A stretch of 42,751 nucleotides of DNA from the IMG/VR virus record IMGVR_UViG_3300007345_004370, positions 1 to 42,751 of that record; one strand, given 5' to 3'. Every line of letters starts with the position of its first letter. Within the stretch, counting starts at the first letter, position 1. Positions 1 through 42,751 of this stretch are shown here, in pieces. The position numbers were made by a program, and so were the translations under genes. Source of the DNA: a virus. The notes under the pieces are model-generated. The model saw only the letters and a list, made by a program, of their open reading frames with translations. It was not told the DNA's origin and made no database searches.

Positions 1-12
1 TCTGTCTGACAT
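1..12 (-). CDS. start of a gene that runs off the left edge
   Basis: Only four codons (Met-Ser-Asp-Arg) are visible, reading leftwards out of the window. An AAGG ribosome-binding site lies about five bases before the ATG and a T4 late-promoter box lies about 30 bases upstream, which is why I call a start here. Nothing can be said about the product. By position it continues the minus-strand virion region. Confidence 0.4.
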
Positions 13-60
13 ATTACCTTATTACTAGTAAGTTTATAATATTTATAATAATAAGGTAAT
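13..60. repeat. 12-bp perfect inverted repeat flanking a late promoter
   Basis: The arms are ATTACCTTATTA at 13-24 and TAATAAGGTAAT at 49-60, separated by 24 bases that contain the late-promoter box at 40-47. The left arm also supplies the AAGG ribosome-binding site of the gene starting at position 12. The arms could form a long AT-rich hairpin ending transcripts from upstream, or could be an operator. There is no GC-rich stem or U-tract, so a classical terminator is not supported. Confidence 0.45.
40..47 (-). promoter_or_regulatory. T4-type late promoter box TATAAATA
   Basis: A perfect TATAAATA reads on the minus strand, 28 bases before the ATG at position 12. T4-like phages use this box at about -10 for late transcription with the phage sigma factor (gp55). 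The position would give a short leader containing the AAGG ribosome-binding site. It is perfect to consensus, but the genome is AT-rich, so chance matches are possible. Confidence 0.55.
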
Positions 61-77
61 GTAAAACTAATTAATAA

Positions 78-329
78 CTACTTTTTTTCAGCTTCTTTTG
101 ATGTATCAATACCCAATTCACTGTCAATAATATCATCATAGTGTTTTTGTAAAATAGCAACTTTTTCTAACTCTAAAGACAACTTAACTCTGGTTGCTTG
201 TAAGTCTTGTCTAATGATAATACTATTTAAAGTTTTTGTATTTAACTCACTTCTTTTATAGTCTTTACCATCAATTGTAAAAGTTTGTTCTTTAGTTACG
301 TCTGTTGCTGTGTTCAATTCACTACTCAT
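78..329 (-). CDS. small coiled-coil phage protein, DUF6447-like
   Basis: An 83-residue protein with a central segment TFTIDGKDYKRSELN followed by a long heptad-like helix (about residues 32-70) rich in Leu, Glu and Lys. Small proteins with an Ile-Asp-Gly-Lys-x-Tyr opening and a coiled-coil tail recur among structural genes of marine T4-like phages and resemble the DUF6447 type; this is from memory of the family, not a search. The ATG is preceded by AGGAG. It lies 11 bases downstream of the Ig-like gene and probably shares its transcript. Function is unknown; a small virion or assembly component is plausible. Confidence 0.6.
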   Translation of the reverse strand: MSSELNTATDVTKEQTFTIDGKDYKRSELNTKTLNSIIIRQDLQATRVKLSLELEKVAILQKHYDDIIDSELGIDTSKEAEKK

Positions 330-340
330 ATTTTCTCCTA

Positions 341-676
341 TTATACGTTAGGTCTAGTTGTAATTAGACCTTCAATTATTCTTGTTACTGTTCCTGAAGA
401 ATCTGTTATGTCTAAATCATAAACATATCTTGCAGGCGCTTCTAAAGCAGCCGTTTGTGTTGCAGTTAATGACATTGTAACATTTCCTGATGTTCTATCA
501 CTATCAAACACAATAGTTAAATCTGTTCTCGTTCTTGTGGAACTATATCCCAAAGCCATTTTTGCAGTTGCCGTATAACCCGTTAAATCTAACGGATCTC
601 CGCTGTTATCCCTTACGGTTACAGTTGAACTGAAAGTTGCACCTTGGTCTATATTATAATTAGCTGTAGCTGCCAT
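341..676 (-). CDS. small beta-rich virion-type protein
   Basis: A 111-residue protein that is nearly all beta-strand in character. It opens with ANYNIDQGATFSSTVTV, has a central LDLTGYTATAKM strand pair and ends with ARYVYDLDI and a TRIIEGLITTRPNV strand. This layout matches a family common in marine T4-like phages, with an immunoglobulin-like or baseplate-upper-protein-N-terminus-like fold, usually annotated as a structural protein. A perfect late-promoter box ends five bases before the ATG, so the transcript would start at or next to the start codon and be almost leaderless. No ribosome-binding site fits in that space. It is followed at 11 bases by the DUF6447-like gene. Confidence 0.6.
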   Translation of the reverse strand: MAATANYNIDQGATFSSTVTVRDNSGDPLDLTGYTATAKMALGYSSTRTRTDLTIVFDSDRTSGNVTMSLTATQTAALEAPARYVYDLDITDSSGTVTRIIEGLITTRPNV

Positions 677-681
677 AGTAG

Positions 682-699
682 TATTTATACGTATAAATA
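682..699. promoter_or_regulatory. palindromic bidirectional late promoter
   Basis: TATTTATACGTATAAATA is a perfect 18-bp palindrome made of two TATAAATA late boxes back to back. It sits between the divergent genes starting at 676 (minus) and 728 (plus). The minus-strand box continues as TATAAATACTACT, close to the extended T4 late consensus, and would start transcription at about the ATG at 676. The plus-strand box would start near 706, giving a leader with a GGGG ribosome-binding site before the ATG at 728. One symmetric element therefore appears to drive both sides. Confidence 0.75.
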
Positions 700-727
700 A
701 TAGTATTAATCAATTTGGGGTTAAATT

Positions 728-1093
728 ATGGCAATAGATATACAATTTTTATATAAAAATTTAGTAGATCCAAACAAAACTTATGAGTCAGTTGATGAAT
801 TTTTTGACTCAGCATATACTGGAACTACAGATGAAGAAGATTTAAAGGCACACGAAGAAGTAAATAAAACTTATATATATGAAAAAATGGGTGTCTTAAC
901 AAATGACAACAAAGCAGTTATAATTGTTAGAAGATTTGAAAACATTACAATGTATAACGAATGGAAAAAGAAAAGAAGCTTATTGCCCAATATAGATTTT
1001 AATTTATCGGAACAAGAAGGATTGTTTGCAGAAATAACACCTTGGGGTACAAACGATAACGGAAAAACTGAAACAATAGAGGAGTTTAACTAA
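728..1093 (+). CDS. unknown small acidic protein, tandem paralog 1
   Basis: A 121-residue acidic protein of unknown function. It is clearly paralogous to the next gene. Both have a SV(D/E)EFF segment near residues 20-27, an acidic stretch, then a strand ending in IIV or LIV plus F(E), then (Y)NEWKKK or (Y)KEWKEK and a Leu-Pro pair. The strand-helix pattern with a Tyr-x-x-Trp could be a ferredoxin-like or ABM-like fold, but that is only a guess. GGGG seven bases before the ATG is a good ribosome-binding site, and the plus-strand late box lies 29 bases upstream. It overlaps the next gene by one base (TAATG). Confidence 0.6.
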   Translation: MAIDIQFLYKNLVDPNKTYESVDEFFDSAYTGTTDEEDLKAHEEVNKTYIYEKMGVLTNDNKAVIIVRRFENITMYNEWKKKRSLLPNIDFNLSEQEGLFAEITPWGTNDNGKTETIEEFN

Positions 1094-1443
1094 TGGAAAC
1101 ACATATTCAACAATGGAAATTAACTAATAAAAATGAGTCGTTAACGTTTGGATCAGTAGAGGAATTTTTTAATAAAAGTTCATCAACAGAAATAAGCGAA
1201 GATGACATAAACCAACACATTAACAACGAAGCACTATATGTAATAGATAAGTATGCTACTTTAAATGATGATAAGAAATCAGTTTTAATTGTAAAAGAAT
1301 TTGAAACTGAAGCTTTATACAAAGAGTGGAAAGAAAAAGCAGCTGCTTTACCAGTTGTTGATGATCTTATAAATTCTGAAGAATTAGGAGCGGTTGTTAC
1401 GGATGAAAGAGTTTTGAATCATTTTGATACATCAGCTGAATAG
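1093..1443 (+). CDS. unknown small acidic protein, tandem paralog 2
   Basis: A 116-residue paralog of the gene directly upstream, started by TAATG coupling. Shared positions include SVEEFF at the N-terminal side, VLIVKEFETEALYKEWKEK in the middle and a following Ala-Leu-Pro. Both termini differ from copy 1, so the duplication is old. No catalytic motif, signal peptide or membrane segment is visible. It is followed 31 bases later by the ATP-grasp gene and is probably cotranscribed with it. Function is not recognised; a small partner or substrate of the ATP-grasp enzyme is one untested idea. Confidence 0.6.
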   Translation: METHIQQWKLTNKNESLTFGSVEEFFNKSSSTEISEDDINQHINNEALYVIDKYATLNDDKKSVLIVKEFETEALYKEWKEKAAALPVVDDLINSEELGAVVTDERVLNHFDTSAE

Positions 1444-1474
1444 TTAATATTTAATCAACACATATATATTATGA

Positions 1475-2803
1475 ATGAATGTAGTTATATTATCACATAA
1501 GCGTAGTCTTAACAAGACCGAAGGTCTTATCACAGCGAATTTAAATAACCACATCACATTGGTTTGTGATGTGGTGCCAAACAAGTCAGGCGATCGCTAC
1601 AAACCTTTCATAAAACACATAGACGATTTAGTTGTATCAAAGAAGTTTGATATAATAGAAATCACAAAACAAATTATATCTTGTGATAAAGTGTTTTGTG
1701 TATCAGAAAATTTATTTCCTATTCAAGCACAATTAGAAAGTTATTACGGTATAAACAATATGTCTGCCTTTGCAGCTGAAGTGTTTAGTAATAAACAGAA
1801 ACTTGATGATTTTTGTAGAGTAATAGGACTACAACATAACGTACCTAAAAGTATTACACCTACCTTTCATAGTCAACTAGATGTATTTGATGGCAATGAG
1901 TTTTTTACAAAACCTGACATCGGTACTGGTAGTAATTCTTTCTATCCTAAATCAGATCAGAATACACCTATAATAGAGTATAGAAGATGGAATAACAAAC
2001 ATCATTTTTTAGATCATTTAAGTAAACTAAATTATCATAATGATTTTTTTGAAATCAATAAAACAGGTATTCAAAATGAAAACTTTAATAATGTACCTTG
2101 TAAAATTATGGCACAAGAATACTATTGGTCTGAAGAGCCATCTATATCACCTTATGGTTATGTTAAAGATGGTAAAGTAGATTGTTTATTCTATGTAAGA
2201 AATGCTAAAGTAAAGTATGGCGACATATTAGACTTTCATAAAAATCCTATAGATCAACATTCAATCAGTAAGAAAAGTGATATCGCAAAAGATATGGCAG
2301 TATGGTCTATACCTGTGAGTGAAGTAGATGAAGAGCAACATAGAATAATGTATGGTTTCGTACAGACTATAGTTGATAAACTAAAAGTAAAAGATATGTA
2401 CTTTGCAGGTCCTGACTTTCACATATCAGGTAAAAAATTAATTGCAATAGACTTTAATACACGTATAGGTCAGTTTATTAATATATTAGATAAGTTACCT
2501 GGCAATAATATATTTAACAATATAGGTAACAACAAAGAACCAGAAATTACAAATCATCTACTATGGGGTTGTACTCAATTAAAACCTGGTGTAATTAAAG
2601 AAATAAAGAATATAGAAATCGTTGAACAATATCTAAATTATCTGAATAAGAAGTTAGAAGTCGGTATGAATATACCTGAATTTCAAAATCTACAAAACAA
2701 AAAGTTTAATGTAAATCTTAACATAACTGGTAGAGATCAGCAAGAGCTGTTTGACAACTATAAGGATGCCAACCAGCTCTTACATAATTGTATTACTTAC
2801 TAA
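1475..2803 (+). CDS. ATP-grasp superfamily ligase
   Basis: A 442-residue protein with ATP-grasp architecture. It has a pre-ATP-grasp alpha/beta region (residues about 1-100), then FFTKPDIGTGSNSFY, which looks like the Lys-containing strand and Gly-rich loop that hold ATP. It then has AQEYYWSEEPSISPYGYV, like the adenine-binding hinge region, and AGPDFHISGKKLIAIDFN with a following TRIGQ, matching the Asp and Glu/Asn-x-Arg metal site near the C-terminus. ATP-grasp enzymes activate a carboxylate as acyl-phosphate and join it to an amine or thiol; the substrates here are unknown. The ATG at 1475 fits the frame; another ATG four bases earlier is out of frame. Its end overlaps the convergent TctC-like gene by 11 bases. 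The fold is fairly sure, the reaction is not. Confidence 0.75.
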   Translation: MNVVILSHKRSLNKTEGLITANLNNHITLVCDVVPNKSGDRYKPFIKHIDDLVVSKKFDIIEITKQIISCDKVFCVSENLFPIQAQLESYYGINNMSAFAAEVFSNKQKLDDFCRVIGLQHNVPKSITPTFHSQLDVFDGNEFFTKPDIGTGSNSFYPKSDQNTPIIEYRRWNNKHHFLDHLSKLNYHNDFFEINKTGIQNENFNNVPCKIMAQEYYWSEEPSISPYGYVKDGKVDCLFYVRNAKVKYGDILDFHKNPIDQHSISKKSDIAKDMAVWSIPVSEVDEEQHRIMYGFVQTIVDKLKVKDMYFAGPDFHISGKKLIAIDFNTRIGQFINILDKLPGNNIFNNIGNNKEPEITNHLLWGCTQLKPGVIKEIKNIEIVEQYLNYLNKKLEVGMNIPEFQNLQNKKFNVNLNITGRDQQELFDNYKDANQLLHNCITY

Positions 2804-3569
2804 AGTTAGCAACAGCCTCTTCAAACATTTCTATAGTTTGATTAGAACCATTTCCAACATAAGTTACAGAGCCTTTGAATTTACTATTCCACTCGGTAGT
2901 TGTAGAGAGGTTTGTTACAGCAGAACGTAATTCATTTGTTAAGGCGTAGTTAGCATTAATGGTGATGATTGCGTCAACAAATCTAAAACCTAATTCACCT
3001 TTTTCTGAAAAGGCAATACATTTAGAACCATCTTCCTCTAATGCGGCTTGACGTGAAGTAATTGTAAAGACAGTATCGGCGTCTTTGCCAACATAACCTT
3101 TAGTAGTACTTCCGCTGCCAGAATAAGGTACAACTACAAAATTTACATCATATTTTGCACCTAAATTTTTTAAGAATTTTGCAACTGGTTCTGATCCCCA
3201 TGTCGCAATCTTAACAGTTTGTCCACCCATATCTTCAAGTGAATTGTATGCTCTACTACACATAAGAGTTTCATATGTCATTAAAGCTACAATGTTATCT
3301 TTAGATACTTTCGGACTTTTCAAACTATCGTCACCTGGCCATTCACTAGACCATATCGTTAAGATAGGTTTATTAGATTCACCTTCAATATAAGTGTATG
3401 CAGTAACTGGATTATCTGCCTGAACAAAGTTATGGTCAGTTGTATCACCTATTGTAGAAAGAATTTGTCTGAAGACACCTTCTTGTGAACCAGGATTGAT
3501 TATTTGTACTTGAGCATATGCCATTGTACTGAACAACATACTCATTATTATTAACATTATTTTTTTCAT
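2793..3569 (-). CDS. tctC: TctC/Bug-like periplasmic solute-binding protein
   Basis: A 258-residue exported protein. The first 19 residues are a classical signal peptide (Lys-Lys start, hydrophobic core, AYA cleavage site). The mature part resembles Bug/TctC receptors of tripartite tricarboxylate transporters (TTT), notably GGQTVKIATWGSEPVAKFL followed by VVPYSGSGSTTKGYVG, matching the family's Gly-rich loop and VPYkG segment. Usual length is about 300-330, so it is shortened and divergent. It is the last gene of the minus operon, 11 bases after TctA, with AGGAG before the ATG. It would pass a ligand from the outer-membrane receptor to TctA. The ligand cannot be read from sequence: TctC proteins bind carboxylates and others, and cobalamin binding would be new. 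Confidence 0.7.
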   Translation of the reverse strand: MKKIMLIIMSMLFSTMAYAQVQIINPGSQEGVFRQILSTIGDTTDHNFVQADNPVTAYTYIEGESNKPILTIWSSEWPGDDSLKSPKVSKDNIVALMTYETLMCSRAYNSLEDMGGQTVKIATWGSEPVAKFLKNLGAKYDVNFVVVPYSGSGSTTKGYVGKDADTVFTITSRQAALEEDGSKCIAFSEKGELGFRFVDAIITINANYALTNELRSAVTNLSTTTEWNSKFKGSVTYVGNGSNQTIEMFEEAVANFSK

Positions 3570-3580
3570 TTTTTTATCTC

Positions 3581-4867
3581 CTATAAGATTATTAATGTTC
3601 TAATTAAATTTTCGTAAAATAGATCGCTTAGAAAGTATCCGTAAATAATAGGACTAGTATCCCAGCGTCTAATTAAGAACCCGATTATAGACAAAACAAA
3701 TATACAGATAATCATCCATTCACGTATGGCGAATATTGATATACTTGCAATGCTAATTATTGAGAGAAGTAAGATGTTTGCAATTGTTCTATATTGTTTA
3801 TAGAGATATGCAATCTTACCTAACAGATTGAAACCGTACCAGCTTAACCCCAAACAAAAGGCAGTAACAAAGGGTATAATATAAATTATACTTTCTAAAT
3901 GTTTGACTGTATTTTGAGCGTTGAAAACGAAACCATCTTCTAACATAATATAATAAATCAAAACTTCACTTCCCGTAATGGGTATCGCTAGTATAAGCAA
4001 AGGCAATAGTGATGATAAGGCGCCACTATTATTTGCTGCCTCTGCGGCTGCTATGCTTTTAAGTACAGGTTTTTTGAAAAACCTTTTAACAATATTTGCA
4101 CTTGCATAACTGCCAAGAATATTTGTTACACCTGGTATAAGACCACACCAAAATCCTACAAAACTTCCTATGAGTGTAGGCGTAGTTGTATCTTTACCAA
4201 CTGTAAAAGTATTTATACGTTTAGGTACTTCTACTTTAAAACTATTTAACTTTGTTAGTTCTGGCACTATGTATAATCCTATCATCACACTTGCAAAAGG
4301 TATTCCGATTGCGAGGTATGAGTTATTGAAAGTCAAAAAACTATCAAATGTAATAGGGTCTATACCTACTTTTGCAATCATGCCTCCGAATAAAAACAGT
4401 ATTATTGTAAACAATTTATTTTGTTTTGTCAATAGTGTAATCATTATAATTGCAGCTGCAACAATAACTGTCTGTAGTACACTATTATAAAATCTAAAAA
4501 CTTCTATGATCCAAGGCAATACAAAAATAAAAACAGTAAAAGCAAATATAACTCCTACTGTACTACTTACAGCGTTAGAAGCAACTGCTAGATTACCAAA
4601 ACCTTTTAAGAATAATTTGTGACCATATCTTGCAGTACTCATTGCTGTGGCGTCACCAGGTATACCATACAGAATAGCAGTTACACTATTTGTATAATTA
4701 GTTGCAATCAAAACTGTTACGTAATACATCATAACATTGACAGGCTCTATATGTGTTAGAAAAGGATATAGAGTTGCCGTTGCAACAAAAGGTCCTGCAC
4801 CTGGTATTACACCAAAGATGACACCACTTAAAGTTCCTATTATAGCCCAAAATATTGTATCGTACAT
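3581..4867 (-). CDS. tctA: TctA-like integral membrane transporter subunit
   Basis: A 428-residue, very hydrophobic protein with about ten or more membrane segments. It carries the TctA hallmarks twice: PGAGPFVATATLYPF near residues 23-37 and GIPGDATAMSTARYGHKLF near residues 68-86, with a second repeat GLIPGVTNILGSYASANIVK in the C-terminal half. TctA is the channel subunit of TTT secondary transporters, usually about 500 residues; the C-terminal part is short here. The small subunit TctB is not present next to it or elsewhere in the window. The start codon overlaps the stop of the receptor gene (TAATG), and TctC follows. A late box inside the gene (4210-4217) is probably chance. Confidence 0.8.
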   Translation of the reverse strand: MYDTIFWAIIGTLSGVIFGVIPGAGPFVATATLYPFLTHIEPVNVMMYYVTVLIATNYTNSVTAILYGIPGDATAMSTARYGHKLFLKGFGNLAVASNAVSSTVGVIFAFTVFIFVLPWIIEVFRFYNSVLQTVIVAAAIIMITLLTKQNKLFTIILFLFGGMIAKVGIDPITFDSFLTFNNSYLAIGIPFASVMIGLYIVPELTKLNSFKVEVPKRINTFTVGKDTTTPTLIGSFVGFWCGLIPGVTNILGSYASANIVKRFFKKPVLKSIAAAEAANNSGALSSLLPLLILAIPITGSEVLIYYIMLEDGFVFNAQNTVKHLESIIYIIPFVTAFCLGLSWYGFNLLGKIAYLYKQYRTIANILLLSIISIASISIFAIREWMIICIFVLSIIGFLIRRWDTSPIIYGYFLSDLFYENLIRTLIIL

Positions 4868-6507
4868 TAAAATGATTTGTTAAAACCTAAAGTAAACTTT
4901 CTACCTTCTTGTGAGAAACCATGAGGTGATTCATACTTCTCATTCAATAGATTGTTTAGACTTACACCAAAATTAAATCCATGATAGTTATAACCTAGAT
5001 TTAAATCAACTAAATGTGTTTCTGGCATTGATATTGTAGACCAGTTTGAGTTATGTATATCTAAATGTTTACCTTTGTATTTGTAGTTAGTAGTTAAAGT
5101 AAAGTTATTTTCAAACTTCTTATTGTGAATAAAACCAAGTGACCATTCTGGTCTTCTTAATGATAATACATCTTTTGTTTTACTTGTTAAATTACTTGCA
5201 AAAAGTTTCCAATCACCTGTATTATATGACATCTCTACACCATTTGTATTCAGATCACCTATATCATTTTGAAAGATAGTAGTAGCAAAGTTATTTTTAG
5301 TTAACGTTACCTCTTGTGAGTCACCATATACTACATCGCTGTATAATGTTTTATCTTTATATGACGTTGAGTGACTACCACTTATACTTAAACCATCGTC
5401 TAATTCTTGTAAGAATCCTATTTTATAAGTTTCATGGTCTTCATCAAATCTATGATGATATGATAATATGTTGTATGAAAAATTAAAGAAGTATCCCATG
5501 CCATGATTTCTACCTGTGTTTTCTGACCATGCAGATTTACCATAATTTTCATCATGTTTATAATCAAAACCTATTCCCCAATTTTGTCTTTGATGAACAC
5601 CTCTTAACGACCAATTTTGACTATCATAATTAGCGTCATCATAAATTCTTTCATATTCGTGTGTATGAAAAGTTAAACTATTATTAAAGTAATCTATACC
5701 TGTTTGAAAAGCATAAAAACTATTATCAGACCATTTGTCATCTTGTACAGCAAGACTATGACCATCAATATCTGTAAACGTATTTCTTGTAAACCAAGAT
5801 GCTCGCCAATGTATCATATCATACCATTTACTTACATTGACACCTATAGTCTGATTTTTTGTACCGTCTTTTTCATCAGCACCTGATAAAGCAGAAACAT
5901 TTTTAGACTCATGTTCACCTGCTGAAACAGATATATCAAAGTCATTTAATCTAGTATAATAATTACCACTTATAGTTTTATCATTACCATTACCTGATAC
6001 ATTATATCTTTTATCGTAATCTACAGTTGTTATAAAATTAATTGCACCACCTACAGCGTCTGCACCCCAATGAGCACCTGCACCACCTTTATATACATTT
6101 ATTTGTACAACGTTAAACATAAAGTCTTGCCCAACGTCAAATGCACCTGTAGGTGTTGATGTATCATTGATAGGTATACCATTCAATAAAACTAAAGTGT
6201 GATTAGAGTTTGTACCTCTTAAAAATACAGAACCAGTTTGTCCTTTTGGTCCTGATTGTGTAACGTCTAGTGTTGATACGTAATTTAAAACACTTGGTAA
6301 ATCAATTAGATTGTGTTCTCTTATTTCTGTTTTTGTAATTGTTGTTGTAGGTGTTATTCTATCACCTAATGCGTTTGAATTATTTAAGCTACCTACAGGA
6401 ATCACTATACAAGGTGGGTCATCATCCCAACTACAATCAAAACGATTGTCTTCAGCGAAAGTTTTTGTAGATACAAATAAAAATAATAATATAATCAATA
6501 ATCTCAT
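4867..6507 (-). CDS. BtuB-like TonB-dependent outer-membrane receptor
   Basis: A 546-residue outer-membrane receptor. A signal peptide (about 1-18, ending TFA) is followed by a possible TonB box around IVIPV. The plug has TTTITKTEIREH, then SVFLRGTNSNHTLVLLNG and WGADAVGGAINFIT. These align by eye with the BtuB plug (IRGTN-x-x-H-x-LVLIDG; YGSDAIGGVVNIIT). The barrel ends with LNNLLNEKYESPHGFSQEGR and a final Phe, like the BtuB C-terminus and as needed for barrel assembly. BtuB imports cobalamin. This copy is shorter than the usual 600 residues, with reduced loops. An unusual pair of Cys lies just after the signal peptide (about residues 24 and 32). It follows the last oxygenase by 8 bases with AGGA before the ATG. 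Receptor identity is firm; cobalamin specificity is inferred. Confidence 0.88.
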   Translation of the reverse strand: MRLLIILLFLFVSTKTFAEDNRFDCSWDDDPPCIVIPVGSLNNSNALGDRITPTTTITKTEIREHNLIDLPSVLNYVSTLDVTQSGPKGQTGSVFLRGTNSNHTLVLLNGIPINDTSTPTGAFDVGQDFMFNVVQINVYKGGAGAHWGADAVGGAINFITTVDYDKRYNVSGNGNDKTISGNYYTRLNDFDISVSAGEHESKNVSALSGADEKDGTKNQTIGVNVSKWYDMIHWRASWFTRNTFTDIDGHSLAVQDDKWSDNSFYAFQTGIDYFNNSLTFHTHEYERIYDDANYDSQNWSLRGVHQRQNWGIGFDYKHDENYGKSAWSENTGRNHGMGYFFNFSYNILSYHHRFDEDHETYKIGFLQELDDGLSISGSHSTSYKDKTLYSDVVYGDSQEVTLTKNNFATTIFQNDIGDLNTNGVEMSYNTGDWKLFASNLTSKTKDVLSLRRPEWSLGFIHNKKFENNFTLTTNYKYKGKHLDIHNSNWSTISMPETHLVDLNLGYNYHGFNFGVSLNNLLNEKYESPHGFSQEGRKFTLGFNKSF

Positions 6508-6515
6508 AATTTATC

Positions 6516-7172
6516 CTATAGTAGTTTTTTATATTTAGGCGTTTGTTTACCTGTTATTTTTGCAATTGTTCTAGGCCATGGTCCTGTGTTAGCAGTACTA
6601 TGTGGTATGTTTGCCCAATCAAACCATACTACATCACCTGCTTTCCATGGTGGTACATATGTATTCCCAAATTGAATAATATGACCTGGTTTCCAATCTT
6701 CTAACATAACAAAAACTCTACCCCATTCAGGATCAGTTGCTCTGCTTGATGATTGATCTTTTCTCTCTTTTCTTAAACCTGTTAAACTATCAATATGTAA
6801 ATGTAACATCATACCTGTAGTTTGAGTTTGTATATTTACCTGTGCGTCTTCTAAACCTAACTTGTCTGCTAGACCACACAATATAGGACACTCTTTCTTT
6901 GTTGCAGTCCACATTCTGTAGATTACAAAGTCTTTAGGTATACCCCAATCTTCTACTAGTTTATTTTCATACTCATAATCAAAATGATCGCCACCTGGTT
7001 TTACAGGACTAGGCCAATAGAAATCATATTGTTGCTTGTTTGCATATTCTAATTCCTTTGACCAGTCCTCATAAATGTTTGTAACTGTCTTAAAGTATTT
7101 ACCATGATCGCTTTCTCTAAAAGGATTGAAATCATAGTTACTTTGTTTAACAGTTATATCCCACCTGTTCAT
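6516..7172 (-). CDS. 2OG-Fe(II)-type oxygenase, copy 6 (most divergent)
   Basis: A 218-residue double-stranded beta-helix protein. The iron triad is His126-x-Asp128 (in HLHIDSL) and His191 (IPHSTAN). Arg201, ten residues later, suits binding of the 2-oxoglutarate carboxylate. The segment from GRVFVMLEDW through WKAGDVVWFDW is typical of the jelly-roll core. It lacks the GG-x3-H-x-D motif of the other copies and has a longer N-terminal part, so it may use a different substrate. The ATG at 7172 overlaps the previous stop (ATGA); an ATG at 7184 is an alternative. Likely role: hydroxylation or another oxidation in the same pathway as the upstream radical SAM enzymes. Confidence 0.7.
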   Translation of the reverse strand: MNRWDITVKQSNYDFNPFRESDHGKYFKTVTNIYEDWSKELEYANKQQYDFYWPSPVKPGGDHFDYEYENKLVEDWGIPKDFVIYRMWTATKKECPILCGLADKLGLEDAQVNIQTQTTGMMLHLHIDSLTGLRKERKDQSSSRATDPEWGRVFVMLEDWKPGHIIQFGNTYVPPWKAGDVVWFDWANIPHSTANTGPWPRTIAKITGKQTPKYKKLL

Positions 7173-7735
7173 GCCATACTCCAAAACGCTTTGTTGTTTG
7201 TAAACAAAGTACCGTTGTTATATTTTGATCTAACTCTGGCAAACCAATACTTAATATCAACAACAAAAGTAATTCTATCGTTTGTATTATCTAAAGATTT
7301 GATTGTTCCGTGCATGTAATTCGCACTATAAATTATAGGCGTATTATTCGTATGTTCTACTCTTTCTACAACTTGGTCAAATTGATCTATAAAGATAACA
7401 GGCGACTTTGACCAATCGTTATCTTCTTCATCACATATAACAGGAAATTGTAGTTTAGTAAAATTTTCAAAATCCCAATGGTTAGGTATACCACCTGGAT
7501 GTACTCTACTGAAATATACTCTCGTTTCATCTATATCAGCATTTATGTTTTCTTTTAGTAGTCTGTAAAATTCATGGTTACGATCAAACGTACTGTTTTC
7601 ATCAATAGGCGAATACTGTGGTAACTTATCTTGTCTATGTACCCACTTTGTTTGATCTACTGTTTTGTATAGATCAACTAACATATCTAAATTAAATTTC
7701 ATTTTATCTGCTTGTATAGAATAGAAATTAGTCAT
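7169..7735 (-). CDS. 2OG-Fe(II)-type oxygenase, copy 5
   Basis: A 188-residue member of the oxygenase group. It has GGIPNHWDF giving His86-x-Asp88, His132 in NYMHGT and Arg144 in DRITFVV, spaced 12 after the distal His. The order and spacing fit aspartyl/asparaginyl beta-hydroxylase-like and related 2-oxoglutarate oxygenases. A conserved SPVIFIDQ segment precedes the distal half, as in the neighbouring copies. The ATG at 7735 lies in the 8-base overlap with the upstream gene; an earlier GTG at 7744 is less likely. It sits third from the end of the second radical SAM and oxygenase module. Substrate unknown. Confidence 0.72.
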   Translation of the reverse strand: MTNFYSIQADKMKFNLDMLVDLYKTVDQTKWVHRQDKLPQYSPIDENSTFDRNHEFYRLLKENINADIDETRVYFSRVHPGGIPNHWDFENFTKLQFPVICDEEDNDWSKSPVIFIDQFDQVVERVEHTNNTPIIYSANYMHGTIKSLDNTNDRITFVVDIKYWFARVRSKYNNGTLFTNNKAFWSMA

Positions 7736-8336
7736 TAGATACACCTATGTTTTCTGTATTCTTATTTAACCATGTACCATCAACAGCTTTCTTAAACATT
7801 TCTGTAGGATGTGAGTGTATGTTAACAGAAAATACAACTCTTTCTTCCTCTAAATCTAAAGGTGTAGGTACAGCATGTAAAACTCTGCTATCAAAAAATA
7901 CAGGTGTACCATTATCATGTATCTTACTTTTTTCAAAATTAAATCTTTCTATTTCTGTATAGTTTTCTGTTGCAAATATTTGAGGTGTGAGTTCAAACTT
8001 ACCTCTTACAGGAAATAATATTGCACCCCAACGTCTGTGGTCGTAGTGTAAATTTATACCACCTGGTGGTAATTTAGAAAAGAATGCCCATGGTTTTTCA
8101 CCATGGAATGTTCTTTCTGTACTACCGACTTGATCTAAATTCATATTCTCTACAATATCTTTCCACATATTCTCATATGGTATATTTCTACACTCACTAA
8201 CATTCCATGCTACGCCTGTTCTACTAACTCCGTTTACCCAATCACTAGGTTTCAAACTATCTAATACATCTATCAACCATTGTTGATTGTAATAAATGTT
8301 ATGACATTTGACAAAGAAGTTACCTTGTTCAACCAT
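7728..8336 (-). CDS. 2OG-Fe(II)-type oxygenase, copy 4
   Basis: A 202-residue protein with PPGGINLHYDHRRWG, which gives His97-x-Asp99, then His154 in VLHAVP and Arg166 in ERVVFSVNI. It shares with copies 1 and 3 a G-x-F-x-x-TPQ-x-F segment (here RGKFELTPQIF), so these are tandem paralogs. Members of this group use Fe(II) and 2-oxoglutarate to hydroxylate side chains or small molecules in the cytoplasm. The ATG overlaps the methyltransferase stop by 8 bases, so translation is coupled. The N-terminal 50 residues vary between copies and may select the substrate. Confidence 0.75.
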   Translation of the reverse strand: MVEQGNFFVKCHNIYYNQQWLIDVLDSLKPSDWVNGVSRTGVAWNVSECRNIPYENMWKDIVENMNLDQVGSTERTFHGEKPWAFFSKLPPGGINLHYDHRRWGAILFPVRGKFELTPQIFATENYTEIERFNFEKSKIHDNGTPVFFDSRVLHAVPTPLDLEEERVVFSVNIHSHPTEMFKKAVDGTWLNKNTENIGVSND

Positions 8337-9234
8337 GTGTCATCTCCGTAAATATTCTGTACATAGGTGGTCTGTATAAATTACAATGGTCGTAATCAAC
8401 TTTGTTTATTTTTAAACCTACATGACCTGCAAGTGTATTTACAGCATGTTCAGTCCAGTTAAAGTACCATGTGTACTTCCAGTTTCTATCATAAAAATAA
8501 AACGCACTATTTTTTTGTGCATGTTCTAAATCGCCATGTATCCAAGTATGACCATGTGGGTGATCTGGTTGAAATACTTTATAGTAATTATGAACATGTG
8601 ACCATAATAATAGACCACTAGGTGCTAAACAATTCTTTAACGTCATAAAGTTTCTATATTGTTCATCATACGTATACCAGTTTTGAGGACCAAAACATAT
8701 AATTACATCCCATTTTATATCATCAGCAGGTTTAAAATCTGCTTGACTACAGATTATGTCTGCTTCTTTTCTATATGGATCAACGCCTGTAACATTATTT
8801 AAATGTTTCTTATATTCATTTACACCACAACCCATATCTAATATTGTTAAATTAGGTCTTTCTTTTTGCATTGCTTGTAATCTTTTAACAAGAGCTTCAC
8901 CTCTTATATTCCATTTGTTTGTAATAGGTTTATCGTTTACATCTTTTATTTCACCTACGACACCTGTTGTACTTGTGCCATTTTCTGCTACAAAGTAATT
9001 ACTTTGATATTGTTTATCTATTTCTTTTACGAAATCGCCCATTGTTTTATCGTGCCAATCCATTATGCCACCTAAATGTATAGGGTATTCTTTATCTCTT
9101 ACTGTCATAGAAAATTCTTTTTGACAAGCAAGAATAAAATCCATTGTAAAAGGTAATTGATTGATAGGGCTATCTACTGATATGTTCCAGTAAAATAATT
9201 CTTCTACTTTATTCCATATTAATTTGTTTATCAT
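8329..9234 (-). CDS. SAM-dependent methyltransferase
   Basis: A 301-residue class I methyltransferase. An N-terminal region of about 110 residues, perhaps for substrate, precedes a Rossmann domain with motif I ILDMGCGVNEY (about residues 131-141). An acidic VDPYRKEAD follows strand 2, and WDVIICFGPQNW sits at motif IV. The His- and Trp-rich C-terminus is unusual. The ATG at 9234 overlaps the radical SAM stop (ATGA) and has GGAG at good spacing; a TTG 12 bases earlier is rejected. It occupies in module B the place held by the peroxiredoxin-like gene in module A. Substrate unknown. Confidence 0.75.
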   Translation of the reverse strand: MINKLIWNKVEELFYWNISVDSPINQLPFTMDFILACQKEFSMTVRDKEYPIHLGGIMDWHDKTMGDFVKEIDKQYQSNYFVAENGTSTTGVVGEIKDVNDKPITNKWNIRGEALVKRLQAMQKERPNLTILDMGCGVNEYKKHLNNVTGVDPYRKEADIICSQADFKPADDIKWDVIICFGPQNWYTYDEQYRNFMTLKNCLAPSGLLLWSHVHNYYKVFQPDHPHGHTWIHGDLEHAQKNSAFYFYDRNWKYTWYFNWTEHAVNTLAGHVGLKINKVDYDHCNLYRPPMYRIFTEMTHG

Positions 9235-10895
9235 TTTATTCTCCAAGACTCACTAAATCTACCTCTAACGTGTATATCTCTGAGCCATTCCATCTTATCG
9301 TCAATAGGTCTGAAATCTTTTTTGTTGCGATCAATAATCTCATCATATTCTGGATACATTTCTTTGAACACATCAAATATATTATTCTCGGTATAGAACA
9401 AGTGAGAATAAGCTGTATCTGTATAATAATTTATATCTTTATTAAGTATCTTATATCCAATGTCTTTGTACTCATTAAGTGCTTTAAAATAATGTTCTCT
9501 AACATCTAGTTTGTGTTTCATAAATGTTTTGTTTTTAAATAGTTTTGAATATATGTCTTTAAATAATTCACTTCTATTACCATTAATTTCATAATAACAA
9601 TCAGCATGATACTTTGCTAGACCATACCAGTACATTGGTATTAAGAAACTTCTACTATAAAAGAAACCTTCAAAGACTTGATCTCTTGTCATCTTATCTG
9701 TTGCAACAGCAATCTCATCTATTACATCATTGTTATATGGCTTTGCAGTACCTTTAATATTTTGCCATATCATTTCAGGAAAACCTGTGTTAAATTCTGT
9801 ATTACTTAATCTACTTAAAGTATTAATCTGTATCATATCAAATGGTGCAGGCATGTCAACTATTTCGTGTAGACCATACTTAAATGTTTCTAAACTATCA
9901 CCAGGCAAAGGAAAGATTAATTCTGTATATGATGAAACACCTTTGTCTTTTAAATTCTTTATGATAGGTTTGAAACTCTTAATATCAAACGCATTTCTTC
10001 TATTGACATTATCTAAAGTTTCAGGATTTGTAGATTGTAAACTAAAACCAAAAGTGTCATCTACATTTGCGTCTTGCAATTTCTTTGCTAACTTCATTAT
10101 CTTTTCACCATGTGTCTTAGCCCACGTAGGCATAAATCTACCATTGAATTTACCTGCCTTCTTTTGTTCTACTACAAAATCTACAAGTTTTTCATCTCTA
10201 GGAAATATACCAAAGTTACTATCTGCTACATCTATAGCAGTTACATTTCTATCACACATCCATTTTAGTTCTTTTAAACATTTTTCTGTTTCAAACATTT
10301 GTATCTTTGTATATTTCTTATGGCCTATGTCACAGAAAGAACAAGTATAAGGACAACCTCTATTGCCTTCAAAGATTGCTCTGACTTTTTGTGTGTTGCC
10401 TTCTAGTAAACTATCAAAGAAACCATTAAGATAAGGACTAGGTATCATTTTAGGGTCGGCATATTCTGCCTCGGCTGCATTGTTAAAGTCTTTTGTAACA
10501 ACACCTGGTATGTTAAGTTCATCATCTACTAGTAATCTTCTCATTGTTTCTTCACCATAGTATGCTAACACAGCGTCTATTTCAGGATGTTTTTTACACC
10601 ATTCTGATGTATATTGTGGTTCAGGTCCACCTACAACTATTCTACATTTAGGATACTTCTTTTTTATTTCTTTCAATGCGTCATATGTTATTTTCCAGTT
10701 CCACATATAACAACTTGCAGCTATAAAATCAGGTTCAACTATATCAATCTCTTTGTTCCACCATACACCTGCAAGTTTATATTTCTTTCGTACTTCTTCA
10801 AACTGATTACAATAAGACCAGATCGTACCTACTGCTTGTGGCAGATAGGCTGCGTCTGTACCTAAAGGTATCTGTAGAAAATAGAAGTTACGCAT
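9231..10895 (-). CDS. B12-binding-domain radical SAM protein, copy 2
   Basis: A 554-residue enzyme. Residues about 1-125 look like a cobalamin-binding fold (DFIAASCYMWNW, then CRIVVGGPEPQY and YYGEETMRRLL), without the Asp-x-His-x-x-Gly lower-ligand motif, as is usual for this class. The radical SAM core starts with GNRGCPYTCSFCD; Cys181, Cys185 and Cys188 would bind the 4Fe-4S cluster. FGFSLQSTNPETL and ELIFPLPGDSLETF are typical core strands. B12-radical SAM enzymes methylate unactivated carbons or phosphorus, or rearrange rings. It is a paralog of the gene at 13232-15082 and heads the second module. The ATG at 10895 sits in an 8-base overlap. Upstream in-frame starts would add 24 unlikely residues. 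Confidence 0.85.
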   Translation of the reverse strand: MRNFYFLQIPLGTDAAYLPQAVGTIWSYCNQFEEVRKKYKLAGVWWNKEIDIVEPDFIAASCYMWNWKITYDALKEIKKKYPKCRIVVGGPEPQYTSEWCKKHPEIDAVLAYYGEETMRRLLVDDELNIPGVVTKDFNNAAEAEYADPKMIPSPYLNGFFDSLLEGNTQKVRAIFEGNRGCPYTCSFCDIGHKKYTKIQMFETEKCLKELKWMCDRNVTAIDVADSNFGIFPRDEKLVDFVVEQKKAGKFNGRFMPTWAKTHGEKIMKLAKKLQDANVDDTFGFSLQSTNPETLDNVNRRNAFDIKSFKPIIKNLKDKGVSSYTELIFPLPGDSLETFKYGLHEIVDMPAPFDMIQINTLSRLSNTEFNTGFPEMIWQNIKGTAKPYNNDVIDEIAVATDKMTRDQVFEGFFYSRSFLIPMYWYGLAKYHADCYYEINGNRSELFKDIYSKLFKNKTFMKHKLDVREHYFKALNEYKDIGYKILNKDINYYTDTAYSHLFYTENNIFDVFKEMYPEYDEIIDRNKKDFRPIDDKMEWLRDIHVRGRFSESWRIK

Positions 10896-11421
10896 TTTTG
10901 AAATTCTTTGTGTCTGTCCATATAGTTTTGTTGTCAATCTTTGCAAACAATTTATCAACCCACTCAAATAAATCCATCATCAATACCCATCTAGGTCCTG
11001 TATCAGTTAACTGTCTAGGTACAGCGTGTAACATACGTGTATTGAATATAACAGGACTATCAACTACGAATGACTCTACTGGATGATTGAATTGATCGTA
11101 AAAGTATTGAGGTGTATTTTCAAAATCACCTTTCAAAGGTATACCTAGATTGCCCCATTTGTTGTGGTCAATATGGTTTACTAACCCACCAGGTTTCACA
11201 TTACTAATAAAAAATGATGGTCTTTTAAATTCTGTATTTAGACCTTCATACAATTCATTTAGTATAGGAAACTGTTTAGGGTTTAAAGGTAGTTCTTCAA
11301 CATTCCAAAGTAAACCATTTTGATCGTACCCTTGTCTCCATGTTGCTCTTTCAGCATATTCAATTATCTCATTGAAAACGTTTTTATCGTATTGTAATTT
11401 AAATTTTTTATGATACCACAT
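10888..11421 (-). CDS. 2OG-Fe(II)-type oxygenase, copy 3
   Basis: A 177-residue protein, the shortest of the group. KPGGLVNHIDHNKWG gives His83-x-Asp85; MLHAVP gives His132; Arg144 (GPRWVLM) follows 12 residues later. It shares the KGDFENTPQYFYD segment with copies 1 and 4. The start is a one-base TAATG overlap with the upstream oxygenase. It closes the first module, and the second radical SAM gene overlaps its end by 8 bases. A full set of metal and cosubstrate ligands suggests an active enzyme; the substrate is unknown. Confidence 0.75.
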   Translation of the reverse strand: MWYHKKFKLQYDKNVFNEIIEYAERATWRQGYDQNGLLWNVEELPLNPKQFPILNELYEGLNTEFKRPSFFISNVKPGGLVNHIDHNKWGNLGIPLKGDFENTPQYFYDQFNHPVESFVVDSPVIFNTRMLHAVPRQLTDTGPRWVLMMDLFEWVDKLFAKIDNKTIWTDTKNFKNA

Positions 11422-12074
11422 TACGCATACCTATATTGTTCTATTAATCTTTCAAATAAATGTTCATCAAACTTCATACAAAATACTAACATAATAATAT
11501 CGTCCGATGTACTAAAAACTGAATGTCTTTTGTTTGCGTTAAAGAAAAACATCTGGCCATCTTTAACATCTCTAACTGTATCCTCGTATATAAACTTTAA
11601 ATCTTTTTTATCACACCTGTTAATGAAAGCAATAAATCTTATTTCATCATAACCATATTCTAATTTGTTTACATCATAGTGTTCAGGAAAATAACCACCT
11701 GTGTTTAGTTTTAGAAAGTGACATCTCCCTAACCAAGGTTTCCATGGTTCAATGAGTTTCTGTAATTCTTTTGAGTTATCATATACTTCGGTGTATTCTT
11801 TTATGTGATGATTTGTAATACTAGTACCATGTATCTTATTGTATTGTAGTAAACTATCTAAATCAGGTATACCACTTAACTTGCCATCTAAACTTGTTAC
11901 ACTTAATCCCCACCTGTTATTTGGGTTTCTTAAATTGTAAGGTTTCCATGAGTCTTTGTATGGCTCAAGGTCTTTCATTATCTGTCTAGTATTAATGTGT
12001 TGTTTCATTTGCAACCAATCACCCATAGTAGAAAGTCTTTGAAGCGCTTTGTTTGTTCTATCTACACTGCTCAT
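11421..12074 (-). CDS. 2OG-Fe(II)-like oxygenase, copy 2, without the usual Arg
   Basis: A 217-residue protein. It has NTGGYFPEHYD giving His132-x-Asp134 and KRHSVFS giving His184, as in aspartyl/asparaginyl beta-hydroxylase-like proteins. The positions 10-12 residues after the distal His, which carry Arg in all the other copies, are in DDIIMLVF and hold no Arg or Lys. Cosubstrate binding must differ, or the protein may not be a 2-oxoglutarate enzyme. The N-terminal 110 residues are longer than in its neighbours, with PWLGRCHFLKL before the core. It starts on an ATGA overlap. Confidence 0.65.
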   Translation of the reverse strand: MSSVDRTNKALQRLSTMGDWLQMKQHINTRQIMKDLEPYKDSWKPYNLRNPNNRWGLSVTSLDGKLSGIPDLDSLLQYNKIHGTSITNHHIKEYTEVYDNSKELQKLIEPWKPWLGRCHFLKLNTGGYFPEHYDVNKLEYGYDEIRFIAFINRCDKKDLKFIYEDTVRDVKDGQMFFFNANKRHSVFSTSDDIIMLVFCMKFDEHLFERLIEQYRYA

Positions 12075-12715
12075 ATAAATTTTATCCTTTTGTTTTTTTC
12101 ATTCTGTTCCCAGTTTACTAACGTACCATCTAGTAATCTTTTTTCTATATCTTCATAACTATTATGTCGCCAAGCACAAGTTATAATAATTCTATTTTTT
12201 TCTGTCTTGTTTTCTACACCATGTATTTCAGGACCTTTAAATATCCAAGGTGCAAATTCATTTGTAATATCATTTTTCTCATATGTCATTCTATACTTTT
12301 CTGTACTTCTATCAAAACTATCATAGAAAACTTGTGGACTTGTATCACTAAACTCACCTCGTATTGCAAAGTTTAAAGCAGTAGGTCTGTTTCTATCTTG
12401 GTGTGGTGGTGCACCACCTATTGCTGTTTGTGTGTACAATACAGTATCAAAAGATATTGCAGGTGTAAAAAGATTTATCAACTCATAATGAAACTCACTA
12501 AAAGGATAGTTTTTACATTCTCGTCTAGCATTAAATGCCTCTTGTACAGTCCATCTTATATGACCACAATCAAACAGATACCAATTGTTTTCGTCTATAT
12601 TCTCTAAATGATTTAATAGATATTCTCTATCGTACCAAAGAGTTTTTAGCTCACGACAATACGGTGCTGATCTTGTTTCTTCCAAGGACGTCAACCTTAT
12701 CTCTGGCGTCATCAT
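12071..12715 (-). CDS. 2OG-Fe(II)-type oxygenase, copy 1
   Basis: A 214-residue protein with AIGGAPPHQDRNRP giving His105-x-Asp107, PEIHGVEN giving His165 and NRIIITCAW giving Arg175. The RGEFSDTSPQVFYD segment aligns with copies 3 and 4. The start is uncertain. ATG at 12715 has AAAGG four bases before it, while ATG at 12727 lacks a site. Either choice overlaps the end of the peroxiredoxin-like gene by 65-77 bases, far more than elsewhere in the operon. The first 23 residues have no counterpart in the paralogs. Likely a hydroxylase of the module substrate. Confidence 0.7.
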   Translation of the reverse strand: MMTPEIRLTSLEETRSAPYCRELKTLWYDREYLLNHLENIDENNWYLFDCGHIRWTVQEAFNARRECKNYPFSEFHYELINLFTPAISFDTVLYTQTAIGGAPPHQDRNRPTALNFAIRGEFSDTSPQVFYDSFDRSTEKYRMTYEKNDITNEFAPWIFKGPEIHGVENKTEKNRIIITCAWRHNSYEDIEKRLLDGTLVNWEQNEKNKRIKFI

Positions 12716-13235
12716 TAAACCTTTCATAATTTGTTTGTATAATTTCTAAATACTTAATCATTGTATCAGCGTCTGATACTTGAAAACACGTCATAGGGTT
12801 GTGTGTAAAGTCTTCATACTTACAATGTTTCATAATTAGATTGTCTATAATCATAGCGTATCTATGACTACAATTTCCTAATCCTTCTTTACTCATACTC
12901 TCTAACATACCTATAGATGTGGCCCAATCACCATTAGGGTCAGGTAAGTTTTTTAGGTACGATAAATTTTCTGATTTGTGATATGCGTTTTGTACGTAAC
13001 AATTATCAACACTTGTAAAATATACTTCATCAATACCTAGTTCTCTTATCTTGCTGTAATAGAAGTCGTATGCTTTTAAATGTGTGGCTGCATACTCAAC
13101 AAGAAATACGCCAGGCAATCCTATTAGTAATATCTTTTTATCTTTAAATAATTCGTGTGTAGAATACCAGTTTGTGGCTGCACTATCTTTGTGCATAGTT
13201 TTTATATCTGGTATTATATCGCCAACTCTTATCAT
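12651..13235 (-). CDS. peroxiredoxin-fold protein lacking the peroxidatic Cys
   Basis: A 194-residue protein that follows the Prx5-type AhpC/TSA layout: VGDIIPD at the N-terminus, KILLIGLPGVF at the active-site strand, HLKAYDFYY in the helix, then GIDEVYFTSVDN and PDPNGDWATSIGM. Active family members have PGAFTPTCS; here the same place reads PGVFLVEYA, so the Thr and the peroxidatic Cys (expected at residue 48, which is Tyr) are missing. Four other Cys are present, none in that position. It is probably a binding or structural protein rather than a peroxidase, perhaps recruited to the pathway. The ATG at 13235 overlaps the radical SAM stop (ATGA) and has AAGGAG upstream. Confidence 0.7.
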   Translation of the reverse strand: MIRVGDIIPDIKTMHKDSAATNWYSTHELFKDKKILLIGLPGVFLVEYAATHLKAYDFYYSKIRELGIDEVYFTSVDNCYVQNAYHKSENLSYLKNLPDPNGDWATSIGMLESMSKEGLGNCSHRYAMIIDNLIMKHCKYEDFTHNPMTCFQVSDADTMIKYLEIIQTNYERFNDDARDKVDVLGRNKISTVLS

Positions 13236-15082
13236 AACATAATCTCCTTTGATTTCAAAAAACATCTCTTGGCTTTTCTTCCCCACCAGAATAAATGCTT
13301 TGAGTGGTCTACTATATCTTTATATTTATAAACGGCTACAGATACGATATTATTAACAGCGACTAATGGTTTGTTATCGTAGAACCAACTATACCAATTC
13401 TTATCAAATTGTTTTTCTGTATCATCTCTTTCGTATGTGTCAATAATGTGCTTGTTAAACTGGCACGCTTCTGATACATCTACATTATATTCTTTCTTAC
13501 ATATGTCTATAACTTCTTTATGTACCTTGTCTATGTTTTTATATAAGAAAGAAGCTGTTGCACCATTATCTTGTATATGAAAATCATCGCCACCTTCAAT
13601 AGTTCTACCCCATGTCTTATCTTCAAATAAACTTTGTTTCAAACTGTTTGTGTGATTTTTATATTCTTCATTTAGTATGCCATTACCATTTCTACTATAC
13701 TCAAATAGTTTTTTATAAAAATCTATAAATGGTACATTGTGTTCTCGGTTAAGATATGTGGCTGCAACTTGACTAACACCATGATAGTGATGAGGTATCA
13801 CAAGACCTTTAGCGAAAAAATACATGTCTATATAATCTTGTTTACTAAAACTTTTACTTTCATATGCAACATAATCAATCTCACCATTACTATCTTTAGG
13901 ATAAGTATTACCACCTGCAGGTGCAGCTGTCTTTGTATATTTGTATCCGTATTTGTTTTTATATTCAGGATCAGAAAAAGGAGTATTAGGTACAATACTC
14001 AAAGGGTGTACTGTTAACGCATGGTCACTTCCTAATTCTAGTATCTTACCTATACCTTCAATCCATGTGTCTAATGTTTCTTCAGGTAAACCTACAATTA
14101 GTTCACAATAATTATCAACACCTGCTTTATTATAGTCGCCAACAATTTGTTCTAATTTTTCATTTGCAAGATTAATTCTTTTGATTGCTTTTAATGTTTT
14201 AGGATTCATACTTTGTAAAGCAATAGTAACACCACGTCTTATCTTTGCTTCTTTATTAAGTATTTCACCCAACTCAACAATACGTTTTGGTTGTTGTTTT
14301 GCTGTACTATAATCTATCTGTCTAGGATAACCAGTTTCATTTCTACGTTTAGCGATGTGTCTTATAAAGTCAACATCTCTATTGAACATACCTACATTAC
14401 TATCACCAAAGTATAAGAAGTCAATTTTATTTTTTACAATCCAATCTATCTCACCTATTACTCTATCATAATCAAACATGGCAATCTTATTGTAATATAA
14501 ATCTTGTTGATCGCAGAAAGAACAACTATATGGACAACCTCTATTAGTTTCTATGATAGCACTATATTGTTTACCAGGTTGCATAAGACTATCCATCAAC
14601 CCACTTAAATAAGGACTTGGTATGTCGTTTAATTCTTTATCTGGTTTAGGTGGCGTATAAGAGTCTTTTGTCATTACGCCTGGGTACGTATAGTTACCTT
14701 TTAGTATTTCAGCAAATGCTCTTTCACCTGCATATGTAACTATAATATCGCATAGGTCAGTATTGTCTTCTAACCAACTTTGTTTGAATGGCACTTGTGG
14801 TCCACCCATTACTATTTTGCAATTAGGATATTTCTTTTTGACTGCTCTTGCTAACTGACAAGTTATGTCCCAGTTCCACACGTATGTTGATAATGCTAAG
14901 ATGTCAGGATTGTCAATCTTTTTTAGATAGTCCTCTACGGACTCTCTTTCAAAGAAGATGTCTCCTAATTCCCAATCTGTTACCTGTGTCTTACAATATT
15001 CCCATATGTAAGCAACACTTAACGGTAAAAAGATAGCGTCAGCAATTAGATTGTTTATTTGAGTAAAATATACCTTTTTCAA
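13232..15082 (-). CDS. B12-binding-domain radical SAM protein, copy 1
   Basis: A 616-residue first gene of the minus operon. Residues about 1-130 form a B12-binding-like region (ILALSTYVWNWD, CKIVMGGPQVPF, YAGERAFAEIL). The radical SAM core begins with TNRGCPYSCSFCD, with Cys183, Cys187 and Cys190 as cluster ligands. RGVTIALQSMNPKTL and CELIVGLPEETLDTW are core strands. A C-terminal extension of about 200 residues ends in a basic Trp-rich tail. It is paralogous to the gene at 9231-10895 (shared IPSPYL-x-G, WNW and KKKYP-x-C). The start is TTG: an in-frame TGA lies just one codon upstream and AAGGA sits seven bases before, so no longer start is possible. Reaction unknown; a methylase or rearrangement enzyme is likely. 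Confidence 0.85.
   Translation of the reverse strand: MKKVYFTQINNLIADAIFLPLSVAYIWEYCKTQVTDWELGDIFFERESVEDYLKKIDNPDILALSTYVWNWDITCQLARAVKKKYPNCKIVMGGPQVPFKQSWLEDNTDLCDIIVTYAGERAFAEILKGNYTYPGVMTKDSYTPPKPDKELNDIPSPYLSGLMDSLMQPGKQYSAIIETNRGCPYSCSFCDQQDLYYNKIAMFDYDRVIGEIDWIVKNKIDFLYFGDSNVGMFNRDVDFIRHIAKRRNETGYPRQIDYSTAKQQPKRIVELGEILNKEAKIRRGVTIALQSMNPKTLKAIKRINLANEKLEQIVGDYNKAGVDNYCELIVGLPEETLDTWIEGIGKILELGSDHALTVHPLSIVPNTPFSDPEYKNKYGYKYTKTAAPAGGNTYPKDSNGEIDYVAYESKSFSKQDYIDMYFFAKGLVIPHHYHGVSQVAATYLNREHNVPFIDFYKKLFEYSRNGNGILNEEYKNHTNSLKQSLFEDKTWGRTIEGGDDFHIQDNGATASFLYKNIDKVHKEVIDICKKEYNVDVSEACQFNKHIIDTYERDDTEKQFDKNWYSWFYDNKPLVAVNNIVSVAVYKYKDIVDHSKHLFWWGRKAKRCFLKSKEIML
13323..13330 (-). promoter_or_regulatory. 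possible internal late promoter
   Basis: A perfect TATAAATA on the minus strand lies within the 3' end of the first radical SAM gene, 88 bases before the ATG of the peroxiredoxin-like gene. It could boost the downstream oxygenase, receptor and transporter genes. It is within coding sequence of an AT-rich genome, so chance is a real alternative. Confidence 0.35.
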
Positions 15083-15149
15083 GCTTCATTCCTTAATTCT
15101 CTACTCTACCCTCTATTGATATTTATACATAAATATGTTATAATATATT
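15083..15149. promoter_or_regulatory. divergent promoter between the two large operons
   Basis: These 67 bases separate the TTG start at 15082 (minus) from the ATG at 15150 (plus). On the minus strand a perfect TATAAATA (15127 to 15120) would start transcription near 15114, giving a leader with AAGGA before the TTG. On the plus strand CATAAATA (15128-15135, one mismatch) and a sigma-70-like TATAAT (15139-15144) would start transcription at or just before the ATG, so the first plus gene may have an almost leaderless message; no ribosome-binding site is visible there. There is no room for a cobalamin riboswitch, which needs about 200 bases. Confidence 0.6.
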
Positions 15150-16013
15150 ATGAAAAATGTAAATATAGTATGTACAAGTAAACCAGGTGATGGTCTGTTT
15201 CATTACAGTTATGAACATTGTTGTTTTCTCAACGACCTAGGTATAAGTGCCAAACTGATTGTTATACCCAATAAAAAACACATAATACAAGATTACATTG
15301 ACGCAATAAATGAGTGTTATACAAAGTTTGAAAACATAGTGTTTAATGACTATATGCCACGGTCAGATGACGTAACTTTGATTATGGGTAGAAGTATGTT
15401 AACACTTGCATACCTTGATTACAATAGTTATACTGAAGAACAAAAATTAACATTACACAGTTTGTTTAGTAATAAACTTATATCTGTATATTCAGAAAAC
15501 CATGTTAAAGAATATCCTATCGCACTAGATTTTTATGAACCCAAAGAAGTAATTGACTTATGCGACCATGAGGTATATGTAAATGGTGTAGGCGAACAAT
15601 TTGAAAAAATAATAAACTTTAGTATATACAAACCTATAGAAGATAACATACAATTTAAATATCTATTCTTAGGAACAAATAAAACATATTATAGAGAAGT
15701 AGAAAAACATATAAAAAATTATACGTCACATGGTATCATAGCATACAAAGATAAGTACATAAGTCAAAAACATAATCATGTATTCGTACCTGTTAAAAAT
15801 CTATTAGGTTTATTTGACACTTATGTTTACACTAAACCTAACTTTGATCCTGCACCTAGAATTATACAAGAATGTAAATGGTTAGGAAAAGAAGTGATTT
15901 ATTTAAGAGATAAATCTATTAAAGATGGTGGACCTGTATATTGGAAAAGACCTGCAAAATGTTTAACTGAACAAAAAGATAAAATAGAAAATTTACTAAA
16001 ACATTTAAGATGA
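15150..16013 (+). CDS. GT-B-like glycosyltransferase (tentative)
   Basis: A 287-residue first gene of the plus operon. The N-terminus, CTSKPGDGLFHYSYEHCCFL, resembles the opening loop and helix of GT4-type GT-B glycosyltransferases. The C-terminal part has FLGTNKTYYREV and NFDPAPRIIQECKWLGKEVI, like the donor-binding Glu-containing helix and following strand. It is shorter than a full GT-B enzyme (about 350-400), so the call is tentative. The ATG lies about six bases after a TATAAT box. It overlaps the radical SAM gene by ATGA. A role in adding sugar to a glycan or product made by the operon is inferred. Confidence 0.5.
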   Translation: MKNVNIVCTSKPGDGLFHYSYEHCCFLNDLGISAKLIVIPNKKHIIQDYIDAINECYTKFENIVFNDYMPRSDDVTLIMGRSMLTLAYLDYNSYTEEQKLTLHSLFSNKLISVYSENHVKEYPIALDFYEPKEVIDLCDHEVYVNGVGEQFEKIINFSIYKPIEDNIQFKYLFLGTNKTYYREVEKHIKNYTSHGIIAYKDKYISQKHNHVFVPVKNLLGLFDTYVYTKPNFDPAPRIIQECKWLGKEVIYLRDKSIKDGGPVYWKRPAKCLTEQKDKIENLLKHLR

Positions 16014-16666
16014 GTGATATAGCATTTTATAGAAGATCAAAGAAAGGAATAAATATTGACATAAGCAATAGGTGTCCTTTAGAGTGTATGAGATGTCAAA
16101 GACAAACTAACTTTACACTTGAAGGCAGAAAAGTTTATGGTCGGGATGCTACAATGGACGAGATAAGAAAGTTATCTGATTATTTTTCATCATTTAATTT
16201 TTGTGGTCAGTTATCTGATCCTGTACATCATCCAAAGTTTGTTGAGATATTAGAGTACCTGTATAATAAAGATATACAAGTTACAGTACATAATGCCTCA
16301 TCTGCCAAATCTAAAAGTTGGTACGTACAAGCGTTTAAGGCACACCCTAAAGCAAAATGGATATTTGCAATAGATGGTTTACCTGAAGAAAGTAACATGT
16401 ATCGTGTTAACCAAGACGGTAAAAAATTATATGAAGTTATGTTAGAAGCAAAGAAACACTTAAAACAAACGCCATCTTGGCAGTTTATAGTGTTTAGTTA
16501 CAATGAACACAATTTAGAAAAGGCGAAACAAATGGCAATAGATGAGGGTTTAATGTTCATAGTGTTACACTCGTCAAGGTGGATGGGAGAAGATGACCCA
16601 TTAAGACCTCAATCAAAAGAATACAATTTAGGATATAAAGGATACGTAAGACCTAATGTCAGATAA
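16010..16666 (+). CDS. radical SAM protein, catalytic half
   Basis: A 218-residue radical SAM protein with Cys22-x3-Cys26-x2-Cys29 in SNRCPLECMRCQRQ. FCGQLSDPVHHPKF occupies the place of the GGEP-type SAM-binding strand, and KWIFAIDGLPEES a later core strand. It ends right after the barrel and lacks any C-terminal cluster domain. That missing part is encoded by the next gene in the +1 frame with an 11-base overlap. Together (342 residues) they match a normal radical SAM-SPASM enzyme. It is either a natural two-chain enzyme or a frameshift in the genome or assembly. Substrate unknown; SPASM enzymes often act on peptides or sugars. Confidence 0.8.
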   Translation: MSDIAFYRRSKKGINIDISNRCPLECMRCQRQTNFTLEGRKVYGRDATMDEIRKLSDYFSSFNFCGQLSDPVHHPKFVEILEYLYNKDIQVTVHNASSAKSKSWYVQAFKAHPKAKWIFAIDGLPEESNMYRVNQDGKKLYEVMLEAKKHLKQTPSWQFIVFSYNEHNLEKAKQMAIDEGLMFIVLHSSRWMGEDDPLRPQSKEYNLGYKGYVRPNVR

Positions 16667-17030
16667 AAAAGATAAACTAGAAGGTAAATTTGTTGCTCAA
16701 TGTATGAACGGCAAAATGCAAATGGCTATGAGTAATAGAGGTCATCTATTACCTTGTTGTTGGTGCGACCAAGAATGGACATTAAGCACACCATTATTTC
16801 AAAAAATGTTAAAAGTAAGTAAAGTAAGTGAGGCAGAAAACATAGATGAAATAGTATTGTCAGATGAATGGAGAGAGTTTGAACAAATTATGAAAGACGG
16901 TGAGGCAGGCGATCATAGTAAAGTGCCTAAAAATTGTCTGTATCATTGTTTAATTAGACCAGATGATAATATAAAAATAGAACATCATTTAGATGAAAAA
17001 GGTAAATCAATAGTAAAAAATAAAGTATGA
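16656..17030 (+). CDS. stand-alone SPASM-like iron-sulfur domain
   Basis: A 124-residue protein with Cys16-x12-Gly29-x4-Cys34 followed by Cys35 and Cys37, then Cys94-x3-Cys98 near the C-terminus. The first part fits the SPASM signature (C-x9-15-G-x4-C) that binds auxiliary 4Fe-4S clusters in radical SAM maturases. It follows the radical SAM half in another frame, so the two chains may work as a complex. It has its own ATG within the overlap, without a clear ribosome-binding site, consistent with translational coupling or with a frameshifted single gene. Confidence 0.7.
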   Translation: MSDKKDKLEGKFVAQCMNGKMQMAMSNRGHLLPCCWCDQEWTLSTPLFQKMLKVSKVSEAENIDEIVLSDEWREFEQIMKDGEAGDHSKVPKNCLYHCLIRPDDNIKIEHHLDEKGKSIVKNKV

Positions 17031-17887
17031 AGAAACTTGTAGTTAGTGGTTGTAGTTGGGGTGATCCTCATTTTATTTCTATGCAACATCCCTCAATGGA
17101 TACTACGTGGCTTAAATGGCCTGAAATTTTAGCAGAGAAAATGAATATGGAACCAGTTAATCTTTGCAAGTCAGGAATGGGAAATGAATATATCTATAGT
17201 TCTTTATCAGATTATTTAACAGAAATTGATATTAATAAAGTAGGTCATGTTATAGCTGCATGGTCATCAGCACCAAGACGTGATTGGGAAAAAACATCTA
17301 GTTGGACAGGTACGAGAAATGATAAAGCCTTTGCTAACAATAAGTATAGAGATATAATAAAAAATGTTACAAATTGGAATAATATTAGAACGGATACAAA
17401 AGGAGATATAAAATATTGGATTAATAAAACTATAAGATACCAATATGCGTTTCAAAATTTAATGGAACAACAAAAAACTAGAGTTGCCGATCAAGCACTT
17501 TTTTACAATCAAGTTCAAATGATAAGTTTAATTAGAGGTCATATTTGGGAAATAACAAACGGTATAGATTATTCAGCTTTAAATGAAAATGACATGCAAG
17601 CAAAGTTAGATAAATTTCAACAATTTGCGGAAATGCAAAAACATGGAATAGAATATGTACGTGATACCATGATGATGACTTATTTAAAAACTTTAAAAAG
17701 TAGCAGATATAAGTTTAAAGATAATTTTTTAGGTTGGCCCACAGATCAAAAATTAGAAGGATACACTATTGAAAGTCTATTAAAAGAAAAACATAGAGTA
17801 TCTGAATTGGACAGACACCCTAACGCACTAGGACAAGTGAGAATAGCGGAAATATTATATGAAAAAATTAATAGTAAGTGGTTGTAG
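17027..17887 (+). CDS. SGNH/GDSL-like hydrolase, tandem copy 1
   Basis: A 286-residue protein with SGNH-like blocks. VVSGCSWGDP holds the candidate Ser nucleophile (about residue 9), NLCKSGMGNEYIY the Gly and Asn block, AAWSSAPRRDW a following strand, and ELDRHPNALGQ the C-terminal Asp-x-x-His pair. SGNH enzymes are esterases, acetylhydrolases or acyltransferases, often acting on carbohydrate O-acyl groups. It is a clear paralog of the next gene but has about 40 extra residues in the middle. It starts on ATGA after the SPASM-like gene and overlaps the second copy by 29 bases. Similar proteins occur in other marine T4-like phages (recollection only). Confidence 0.65.
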   Translation: MKKLVVSGCSWGDPHFISMQHPSMDTTWLKWPEILAEKMNMEPVNLCKSGMGNEYIYSSLSDYLTEIDINKVGHVIAAWSSAPRRDWEKTSSWTGTRNDKAFANNKYRDIIKNVTNWNNIRTDTKGDIKYWINKTIRYQYAFQNLMEQQKTRVADQALFYNQVQMISLIRGHIWEITNGIDYSALNENDMQAKLDKFQQFAEMQKHGIEYVRDTMMMTYLKTLKSSRYKFKDNFLGWPTDQKLEGYTIESLLKEKHRVSELDRHPNALGQVRIAEILYEKINSKWL

Positions 17888-18590
17888 TTATACAGCTAAA
17901 GAATATATTTCTTCAGCGTATCCTGATATGGATACTTCGTGGTCAAAATGGCCTGAACTACTTGGAAAGAAATTGAATATGGAAGTAATTAATTTAGCAA
18001 CTAACGGTGCAGGTAACAGGTATATATTGCAAACTTTATTAGACACAATAGAAAGAACACCTAAAGATGAGATAGGTCTTGTTATGGCTGCATGGTCACA
18101 ATCAAATAGAGATGATTGGCAGAATGGTATGCCTATATCAAAATGGTTTAATAGTAGAATAAAAAGACCTGGCGATATTTATGGTTGGGTAAGAGAATCA
18201 TTACTAGGTTACATAACTTTACAAAATGTATGTAAAAGGTATAACATACCTTACAAACAATTTCAAATGATTGGTTTGTTTGAACCTTGGTTAGCAGGAC
18301 TTAAAAGATCAGAAGCAGATCAACTTAAAGGTTTGCCTAGATATGAACCTTTAAAAAATCAAAAAATTATTAGAAGATACATAAGAACATTAATAGATGA
18401 ATACGAAAAATTTATTGATATTGATAATTTTATAGGATATTCAAAAGCTAATAATTTAAATATTTTAATAAAATTACATTTTTTTAAATTTTTAGATATA
18501 AATGGATATACTATAAGTAAAATTGATGAACACCCTAGTAAAAAAGGGCATGAAGAAATAGCGAGGTTATTATATGACAGGTTGGGATAG
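17859..18590 (+). CDS. SGNH/GDSL-like hydrolase, tandem copy 2
   Basis: A 243-residue paralog of the preceding gene. IVSGCSYTAKEYI holds the candidate Ser, NLATNGAGNRYIL the Gly and Asn block, MAAWSQSNRDDW the third block, and KIDEHPSKKGHEEIA the Asp-x-x-His pair. Both copies share MDTSW or MDTTW followed by KWPE and a Leu or Ile. Its first ten codons lie within the last codons of copy 1 in another frame, as expected from a tandem duplication trimmed by deletion. GCGGA before the ATG supports this start. Likely an esterase or acyltransferase; substrate unknown. Confidence 0.65.
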   Translation: MKKLIVSGCSYTAKEYISSAYPDMDTSWSKWPELLGKKLNMEVINLATNGAGNRYILQTLLDTIERTPKDEIGLVMAAWSQSNRDDWQNGMPISKWFNSRIKRPGDIYGWVRESLLGYITLQNVCKRYNIPYKQFQMIGLFEPWLAGLKRSEADQLKGLPRYEPLKNQKIIRRYIRTLIDEYEKFIDIDNFIGYSKANNLNILIKLHFFKFLDINGYTISKIDEHPSKKGHEEIARLLYDRLG

Positions 18591-19629
18591 AGATTATCTA
18601 GCAAACAAAGACGAATATTTAAAACTTTTTGATAATGTTATGCAAAAAGAAAATGAAAGAAACATTGAGTTTTTAGAAAAGAAAATACAAAAACTTATCA
18701 ATAGAAAGTATGTCGTTGCTTGTGCTAGTGGTACAGACGCTTTACAATATGCTCTTATGGCATATGCTATAAAACCTGGCGATGAAGTGTTAGTTACAAA
18801 CTTCTCATGGATATCTTCAGCGTCATGTGTAGCAATGAATGGTGCAACAACCGTATTTTGTGATGTTGATCCAAAAACAAATCATATGTCAATTGATAGT
18901 ATTAAACGTATGTATTCAGACAAAACAAAAGCAATTGTATATCCTCATTTATTTGGTAATATATCTGACATGACAGAAATACAAAACTTTTGTAAAGAAA
19001 AAAACATCCCACTCATAGAGGACGCCTGTCAATCATTTGGTGCAAGTAGAAATGGTCAATATGCAGGTACATTTGGCGATATTGCAACATTGAGTTTCAA
19101 TGCAAATAAACCTGTTGCAGGTATATCAGGTGGTGGTGCTATTTTACTAGATGGTAAACAACAAGCAGAATTTTTAAGAAAAGTAAGAAGACACGGCAAC
19201 GGTGATGTGTTAGGATACAACTCTAAAATGTTAGCAATCAATGCTGAGTTTATTAGTCATAGAATGGATAAAATGCACGAATGGCAAGATAAACGTTTTA
19301 GAATTGCAAAACGATATACTAACAATTTAAAAAATCTACCTGTAATTATACCACATGTTGATGAGGTTGTAAATCATTGTTATCACAAATACGTCATAAG
19401 ATTAGAAAACAAAGAAACTAGGGATTTACTAAAGAAAAGACTTAACGCTAATGTACATTATCCTATACCTATATCAGAAAACCCCTTGTATAAAACACAC
19501 ATACATAGAAAAGATAACTGCTTGAATTCCCAGTTAATATGTGATACAATACTAACATTACCTATTCATCCATATTTAACGGATAATGAGGTGGATAATA
19601 CATGTAATATTATAATGGCAACAATATGA
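18574..19629 (+). CDS. DegT/DnrJ/EryC1-type PLP aminotransferase
   Basis: A 351-residue enzyme of the sugar-aminotransferase family. Visible blocks are CASGTDALQYAL (cofactor phosphate loop), PGDEVLVTNFSWISSA, and LIEDACQSFGA with Asp150 for the pyridine nitrogen. SFNANKPVAGISGGGAI follows, with Lys179 as the Schiff-base Lys. The C-terminal CYHKYVIRL and LPIHPYL are also typical. These enzymes usually transaminate nucleotide-linked keto-sugars, and the epimerase and glycosyltransferases nearby fit that. The N-terminal 35 residues are charged. It overlaps the SGNH gene by 17 bases, with GAGG seven bases before the ATG. Confidence 0.88.
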   Translation: MTGWDRDYLANKDEYLKLFDNVMQKENERNIEFLEKKIQKLINRKYVVACASGTDALQYALMAYAIKPGDEVLVTNFSWISSASCVAMNGATTVFCDVDPKTNHMSIDSIKRMYSDKTKAIVYPHLFGNISDMTEIQNFCKEKNIPLIEDACQSFGASRNGQYAGTFGDIATLSFNANKPVAGISGGGAILLDGKQQAEFLRKVRRHGNGDVLGYNSKMLAINAEFISHRMDKMHEWQDKRFRIAKRYTNNLKNLPVIIPHVDEVVNHCYHKYVIRLENKETRDLLKKRLNANVHYPIPISENPLYKTHIHRKDNCLNSQLICDTILTLPIHPYLTDNEVDNTCNIIMATI

Positions 19630-19946
19630 ATGAAATAATTATAAGTCCAAATGTCACTAGTTTTTGTTATGTAGATGATAACAATAATATGATTGATATA
19701 ACAGATAAGATACCTCAAAGGTTGCTTAAATTTGTAAAGAGATCAAAGTGGTTGTTTGGTGATGATATAATTTTAGATAGAGCATTACTAGAAAAACACA
19801 ATGAAGATATTTACGAGTATCTTATAGAAAAGGCTTATGAAAGAGAAGACTTTTTATTTAAACAAACAAGATTTAAAACATTAGCAAAGGAACAATTACT
19901 AATAGCATTTAATAAATTATTTTTTACTAAATTTGATAATAGATGA
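19626..19946 (+). CDS. unknown small protein
   Basis: A 106-residue protein I do not recognise. The N-terminal third has short strands (EIIISPNVTSFCYVD) and the rest is helical and charged, ending in an aromatic, basic stretch. There is one Cys near residue 14 and no signal peptide or membrane helix. It lies between the aminotransferase and the second radical SAM gene, overlapping both by four bases. The place directly before a radical SAM enzyme is where a peptide substrate or partner could be encoded, but no core-peptide motif is visible, so that is only an idea. Confidence 0.6.
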   Translation: MNEIIISPNVTSFCYVDDNNNMIDITDKIPQRLLKFVKRSKWLFGDDIILDRALLEKHNEDIYEYLIEKAYEREDFLFKQTRFKTLAKEQLLIAFNKLFFTKFDNR

Positions 19947-20797
19947 TAACGTTAAAAGAAATACAACAGAATTATTTAGCCATAGATTTTTTTATGTCTA
20001 TGTCTTGTAACAAAGATTGTCATTACTGTACAAGTTATACTTTAGAGATGAGAAACTTGACAGTTGATATTGACTTCCTAAAACAAACACTAGACTATTT
20101 AAAAAACTATAAGATACGTGTTTGTCTTCTAGGTGGTGAACCAGGACTAATTAAAAATTTAGATGATGTAATTGCTGAAGTTAAAAGCAGACCTAATCAC
20201 GTATGTTCAGTACTATCAAACTCTTTTGTACGTAAAAGATATCCACATATACTAAAAGATCCTGATATACTTTATATTGAACATAACATATTAGATTTTT
20301 ACGAAGACGGTATTAAAAAACTAGGTAATTTAGATAAATTAGAACCTTACGGTTTTATACAACCAAATGATTATAACAATTATAATCTATGTGTAAAAAC
20401 ACCCAATTACTTTAAATACAAAGATAAGTTTCCTGAAGAAATGAAAAAGTTAAATCATAAAAATACAATGTGGAAATCATTTAATGGTAGAACACCTAAT
20501 AAAGATGATGTCACAGCCGTACACAAACAAGCTGCTGAAATAGATCGTAAGATGTGTGCAGCTTTTCCTATGGTTCCTGTTATCAATTTTGAAACAAGAA
20601 AACTTGTACATTGTAGTAAGAAGTTTGCCAATAATATAATTCACTCAAAAACATTTGACATAACACAGGAGAATATAGATAAGATGATGAATTTTAGATT
20701 ATTTAAATATGAGAACTATTGTAAAACATGTATGGAATGGGTTGAGCCTAAAGGTCATTTTCCTTTATCAAAATATGCGAGTGTGCTAAATGGATAA
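19943..20797 (+). CDS. radical SAM protein
   Basis: A 284-residue radical SAM enzyme with Cys22-x3-Cys26-x2-Cys29 (MSCNKDCHYCTS). LLGGEPGLI is the GGE motif that contacts SAM. In the C-terminal part KMCAAFPMV, LVHCSKKF and YCKTCMEW could carry an auxiliary cluster. The opening AIDFFMSMSCNKDC is typical of peptide- or glycan-modifying radical SAM proteins. It overlaps the unknown small gene by ATGA and the carbamoyltransferase by 8 bases. Reaction unknown; it is not closely similar to the radical SAM half at 16010. Confidence 0.82.
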   Translation: MITLKEIQQNYLAIDFFMSMSCNKDCHYCTSYTLEMRNLTVDIDFLKQTLDYLKNYKIRVCLLGGEPGLIKNLDDVIAEVKSRPNHVCSVLSNSFVRKRYPHILKDPDILYIEHNILDFYEDGIKKLGNLDKLEPYGFIQPNDYNNYNLCVKTPNYFKYKDKFPEEMKKLNHKNTMWKSFNGRTPNKDDVTAVHKQAAEIDRKMCAAFPMVPVINFETRKLVHCSKKFANNIIHSKTFDITQENIDKMMNFRLFKYENYCKTCMEWVEPKGHFPLSKYASVLNG

Positions 20798-22304
20798 AAT
20801 ATTTGCAGTTGCTTTGAATCTACACGATCATAATACATATGATGGTGTGTATCATAATCAAAGAGAAAGAGAAACTAGATTTAAACATAATCTACCCTAC
20901 CACGCTGAGGCATATGCTCATCAATCAGATATACTTAACGTAAGTGATTATAGATTGAATGATGAGTTTACTGAACAATACTTTAAAAAACCAGATGACG
21001 CCATACTAGCATTTACATATACGTTTGGTGGTATTAGAAAATCAAAAGAAGAATTGTGGAGTACAATATTAAAAGGGCATGATGAGATATTTAATTACAA
21101 TCCTAAAAAACTATGGGATCACTATTACAAAGATAATGTTTACTTTATAGATCATCATCAATCACATGCTGCTTATACGTTTCTTAATTCAGGTTATGAA
21201 AAATCTGATATACTTGCGATAGATGGCATAGGTTCTAAATTTAGATGTGTATTTTTTGATAAAGAACAAAACTTAATTGATCTATCAGATAAACTACCTA
21301 TAGGTTGGTTATGGAATCACATGTCTGGTCTTACAGGTTTTGGTACATTAGGTGCAAGTAAACTTATGGGTAAAGTAGGATATGGTAAGTTTAGTAGATA
21401 TTACTATACATGTTTTGAAGTTATACTTGATGGTCCTATAACTGAAAAGAAACAAGAACACTTTAAGCAAATAGATGTTGATACGCACGGTGTAGATGAT
21501 TTAGCATACACACTACAAAGATTTACTTTAGATAAAATAAAAGAACATGTATATCCATTAAAGACTTGTGATAACTTATGTATTGCAGGTGGTGTTGCTT
21601 ACAATGGTTATATGAATGAAGAATTTACTAAACATTATAACAATGTATTTGTACCACCTGCAGTTGGTGATGAGGGACAAGCCATTGGTGCATATCAACA
21701 CGCTGATTTTGTCTTAAATAAAAATGTACATAAATCAGAATTGTATGCTGGTAAGGAGTATGATTATGTAGGTGAAGAAAAAGTAAATTATAAAGAAGTA
21801 GCACAAGCAATAGCAGATGGTTCTATTATAGGTTGGTTTCAAGGCAAATCAGAAAGTGGTAATCGAGCATTAGGTAATAGAAGCATATTAGCAGACCCTC
21901 GTAATCCTGATATAAAAAATATCATTAATCACACTATAAAAATGAGAGAAGACTTTAGACCATTTGCACCTGTAGTATTAGAAGAACATTACCAAGAATA
22001 CTTTGATACAAGAGGTGGTCCTAGTCCTTACATGTCTAGGATATGTAAAGTAAAAACTGATAAAGTACCAGGCATTACACACGTTGATAATACTGCTAGA
22101 ATACAGACTATAAATAGAAAAGATAATAAAAAATTTTATGATATAGTAAATGAATTTTACAAAATAACAGGCATACCTATGTTGTTAAACACAAGTTTTA
22201 ATTGTCAGGAACCTATTGTTGAAACACCACAACATGCAATTAGAACGTTTAAGAGAACGGCATTGAATATGTTAGTAATAGGAGATTGGGTAATAAAAAA
22301 ATGA
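20790..22304 (+). CDS. carbamoyltransferase, NodU/CmcH family
   Basis: A 504-residue O-carbamoyltransferase. The N-terminal TsaD-like domain has FIDHHQSHAAYTF (His122, His123, His126) for metal and carbamoyl-adenylate binding, DILAIDGIG, and CIAGGVAYNGYMN. The C-terminal YrdC-like part has GWFQGKSESGNRALGNRSIL, REDFRPFAPVV, TARIQTI and MLLNTSFNCQEPIVETP, all close to the family pattern. These enzymes use carbamoyl phosphate and ATP to carbamoylate a hydroxyl on a sugar, antibiotic or Nod factor. The N-terminus is somewhat short against the usual 550-600, but all motifs are present. It overlaps both neighbours, so it is firmly in the operon. A late-type box inside the gene (22109-22116) is probably chance. 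Confidence 0.92.
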   Translation: MDKIFAVALNLHDHNTYDGVYHNQRERETRFKHNLPYHAEAYAHQSDILNVSDYRLNDEFTEQYFKKPDDAILAFTYTFGGIRKSKEELWSTILKGHDEIFNYNPKKLWDHYYKDNVYFIDHHQSHAAYTFLNSGYEKSDILAIDGIGSKFRCVFFDKEQNLIDLSDKLPIGWLWNHMSGLTGFGTLGASKLMGKVGYGKFSRYYYTCFEVILDGPITEKKQEHFKQIDVDTHGVDDLAYTLQRFTLDKIKEHVYPLKTCDNLCIAGGVAYNGYMNEEFTKHYNNVFVPPAVGDEGQAIGAYQHADFVLNKNVHKSELYAGKEYDYVGEEKVNYKEVAQAIADGSIIGWFQGKSESGNRALGNRSILADPRNPDIKNIINHTIKMREDFRPFAPVVLEEHYQEYFDTRGGPSPYMSRICKVKTDKVPGITHVDNTARIQTINRKDNKKFYDIVNEFYKITGIPMLLNTSFNCQEPIVETPQHAIRTFKRTALNMLVIGDWVIKK

Positions 22305-23005
22305 AACACTACGACTTATTAAAAGATAAACGAAGACACGTTATCACTTATAAAAAAGATGTTCCACCAAAAGAAATCATAGATAGAGCTTTAGAAAAAG
22401 CATTAATAACAACATCATCTAAAAATAATATGTTTGCATATAGAATAAATGTCTATGGTCCTGAACAACAAGAATGGAAAGAAAAGATATGGATTTTATC
22501 TAATAGAAATCATATACAAGTTGACAAAGATACAAATGCTTTAGGTTTATCTAAAGTAACACATGACGCAAAAAAGAATCCTAATCCAAACTACAATCAT
22601 GTAAGAACTAATCCTTACTTGTTTGCATTTCATAGCAGAGTTGTGCATAAACCAAATGCGTTCTATCAAAAACAGATAGACAATGGTAGTCATACGGCAG
22701 ATGAGCAATATCCAGAATACGTAGAAAAAATTATAGATCATATCGCTTTAGAAGTAGGAATGTTTGCAACCAATCTATCAAGTTATCTATTAGAAGAAGG
22801 ATTAGATGTATCGTACAATATTTGTTTTATAAGAGATGTAAAACAATGGCATGATTTAGGTTTTAGTTGGGTAAAAAGAAGACCTATATTAATGATGAGT
22901 TGTGGTTATGCTGAAGAAACAAGACAGCAATGGCTAGAGAAAAAGAATCAATTGGGATTAGACACATGTCCGCCATTATCAGATATAGTAAGTTGGGTTA
23001 AATGA
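22301..23005 (+). CDS. nitroreductase-like flavoprotein
   Basis: A 234-residue protein with the nitroreductase layout. KRRHVITYKKDVPPKEIIDRA matches the RRS-x-R-x-F opening, ITTSSKNNMFAYRINVYGP the APS-x-N-x-QPW-like FMN strand, and HIALEVGMFATNLSSYLLEEG the conserved helix before the Gly-rich end. The family uses FMN to reduce nitro groups or quinones, or to oxidise thiazolines and fragment flavins. In biosynthetic clusters it often oxidises azoline rings. The first Arg-Arg-Ser block is degenerate (RRH). I choose ATG at 22301, which overlaps the carbamoyltransferase stop by four bases; a TTG at 22286 is less likely. Confidence 0.7.
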   Translation: MKHYDLLKDKRRHVITYKKDVPPKEIIDRALEKALITTSSKNNMFAYRINVYGPEQQEWKEKIWILSNRNHIQVDKDTNALGLSKVTHDAKKNPNPNYNHVRTNPYLFAFHSRVVHKPNAFYQKQIDNGSHTADEQYPEYVEKIIDHIALEVGMFATNLSSYLLEEGLDVSYNICFIRDVKQWHDLGFSWVKRRPILMMSCGYAEETRQQWLEKKNQLGLDTCPPLSDIVSWVK

Positions 23006-23733
23006 TAGAAAGAGATCAATTACAATATTTAAAAAATATATTGAGCTTACATAATAATCATATAGATTATAATTTATTGGAAAAAATAATTTATACTATT
23101 AAAGAAGAGCCTGATTTAGAACATAATATACTAGACTCTTTTAGTACTCCTCAATTAAACGCAAAGATGAATATTGTAAAACATTGTGATAAACTTGGTT
23201 TAATAACAGATCAAACTGAAATAACAATATTCGGTTGTTGGTATGGTAGTATTCTAATACCTGAATTAGCACCTAGAGTAAAAAAGATTACAGCAATAGA
23301 TATGGACGATAGAGTTATAAAGATTGCTAAAAATAAATTGTTTTACAACTATGAAAATGTTACCTTTATATCAGATGACATATTCAAAGATTTTAGAAAC
23401 GAATATGAGAAAACAGATTTATTCATTAATACTTCGTGTGAACATATGCGACCAATGTCTGAATGGGGACCTATAGGACCTAAATCACTATATTTCAATT
23501 CAAAATTTGGTGTGCCTGTTACACGTAAAGTTCCATGGTGGACAAGAATGAAAAAAACAGCACATTTTGCCTTTCAATCAAATGACATGTTCAATATTGA
23601 TACACATATAAATTGTGTAAACAATGGCGATGAATTTAAAACACAATTACCTAAAAACACCGAAGTGCTTGTTGAAGATGAAATTAATGATGAAAGAGGA
23701 ACAAGATTTACATTAATAGGAAAAATATTATGA
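23002..23733 (+). CDS. SAM-dependent methyltransferase (divergent)
   Basis: A 243-residue protein. ITIFGCWYGSILIPELA (about residues 74-90) sits where motif I would be, followed by ITAIDMDDRVIKIAK with the acidic end of strand 2 and FISDDIF at motif III. DLFINTSCEHM matches motif IV. The glycine pattern of motif I is unusual, and the C-terminal 90 residues are Trp- and Lys-rich, without a known pattern. It overlaps both neighbours by four bases. The fold is likely; the substrate is unknown, perhaps a sugar or the same product modified by the carbamoyltransferase. Confidence 0.65.
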   Translation: MIERDQLQYLKNILSLHNNHIDYNLLEKIIYTIKEEPDLEHNILDSFSTPQLNAKMNIVKHCDKLGLITDQTEITIFGCWYGSILIPELAPRVKKITAIDMDDRVIKIAKNKLFYNYENVTFISDDIFKDFRNEYEKTDLFINTSCEHMRPMSEWGPIGPKSLYFNSKFGVPVTRKVPWWTRMKKTAHFAFQSNDMFNIDTHINCVNNGDEFKTQLPKNTEVLVEDEINDERGTRFTLIGKIL

Positions 23734-24593
23734 AAAGAGTAATTTTTAGTTTGTATATTGATATACCTTCAGAAGATATTGATATTTTTGATAAAAACAT
23801 TTTGAAGACAGGTGATACACCTATGAACATAAGAACTAAAGAGCAATTCGCAAAACATTATGGTGATCTATGTGCTTGTAAACAAATCTACGCTGACGCT
23901 ATTGGTGCTGATTTTATTTTATATGAATATGATACAAACTTTACATTATGGTCAGAAAATATAAAAAAACAATATCCATACCTTACAATGTATAATATAA
24001 TAAATTTTTATAAGATACATTTAATGTATGAACTATCTACGAAATATGATGAAATATTATTTTTAGATTTTGATGTTGTGCCTATGAAAAATGAAAACTT
24101 TTTTGAGGTGTGGGATTTAACAAAAGGTATTGCTGTACTAAACAATAATAGTAAAATCACAAAAATAGATTCAGTTACAGATACATCACAAACAATAAGA
24201 AGTCCATCATCAAAATATTTCAATACTCAGGCAATGTTGATAGAAAAAGGATTAAGTCCTAAAAATGATGTTATTAATACAGGTATCGTAGGTATTAACA
24301 AAGATCATTTAGTAAAACTAAACTACTTTGAAAATTTTAAAGATAATTTAGCTATGATGTCTGAATTAAAAAATAGCAGTGATATATTCCCTAAAAAAGT
24401 ATTACAATATTTTGGTTGGGATAATGAAACATTATTTTCATTTAAAATAAAAGAAAACAATGTATCTGTACAATGGTTAGATGACAAATGGCATTATTTT
24501 TTATATCAACAAGGATTCATACCTAAAGATACTATACTTTGCCACACTATCAACAAAGACTTTGATCTTGTGTGGAGAAGACTTAATGCTTAA
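23730..24593 (+). CDS. DxD glycosyltransferase 1 of 3
   Basis: A 287-residue GT-A-type glycosyltransferase. ILFLDFDVVPMKNENFF carries the Asp113-x-Asp115 metal and nucleotide-sugar motif, preceded by YKIHLMYELSTKYDE. VINTGIVGINKDHL fits the acceptor-side strand. YLTMYNIINFYK before the DxD is common in phage glycosyltransferases. It is the first of three tandem genes with the same strand-DxD pattern, so they probably extend one glycan in turn or decorate one product. It overlaps the methyltransferase by ATGA and the next glycosyltransferase by 8 bases. Confidence 0.72.
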   Translation: MKRVIFSLYIDIPSEDIDIFDKNILKTGDTPMNIRTKEQFAKHYGDLCACKQIYADAIGADFILYEYDTNFTLWSENIKKQYPYLTMYNIINFYKIHLMYELSTKYDEILFLDFDVVPMKNENFFEVWDLTKGIAVLNNNSKITKIDSVTDTSQTIRSPSSKYFNTQAMLIEKGLSPKNDVINTGIVGINKDHLVKLNYFENFKDNLAMMSELKNSSDIFPKKVLQYFGWDNETLFSFKIKENNVSVQWLDDKWHYFLYQQGFIPKDTILCHTINKDFDLVWRRLNA

Positions 24594-25305
24594 AATATGT
24601 ACGGTATACTTTGATGGTTTTTACACACCCGATTACGTTGAAAGACTACACGATAGTTTACGTAAACACTCATCAATAGACTTTGAGTTTGTATGTTTAA
24701 GTGATACAGATGTCAAAGCAGATTTAGTCCTACCTTACAATCATCATAGTAATATAGTAAAACATTGGCATAAACTAAAATTCTTTAGTCCTCAATTTGC
24801 ATATCAGAAACCAGATGATGATATAATCATTATGGATATAGATCAAGTCATAGTAAGTAATATAGATGATTTACTAGGGCATCCTGTATCAGATGATGAA
24901 TTAGTAACATATGGTCAATGGTGGGAAAACAAACTAGGTATCAATGGTGGTTTCTATAAGTTTAAATCAGGTAGTTTAAAATTTTTATGGGATGACTTTG
25001 CACTTAATCCTGAATACTGGCAATTACATTTCTATAACGAAGGAACAGTACATAAGAAATATTATGGCGAACAAAATTATGTCAAGTGGAAGATATTAGA
25101 ACATAAAGCAAAACTAACTAAAACACCTAGTGAATGGATTGCGAAATATACAGATGACTACAATGAAAATTTAAAACTAAATCAAATGTATATGCAAAAG
25201 TTTGATACTGACTTTATGATATTAGATAAAGAAGTAAACGAAAAATTAAAAGTAGTACACTTTACAGGTGTAGGAAGAAAGATAAATGAGAATTATTTGT
25301 TGTAG
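24586..25305 (+). CDS. DxD glycosyltransferase 2 of 3 (GT8-like)
   Basis: A 239-residue GT-A protein with DDDIIIMDIDQVIVSNIDD holding Asp84-x-Asp86. GINGGFYKFKSG follows as the mid-domain loop, and VVHFTGVGRK near the C-terminus resembles the His-x-x-Gly-x-x-Lys end of GT8 enzymes. NEGTVHKKYYGEQNYV fits the acidic acceptor region. The true start is the ATG at 24586, which gives MLKICTVYFD; the frame is open 35 codons further upstream inside the previous gene, but those residues do not fit the family. It overlaps its neighbours by 8 and 20 bases. Confidence 0.75.
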   Translation: MLKICTVYFDGFYTPDYVERLHDSLRKHSSIDFEFVCLSDTDVKADLVLPYNHHSNIVKHWHKLKFFSPQFAYQKPDDDIIIMDIDQVIVSNIDDLLGHPVSDDELVTYGQWWENKLGINGGFYKFKSGSLKFLWDDFALNPEYWQLHFYNEGTVHKKYYGEQNYVKWKILEHKAKLTKTPSEWIAKYTDDYNENLKLNQMYMQKFDTDFMILDKEVNEKLKVVHFTGVGRKINENYLL

Positions 25306-25864
25306 ATTTGGTAATAAGTTTACTCAATGGCACGTTGATAACTTAAAACATATGATAGATGAATACTCTGGTCTAAAGTATGATAGTTTTGAAGTTATAG
25401 AAGACGACCTATATGGTAATTGGTTTAACAAATTTCAGATGTACGATAGGTTCCGAGATGGGGAGAACCTGTATTTTGATTTAGATATGATTATCTACAA
25501 CAAGTTACCTAATCTAGTAAGAAAAGATTTTACGTTATTAGATGATACGTGGTGGAGAGAACCTGCTCACACACCTTTAAACTCATCTATAGTATCATGG
25601 ACTGGTGATGTATCTTATATATGGGATAAGTTTAAAGAACAAGACTCTTTCTACGTGGATACCTACACTAGAGGAAGTGATGAATGGTACTATAAATTCA
25701 TTGACTATAAAACGTATGAAAGAGTATGTCCTTCAATTAAAGACTATCTGTATTATAAACCTTTGTCATATAGTATATGTACACTTGGTCAAATGCAACA
25801 TATAATGGAAAAAGGTTGGACTGGTTGGTATTCTAACTATTTTCTAAAATCTGACAAGCAGTAG
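25286..25864 (+). CDS. DxD glycosyltransferase 3 of 3 (short)
   Basis: A 192-residue protein, the last gene of the plus operon. GENLYFDLDMIIYNKLPNL carries Asp65-x-Asp67, as in GT-A enzymes, and the N-terminal RFGNKFTQWHVDNLKHMI resembles the opening of copy 2. It is short for the family (about 240-280) and lacks the C-terminal His-x-x-Gly part, so it may be a minimal form. Its 3' end overlaps the convergent minus-strand gene by 32 bases, with no terminator between them. Confidence 0.68.
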   Translation: MRIICCRFGNKFTQWHVDNLKHMIDEYSGLKYDSFEVIEDDLYGNWFNKFQMYDRFRDGENLYFDLDMIIYNKLPNLVRKDFTLLDDTWWREPAHTPLNSSIVSWTGDVSYIWDKFKEQDSFYVDTYTRGSDEWYYKFIDYKTYERVCPSIKDYLYYKPLSYSICTLGQMQHIMEKGWTGWYSNYFLKSDKQ

Positions 25865-26327
25865 CAATAATATCTCTTTTAGTTTTTGATTGTCTTAGCT
25901 TTTTCTTTAATTCTTCTTTTTTAGAATCCTTAATTCCGTCTAACTCAAATATTGCAAGTTTTAAAGCAAAAACGTGATCTAAATTTTCTTCATCACCAAA
26001 AATAGCTTCTACTACTCTAGGATAAAATTTAGTGTCAATCTTATTTGAGTCCATTATTAGACCGTCTTTTTTTGCAATTTCTAAAACCATATTTTCAAAA
26101 TCTCGTCTTTCGTCTTTCTTTTTCTGATACGTTGCCTCATGCAATTGATCTAAATTCATAACGGTTGATAATGCTTTATATTTTACATCATTTTCATCAA
26201 AAGGAATGTAATATGGTATTGTTGCTGTCTTATCTTCATTTGTCATTAATATCTCAATGTTTTGTCTTTCATTGTCACAAAAATGAGCAGTTATAAAATG
26301 TTCTTTTAAATATTCTTCAGTTAACAT
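25833..26327 (-). CDS. conserved phage hypothetical protein
   Basis: A 164-residue protein beginning MLTEEYLKEHFITAHFCDNE. Proteins with this opening occur in marine T4-like phages near structural genes (recollection, not a search). The N-terminal half looks beta-rich, followed by a charged helical C-terminus (KKEELKKKLRQSKTKRD). It has no known motif. I choose ATG at 26327 because AAGGAG lies seven bases before it; an upstream ATG at 26351 would add eight residues inside the epimerase gene. It overlaps that gene by 11 bases and is the last gene of the rightward-lying virion block. Confidence 0.6.
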   Translation of the reverse strand: MLTEEYLKEHFITAHFCDNERQNIEILMTNEDKTATIPYYIPFDENDVKYKALSTVMNLDQLHEATYQKKKDERRDFENMVLEIAKKDGLIMDSNKIDTKFYPRVVEAIFGDEENLDHVFALKLAIFELDGIKDSKKEELKKKLRQSKTKRDIIATACQILENS

Positions 26328-27048
26328 GTTTGTTCTCCTTAATATAGTCATATAAGTTTATTTTAGGTGACCAACCTATTTTATTTAGTAGTGTATTATC
26401 AGCAAGGTTATTCAATCTTTCGTTTTGTTCTCCCACAACACGTTTACAATTAATTCCAAAGTATTCAATTAACTCTACAAGATTGTTTGTAGTACCAGAA
26501 CCTAAATCTGTTACACCTCTTAAATTTGATTTAATTAAAGTATCTATCCCTCTCACTAAATCGTCAACGTGTATAAAATCTCTACTATGATTTGTGTTGA
26601 TATAAGGAACATCATTTCGTAAGATTCTTGGTATCAACATTGTTTCTCTAGCATTAGGACCATACACGGTTGTAAATCTCATACCCATACTGTTTGCAGG
26701 AGCAATACGCTCTAAAGCATATTTACTCATTGCATATGGATTTTTCCAAGGTTCGTGTGCTGTTGATGAACTTGCGTATAAGATTCTTGTATCTTTGAAA
26801 AAATCAAAAAGTCTTTGACCTGCGATTACATTTTGTATCCAATACTCTTCCGATTTATCTAAACTATCTCTAACGCCAGATAAACCAGCGAGATGTATAA
26901 CTAAATCTACAGAATATTTTAAGTCGCAAGTAAGTAAATCATTGCCTGTTTTTTTGTCCAGACAAATTACTTCGTGTTTTTGATCTGTTAAGAATTTATT
27001 TAAGTGTTGACCTATGAAGCCTTCACTACCTGTTAATAATATTTTCAT
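26317..27048 (-). CDS. NAD-dependent epimerase/dehydratase (extended SDR, short)
   Basis: A 243-residue extended short-chain dehydrogenase. LLTGSEGFIGQHL is the Gly-x-x-Gly-x-x-Gly NAD loop, YASSSTAHEP holds the catalytic Ser/Thr strand, and NPYAMSKYALE gives Tyr105-x3-Lys109. RFTTVYGPNA, RDFIHVDDLVRGI and LGSGTTNNLVELI are typical of GalE/RmlB-like nucleotide-sugar enzymes. Usual length is about 310, so the substrate domain is reduced. It probably supplies a sugar nucleotide for the glycosyltransferases or for virion glycans. It lies just downstream of the fibre genes, separated by a hairpin, with a near-consensus late box (TATAAATT) 12 bases before the ATG. Confidence 0.85.
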   Translation of the reverse strand: MKILLTGSEGFIGQHLNKFLTDQKHEVICLDKKTGNDLLTCDLKYSVDLVIHLAGLSGVRDSLDKSEEYWIQNVIAGQRLFDFFKDTRILYASSSTAHEPWKNPYAMSKYALERIAPANSMGMRFTTVYGPNARETMLIPRILRNDVPYINTNHSRDFIHVDDLVRGIDTLIKSNLRGVTDLGSGTTNNLVELIEYFGINCKRVVGEQNERLNNLADNTLLNKIGWSPKINLYDYIKENKHVN

Positions 27049-27064
27049 AATTCATAATATAATT

Positions 27065-27086
27065 TATAAGTCTATTAAGACTTATA
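27065..27086 (-). terminator. hairpin at the end of a fibre gene
   Basis: TATAAGTCT and AGACTTATA form a perfect 9-bp stem with a 4-base loop. The TAA-TAG stop of the virion protein lies in the loop region. No U-tract follows on the minus strand, so it may protect or process the mRNA end rather than terminate. The promoter-like TATAAATT (27068 to 27061) overlaps its foot and may start the epimerase message. Confidence 0.4.
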
Positions 27087-28016
27087 TATTCTTAAATAAT
27101 ATGTTGCAGCTGTAGTTGCAGATCCATTTGGAAATTCCTGTGCTCTATAGTCATCAGCGTTTACAAACAATTGTTGATAGTTACCAGAACCATCTAATAT
27201 AGTATCACCCATACCAGAACCTCTTGTATTACCAGAACCAGAAGTACCAATGTTATAACTTAAAGAATAACCATCAGCAGATGATACTGCTGTGTACTTC
27301 ATCCATTCTTGTAACAATGTATCAAAAGCAGATGTTGTAAATTCTTTGATGTTATTAGAACCATCTAAAAAGTATGGTTCAGTATATGTAATTTGAGAAC
27401 CATCAATTCTATGTAAGTAATAGTTTGTAACTGTTGTAGGTTGGTCAAGCGCTTCAGGAATACCACCAGCAGTATATAAAGATGTATCTGCTCTTGTATC
27501 TGAAAAGATTGGTGTTGAAGCACCAGACACTTCAGTTGAACCTGCAACAGAAGCACTTGTTGAAACGTGATAAGTTCCACCTTGTTGAGTACCTGTTGAT
27601 CCTGAAGCCAATAGATCAATTGCTGGGTGTAAAAATGTATCTTTTACATCCGATAAATTCATTGCTTGTATCTGACCAGATGTGTTGTAATACACAGGCC
27701 ATGTTTTACCAGTATCTGCCGTAGGCGATCCTGCTGTTCTAGTTTCAGAAACTTTATCGTAAGTTACTGTAACCGTACTTGGTTCTGCTGTTGTTGCCTC
27801 ACTTGGGAATGAAGTAGTACTTGTTGAATATGATCCTGCTTGTTTTCTTGTGTCGTTCATTGAACCTAAACTACCACCTGATCCAACTACAGATAATGCA
27901 ACACTAGGATTTAATGAATATTGATAGACAGCCTGATCTACGATCTGTTCGACCATAGTAGTGTCCATCTCTCGTAGATTGCCTGAATCTACATATAAAG
28001 GTTTTCTTACTGCCAT
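27075..28016 (-). CDS. virion structural protein (marine T4-like type)
   Basis: A 313-residue protein. The N-terminal AVRKPLYVDSGNLREMDTTMVEQIVDQA is typical of a structural protein found beside baseplate and fibre genes of marine T4-like phages. The middle is Ser-, Thr- and Gly-rich, and the end has tandem short strands including YLDGSNNIKE-like and GDTILDGSGNYQQLFVN segments. It has its own late box at 28072-28079 and GGAG before the ATG. It is followed by a 9-bp hairpin. Exact place in the particle is unknown; tail fibre or neck decoration are possible. Confidence 0.65.
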   Translation of the reverse strand: MAVRKPLYVDSGNLREMDTTMVEQIVDQAVYQYSLNPSVALSVVGSGGSLGSMNDTRKQAGSYSTSTTSFPSEATTAEPSTVTVTYDKVSETRTAGSPTADTGKTWPVYYNTSGQIQAMNLSDVKDTFLHPAIDLLASGSTGTQQGGTYHVSTSASVAGSTEVSGASTPIFSDTRADTSLYTAGGIPEALDQPTTVTNYYLHRIDGSQITYTEPYFLDGSNNIKEFTTSAFDTLLQEWMKYTAVSSADGYSLSYNIGTSGSGNTRGSGMGDTILDGSGNYQQLFVNADDYRAQEFPNGSATTAATYYLRIYKS

Positions 28017-28071
28017 AATTTCTCCATTTTTTATCTGGTACCACGTCTTTCAGTAAGTACCTCTCTTTACT

Positions 28072-28079
28072 TATTTATA
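28072..28079 (-). promoter_or_regulatory. T4-type late promoter box TATAAATA
   Basis: A perfect minus-strand TATAAATA stands 55 bases before the ATG at 28016, in the only gap of this part of the block. It would give a leader of about 45 bases that contains a weak GGTAC/GTACC stem and a GGAG ribosome-binding site. Confidence 0.6.
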
Positions 28080-28083
28080 CTAT

Positions 28084-28917
28084 TTATGCACCTGCAGCAT
28101 ACATTGTTTTAACAACAACGCCACTAGAATTTAAAATCTGCAAGGTTACTACACTTTTTAGTTGATCTTGCCCTATGGCGTCATCAGCCATATTTGCCTC
28201 ACCTATAGTGTCGTTTGCAATCATAGAACCAACGATAGTACCTGTATCGCCAGTAGTTATAACTGTTCCTGTCACATTAGGCAAAGTGATTGTTCTATCT
28301 GCTGTGGGGTCTACAACGGTTACTATAGTTTCGTGTGCGTCTGGTGTTGTTCCTTCAAATACCAGACCTCCACTTGCTAATGTTGTGTAGAAGTATCCGT
28401 CAGTTGATACGTTTTTACTTCCGAAATCAACAAATGATTGATTACTTGAAATCTTATCAACAGTTAGCGTTTTAGTTGCAGGCATTGTTACATCATCACT
28501 CATTGTGATAGTAGAGCCTGAACTTGCAATTGTACTGCCTGTAAATGATAACTCACCTAATGTGTGAGCACCTGTGCCTGAAGCAGTAAACTCACCAGCA
28601 ATTGTTACATCATCGGTTAATGAGTATGTAACCGTATCTGTTGGTGATACCGTTGCTGTAATTTGATTTACTGTACCTCTAAATGATAATGTATTTCCAT
28701 TTACAAGTGTTTCATTACCACCATTGCCATCTGAAATTGTAAAAGATAATGCACCAGCAATCGCAGCGTATAATTCATTAACAGCGCCTATTACAGACGT
28801 TGCGGTTAAACCAGAATCTAACGTAGCAATATCACCAAAATCAGTAGCCGATAGAGCATTAAACTGTGTTCTAAAGTCTTCTAATGTTTGTGTAGCAGTT
28901 ATTTGTCGTGCAGCCAT
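28084..28917 (-). CDS. tail-fibre-like virion protein
   Basis: A 277-residue beta-rich protein. After a short helical start (EDFRTQFNALSATDFGDIA, then an AVNELYAAI helix) it has strand-turn repeats rich in Thr, Gly and Val, as in phage fibre shafts. The C-terminus, LQILNSSGVVVKTMYAAGA, matches the C-terminus of the 388-residue protein at 36751-37917, so both may share an attachment or trimer-capping tag. It starts on a one-base TAATG overlap with the small coiled-coil gene. Proteins with the N-terminal ITATQTLEDFRTQFN pattern are common in marine T4-like phages. Confidence 0.65.
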   Translation of the reverse strand: MAARQITATQTLEDFRTQFNALSATDFGDIATLDSGLTATSVIGAVNELYAAIAGALSFTISDGNGGNETLVNGNTLSFRGTVNQITATVSPTDTVTYSLTDDVTIAGEFTASGTGAHTLGELSFTGSTIASSGSTITMSDDVTMPATKTLTVDKISSNQSFVDFGSKNVSTDGYFYTTLASGGLVFEGTTPDAHETIVTVVDPTADRTITLPNVTGTVITTGDTGTIVGSMIANDTIGEANMADDAIGQDQLKSVVTLQILNSSGVVVKTMYAAGA

Positions 28918-29138
28918 TACTTTTTAATTACCTCTTTTATTAATCTTTTTATTTCAAACAATTCTTGTTTTAAAGTATTTATTTCTTTTATTGCTTCTCT
29001 TAACTCATCACCTTGTTTTTGTCTAGTCTTGTGACGTGACATATAAACTTGATATTCAGTCCTGTTTACATTAACGATGGCATTTGAGTTGGTATCTCTT
29101 ACTAGTCCAGAAAATCCTTCTACTCTTAATTTGCTCAT
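28917..29138 (-). CDS. small coiled-coil virion-associated protein
   Basis: A 73-residue protein. RDTNSNAIVNVNRTEYQVYM near the N-terminus is followed by a long heptad helix (KEINTLKQELFEIKRLIKE). Small proteins with this Asn-Ala-Ile-x-Asn pattern and coiled-coil end are common beside fibre genes in T4-like marine phages. I choose ATG at 29138, directly after the stop of the 2021-residue gene; an ATG at 29156 would lie within that gene. A chaperone or linker for the neighbouring fibre proteins is plausible. Confidence 0.6.
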   Translation of the reverse strand: MSKLRVEGFSGLVRDTNSNAIVNVNRTEYQVYMSRHKTRQKQGDELREAIKEINTLKQELFEIKRLIKEVIKK

Positions 29139-29139
29139 C

Positions 29140-32100
29140 TTATATCGCCAATGCAATTCCTCTCATATCTCTTAATACAGGTGGATATGATGAATTTGTT
29201 CCTTTCATAACTATTTTAAGTTGAAAGTTAGTAAAGTCATTTATATCACTTGCTGTATATTTGTATTCTTTAAATGTTGTATCATCTTCAGCAGGTACAA
29301 TAGATGAATCTGGACTACCATCTGTATTGAAAGGTGTCCAACCCAAATCATCTAGTTTGTCGCCATCTGTTGCAGCTCTAAAGTACATTTCAACTTCAGA
29401 TGTTGCTCTTATGTTTGCAGTTAATCTAATGTCTAACGCTTTTGAGTTGTTTTCTAGCAATACTGGTTTAGTACAATAAACAGCAGCAGATGATGTACCT
29501 ATACTTGCTGTATCAGCAACAAAATTAGGTGTGTTACTTGATGTTGGACTATTTAATCTGTTTTGAATAGTAAAGGCACTCATTCTTTGAGTATCTAATA
29601 CAGGAGAAAGTTTAGTATTTGCAGTTGTCAATTCTAATATTGTATAGAAAGATTTACCACCTATAATTTGCGTTTCGTTTGTTTCATTTATTTCACTTGC
29701 AACCATTTGAGGTGCTGTGAAAGCAATATTGTCGTTACCTATTACAGCAACTTTATTTGCAGCTGTTGTTAAATCAAATTCTGTTTCTGATCCGTGTATT
29801 GATCTACCAGATGTTGTTCTAACATAGAAATCTATATTAGTATCAGGTAAAGTTACGGTTTGAATACCACCTAAATTTAATACATCAAACAATCTGTTTT
29901 GAGTTGCTGTTACAGCAACACCACCAACATCACCTGTTGCAGTTGCAGTTCCAGAAGTTGTAATATCGTAACTATCTAAAGTTACATTTGAAATAGATGT
30001 ATATGTTCCATTAATATCACTATGAGCAATACCATTGTGATCACCACTAGGTACACCAGCAATTGTTACGTTATTACTTGTACCGTGCATACCATGGTTA
30101 GGATGGAATACTCTAATTACTCCAGAACCATTTGTTGTTCTTAAAGCATTATTTTTAAGTGTTCTTGTTCCTAATGTATCGTTAGTTAATGTAACTGTAC
30201 CAGTTACGTTACTAAATTCTGCTCTTCTTAATTTGAATTTCATATCTTCATTTTGTTCAGCAGACCATGTCATACCATTCTGTGATTTAAATAATACACC
30301 AGCATATGGTTGAGCAGATATTGTTCTATTTGTATCTAAAGATGTTTCACCTATTCTTGCCACATAAGCATTGTAGTCTTGTGAGTTTGCCATTACAACA
30401 AAACAATACTCTACGTTTGATTGTATGTAAACAGGACTTGCAAATGTAAATTTAGTTGCAGTTGTACCATCTGTACTTGTAATTACAGCACTAGGATTTA
30501 AAGTTACTTCCGAGAATGGTAATATTTTCTGACCTGGATAACCATTTACAACATCTCTTACTTGAACTGTTACTGGTATTGCAGCGTCTTTTGTACTAAA
30601 GAATATATCAATAGATGTTAAGAATACACCACCTTCATCATCAATTAAGAAAGTTTGAGCAAGTGGGTCATGGTAACCAACTTGTCTTTCTTCCGTTCTT
30701 GTGGATGTTCTAGTAATACTTTGACTTTCTGTTACACTTCTCATCTCTACACGAGCTTCTCTACTTGAAATAATAGTTTCTCTTACTGTTTCTAATAGAC
30801 CTCTTGCAACATATTCAACGTTTGCAGCCGTTTCTACGTTTGCGTTTGTTAAACTGTTTGAAGATGAACTTGTTAATCTGAATAATCTTTGACCTGTTCT
30901 CCATCTAGGATTTGAATTTGTTTTAGGATCAGGTATTGCAAATGTACCTTCAACCTTACCATTAGCGTCTGTAACTAAATTACCACCTAATGCACCACCG
31001 TCTGGAGTTACATATGCAGTAACGTCTATATTATCAAAGAATGGATAAACTCTTGTATTAGGTTTTAATCTTGTTGCAGTAAATGTTAATGTTCTACTTC
31101 TAATAAAAGGAACAAATGCAACTGAAACAACTCTATCACCGATAGATGTTCTTACTGTTTCAGGTACAGCAACTGCTCTAATTCCTGTTCTTGTTTGTGA
31201 TACTTGTTGAGCAGTAGTTACTTCTTCTTTTGCAATTACTCTCCAACCATGACCACCTCTTTTCTTATATGTACCTACATTTTTTCTTTCTGTTTCAACA
31301 GGTCTTCCTGTCCATGTATCTTGCCATGAATTCCAAACTGTTGACATAGGAAATTCAGATAACTGATTAGAGTTACCAGAGTTTTTAGTTAAGTTGTCCC
31401 AACTACCATTAGGGTTGTTGATAACTAATTCAGGTGCTCTTTCTGTTTCTTTCCATTCATCACCTGGAGGTGTTAATTCTATTGCACCTATCCATGTAAA
31501 TACACCAAATGGGTTAACATTGATAGCCTTACTTGCATAAGGTTGATCTATTAATGTTTCCTCAGTATATGGTAATGTTATTAAGTCGCCAGTCTTTTGA
31601 TAGTTATGTGTTGTTCTATCATCAGCTGTAATTGCAGTACCATCATCATCTCTTTCAATAAGTTGTACAGCGTCTTCATGGAATGTAGGTCTTAACTCAC
31701 CGTTTGCGTAATCTATAGAAACTTTGTAATCGTTATTTCCTACATCACCAATACCGTGACCTGTAAAGTTATCTACAACGAAACCATTTTTAAATCTATC
31801 AAAACCATTTGAGTCTTGTATTTGTAAATTCTGTGCAGCTGTTTCTAGTAGAGATAATTGAGTATAGTATTCTGTAGTTTCTATTCTCTTTTCTATTCTA
31901 CCAATATCTCTCATTGTATATCGTTTGTTGTCAACGTGTTCTATACCAACTTCAGATGTATCCAATGTATATGCAGGTAAAAACAATGTGTATAGGTGCA
32001 TTGCGTTATCTAATGTACCAGGTACTCTTGGTTCTAATGAACTAGCACCTTTTAATACTTTAAAGTTACCATCTTTATCTAAAAATATTTTATCTACTCT

Positions 32101-35100
32101 TCCTAAATAGTATTCAAAGTCTGATCTAACGTCTGAATTAAATTTGATAGGTTGTACTACTGAATTACCAGTACCATCAAATGATCTATCTTGGTTACCT
32201 GAACTGATTGTACTTGCGTCATCAACTCTTGGTCTAAAGTCTAAACTATCTCTTAATTCATATCTAACACCTGTATGGTCTGAAGTGTAAGCAGGAATGT
32301 CTTCGTAATTAATTGCTGAATATGAGTCAACATCAAAATAATCTCCTGCACTATGAGAGTAATAGTTAAAGTTTACAAGTAATCTACCTGTTGGTGTTAA
32401 CGCACCAGTTTTTAATTTTATTCTACCAACATCATAGAAGTTATCTCTTTGACCTGTATCTAAATCAAATCTATCTGTAACGTCTGTATGTGATATTGTT
32501 GCATCCGTACTAAAGTCAGGTGCCATGTAAATTGAATTGATAGCAATTACGTCTGCTTTTGCTAAACTAATTACACCACTCTCTATTGTTGCCTGTGTAG
32601 ATACAGCAAGTGTTTCATTACTGTTAAGTGTTTTTGTTTTCGAAGTACCTACCGTTTTGTTTATAGTTAATAATGCTTTAACGTCATGTGAAGCGTAGTT
32701 AGCACCAAAGTCAATAGTTAATTGTGTTTTAGCAACATTTAAAGTAAAGATTGCAGAACCTTCGTGGTTATTTCCTGTCAAACTTAATACATCACCTACA
32801 GCACCAGAACCACCAGAACCTAAACTTGTAATTGAAATAGTAAAATCATTTTCTGATAAATCGGCAAACGTTTCATCTACACCAGCAGTAAATGTTGCAA
32901 TACCATCACCAGTTAGTGTTTTAATTTCATGTTTTCTAAATGTATAACTTGTATCTGAAGCATTACCATTTGCAGTTGTTCTTAATGTTTTAATATTTTC
33001 ATACGGCAGTTTGAATATAGAAATATTTTTATCAGGTGATTGTATTTTTGTTCTTCTTCTCGTTGCAATTGTTTTTGTGGATACGTCTGATCCACCAACA
33101 GCAGCTGATAGTGTTATTGAACTATCACTAATGATAGCCTCAACTATTCTAGTTAAAGAGGTACCACCGTCTGTAGTAAATGATATTGAATCGCCAACTA
33201 ATAATTCAGATGTAAATCTTGTATTGAAACCTGTTACAGATGTACCACTATTTGCGATAGATAGTGTACCTGTTAATGTTGCATTGTCGCCATTTGTAGC
33301 GTCTAATGCTGTATCAGCAGTAAATGTAGGCGAACCTGCCATTGCAATTTGTTTAACTTGTGGTATATCAAATGCAGTAACACCTTTTAAACCAACAGCG
33401 TCTGCTTGAATAACTGCTGTGTTACTTGATGTGCCACCTGTTATTGTTTCGCCAGTAGCAAAAGTACCTTGTACGTTTGATACTATAACTACACCATGTG
33501 CAGCTGCACCGCCTGAAGTATAACTAGTAAATCCTGATCCATCAATTGAAGTAGTGCCGTCTGTGTCGTATAATTCAAAATTTGATGCCGATGGATTTCT
33601 AACCGTATAAACGTTACCATTTAATTCAGTCATACCACCTACACCTGTTATTGTTACTTGTTGACCTTCTTTAAATTTATTTGAAGATGTAATAACTACA
33701 GGATCAGCTGCTGTTGCACCTGTGATTGTAGCACTTTCTGTAGTAGATACAGATTGAACTGTTGCAGTAGCACCAGAAGTACTACCAGTTACAGTTTCAC
33801 CTGTTGTAAATGCTTGTGCAGTTTTAATATTTAAGTGTGTAAATAAAACTATATCAAAAAGATAATGTTTATAAACAGCACTTGTTACACTTGAACTTGA
33901 AAATATGTTTGAAGCAGCAGTACCTGAAGAATATTCAAAGCCTCTACTTTTTGCTCTACCAATTGTAGTAATATCTGAACTTGATCCTGTGTTTGCAGTA
34001 CCACGTGAACTTGTTGCTGTATTGTGTAAAGTTAAACCTTTAAATCCTTCTACACCTGAAGCAGTTGAAATGTCAGGAGAACCATAAACGTTTGTTACGT
34101 TTACAAAGTTACCTACATCAAATCTAGTACTAAAATTATTTTGTGTGTCAAAATCTCTTGCCTTATCTACAGGTAAAAAAGTTGTTGCGATTGTGTCTAT
34201 CTCATAACCTTTTACATATGCTTTTCCAGGAGAGAATCCTACTGCAAGTTTAGTTGCGTCACCACCTGCTGATGATGTAAAGATACCTCTATTGTTGCCT
34301 GAAGATAAATGTTCTCTAACATCTATATCAAAAGGTCTTACAACATAGTCACCACTTTCGTCAAATGTTCTACGAGCAAGTGTATCTTCTAATACAGCGT
34401 ATTCAGTTGTTCTAACTTGGTTTTGTAATACACCACTTGACAATCTTAACAATTCATAGAAGTTACTATCTTCAGTATTGTTTAATGCTTTTTTGCCTAA
34501 TGTTAAAAGTATTTTAAATCTGTGAGCGCCAGGAGCGTTTGAGTTTGATACGCCTTGTGCGTTATCGTTTAGAGATGTATCATCACCAGGTGCAACAAAA
34601 GATTCTGTTACTGATAAACCAACTCTATAACTAGGAGTATCTGAATATTTTTCAAGTATTAAAGTTTGTGCAGATACTTGAACGTGAAAACCATTGATGT
34701 AATATACACCTTCTTTAATCTGTGCAGCTGATCCTGTATGACAAGAAGCAACAACAGCTGTTGAAGTATTAGATGATGTTATTGTTTCACCATGTGTAAA
34801 AGGAATTTGTGCACCATCAGAAGCAGTATTCATGTATTTAACGAATAGTGTATCTGGATCAGTACCGTCTGTAGCAACAGCGTTTACAACTTTAGCAGTA
34901 ACGCCTGAAGTACCACCTGTTAGTGTAGTGTCAATATAACTATCTACAGTTGAAGCAGATTTAGATGTTAACTTAACAGCATAGTATTTTAAATCGTAAC
35001 CAATTTCACCAGGAATGACCATTGATCCCTTATCAAAAAGGTGATCTGACATTCTTTCTATTTGATTTTGTAATTGTGTTTGAGATTGAGTTAATTCTCT

Positions 35101-35205
35101 AGCCTGAACAGCAAAAGCAGGTCTAAAAAGTATTCTGTGAAACTTTTTTGACTCTGTAAAATCGTCATAGTAAGGACTGACATTAAAATCAGTTGGACTT
35201 GGCAT
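29140..35205 (-). CDS. giant virion protein, DUF4815-type
   Basis: A 2021-residue structural protein, the largest gene here. The N-terminus, MPSPTDFNVSPYYDDF followed by FHRILFRPAFAVQARELTQ, is the hallmark of the DUF4815 family found in marine T4-like phages, with a coiled-coil LQNQIERMSDHLF next. The long middle is made of beta repeats, several containing GE(T)(I/V)T-G or S-T-S-x-x-T units. Later come FDNIDVTAYVTPDGGALGG, a DPLAQTFLIDDEGGVFLTSIDI region typical of the family, and a C-terminal jelly-roll-like domain ending VLRDMRGIALAI. It is likely part of the baseplate rim or side fibres. It follows the gp8-like gene by 16 bases. Confidence 0.8.
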   Translation of the reverse strand: MPSPTDFNVSPYYDDFTESKKFHRILFRPAFAVQARELTQSQTQLQNQIERMSDHLFDKGSMVIPGEIGYDLKYYAVKLTSKSASTVDSYIDTTLTGGTSGVTAKVVNAVATDGTDPDTLFVKYMNTASDGAQIPFTHGETITSSNTSTAVVASCHTGSAAQIKEGVYYINGFHVQVSAQTLILEKYSDTPSYRVGLSVTESFVAPGDDTSLNDNAQGVSNSNAPGAHRFKILLTLGKKALNNTEDSNFYELLRLSSGVLQNQVRTTEYAVLEDTLARRTFDESGDYVVRPFDIDVREHLSSGNNRGIFTSSAGGDATKLAVGFSPGKAYVKGYEIDTIATTFLPVDKARDFDTQNNFSTRFDVGNFVNVTNVYGSPDISTASGVEGFKGLTLHNTATSSRGTANTGSSSDITTIGRAKSRGFEYSSGTAASNIFSSSSVTSAVYKHYLFDIVLFTHLNIKTAQAFTTGETVTGSTSGATATVQSVSTTESATITGATAADPVVITSSNKFKEGQQVTITGVGGMTELNGNVYTVRNPSASNFELYDTDGTTSIDGSGFTSYTSGGAAAHGVVIVSNVQGTFATGETITGGTSSNTAVIQADAVGLKGVTAFDIPQVKQIAMAGSPTFTADTALDATNGDNATLTGTLSIANSGTSVTGFNTRFTSELLVGDSISFTTDGGTSLTRIVEAIISDSSITLSAAVGGSDVSTKTIATRRRTKIQSPDKNISIFKLPYENIKTLRTTANGNASDTSYTFRKHEIKTLTGDGIATFTAGVDETFADLSENDFTISITSLGSGGSGAVGDVLSLTGNNHEGSAIFTLNVAKTQLTIDFGANYASHDVKALLTINKTVGTSKTKTLNSNETLAVSTQATIESGVISLAKADVIAINSIYMAPDFSTDATISHTDVTDRFDLDTGQRDNFYDVGRIKLKTGALTPTGRLLVNFNYYSHSAGDYFDVDSYSAINYEDIPAYTSDHTGVRYELRDSLDFRPRVDDASTISSGNQDRSFDGTGNSVVQPIKFNSDVRSDFEYYLGRVDKIFLDKDGNFKVLKGASSLEPRVPGTLDNAMHLYTLFLPAYTLDTSEVGIEHVDNKRYTMRDIGRIEKRIETTEYYTQLSLLETAAQNLQIQDSNGFDRFKNGFVVDNFTGHGIGDVGNNDYKVSIDYANGELRPTFHEDAVQLIERDDDGTAITADDRTTHNYQKTGDLITLPYTEETLIDQPYASKAINVNPFGVFTWIGAIELTPPGDEWKETERAPELVINNPNGSWDNLTKNSGNSNQLSEFPMSTVWNSWQDTWTGRPVETERKNVGTYKKRGGHGWRVIAKEEVTTAQQVSQTRTGIRAVAVPETVRTSIGDRVVSVAFVPFIRSRTLTFTATRLKPNTRVYPFFDNIDVTAYVTPDGGALGGNLVTDANGKVEGTFAIPDPKTNSNPRWRTGQRLFRLTSSSSNSLTNANVETAANVEYVARGLLETVRETIISSREARVEMRSVTESQSITRTSTRTEERQVGYHDPLAQTFLIDDEGGVFLTSIDIFFSTKDAAIPVTVQVRDVVNGYPGQKILPFSEVTLNPSAVITSTDGTTATKFTFASPVYIQSNVEYCFVVMANSQDYNAYVARIGETSLDTNRTISAQPYAGVLFKSQNGMTWSAEQNEDMKFKLRRAEFSNVTGTVTLTNDTLGTRTLKNNALRTTNGSGVIRVFHPNHGMHGTSNNVTIAGVPSGDHNGIAHSDINGTYTSISNVTLDSYDITTSGTATATGDVGGVAVTATQNRLFDVLNLGGIQTVTLPDTNIDFYVRTTSGRSIHGSETEFDLTTAANKVAVIGNDNIAFTAPQMVASEINETNETQIIGGKSFYTILELTTANTKLSPVLDTQRMSAFTIQNRLNSPTSSNTPNFVADTASIGTSSAAVYCTKPVLLENNSKALDIRLTANIRATSEVEMYFRAATDGDKLDDLGWTPFNTDGSPDSSIVPAEDDTTFKEYKYTASDINDFTNFQLKIVMKGTNSSYPPVLRDMRGIALAI

Positions 35206-35221
35206 TATCTATTTTCCCCTA

Positions 35222-36718
35222 TTAAAACTCAATAATGAGTTTGATGTTTTCAGTTTGGTCAGTCGCTCTTGCAATTTTTGTTCTATTTTCAACGTATAAG
35301 ATTTCTCCAGTATCATGTTTCAATTCAGGAGTAGCATAACCAGAAGTGAATGAAACATTGTTAACAGTTGAAGTAGTATTTTCGGGAGTACCTGTAGCAC
35401 TAGATGTTTGTCCAGTAATTACATTTGTACCACTAAAAGCAGTAACGTTACCATTTGTATCAGCACCAGCGCCATTGTGTCTAGTCTGAACATAATATAA
35501 AATTTTATTTGTAGCATCCCATTCAACAACTTTACCTACAGCACCTGTACTTGCCTGATTAATTTCTTCATCAACAACAAATGTTCCTGGAGTGGGTGAA
35601 GTATTAATTTTAACAGCATATGTGCCTCTTAATGTTGACGCAGAAGCAGCCGAACCAGCTGCGTTGTTTGGATTCTTAATTAAAGTAATTTTTCTAAAGT
35701 CGTTTGCAGCCGTAAAATCACCAGAGTTAGAACTTTCAGTTCCTTCTAATGTTGTATTTAACATAACAAAGAATCCACCTAATTCTTCTACGGCGTTAAA
35801 ACCATGACCACCTTTTGGTGGAATGATTACGTCTAATTCTGCACCTGATCCAGCACCACCAGCATTTGTAGCTGCAATGATGTCAGCATTTTTAATATAA
35901 CCTGAAGTGTAACCAGTACCAGCAGTTGTTATAGATACAGCAGTTATAGCGCCTGAAGTTAAAGTTACAGAGCAAACACCACCACTACCATCACCTCTAA
36001 TTGGCACAGCAGTTATTGTTCCTGATGTACCACCACCTGAAACTGTATAACTTGATCCACCAGTTTTAACTTTTACTACGTCTAGTGCGCCATCAACAGC
36101 AGCTGATGATACAGTTGAGTCAGTTGAAACTGCCATAAAGTCAGTTGATAAGAAATTTGATTGTTGAGCAGCAGATAAAGTGTACATATATTTCCACTTG
36201 TATCCATCACCAGTTGTAATTAAAGTTGTACCAGTACCTGTTGGTTCTACTGTCGAAGCAGTATTACCATCATTGTCTAAACACTTGTAAACGTTTCTAT
36301 CTGAAGTTATTACATAAAAAGTAGAGTCAAACAAAGTTGTTGCACCACTATTTGATGTAACCCTTGTTGATGTGCTACCTGTTACAAACTCCTCGTAATC
36401 GTGTCTGTAAATATCGTATGTTGTACCTGATGTCCAGTTTCTTCTAGGAATAACAAATGAAACGTCTGAACCTGTGATCTTTTTTGCAGCCAGCAGATCA
36501 TCATAGTTTTTAAATTCATTTAGTACACTATCACCTGGTGTAGTAGGTGCTGTTTCTGTACCTTCGTAGTCTGTTCTACCATCTGGTCTTGTTAAAGTAC
36601 CAAATTCTTGTGCTCTACCTATTCCTAAGTAGTAAACTGTTGGAGAAGCTTCAGAAAATGATTCCTGAAACTGTTCCGCATTGTTCATTCTAAATTTATT
36701 TGTTATTATTGCTGGCAT
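35222..36718 (-). CDS. gp8: gp8-like baseplate wedge protein
   Basis: A 498-residue protein. N-terminal IITNKFRMNNAEQF, YYLGIGRAQEFG, FVIPRRNWTSGTTY, NVYKCLDNDGN and TGDGYKWKYMYTL align by eye in order with T4 gp8 (TSKFR, FITFGRSEPW, VIPRRDW, YRCLD and GDGYVWEYL). gp8 is a baseplate wedge protein that forms a dimer and joins gp7, gp10 and gp6. The copy is longer than T4 gp8 (334) because of a Gly/Ser-rich beta insertion in its C-terminal half. It has a late box 16 bases before the ATG and AGAGGA as ribosome-binding site. Confidence 0.85.
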   Translation of the reverse strand: MPAIITNKFRMNNAEQFQESFSEASPTVYYLGIGRAQEFGTLTRPDGRTDYEGTETAPTTPGDSVLNEFKNYDDLLAAKKITGSDVSFVIPRRNWTSGTTYDIYRHDYEEFVTGSTSTRVTSNSGATTLFDSTFYVITSDRNVYKCLDNDGNTASTVEPTGTGTTLITTGDGYKWKYMYTLSAAQQSNFLSTDFMAVSTDSTVSSAAVDGALDVVKVKTGGSSYTVSGGGTSGTITAVPIRGDGSGGVCSVTLTSGAITAVSITTAGTGYTSGYIKNADIIAATNAGGAGSGAELDVIIPPKGGHGFNAVEELGGFFVMLNTTLEGTESSNSGDFTAANDFRKITLIKNPNNAAGSAASASTLRGTYAVKINTSPTPGTFVVDEEINQASTGAVGKVVEWDATNKILYYVQTRHNGAGADTNGNVTAFSGTNVITGQTSSATGTPENTTSTVNNVSFTSGYATPELKHDTGEILYVENRTKIARATDQTENIKLIIEF

Positions 36719-36733
36719 TGTTATTCCTCTTTA

Positions 36734-36741
36734 TATTTATA
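36734..36741 (-). promoter_or_regulatory. T4-type late promoter box TATAAATA
   Basis: A perfect minus-strand TATAAATA in the 32-base gap before the gp8-like gene, 16 bases from its ATG. Transcription would start about ten bases before the start codon, leaving space for the AGAGGA ribosome-binding site. Confidence 0.65.
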
Positions 36742-36750
36742 ATCTTTTTA

Positions 36751-37917
36751 TTACGATCCTGCACCATATAGTGATTTAACTGTTGATCCAGAACTATCTA
36801 ATATTTGCAATTCAACAGCACTTGTTAGTTGTGTTGAACTTATAGAACCCGATGTTACTGAAAATACTGTGCCTGATAGTGTTAATGACTGTCCTGCTGA
36901 ATATACTGCTGTTTCGGCAATTACAGAAAATGTAATATTTGTAGTACCAAATGTAATTGTACCATTAGTATTCATTACATATAATTCTCCAGCACCTGTA
37001 TTCCCTTCACTTACGAAAAAGGCATCACCTTCCCCCAAAGAGTCTGGATCAGAAGCACCATAACTGTCTGTATCTGTTGTTCTTGTTAATACCCAAGCAG
37101 TTGCACCATCACCAACAGTTGATACATAATATACACCATTGTGAGCTGCATTTGATTGATTATAAATTAAAACTCTATCATTTAAATTTAAAGCAACACC
37201 ATCAATTGAAATGGCTGCTAAAGTACCTGTGTTAGTTAAAGTTGCACCAACACCTAAAGTACCGTTATCATATGAAGCATTTAAATTTATTGGCGACTCT
37301 ACTCTTACTGCTGTATGATAATGTATACCTGCAGCTGCAACATTATCAACATAAGTTTTAATTGCTTTTGCTGAAGCAAGTGTAGTATCTGTGCCTGCAA
37401 CTGTAGTTAAATCTGTGTCTAATACACCAGACGCTAAGTCAGCAACTTCAATGTTTGAAATTGAATTACCAGTGCCATTTGCGTCAAAAGTTTTATTAGT
37501 AAGTGCTGTTGTTGAGCCTGCAGTTATGTAACTTTGTAAATCACTTATTTGACTTTCTGTAATGGAAACACCTGAATTTATTGCAGCTTGGTGTTGTGTT
37601 ACACTTGATTGTGTAATATTAGCATCAGGAACATCAGCCCAAGTAACTGCTGATGATAAATCATTAGCTTCAGAAAATGAAGTTAAATAACCTGAGTCAT
37701 TTGTCCATTGACTTATATTACCTGATTTGTTAGTTAATGTATCTGTACTTGATGATGTAATATAACCAGCAGCTAATATATTTGTTAAAGTTGTACCGTC
37801 ACCTATTGCTGTGTAAATTTCATTAAAGTTATCATTAACTAAATCACCAGCGGCTCGAAGTGTTGAACCTGTGCCGTCATTTGCGATTGATCCGATGTTT
37901 ATTGTTTGTTTTGCCAT
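36751..37917 (-). CDS. tail-fibre-like virion protein
   Basis: A 388-residue fibre-type protein. The N-terminal KQTINIGSIANDGTGSTLRA and NDNFNEIYTAIG pattern is widespread in fibre and baseplate-associated proteins of marine T4-like phages. The middle has LTNKSGNISQW and ALTNKTFDANG units, which are the common LTNKT fibre repeats. A later LNDRVLIYNQSNAAHNGVYYV strand block resembles phage fibre head domains. The C-terminus, LQILDSSGSTVKSLYGAGS, is shared with the protein at 28084-28917. A late box lies 14 bases before the ATG. Receptor binding or adapter role is inferred. Confidence 0.7.
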   Translation of the reverse strand: MAKQTINIGSIANDGTGSTLRAAGDLVNDNFNEIYTAIGDGTTLTNILAAGYITSSSTDTLTNKSGNISQWTNDSGYLTSFSEANDLSSAVTWADVPDANITQSSVTQHQAAINSGVSITESQISDLQSYITAGSTTALTNKTFDANGTGNSISNIEVADLASGVLDTDLTTVAGTDTTLASAKAIKTYVDNVAAAGIHYHTAVRVESPINLNASYDNGTLGVGATLTNTGTLAAISIDGVALNLNDRVLIYNQSNAAHNGVYYVSTVGDGATAWVLTRTTDTDSYGASDPDSLGEGDAFFVSEGNTGAGELYVMNTNGTITFGTTNITFSVIAETAVYSAGQSLTLSGTVFSVTSGSISSTQLTSAVELQILDSSGSTVKSLYGAGS

Positions 37918-37930
37918 ATATCTCTCTTAC

Positions 37931-37938
37931 TATTTATA
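37931..37938 (-). promoter_or_regulatory. T4-type late promoter box TATAAATA
   Basis: A perfect minus-strand TATAAATA in the 23-base gap upstream of the fibre gene, 14 bases before the ATG at 37917. The predicted leader is only a few bases beyond the AGAGAG ribosome-binding site. Confidence 0.65.
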
Positions 37939-37940
37939 TC

Positions 37941-40514
37941 TTAACCTGCATCCATTGTAATATTAGTATTATCAAATGTGGTTTGTGTTTCATCAAAAGT
38001 ATCACCTTGTAAAACACCTATTTGTGCAGGAATTGTGAAATTTGTTTTGATTTTTCTACCATCCTCTGAAGATGTCATTAAAAATATTGCGTTAGAACCA
38101 TCTAGTGATGTTCTTGTACCTTTTACTTTAATAGCACTTAATTGTTCAAATGTAATACCACTACTACTAGGCGTTCCGTTTGCTGTAAGACCAAATGCAG
38201 TTTGTATCATTTTGTTTATTGTGCCAAATCTAGGTCCTGCATATACAAATCCTTGTCTTACATTGACATTGTTTATAGTACGTCTAACTCTACTTACATA
38301 ATCTATTACAAGTGGTTGTGTTTTTAAAGTTACATCTCTTGTTGTTTTATCAAATTGTGTTATAGTATCTGTATCAAAATCAGCTGCAACAGCCGCTTTT
38401 GCATTTGCTCTTAAACTTGTACCATCTGTTTCTGTACCCAATCTACGACCAATAAGTTTTGAGTAAATTCTTGTAAGTAGAGTTTTTAAGATACCTTCTA
38501 CACCAGAGTTTACTCCAGTTATTCTTCTAATCTGAGCATTTAAACTTGACTGTATGGCAATCTCACCTTGAAAATAAAAACCAGCAGAGTGTAAAGTTTT
38601 TACATATGCGTCACGCCATTCATTAATTGATCTACCAACTTTTATGATATATGAATAATCTTGGTATAATAAACTGTCTTGTATTTTCATTGAGTTTTCA
38701 GATACCCAACCATCTTCGTTTATAAAAGTACCATCTGTAGTTACAACTGTACCTGTTGAAACTGTACCAGTTGCTTGTTGTAATCTTAATGCAGTAAATG
38801 TAGCGCCATTACCACCAGTAATTGTTTCTCCCTCTACAAATGATCCACTATGATTTTTTGCTTTTACAATATTCAAATCCGTATCTATAGAAACTATCTC
38901 AGCAGTAACACTACTAGTACCACCAGTTATTGTTTCTCCTTCACTTAAACCACCTGAAAGACCATTGTATAAAATATAAGTTGGTAACTTTATTGTTGGT
39001 GCAGGACTTGCTTGATAATTATAACCAGACTCAATTACTTTCATTGTTAATGCACGTCCTATTTCAGAACCATATGCTAATAGTTTTGCACCACTACCAC
39101 CAGATGACGTAACCGTCACACTAGGTAAAGATGTATAACCATTACCAAACTCAATCATTCTAACATCTGTAATATCTTCGTTACCTGAACCTGCTTCTTG
39201 TACAACTTTGTTACCAAAATATTGGTCATTCTTACCTGTTTCATCTTCTAATATTAATTGACCTGTACCAGACTCTAATGTAACACCACCATTTACAACT
39301 GATACTCTTGCAGTCGCATTTCCTGTGCCAAAGTTTATGGTATCACCTACAGCGTAACCTGTACCACCTGTATCTACTAATACTTCTTGTATTGTACCAG
39401 GACCTATTGTACCAACTTTAACATTTGCACCTGTACCACCTGCTGTTATTTCTACTTGGTCATCTTCGTTATATAATGCACCATCATTTGTAATTGTTTT
39501 TTGATCTATAATTTTTGAAACTGTTAATGAAACTAAAACATCAGCGTCTGTATTATCTGTACCTGTAATTGTTTCACCAGCAACAAAAGTACCAGAAACA
39601 GAATTATCACCTACAACTAATTCAGTAACTTCTACACCACCTATTAAAAATTTAAATACATCTTCTACAATTGCAGTCGCTTCATTTATATTTGTATCTG
39701 TCGGGTTGTTTGCTTGTGTGATTGTTTGACCTATAAGATTTGTAGGCTCTGAATTACCTAATGCTAAACAACGAATTATTTTTTTAGTATCCCATTTACC
39801 ATCAGACACCCTTAATATTTCATCTTTAGGGTATCTTATTTCAGCGTCTTCGTTTAAAAGTAATTTAAAAAATATTTCACTTGCACGTTTTGTACCTTTA
39901 GATTGATATAGTGATTTAATATTTTTTGTAAGATTTCTTTTATCTATACCTTCGTATAATCTATCAGGTACACTTGTTAAAAATGAGTTTCTAAATTTAG
40001 ATAAGAAACCTGATATAGTTTTATCTACATCAGCGTAATCTAAAAGTTGTTGAATATTTTGAACTGGGTTTGCTCTGTACTTACCTATAGTTGCCTGAGC
40101 ACCTGAAGACGAACCTGTTATTAATTCACCTTCTATAAATTTATTTTGATGAGTAACAAACAAACGACCACCACCATCAACGTCTTCTATTATTACTGTT
40201 GTCGTTGCACCAGATGTAGAACCTGTAATAGTTTCGCCGTTTATAAAATCACCATAACTTGTGTCTTCTAAAAGAACGTTATCGTCACCATCATCTTTAC
40301 TTACGTTTGTACCATCAAGTACAATCTTTGCAGCTGTTGTACCTTCTAATACTAAATGATCTGGATCGCCAATGTTTGTTAATGTAATCTCAGCTGATTC
40401 CATCAACTGATAATATGCTTTTACAAAGTCTAAAAATAATGGGTGGTCTTCAAGTACAAAATCAGGTACTTGTGAATTTATAAGGTTTGATATTTTATCT
40501 TTAAAGTCGGCCAT
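37941..40514 (-). CDS. large baseplate or fibre protein, possibly in the gp7 place
   Basis: An 857-residue virion protein. The helical N-terminus (FKDKISNLINSQVPDFV, then EDHPLFLDFVKAYYQLME) is a known marker of a structural protein next to gp6 in marine T4-like phages. Several GE(T/L)ITG units follow in beta-rich repeats, along with a helical segment (LLDYADVDKTISGFLSKFRN, then SLYQSKGTKRASEIFF). YQDYSYIIKVGRSINEWRD is another recognisable block. It sits between gp6 and the fibre and gp8 genes, the place of T4 gp7, but I see no clear gp7 similarity, so no symbol is given. It starts 5 bases after gp6. Confidence 0.7.
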   Translation of the reverse strand: MADFKDKISNLINSQVPDFVLEDHPLFLDFVKAYYQLMESAEITLTNIGDPDHLVLEGTTAAKIVLDGTNVSKDDGDDNVLLEDTSYGDFINGETITGSTSGATTTVIIEDVDGGGRLFVTHQNKFIEGELITGSSSGAQATIGKYRANPVQNIQQLLDYADVDKTISGFLSKFRNSFLTSVPDRLYEGIDKRNLTKNIKSLYQSKGTKRASEIFFKLLLNEDAEIRYPKDEILRVSDGKWDTKKIIRCLALGNSEPTNLIGQTITQANNPTDTNINEATAIVEDVFKFLIGGVEVTELVVGDNSVSGTFVAGETITGTDNTDADVLVSLTVSKIIDQKTITNDGALYNEDDQVEITAGGTGANVKVGTIGPGTIQEVLVDTGGTGYAVGDTINFGTGNATARVSVVNGGVTLESGTGQLILEDETGKNDQYFGNKVVQEAGSGNEDITDVRMIEFGNGYTSLPSVTVTSSGGSGAKLLAYGSEIGRALTMKVIESGYNYQASPAPTIKLPTYILYNGLSGGLSEGETITGGTSSVTAEIVSIDTDLNIVKAKNHSGSFVEGETITGGNGATFTALRLQQATGTVSTGTVVTTDGTFINEDGWVSENSMKIQDSLLYQDYSYIIKVGRSINEWRDAYVKTLHSAGFYFQGEIAIQSSLNAQIRRITGVNSGVEGILKTLLTRIYSKLIGRRLGTETDGTSLRANAKAAVAADFDTDTITQFDKTTRDVTLKTQPLVIDYVSRVRRTINNVNVRQGFVYAGPRFGTINKMIQTAFGLTANGTPSSSGITFEQLSAIKVKGTRTSLDGSNAIFLMTSSEDGRKIKTNFTIPAQIGVLQGDTFDETQTTFDNTNITMDAG

Positions 40515-40519
40515 TTCAT

Positions 40520-42376
40520 CTAATAACTACTAGTCGTGGTATATCCTATACCAGCGTTTGCTGAGCCTCCTGCTAATGTGTCAGCCTCAACTGTAACTGA
40601 ACTGTTTGCAACATCAATATCTAATACTTGATTTCTGATAGGAACAATATCGTTTGAATTAGGTTTAACCGTAACTTCTATAACTGTTGAAGCTGCACCT
40701 CTTACGTTTTCTATATTAGAAACATTTAAAGAGTTTACTTCAACTTTACCTGTTGAGTAATCTATTGTACCTTGTGTACTGTTAGCATATGATCTTACAG
40801 AACCATCATTTCTATATCTTCTTACATTACCTTGTCCATCATCATCTAAAAACCAAATGTTTGTAGTGTCGCCATCAATTTTAAATCCTGTTGATTCTAA
40901 AATACCACCAGAAGCAGAATTGTGACCTGAATGTGGATTGTATAATGCGTTTGCAAAGTTAATTGTATATTTTGTAGAACTTCCAATTGTTGGTAAAAAA
41001 GATTTTCTCAATCTAACTGTAGTAACATTTGATAAAATACTTTCATCTGTATCATCAATTAATCCTGTAAGTTTTGAATGTCTAAACATTGTATCAAATT
41101 TTTGTAATGTATTTGCGTTGTAATCTGTTATTGTTGTAACAACGTTTGATTTAATTGTGTCAGCAGTTTTGGGTGTTGTTGCCTCATTAAACTTAACGTT
41201 AGATGTAATTAATATATCTGTTGTTTCAGGATCAATGATAACTGGTGTAACTGAAGCAACTGAATATTTTTTTAAATCTTTTACTATTTTATCTTTTGTA
41301 GCGTCTGTAAGATTAGAACCACTTGTTGGTAAAATAGAAAGATAAACTCTACCATAGAATGGCGTTTCAGCGTCTTCACCACCCCAAGCACTAACTGATT
41401 GTGTGTTAGCATAAAGTTGTTTTACTTTTGATTTATAATCTTCTATTGTAACTGCTCTGTCTTGTGAGGCATAAAAATTAGGTGCATTGAATTTTATACT
41501 TTGTAAACTTTCAGGTTCAGCACCACCTTGTGCTGATGAGTTAACAGTTGTAGTTACGTCTGTAAATCCAGAAATAGAGCCTGATAATGTAAATGCAGTT
41601 GCACCGTTAGCTTCTGTTTTGTTTGTAACAACATAACTAATACTAATTATATTACCATCGTCTAATGATTTACCAATTACACCATCACCAAAGTAAATTT
41701 CAAATTGACCGTCTTCAGCCTCTTGGCAGAAATAAACTTTTGATGTACTATCTAATTCTGTTATTGAACTTGCTTTAGTGTATGTGGTTTGTGTTACATC
41801 TGAAGCACTATTTTGCACTACAACTTTTATTGTAGTTGTATCTGCTCTGTCACTAGGTATTAAAAATCTTTGATCTATATCTTGGCTGTCATATGTGTAA
41901 GCATAGGTAACATATGTACCTTCGTAAACATTTAAACTTTGTGCTGTGTAAATACCATCAATTGGTTGTACAACTTTATCTGATACTGAAACAAACGTGT
42001 AAGTTAAACCATCTATTGATGAAGTAAATTTTGTACCTGCAGGAATTGTAATTGAAGCACCTGTACCATCGTTGATTACTAATTTTAAATCAGCGATTGG
42101 TGCTCTAGCAGAGTTAGGTGTGTATCCTACTAATTTAGCCAATGACGCAACACTTGATCTTAACTGTGCTGTGTCCATAAACATTTCGTTTGCTACAAAG
42201 TTTGCATTGTAAGCCAAGTAATGTGTATTGTAAGCAAGTAGGTCAAGCAATATTGCCATTGAACTACCTTCAAAGTCGTAATCTTTAAATTCGTTTTGAT
42301 TTGCTAAAAATCTTTTGAGTGAACCTTTTATATTTTCAAAATCTAATTCTGAAATTTCTAATTTGTGTTGTGCCAT
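40520..42376 (-). CDS. gp6: gp6-like baseplate wedge protein
   Basis: A 618-residue homolog of T4 gp6 (660). The N-terminal LDFENIKGSLKRFLANQ, then LLDLLAYNTHYLAYNANFVANEMF and SVASLAKLVGYTPNS, is the conserved helical core dimerisation part. QSIKFNAPNFYASQDRAVTIEDYKS is the GpJ/gp6-like central block, and YGRVYLSILPTSG follows. gp6 forms the inner ring of the baseplate by pairing wedges. It starts one base after the gp25-like stop, so the two are cotranscribed, in the order 25-6 typical of marine T4-like phages. Confidence 0.9.
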   Translation of the reverse strand: MAQHKLEISELDFENIKGSLKRFLANQNEFKDYDFEGSSMAILLDLLAYNTHYLAYNANFVANEMFMDTAQLRSSVASLAKLVGYTPNSARAPIADLKLVINDGTGASITIPAGTKFTSSIDGLTYTFVSVSDKVVQPIDGIYTAQSLNVYEGTYVTYAYTYDSQDIDQRFLIPSDRADTTTIKVVVQNSASDVTQTTYTKASSITELDSTSKVYFCQEAEDGQFEIYFGDGVIGKSLDDGNIISISYVVTNKTEANGATAFTLSGSISGFTDVTTTVNSSAQGGAEPESLQSIKFNAPNFYASQDRAVTIEDYKSKVKQLYANTQSVSAWGGEDAETPFYGRVYLSILPTSGSNLTDATKDKIVKDLKKYSVASVTPVIIDPETTDILITSNVKFNEATTPKTADTIKSNVVTTITDYNANTLQKFDTMFRHSKLTGLIDDTDESILSNVTTVRLRKSFLPTIGSSTKYTINFANALYNPHSGHNSASGGILESTGFKIDGDTTNIWFLDDDGQGNVRRYRNDGSVRSYANSTQGTIDYSTGKVEVNSLNVSNIENVRGAASTVIEVTVKPNSNDIVPIRNQVLDIDVANSSVTVEADTLAGGSANAGIGYTTTSSY

Positions 42377-42377
42377 C

Positions 42378-42751
42378 TTATCTTACTCTTTGTAAAAATG
42401 TTGATACTGATATAGGCGCTTCTGCACCATTAATTAAAAATGAAACCATAATATCTAACCCATTATTGTTTTCATCTTCCCGAACAACTACATCTTCTAC
42501 TGAAACTCTAGGTTCGTATTTCTCAATTGCCATTGCAACCCTATCTTTGATGATTACCATCATAGGTTCGGTCATGTTCTCAAATAAGAAACCTCTTAAA
42601 TTACAACCAAAGTCAGAATTAAAAGGTTTTTCGTATTTGTTTGTTAAGATTATATTCTTAACAGCTCTCTTAATTGCCTGTACATCAAATAATCTTGCAA
42701 CATCTTTAGTTGCTGGATTTTTAGTAAAGTTTAAATTTAAATCTTTGTAAA
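42378..42751 (-). CDS. gp25: gp25-like baseplate wedge protein, start beyond window
   Basis: An open frame of 123 residues up to the window edge; the start lies outside. The segment NKYEKPFNSDFGCNLRGFLFE matches the conserved core of the gp25/lysozyme-like sheath-initiator family (PF-x-P-x-FG-x-x-L-x-x-LLFE). RVSVEDVVVREDENNNGLDIMV and FLINGAEAPISVSTFLQRV complete the C-terminus. gp25 initiates tail sheath assembly and joins gp6 in the wedge. An internal ATG at 42575 gives a 65-residue frame but would remove the core motif, so the longer reading is right. Confidence 0.88.
   Translation of the reverse strand, partial: YKDLNLNFTKNPATKDVARLFDVQAIKRAVKNIILTNKYEKPFNSDFGCNLRGFLFENMTEPMMVIIKDRVAMAIEKYEPRVSVEDVVVREDENNNGLDIMVSFLINGAEAPISVSTFLQRVR

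Follow-up and report, generated by a model that had tools for sequence, protein, structure and literature searches.

The surface ocean contains little vitamin B12. Does a marine phage that encodes cobalamin-dependent enzymes also provide a receptor for the uptake of their cofactor? This question is raised by an operon of the virus record IMGVR_UViG_3300007345_004370, a T4-like phage contig whose complete 42,751 nucleotides are called the window in the following. An earlier note on this DNA had proposed that a BtuB-like receptor and two radical SAM genes with a B12-binding domain are combined here under a late promoter. Our results indicate that this receptor of marine phages related to SAR11 phages very probably serves the uptake of vitamin B12. 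SAR11 is not commonly regarded as a B12 user. In the literature, we found no paper joining TonB-dependent proteins, auxiliary metabolic genes, SAR11 and phage, and none joining viral auxiliary metabolism, a TonB-dependent receptor and cobalamin. The marine megaphage Mar_Mega_1 likewise possesses a TonB-dependent-type receptor; this SusC-like protein, however, has a carbohydrate annotation, and the text of the publication mentions B12 or cobalamin 0 times (PMC9723777).

The operon and its genomic context

On the minus strand, all neighbouring genes from 15082 to 2793 overlap or are at most 12 nt apart; they are therefore likely to be transcribed as one unit (Table 1). The earlier note gave the range 4867-15082 and overlooked the TctA permease and a protein with a signal peptide. 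Its description of the three genes that it named was confirmed: the operon opens with a B12-domain radical SAM gene and contains a second one, both of which score above the cut-offs of the Pfam models Radical_SAM and B12-binding, and it includes a TonB-dependent-type receptor (Pfam Plug, 4.6e-17). The true start of radical SAM gene 2 is probably an internal ATG near 10895. The postulated late promoter is supported by an octamer of the T4 late type, TATAAATA. The octamer itself is no more common than expected by chance (10 copies versus 10.4 expected). Seven copies, however, precede a gene start by no more than 70 nt, according to the list of starts compiled in this analysis, and one of these seven (13323) falls within radical SAM gene 1.

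Table 1. Features of the minus-strand operon in the window
Feature	Position	Strand	Remarks
T4-late-type promoter element	15120..15127	-	38 nt ahead of first operon gene
B12-binding-domain radical SAM gene 1	13232..15082	-	616 aa; PF04055 and PF02310 over cut-off
Redoxin-like protein	12651..13286	-	Pfam Redoxin 1.4e-11; phrog_2281
Small protein	12071..12727	-	no Pfam match; presumably 2-oxoglutarate oxygenase-like, by eye
Cupin-like protein	11421..12074	-	Cupin_2 8.8e-4, under cut-off
Small protein	10888..11421	-	no Pfam match; presumably 2-oxoglutarate oxygenase-like, by eye
B12-binding-domain radical SAM gene 2	9231..10967	-	578 aa; PF04055 1.9e-14, PF02310 3.3e-11
Methyltransferase-like protein	8329..9246	-	Methyltransf_23 4.2e-5, under cut-off
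Small protein	7728..8336	-	no Pfam match; oxygenase-like by eye
Small protein	7169..7744	-	no Pfam match; oxygenase-like by eye
Small protein	6516..7184	-	no Pfam match; oxygenase-like by eye
BtuB-like outer-membrane receptor	4867..6507	-	546 aa; signal peptide, plug, barrel
TctA permease, tripartite tricarboxylate transporter family	3581..4867	-	PF01970 1.1e-57
Exported binding-protein-like gene	2793..3569	-	signal peptide read in sequence; TctC-like by eye only

The window contains a baseplate gene, which shares 59.8% identity with its counterpart in Pelagibacter phage Mosig; as expected of auxiliary metabolic genes, the operon thus lies in viral DNA that also encodes virion proteins. The host is probably SAR11 or a neighbour. 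Operons of the same type recur in other virus contigs, the largest of which comprises 165,693 bp; in the counts of operon contigs and of radical SAM neighbours, near-identical contigs were each counted. The capsid gene gp23 was present on two of three tested contigs with this operon type and on three of 23 tested receptor contigs; two of these three share the operon type of the window, and the third, L090, has the riboswitch.

Two candidate cobalamin-dependent radical SAM enzymes

Among solved structures, radical SAM gene 1 matched TokK (7kdx, E-value 1.1e-66) and CysS (5.5e-48). In a pairwise comparison, radical SAM gene 2 is 30% identical to gene 1, and its best NCBIfam match is the KedN5 model (NF033712). 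With TokK, CysS and KedN5, the two gene products share the B12-binding and radical SAM domains, the latter with the motif CxxxCxxC (RGCxxxCxFC), and the lower-axial tryptophan. They differ from these enzymes in being phage-borne and in their KedN5 scores, which at 160-190 bits (189.6 and 161.5) do not reach the subfamily cut-off of 700. The tryptophan is W69 in the motif STYVWNW of gene 1, corresponds to SCYMWNW in gene 2, and was aligned in all five proteins compared; it was equated with TokK W76 by counting along the TokK alignment of gene 1. In TokK, W76 is reported to occupy the lower axial side of the cofactor cobalamin (PMC9692996). Judged by these alignments, both proteins keep the cobalamin-facing residue of TokK; at this level, the absence of a cobalamin pocket, which the earlier note had named as a refutation, was not borne out.

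Relationship of the receptor to BtuB

The best NCBIfam model for the receptor was TIGR01779 (TonB-B12). As its 91.5 bits are far below the curated cut-off of 599.7, we rejected an assignment to the NCBI BtuB equivalog. For a comparison at the family level, a profile was built on 47 phage and SAR11 receptors and scored against eight receptors of E. coli. BtuB reached 185.8 bits over its full length, whereas the values for CirA, FepA, Fiu, FecA, PqqU, FhuE and FhuA were 96, 75, 42, 40, 29, 13 and 10 bits, respectively. Ninety alignment columns are conserved in 90% of these receptors; of them, 45 recur in BtuB and 30 in each of CirA and FepA. The predicted structure (pLDDT 84) led to the same protein: E. 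coli BtuB occupied the first 12 rows of the Foldseek output and the first 11 rows of the VIA output (Z 41.7 to 35.7), followed by FhuA (35.5). The model thus consists of plug and barrel with BtuB as the nearest fold. Hence, the supposed resemblance to BtuB was borne out by profile and predicted fold, and among the receptors compared the protein was not nearest to those for siderophores or sugars.

Conservation was also compared at the calcium- and cobalamin-contacting positions of BtuB. In the receptor family, Q62, D195 and D230 are conserved in 47 of 47 sequences and R497 in 45 of 47; Y531, T289 and N276 are not conserved in the window receptor. The phage receptor shares the plug-and-barrel fold with E. 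coli BtuB; in relatives of the window receptor, a cobalamin riboswitch also precedes the gene. The identity in structure alignments is about 20%, and the window receptor is shorter (546 versus 614 aa). Unlike BtuB, it is phage-encoded and possesses an N-terminal C-x-W and a second cysteine; a further difference is that no TonB was detected in those SAR11 genomes that have the receptor. The dN/dS values of the receptor versus three relatives were 0.18-0.24; it is under purifying selection. In a tree, 28 phage receptors of the family cluster separately from those of SAR11.

Cobalamin riboswitches at related receptor genes

The earlier note had deduced the cobalamin link from protein families. 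Independent support came from RNA elements: upstream of the receptor, the Rfam model AdoCbl-II exceeded its gathering score at 10 of 15 SAR11 loci and at two of seven phage loci. A model built from these 12 sites identified 23 sites across the window and 68 viral receptor loci (1.03 Mb, E ≤10). The 23 loci concerned represent eight distinct sequences, and every site precedes the first ATG of the receptor gene by 21 to 82 nt. In SAR11, the model found the riboswitch in 14 of 20 loci, 10 of which had been used to build it; of the 78 viral loci retrieved by radical SAM gene 1, 52 were scanned and yielded none. Among the 21 new viral sites, seven were re-examined with Rfam, and all seven passed. 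The helices covary: in 14 of 21 pairs both sides change, a value reached in none of 500 shuffles; this alignment was also the source of the structure. Such riboswitches precede receptor genes that share 71-76% identity with the window copy. The window copy itself has none.

The receptor leaders of L068 and L110 each have a Shine-Dalgarno hairpin with the loop sequence CAAG, for which CUUG in the aptamer is a possible pairing partner.

Association of the receptor with radical SAM genes in viral loci

A radical SAM gene, as recognized by motif and length, is present in 40 of the 68 viral receptor loci and begins 2 nt downstream of the receptor in four. Conversely, among the matches listed for radical SAM gene 1, 19 of 78 viral loci contain a receptor in the retrieved flank and 59 show none, some of these flanks being short. 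Neither riboswitch nor radical SAM gene occurs in 17 of the 68 receptor loci, some of which end at a contig edge. A search of whole records left six of 32 receptor records without a radical SAM match, including L082 (62 kb) and L099 (48 kb). The coupling is common and not obligatory; a strict one-to-one pairing was rejected in view of the viral loci in which just one of the two genes was detected. The radical SAM neighbours in phages L007, L015, L104 and L110 all reach the Radical_SAM cut-off, and their B12-binding scores are 16.7-28.6 bits, below the Pfam cut-off of 32.1.

In the phage collection, from which records close to the window may be absent, no isolated marine phage with receptor or TctA was found. 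Eight records gave receptor matches, with 27-42% identity across 17-28% of the query, and six gave TctA matches; judging from names, lengths and missing annotation, we took them for bacterial or prophage DNA.

The receptor in SAR11 genomes

We surveyed 297 SAR11 genomes, 60 with and 237 without the receptor. A B12-binding domain (E ≤3e-8) was found in 54 of the 60 and in 23 of the 237 genomes; for DUF6580, whose gene adjoins that of the receptor, the corresponding numbers were 56 and two. We found no paper on DUF6580, and a motif search of the 68 viral receptor loci revealed no DUF6580-like gene. Because its sequence matched no solved chain, a fold search was needed. Rows 1-20 of the VIA output were ECF transporter proteins, nearly all S-components by title, headed by cobalamin-bound BtuM with Z 13.8 and six others tied within 1; for helical models, Z-values below about 13 may reflect only a common arrangement. 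The best Foldseek E-value was 0.45. Accordingly, DUF6580 is predicted to adopt the fold of a BtuM-like ECF S-component; in contrast to BtuM, one cysteine column noticed in DUF6580 varies among 13 sequences. For BtuM, B12-dependent growth has been tested in E. coli K-12 lacking BtuCD and BtuF (PMC6072759).

Candidates for the remaining transport components were sought in the same genomes. TonB_C was detected in none of the 297 genomes and TonB_2 in none of the 60 with the receptor. ExbD was rejected as a marker of TonB systems because it is near-universal in SAR11 (262 of 297). FecCD exceeded its 26.5-bit cut-off in 75 of 297 genomes; since the best score was 30.8 bits, with frames of about 270 aa covering part of the profile, we read these proteins as other ABC permeases and not as a sign of BtuC. 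No strong BtuC-type permease was found among the 297 genomes. Ca. Pelagibacter ubique has been reported to be without a TonB-dependent transporter (PMC3400609).

Proposed function

We consider it likely that 4867-6507 encodes a phage-borne cobalamin receptor of BtuB fold, made late in infection together with two cobalamin-dependent radical SAM enzymes and supplying their cofactor. The receptor would carry a corrinoid through the outer membrane of the host, whereupon the radical SAM enzymes could be loaded. In SAR11, a host protein such as DUF6580, the predicted BtuM-like S-component, may perform the inner-membrane step. In many related phages, the receptor gene instead follows a cobalamin riboswitch, which would permit synthesis of the receptor under B12 shortage. 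For the window copy, we infer the ligand, its transport and energy source, and the loading of the enzymes. A wider scheme, which we put forward tentatively and with somewhat less than even confidence, is that distinct, long-evolving phage cobalamin receptors, often with riboswitch, supply phage radical SAM enzymes, and that the SAR11 type, which has no recognisable TonB, feeds DUF6580 as a new BtuM-like transporter. If the proposal is true, phages acquire a cofactor, beyond mere nutrients, by means of a receptor that is joined, at roughly one locus in three, by a B12-sensing RNA switch. The phage receptor would then offer a direct test of B12 entry into SAR11-like cells, in which neither a strong BtuC-type permease nor TonB was found.

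Alternative explanations and the downstream transporter genes

Receptor and radical SAM genes might share a gene-rich variable region without any functional link. Such a coincidence would agree with the seven radical SAM matches on the 165.7 kb contig, with the 59 listed loci of radical SAM gene 1 whose retrieved flank showed no receptor, and with the B12 domains under cut-off in the neighbours of four other phages. We nevertheless regard it as quite improbable, as L104 and L107 (contigs of 44 and 41 kb, possibly fragments) have a single radical SAM gene, which lies 2 nt from the receptor, and as SAR11 co-occurrence and riboswitches independently indicate one cofactor, cobalamin. The protein could also serve phage competition at the cell surface, either as a decoy or as a substitute for a host receptor that blocks superinfection. 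A decoy would need neither cobalamin riboswitch nor radical SAM neighbour, and the plug residues of the receptor are conserved; this makes a role in competition very improbable, despite the reduced length of the phage receptors (median 541 aa versus 623 aa in SAR11, as though loops were lost) and the position of the gene in L072 and L087, where it adjoins genes that by eye are tail-fibre-like and a variable cassette. In pelagimyophages, a variable region that contains radical SAM cassettes has been described next to the tail fibres (PMC7029224).

That the window receptor has drifted to a different ligand, such as an iron or organic-acid chelate passed on to TctA and the exported protein, is unlikely: receptors 71-76% identical sit behind cobalamin riboswitches, the nearest fold is that of BtuB, and in L136 a more distant TctA (68%) and a more distant exported protein (58%) stand without a detected receptor. 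What such a drift would explain is the missing riboswitch of the window copy and the gene order, as a receptor immediately precedes TctA in each of the 16 viral contigs that the TctA search yielded. Uptake of cobalamin, the function we prefer, does not account for TctA and the exported protein adjoining the receptor; their position downstream of it suggests that another solute is handled as well. By its profile match, 3581-4867 (-) is the permease of a tripartite tricarboxylate transporter, and directly adjoining it there is no space for the small subunit gene TctB. An identification of 2793-3569 as TctC was discarded, as PF03401 gave no match even at E 10 and no solved relative was convincing (best E-value 0.28). 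In nine of the 16 TctA contigs, the position of the receptor is occupied by a different one, whose identity to the closest query of the family is 28-30%.

Organization of the operon

The 42,751-base window, itself a virus record, has a GC content of about 0.32 and carries T4-like baseplate genes at its right side. Its gp6-type baseplate protein shares 59.8% identity with the counterpart in Pelagibacter phage Mosig, 55.7% with that in HTVC008M and 52.8% with that in methylophage Melnitz. The earlier note had assigned the receptor and two radical SAM genes with B12-binding domains to one minus-strand operon, and a single string of genes, 15082 down to 2793, was indeed found. TctA and an exported protein, absent from that description, also belong to it. 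The six small genes resemble 2-oxoglutarate oxygenases by eye; five matched no Pfam model, and the sixth gave a weak cupin match. A TATAAATA element lies 38 nt ahead of the first gene, and of the ten octamers of this type in the window, seven precede a gene start by at most 70 nt. The plus-strand cassette next to the operon looks like small-molecule or surface-sugar chemistry.

Location of features in the window and in fetched viral or SAR11 loci (L-numbers)
Feature	Location	Remarks
Operon, first part	window, from 15082 (-)	radical SAM gene 1, redoxin-like gene, three small genes, radical SAM gene 2
Operon, second part	window, down to 2793 (-)	methyltransferase-like gene, three small genes, receptor, TctA, exported protein
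Radical SAM gene 1	window 13232-15082 (-)	
Radical SAM gene 2	window 9231-10967 (-)	
Receptor	window 4867-6507 (-)	546 aa
TctA	window 3581-4867 (-)	
Exported protein	window 2793-3569 (-)	
TATAAATA element	window 15120-15127 (-)	read as T4-late-type promoter element
Cassette	window 15150-25864 (+)	DegT aminotransferase, CmcH-type carbamoyltransferase (Pfam); small radical SAM-like and glycosyltransferase-like genes (by eye)
Swapped receptor	L126:18896-20683; also L202, L205-L208, L210-L212, L214	595 aa; Plug and barrel by Pfam
Glycine-betaine-type binding protein	L150:17309-19182	OpuAC 3.6e-38
DUF6580	L024:11884-12381, L030:11655-12152, other SAR11 loci	almost only alongside receptor in SAR11
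Long SAR11 receptor frame	L034:8675-15028	2117 aa
IMES-2 RNA motif	L024:5273-5413	160.9 bits; near SAR11 receptor locus

The receptor and its relatives

The proposed resemblance of the receptor to BtuB was supported by structure prediction and profile analysis, BtuB ranking first in the profile, Foldseek and VIA comparisons. With the AlphaFold2 model (pLDDT 84, pTM 0.84; signal and N-terminus poorly modelled), the first 12 Foldseek rows and VIA rows 1-11 (Z 41.7 to 35.7) were E. coli BtuB; FhuA followed directly at 35.5, level with the lowest of the BtuB rows. A solved-chain search listed BtuB entries in its first six rows. Against a profile built from 47 receptors (the window's, 27 from other phages and 19 from SAR11), BtuB scored highest of eight E. 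coli receptors, with 185.8 bits over its full length, and CirA, the next, scored 96.1. Among the NCBI models, the TonB-B12 receptor (91.5 bits) ranked first, followed by BtuB of PRK10641 (86.2) and hemin (56.2), all far under their respective cut-offs. The positions which we take to bind ligand and calcium in BtuB are kept in part. A C-x-W motif and a second cysteine ahead of the plug, at the mature N-terminus (C25, W27 and C33 in the window), are invariant in the 47 aligned receptors; they occupy the place expected of a TonB box and may form a disulphide loop.

Two IMG/VR scans yielded 68 distinct viral loci with this receptor family. A scan limited to a single genome for each species returned 20 homologues with 28-36% identity, all from Pelagibacteraceae (SAR11), 19 of which match across most of the protein, and 24 further loci matching mostly in the plug region, by record titles mainly Bacteroidetes plus one Ignavibacteria and one unclassified bacterium. 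The remaining SAR11 homologue, L034, matches only at residues 1-390; its long frame is likely a join or masked stretch. In a maximum-likelihood tree rooted at midpoint, a branch with support 99/99 sets off 28 phage receptors and another (99/98) 19 SAR11 receptors, and five swapped phage receptors form a long branch of their own. Open frames are shorter in phages (median 541 aa, n=60) than in SAR11 (623 aa, n=19), and dN/dS between the window receptor and three relatives is 0.18-0.24. Judged by the tree, recent acquisition of this family from the host looks unlikely. The capsid gene gp23 was present in three of 23 receptor contigs tested, including the riboswitch carrier L090; most records are fragments. 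In L076, L086, L105 and L110 the receptor adjoins a thyX-like gene (by eye); the higher GC content of these contigs (0.37-0.45) makes hosts other than SAR11 likely.

Cobalamin riboswitches

We consider it very probable that the receptor family recognises cobalamin. In 10 of 15 SAR11 and two of seven phage loci, an Rfam AdoCbl-II cobalamin riboswitch closely precedes the receptor gene. A covariance model built from these 12 was applied to the window and the 68 viral loci with E up to 10. It gave 23 viral matches (8 distinct sequences, many carriers being near copies), each 21-82 nt (median 24 nt) ahead of the receptor's first in-frame ATG, and no match elsewhere. Of the 21 new viral sites, seven were rechecked with Rfam and all passed. 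Among the SAR11 loci 14 of 20 matched, 10 of them model members. A comparison set, 52 loci out of the 78 retrieved with radical SAM gene 1, gave no match; some of these 52 do carry a receptor, resembling that of the window or L104 or being a swapped one. The riboswitch structure covaries, and in eight of the ten distinct leaders printed the Shine-Dalgarno sequence lies inside a small hairpin, presumably the expression platform, with a CAAG loop complementary to CUUG of the aptamer. The receptors of 22 of the 23 carriers are 71-76% identical to that of the window, and that of L110 41%. The window and its near copies, in which the receptor gene stands within the operon, are without a riboswitch.

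Both ingredients have a precedent in phages, namely TonB-dependent-type receptors (SusC-like; excerpt of PMC9723777) and riboswitches (glutamine; excerpt of PMC9004378). Searches of open-licence papers turned up no report of a phage B12 receptor.

SAR11 context

The SAR11 context points to the same ligand as the riboswitches, cobalamin. In most of the SAR11 loci listed, the gene following the receptor encodes a small membrane protein; both of the two scanned were DUF6580. Among 297 Pelagibacteraceae genomes, drawn evenly from a larger group, 60 contain the receptor plug, always exactly one. DUF6580 occurs in 56 of these 60 versus 2 of the 237 others, and B12-binding domains (E up to 3e-8) in 54 versus 23, counts not corrected for kinship or genome incompleteness; for 28 or more of the 60, such a domain is at most 5 kb from the plug on the same contig. 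For the DUF6580 model (pLDDT 87), VIA rows 1-20 (Z 8.7-13.8) were proteins of ECF transporters, nearly all of them S-components by title, headed by cobalamin-bound BtuM, which is tied within 1 with six others; MreD followed at 8.3. Foldseek E-values were weak (0.45 at best). The predicted fold is that of an ECF S-component, with BtuM among the tied best matches. According to the excerpt of PMC6072759, co-location with btuB was the original basis for proposing BtuM. No BtuC-like permease stood out in the SAR11 genomes. TonB_C was found in 0 of 297 genomes, and TonB_2 in none of the 60 receptor genomes and over cut-off in one of 20 others; in SAR11, either Tol proteins or a TonB of divergent sequence would take its place, or uptake is driven differently than in E. 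coli.

Radical SAM enzymes and variation of the operon

That the window receptor recognises cobalamin in the service of the two radical SAM enzymes is probable, with less assurance than the ligand of the family. Among solved chains, gene 1 matched TokK (1.1e-66) and CysS (5.5e-48). W76 of TokK, which occupies the lower axial space of cobalamin (excerpt of PMC9692996), has its counterpart in W69 of gene 1 (position counted on the alignment), and the WNW of gene 1 is also present in gene 2. By a motif and length test, a gene of this general kind flanks the receptor in 40 viral loci out of 68 and 13 SAR11 loci out of 20. The layout varies: the gene overlaps the receptor convergently by 4 nt, follows it at a distance of 2 nt or 17 nt, or lies upstream. 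For the contigs L104 (44 kb) and L107 (41 kb), this neighbour is the sole radical SAM gene. Four phage neighbours (L007, L015, L104, L110) all passed the Pfam model Radical_SAM with B12-binding below cut-off; three of four SAR11 neighbours passed both.

Several loci do not fit this pairing. Neither riboswitch nor radical SAM gene was found in 17 of the 68 viral receptor loci, and among the matches listed for radical SAM gene 1, a receptor was present in only 19 of 78 loci. A different receptor fills the slot before TctA in 9 of 16 TctA contigs, L136 retains TctA and the exported protein with no receptor detected, and in L150 the glycine-betaine-type binding protein and a permease-like gene replace receptor and TctA.
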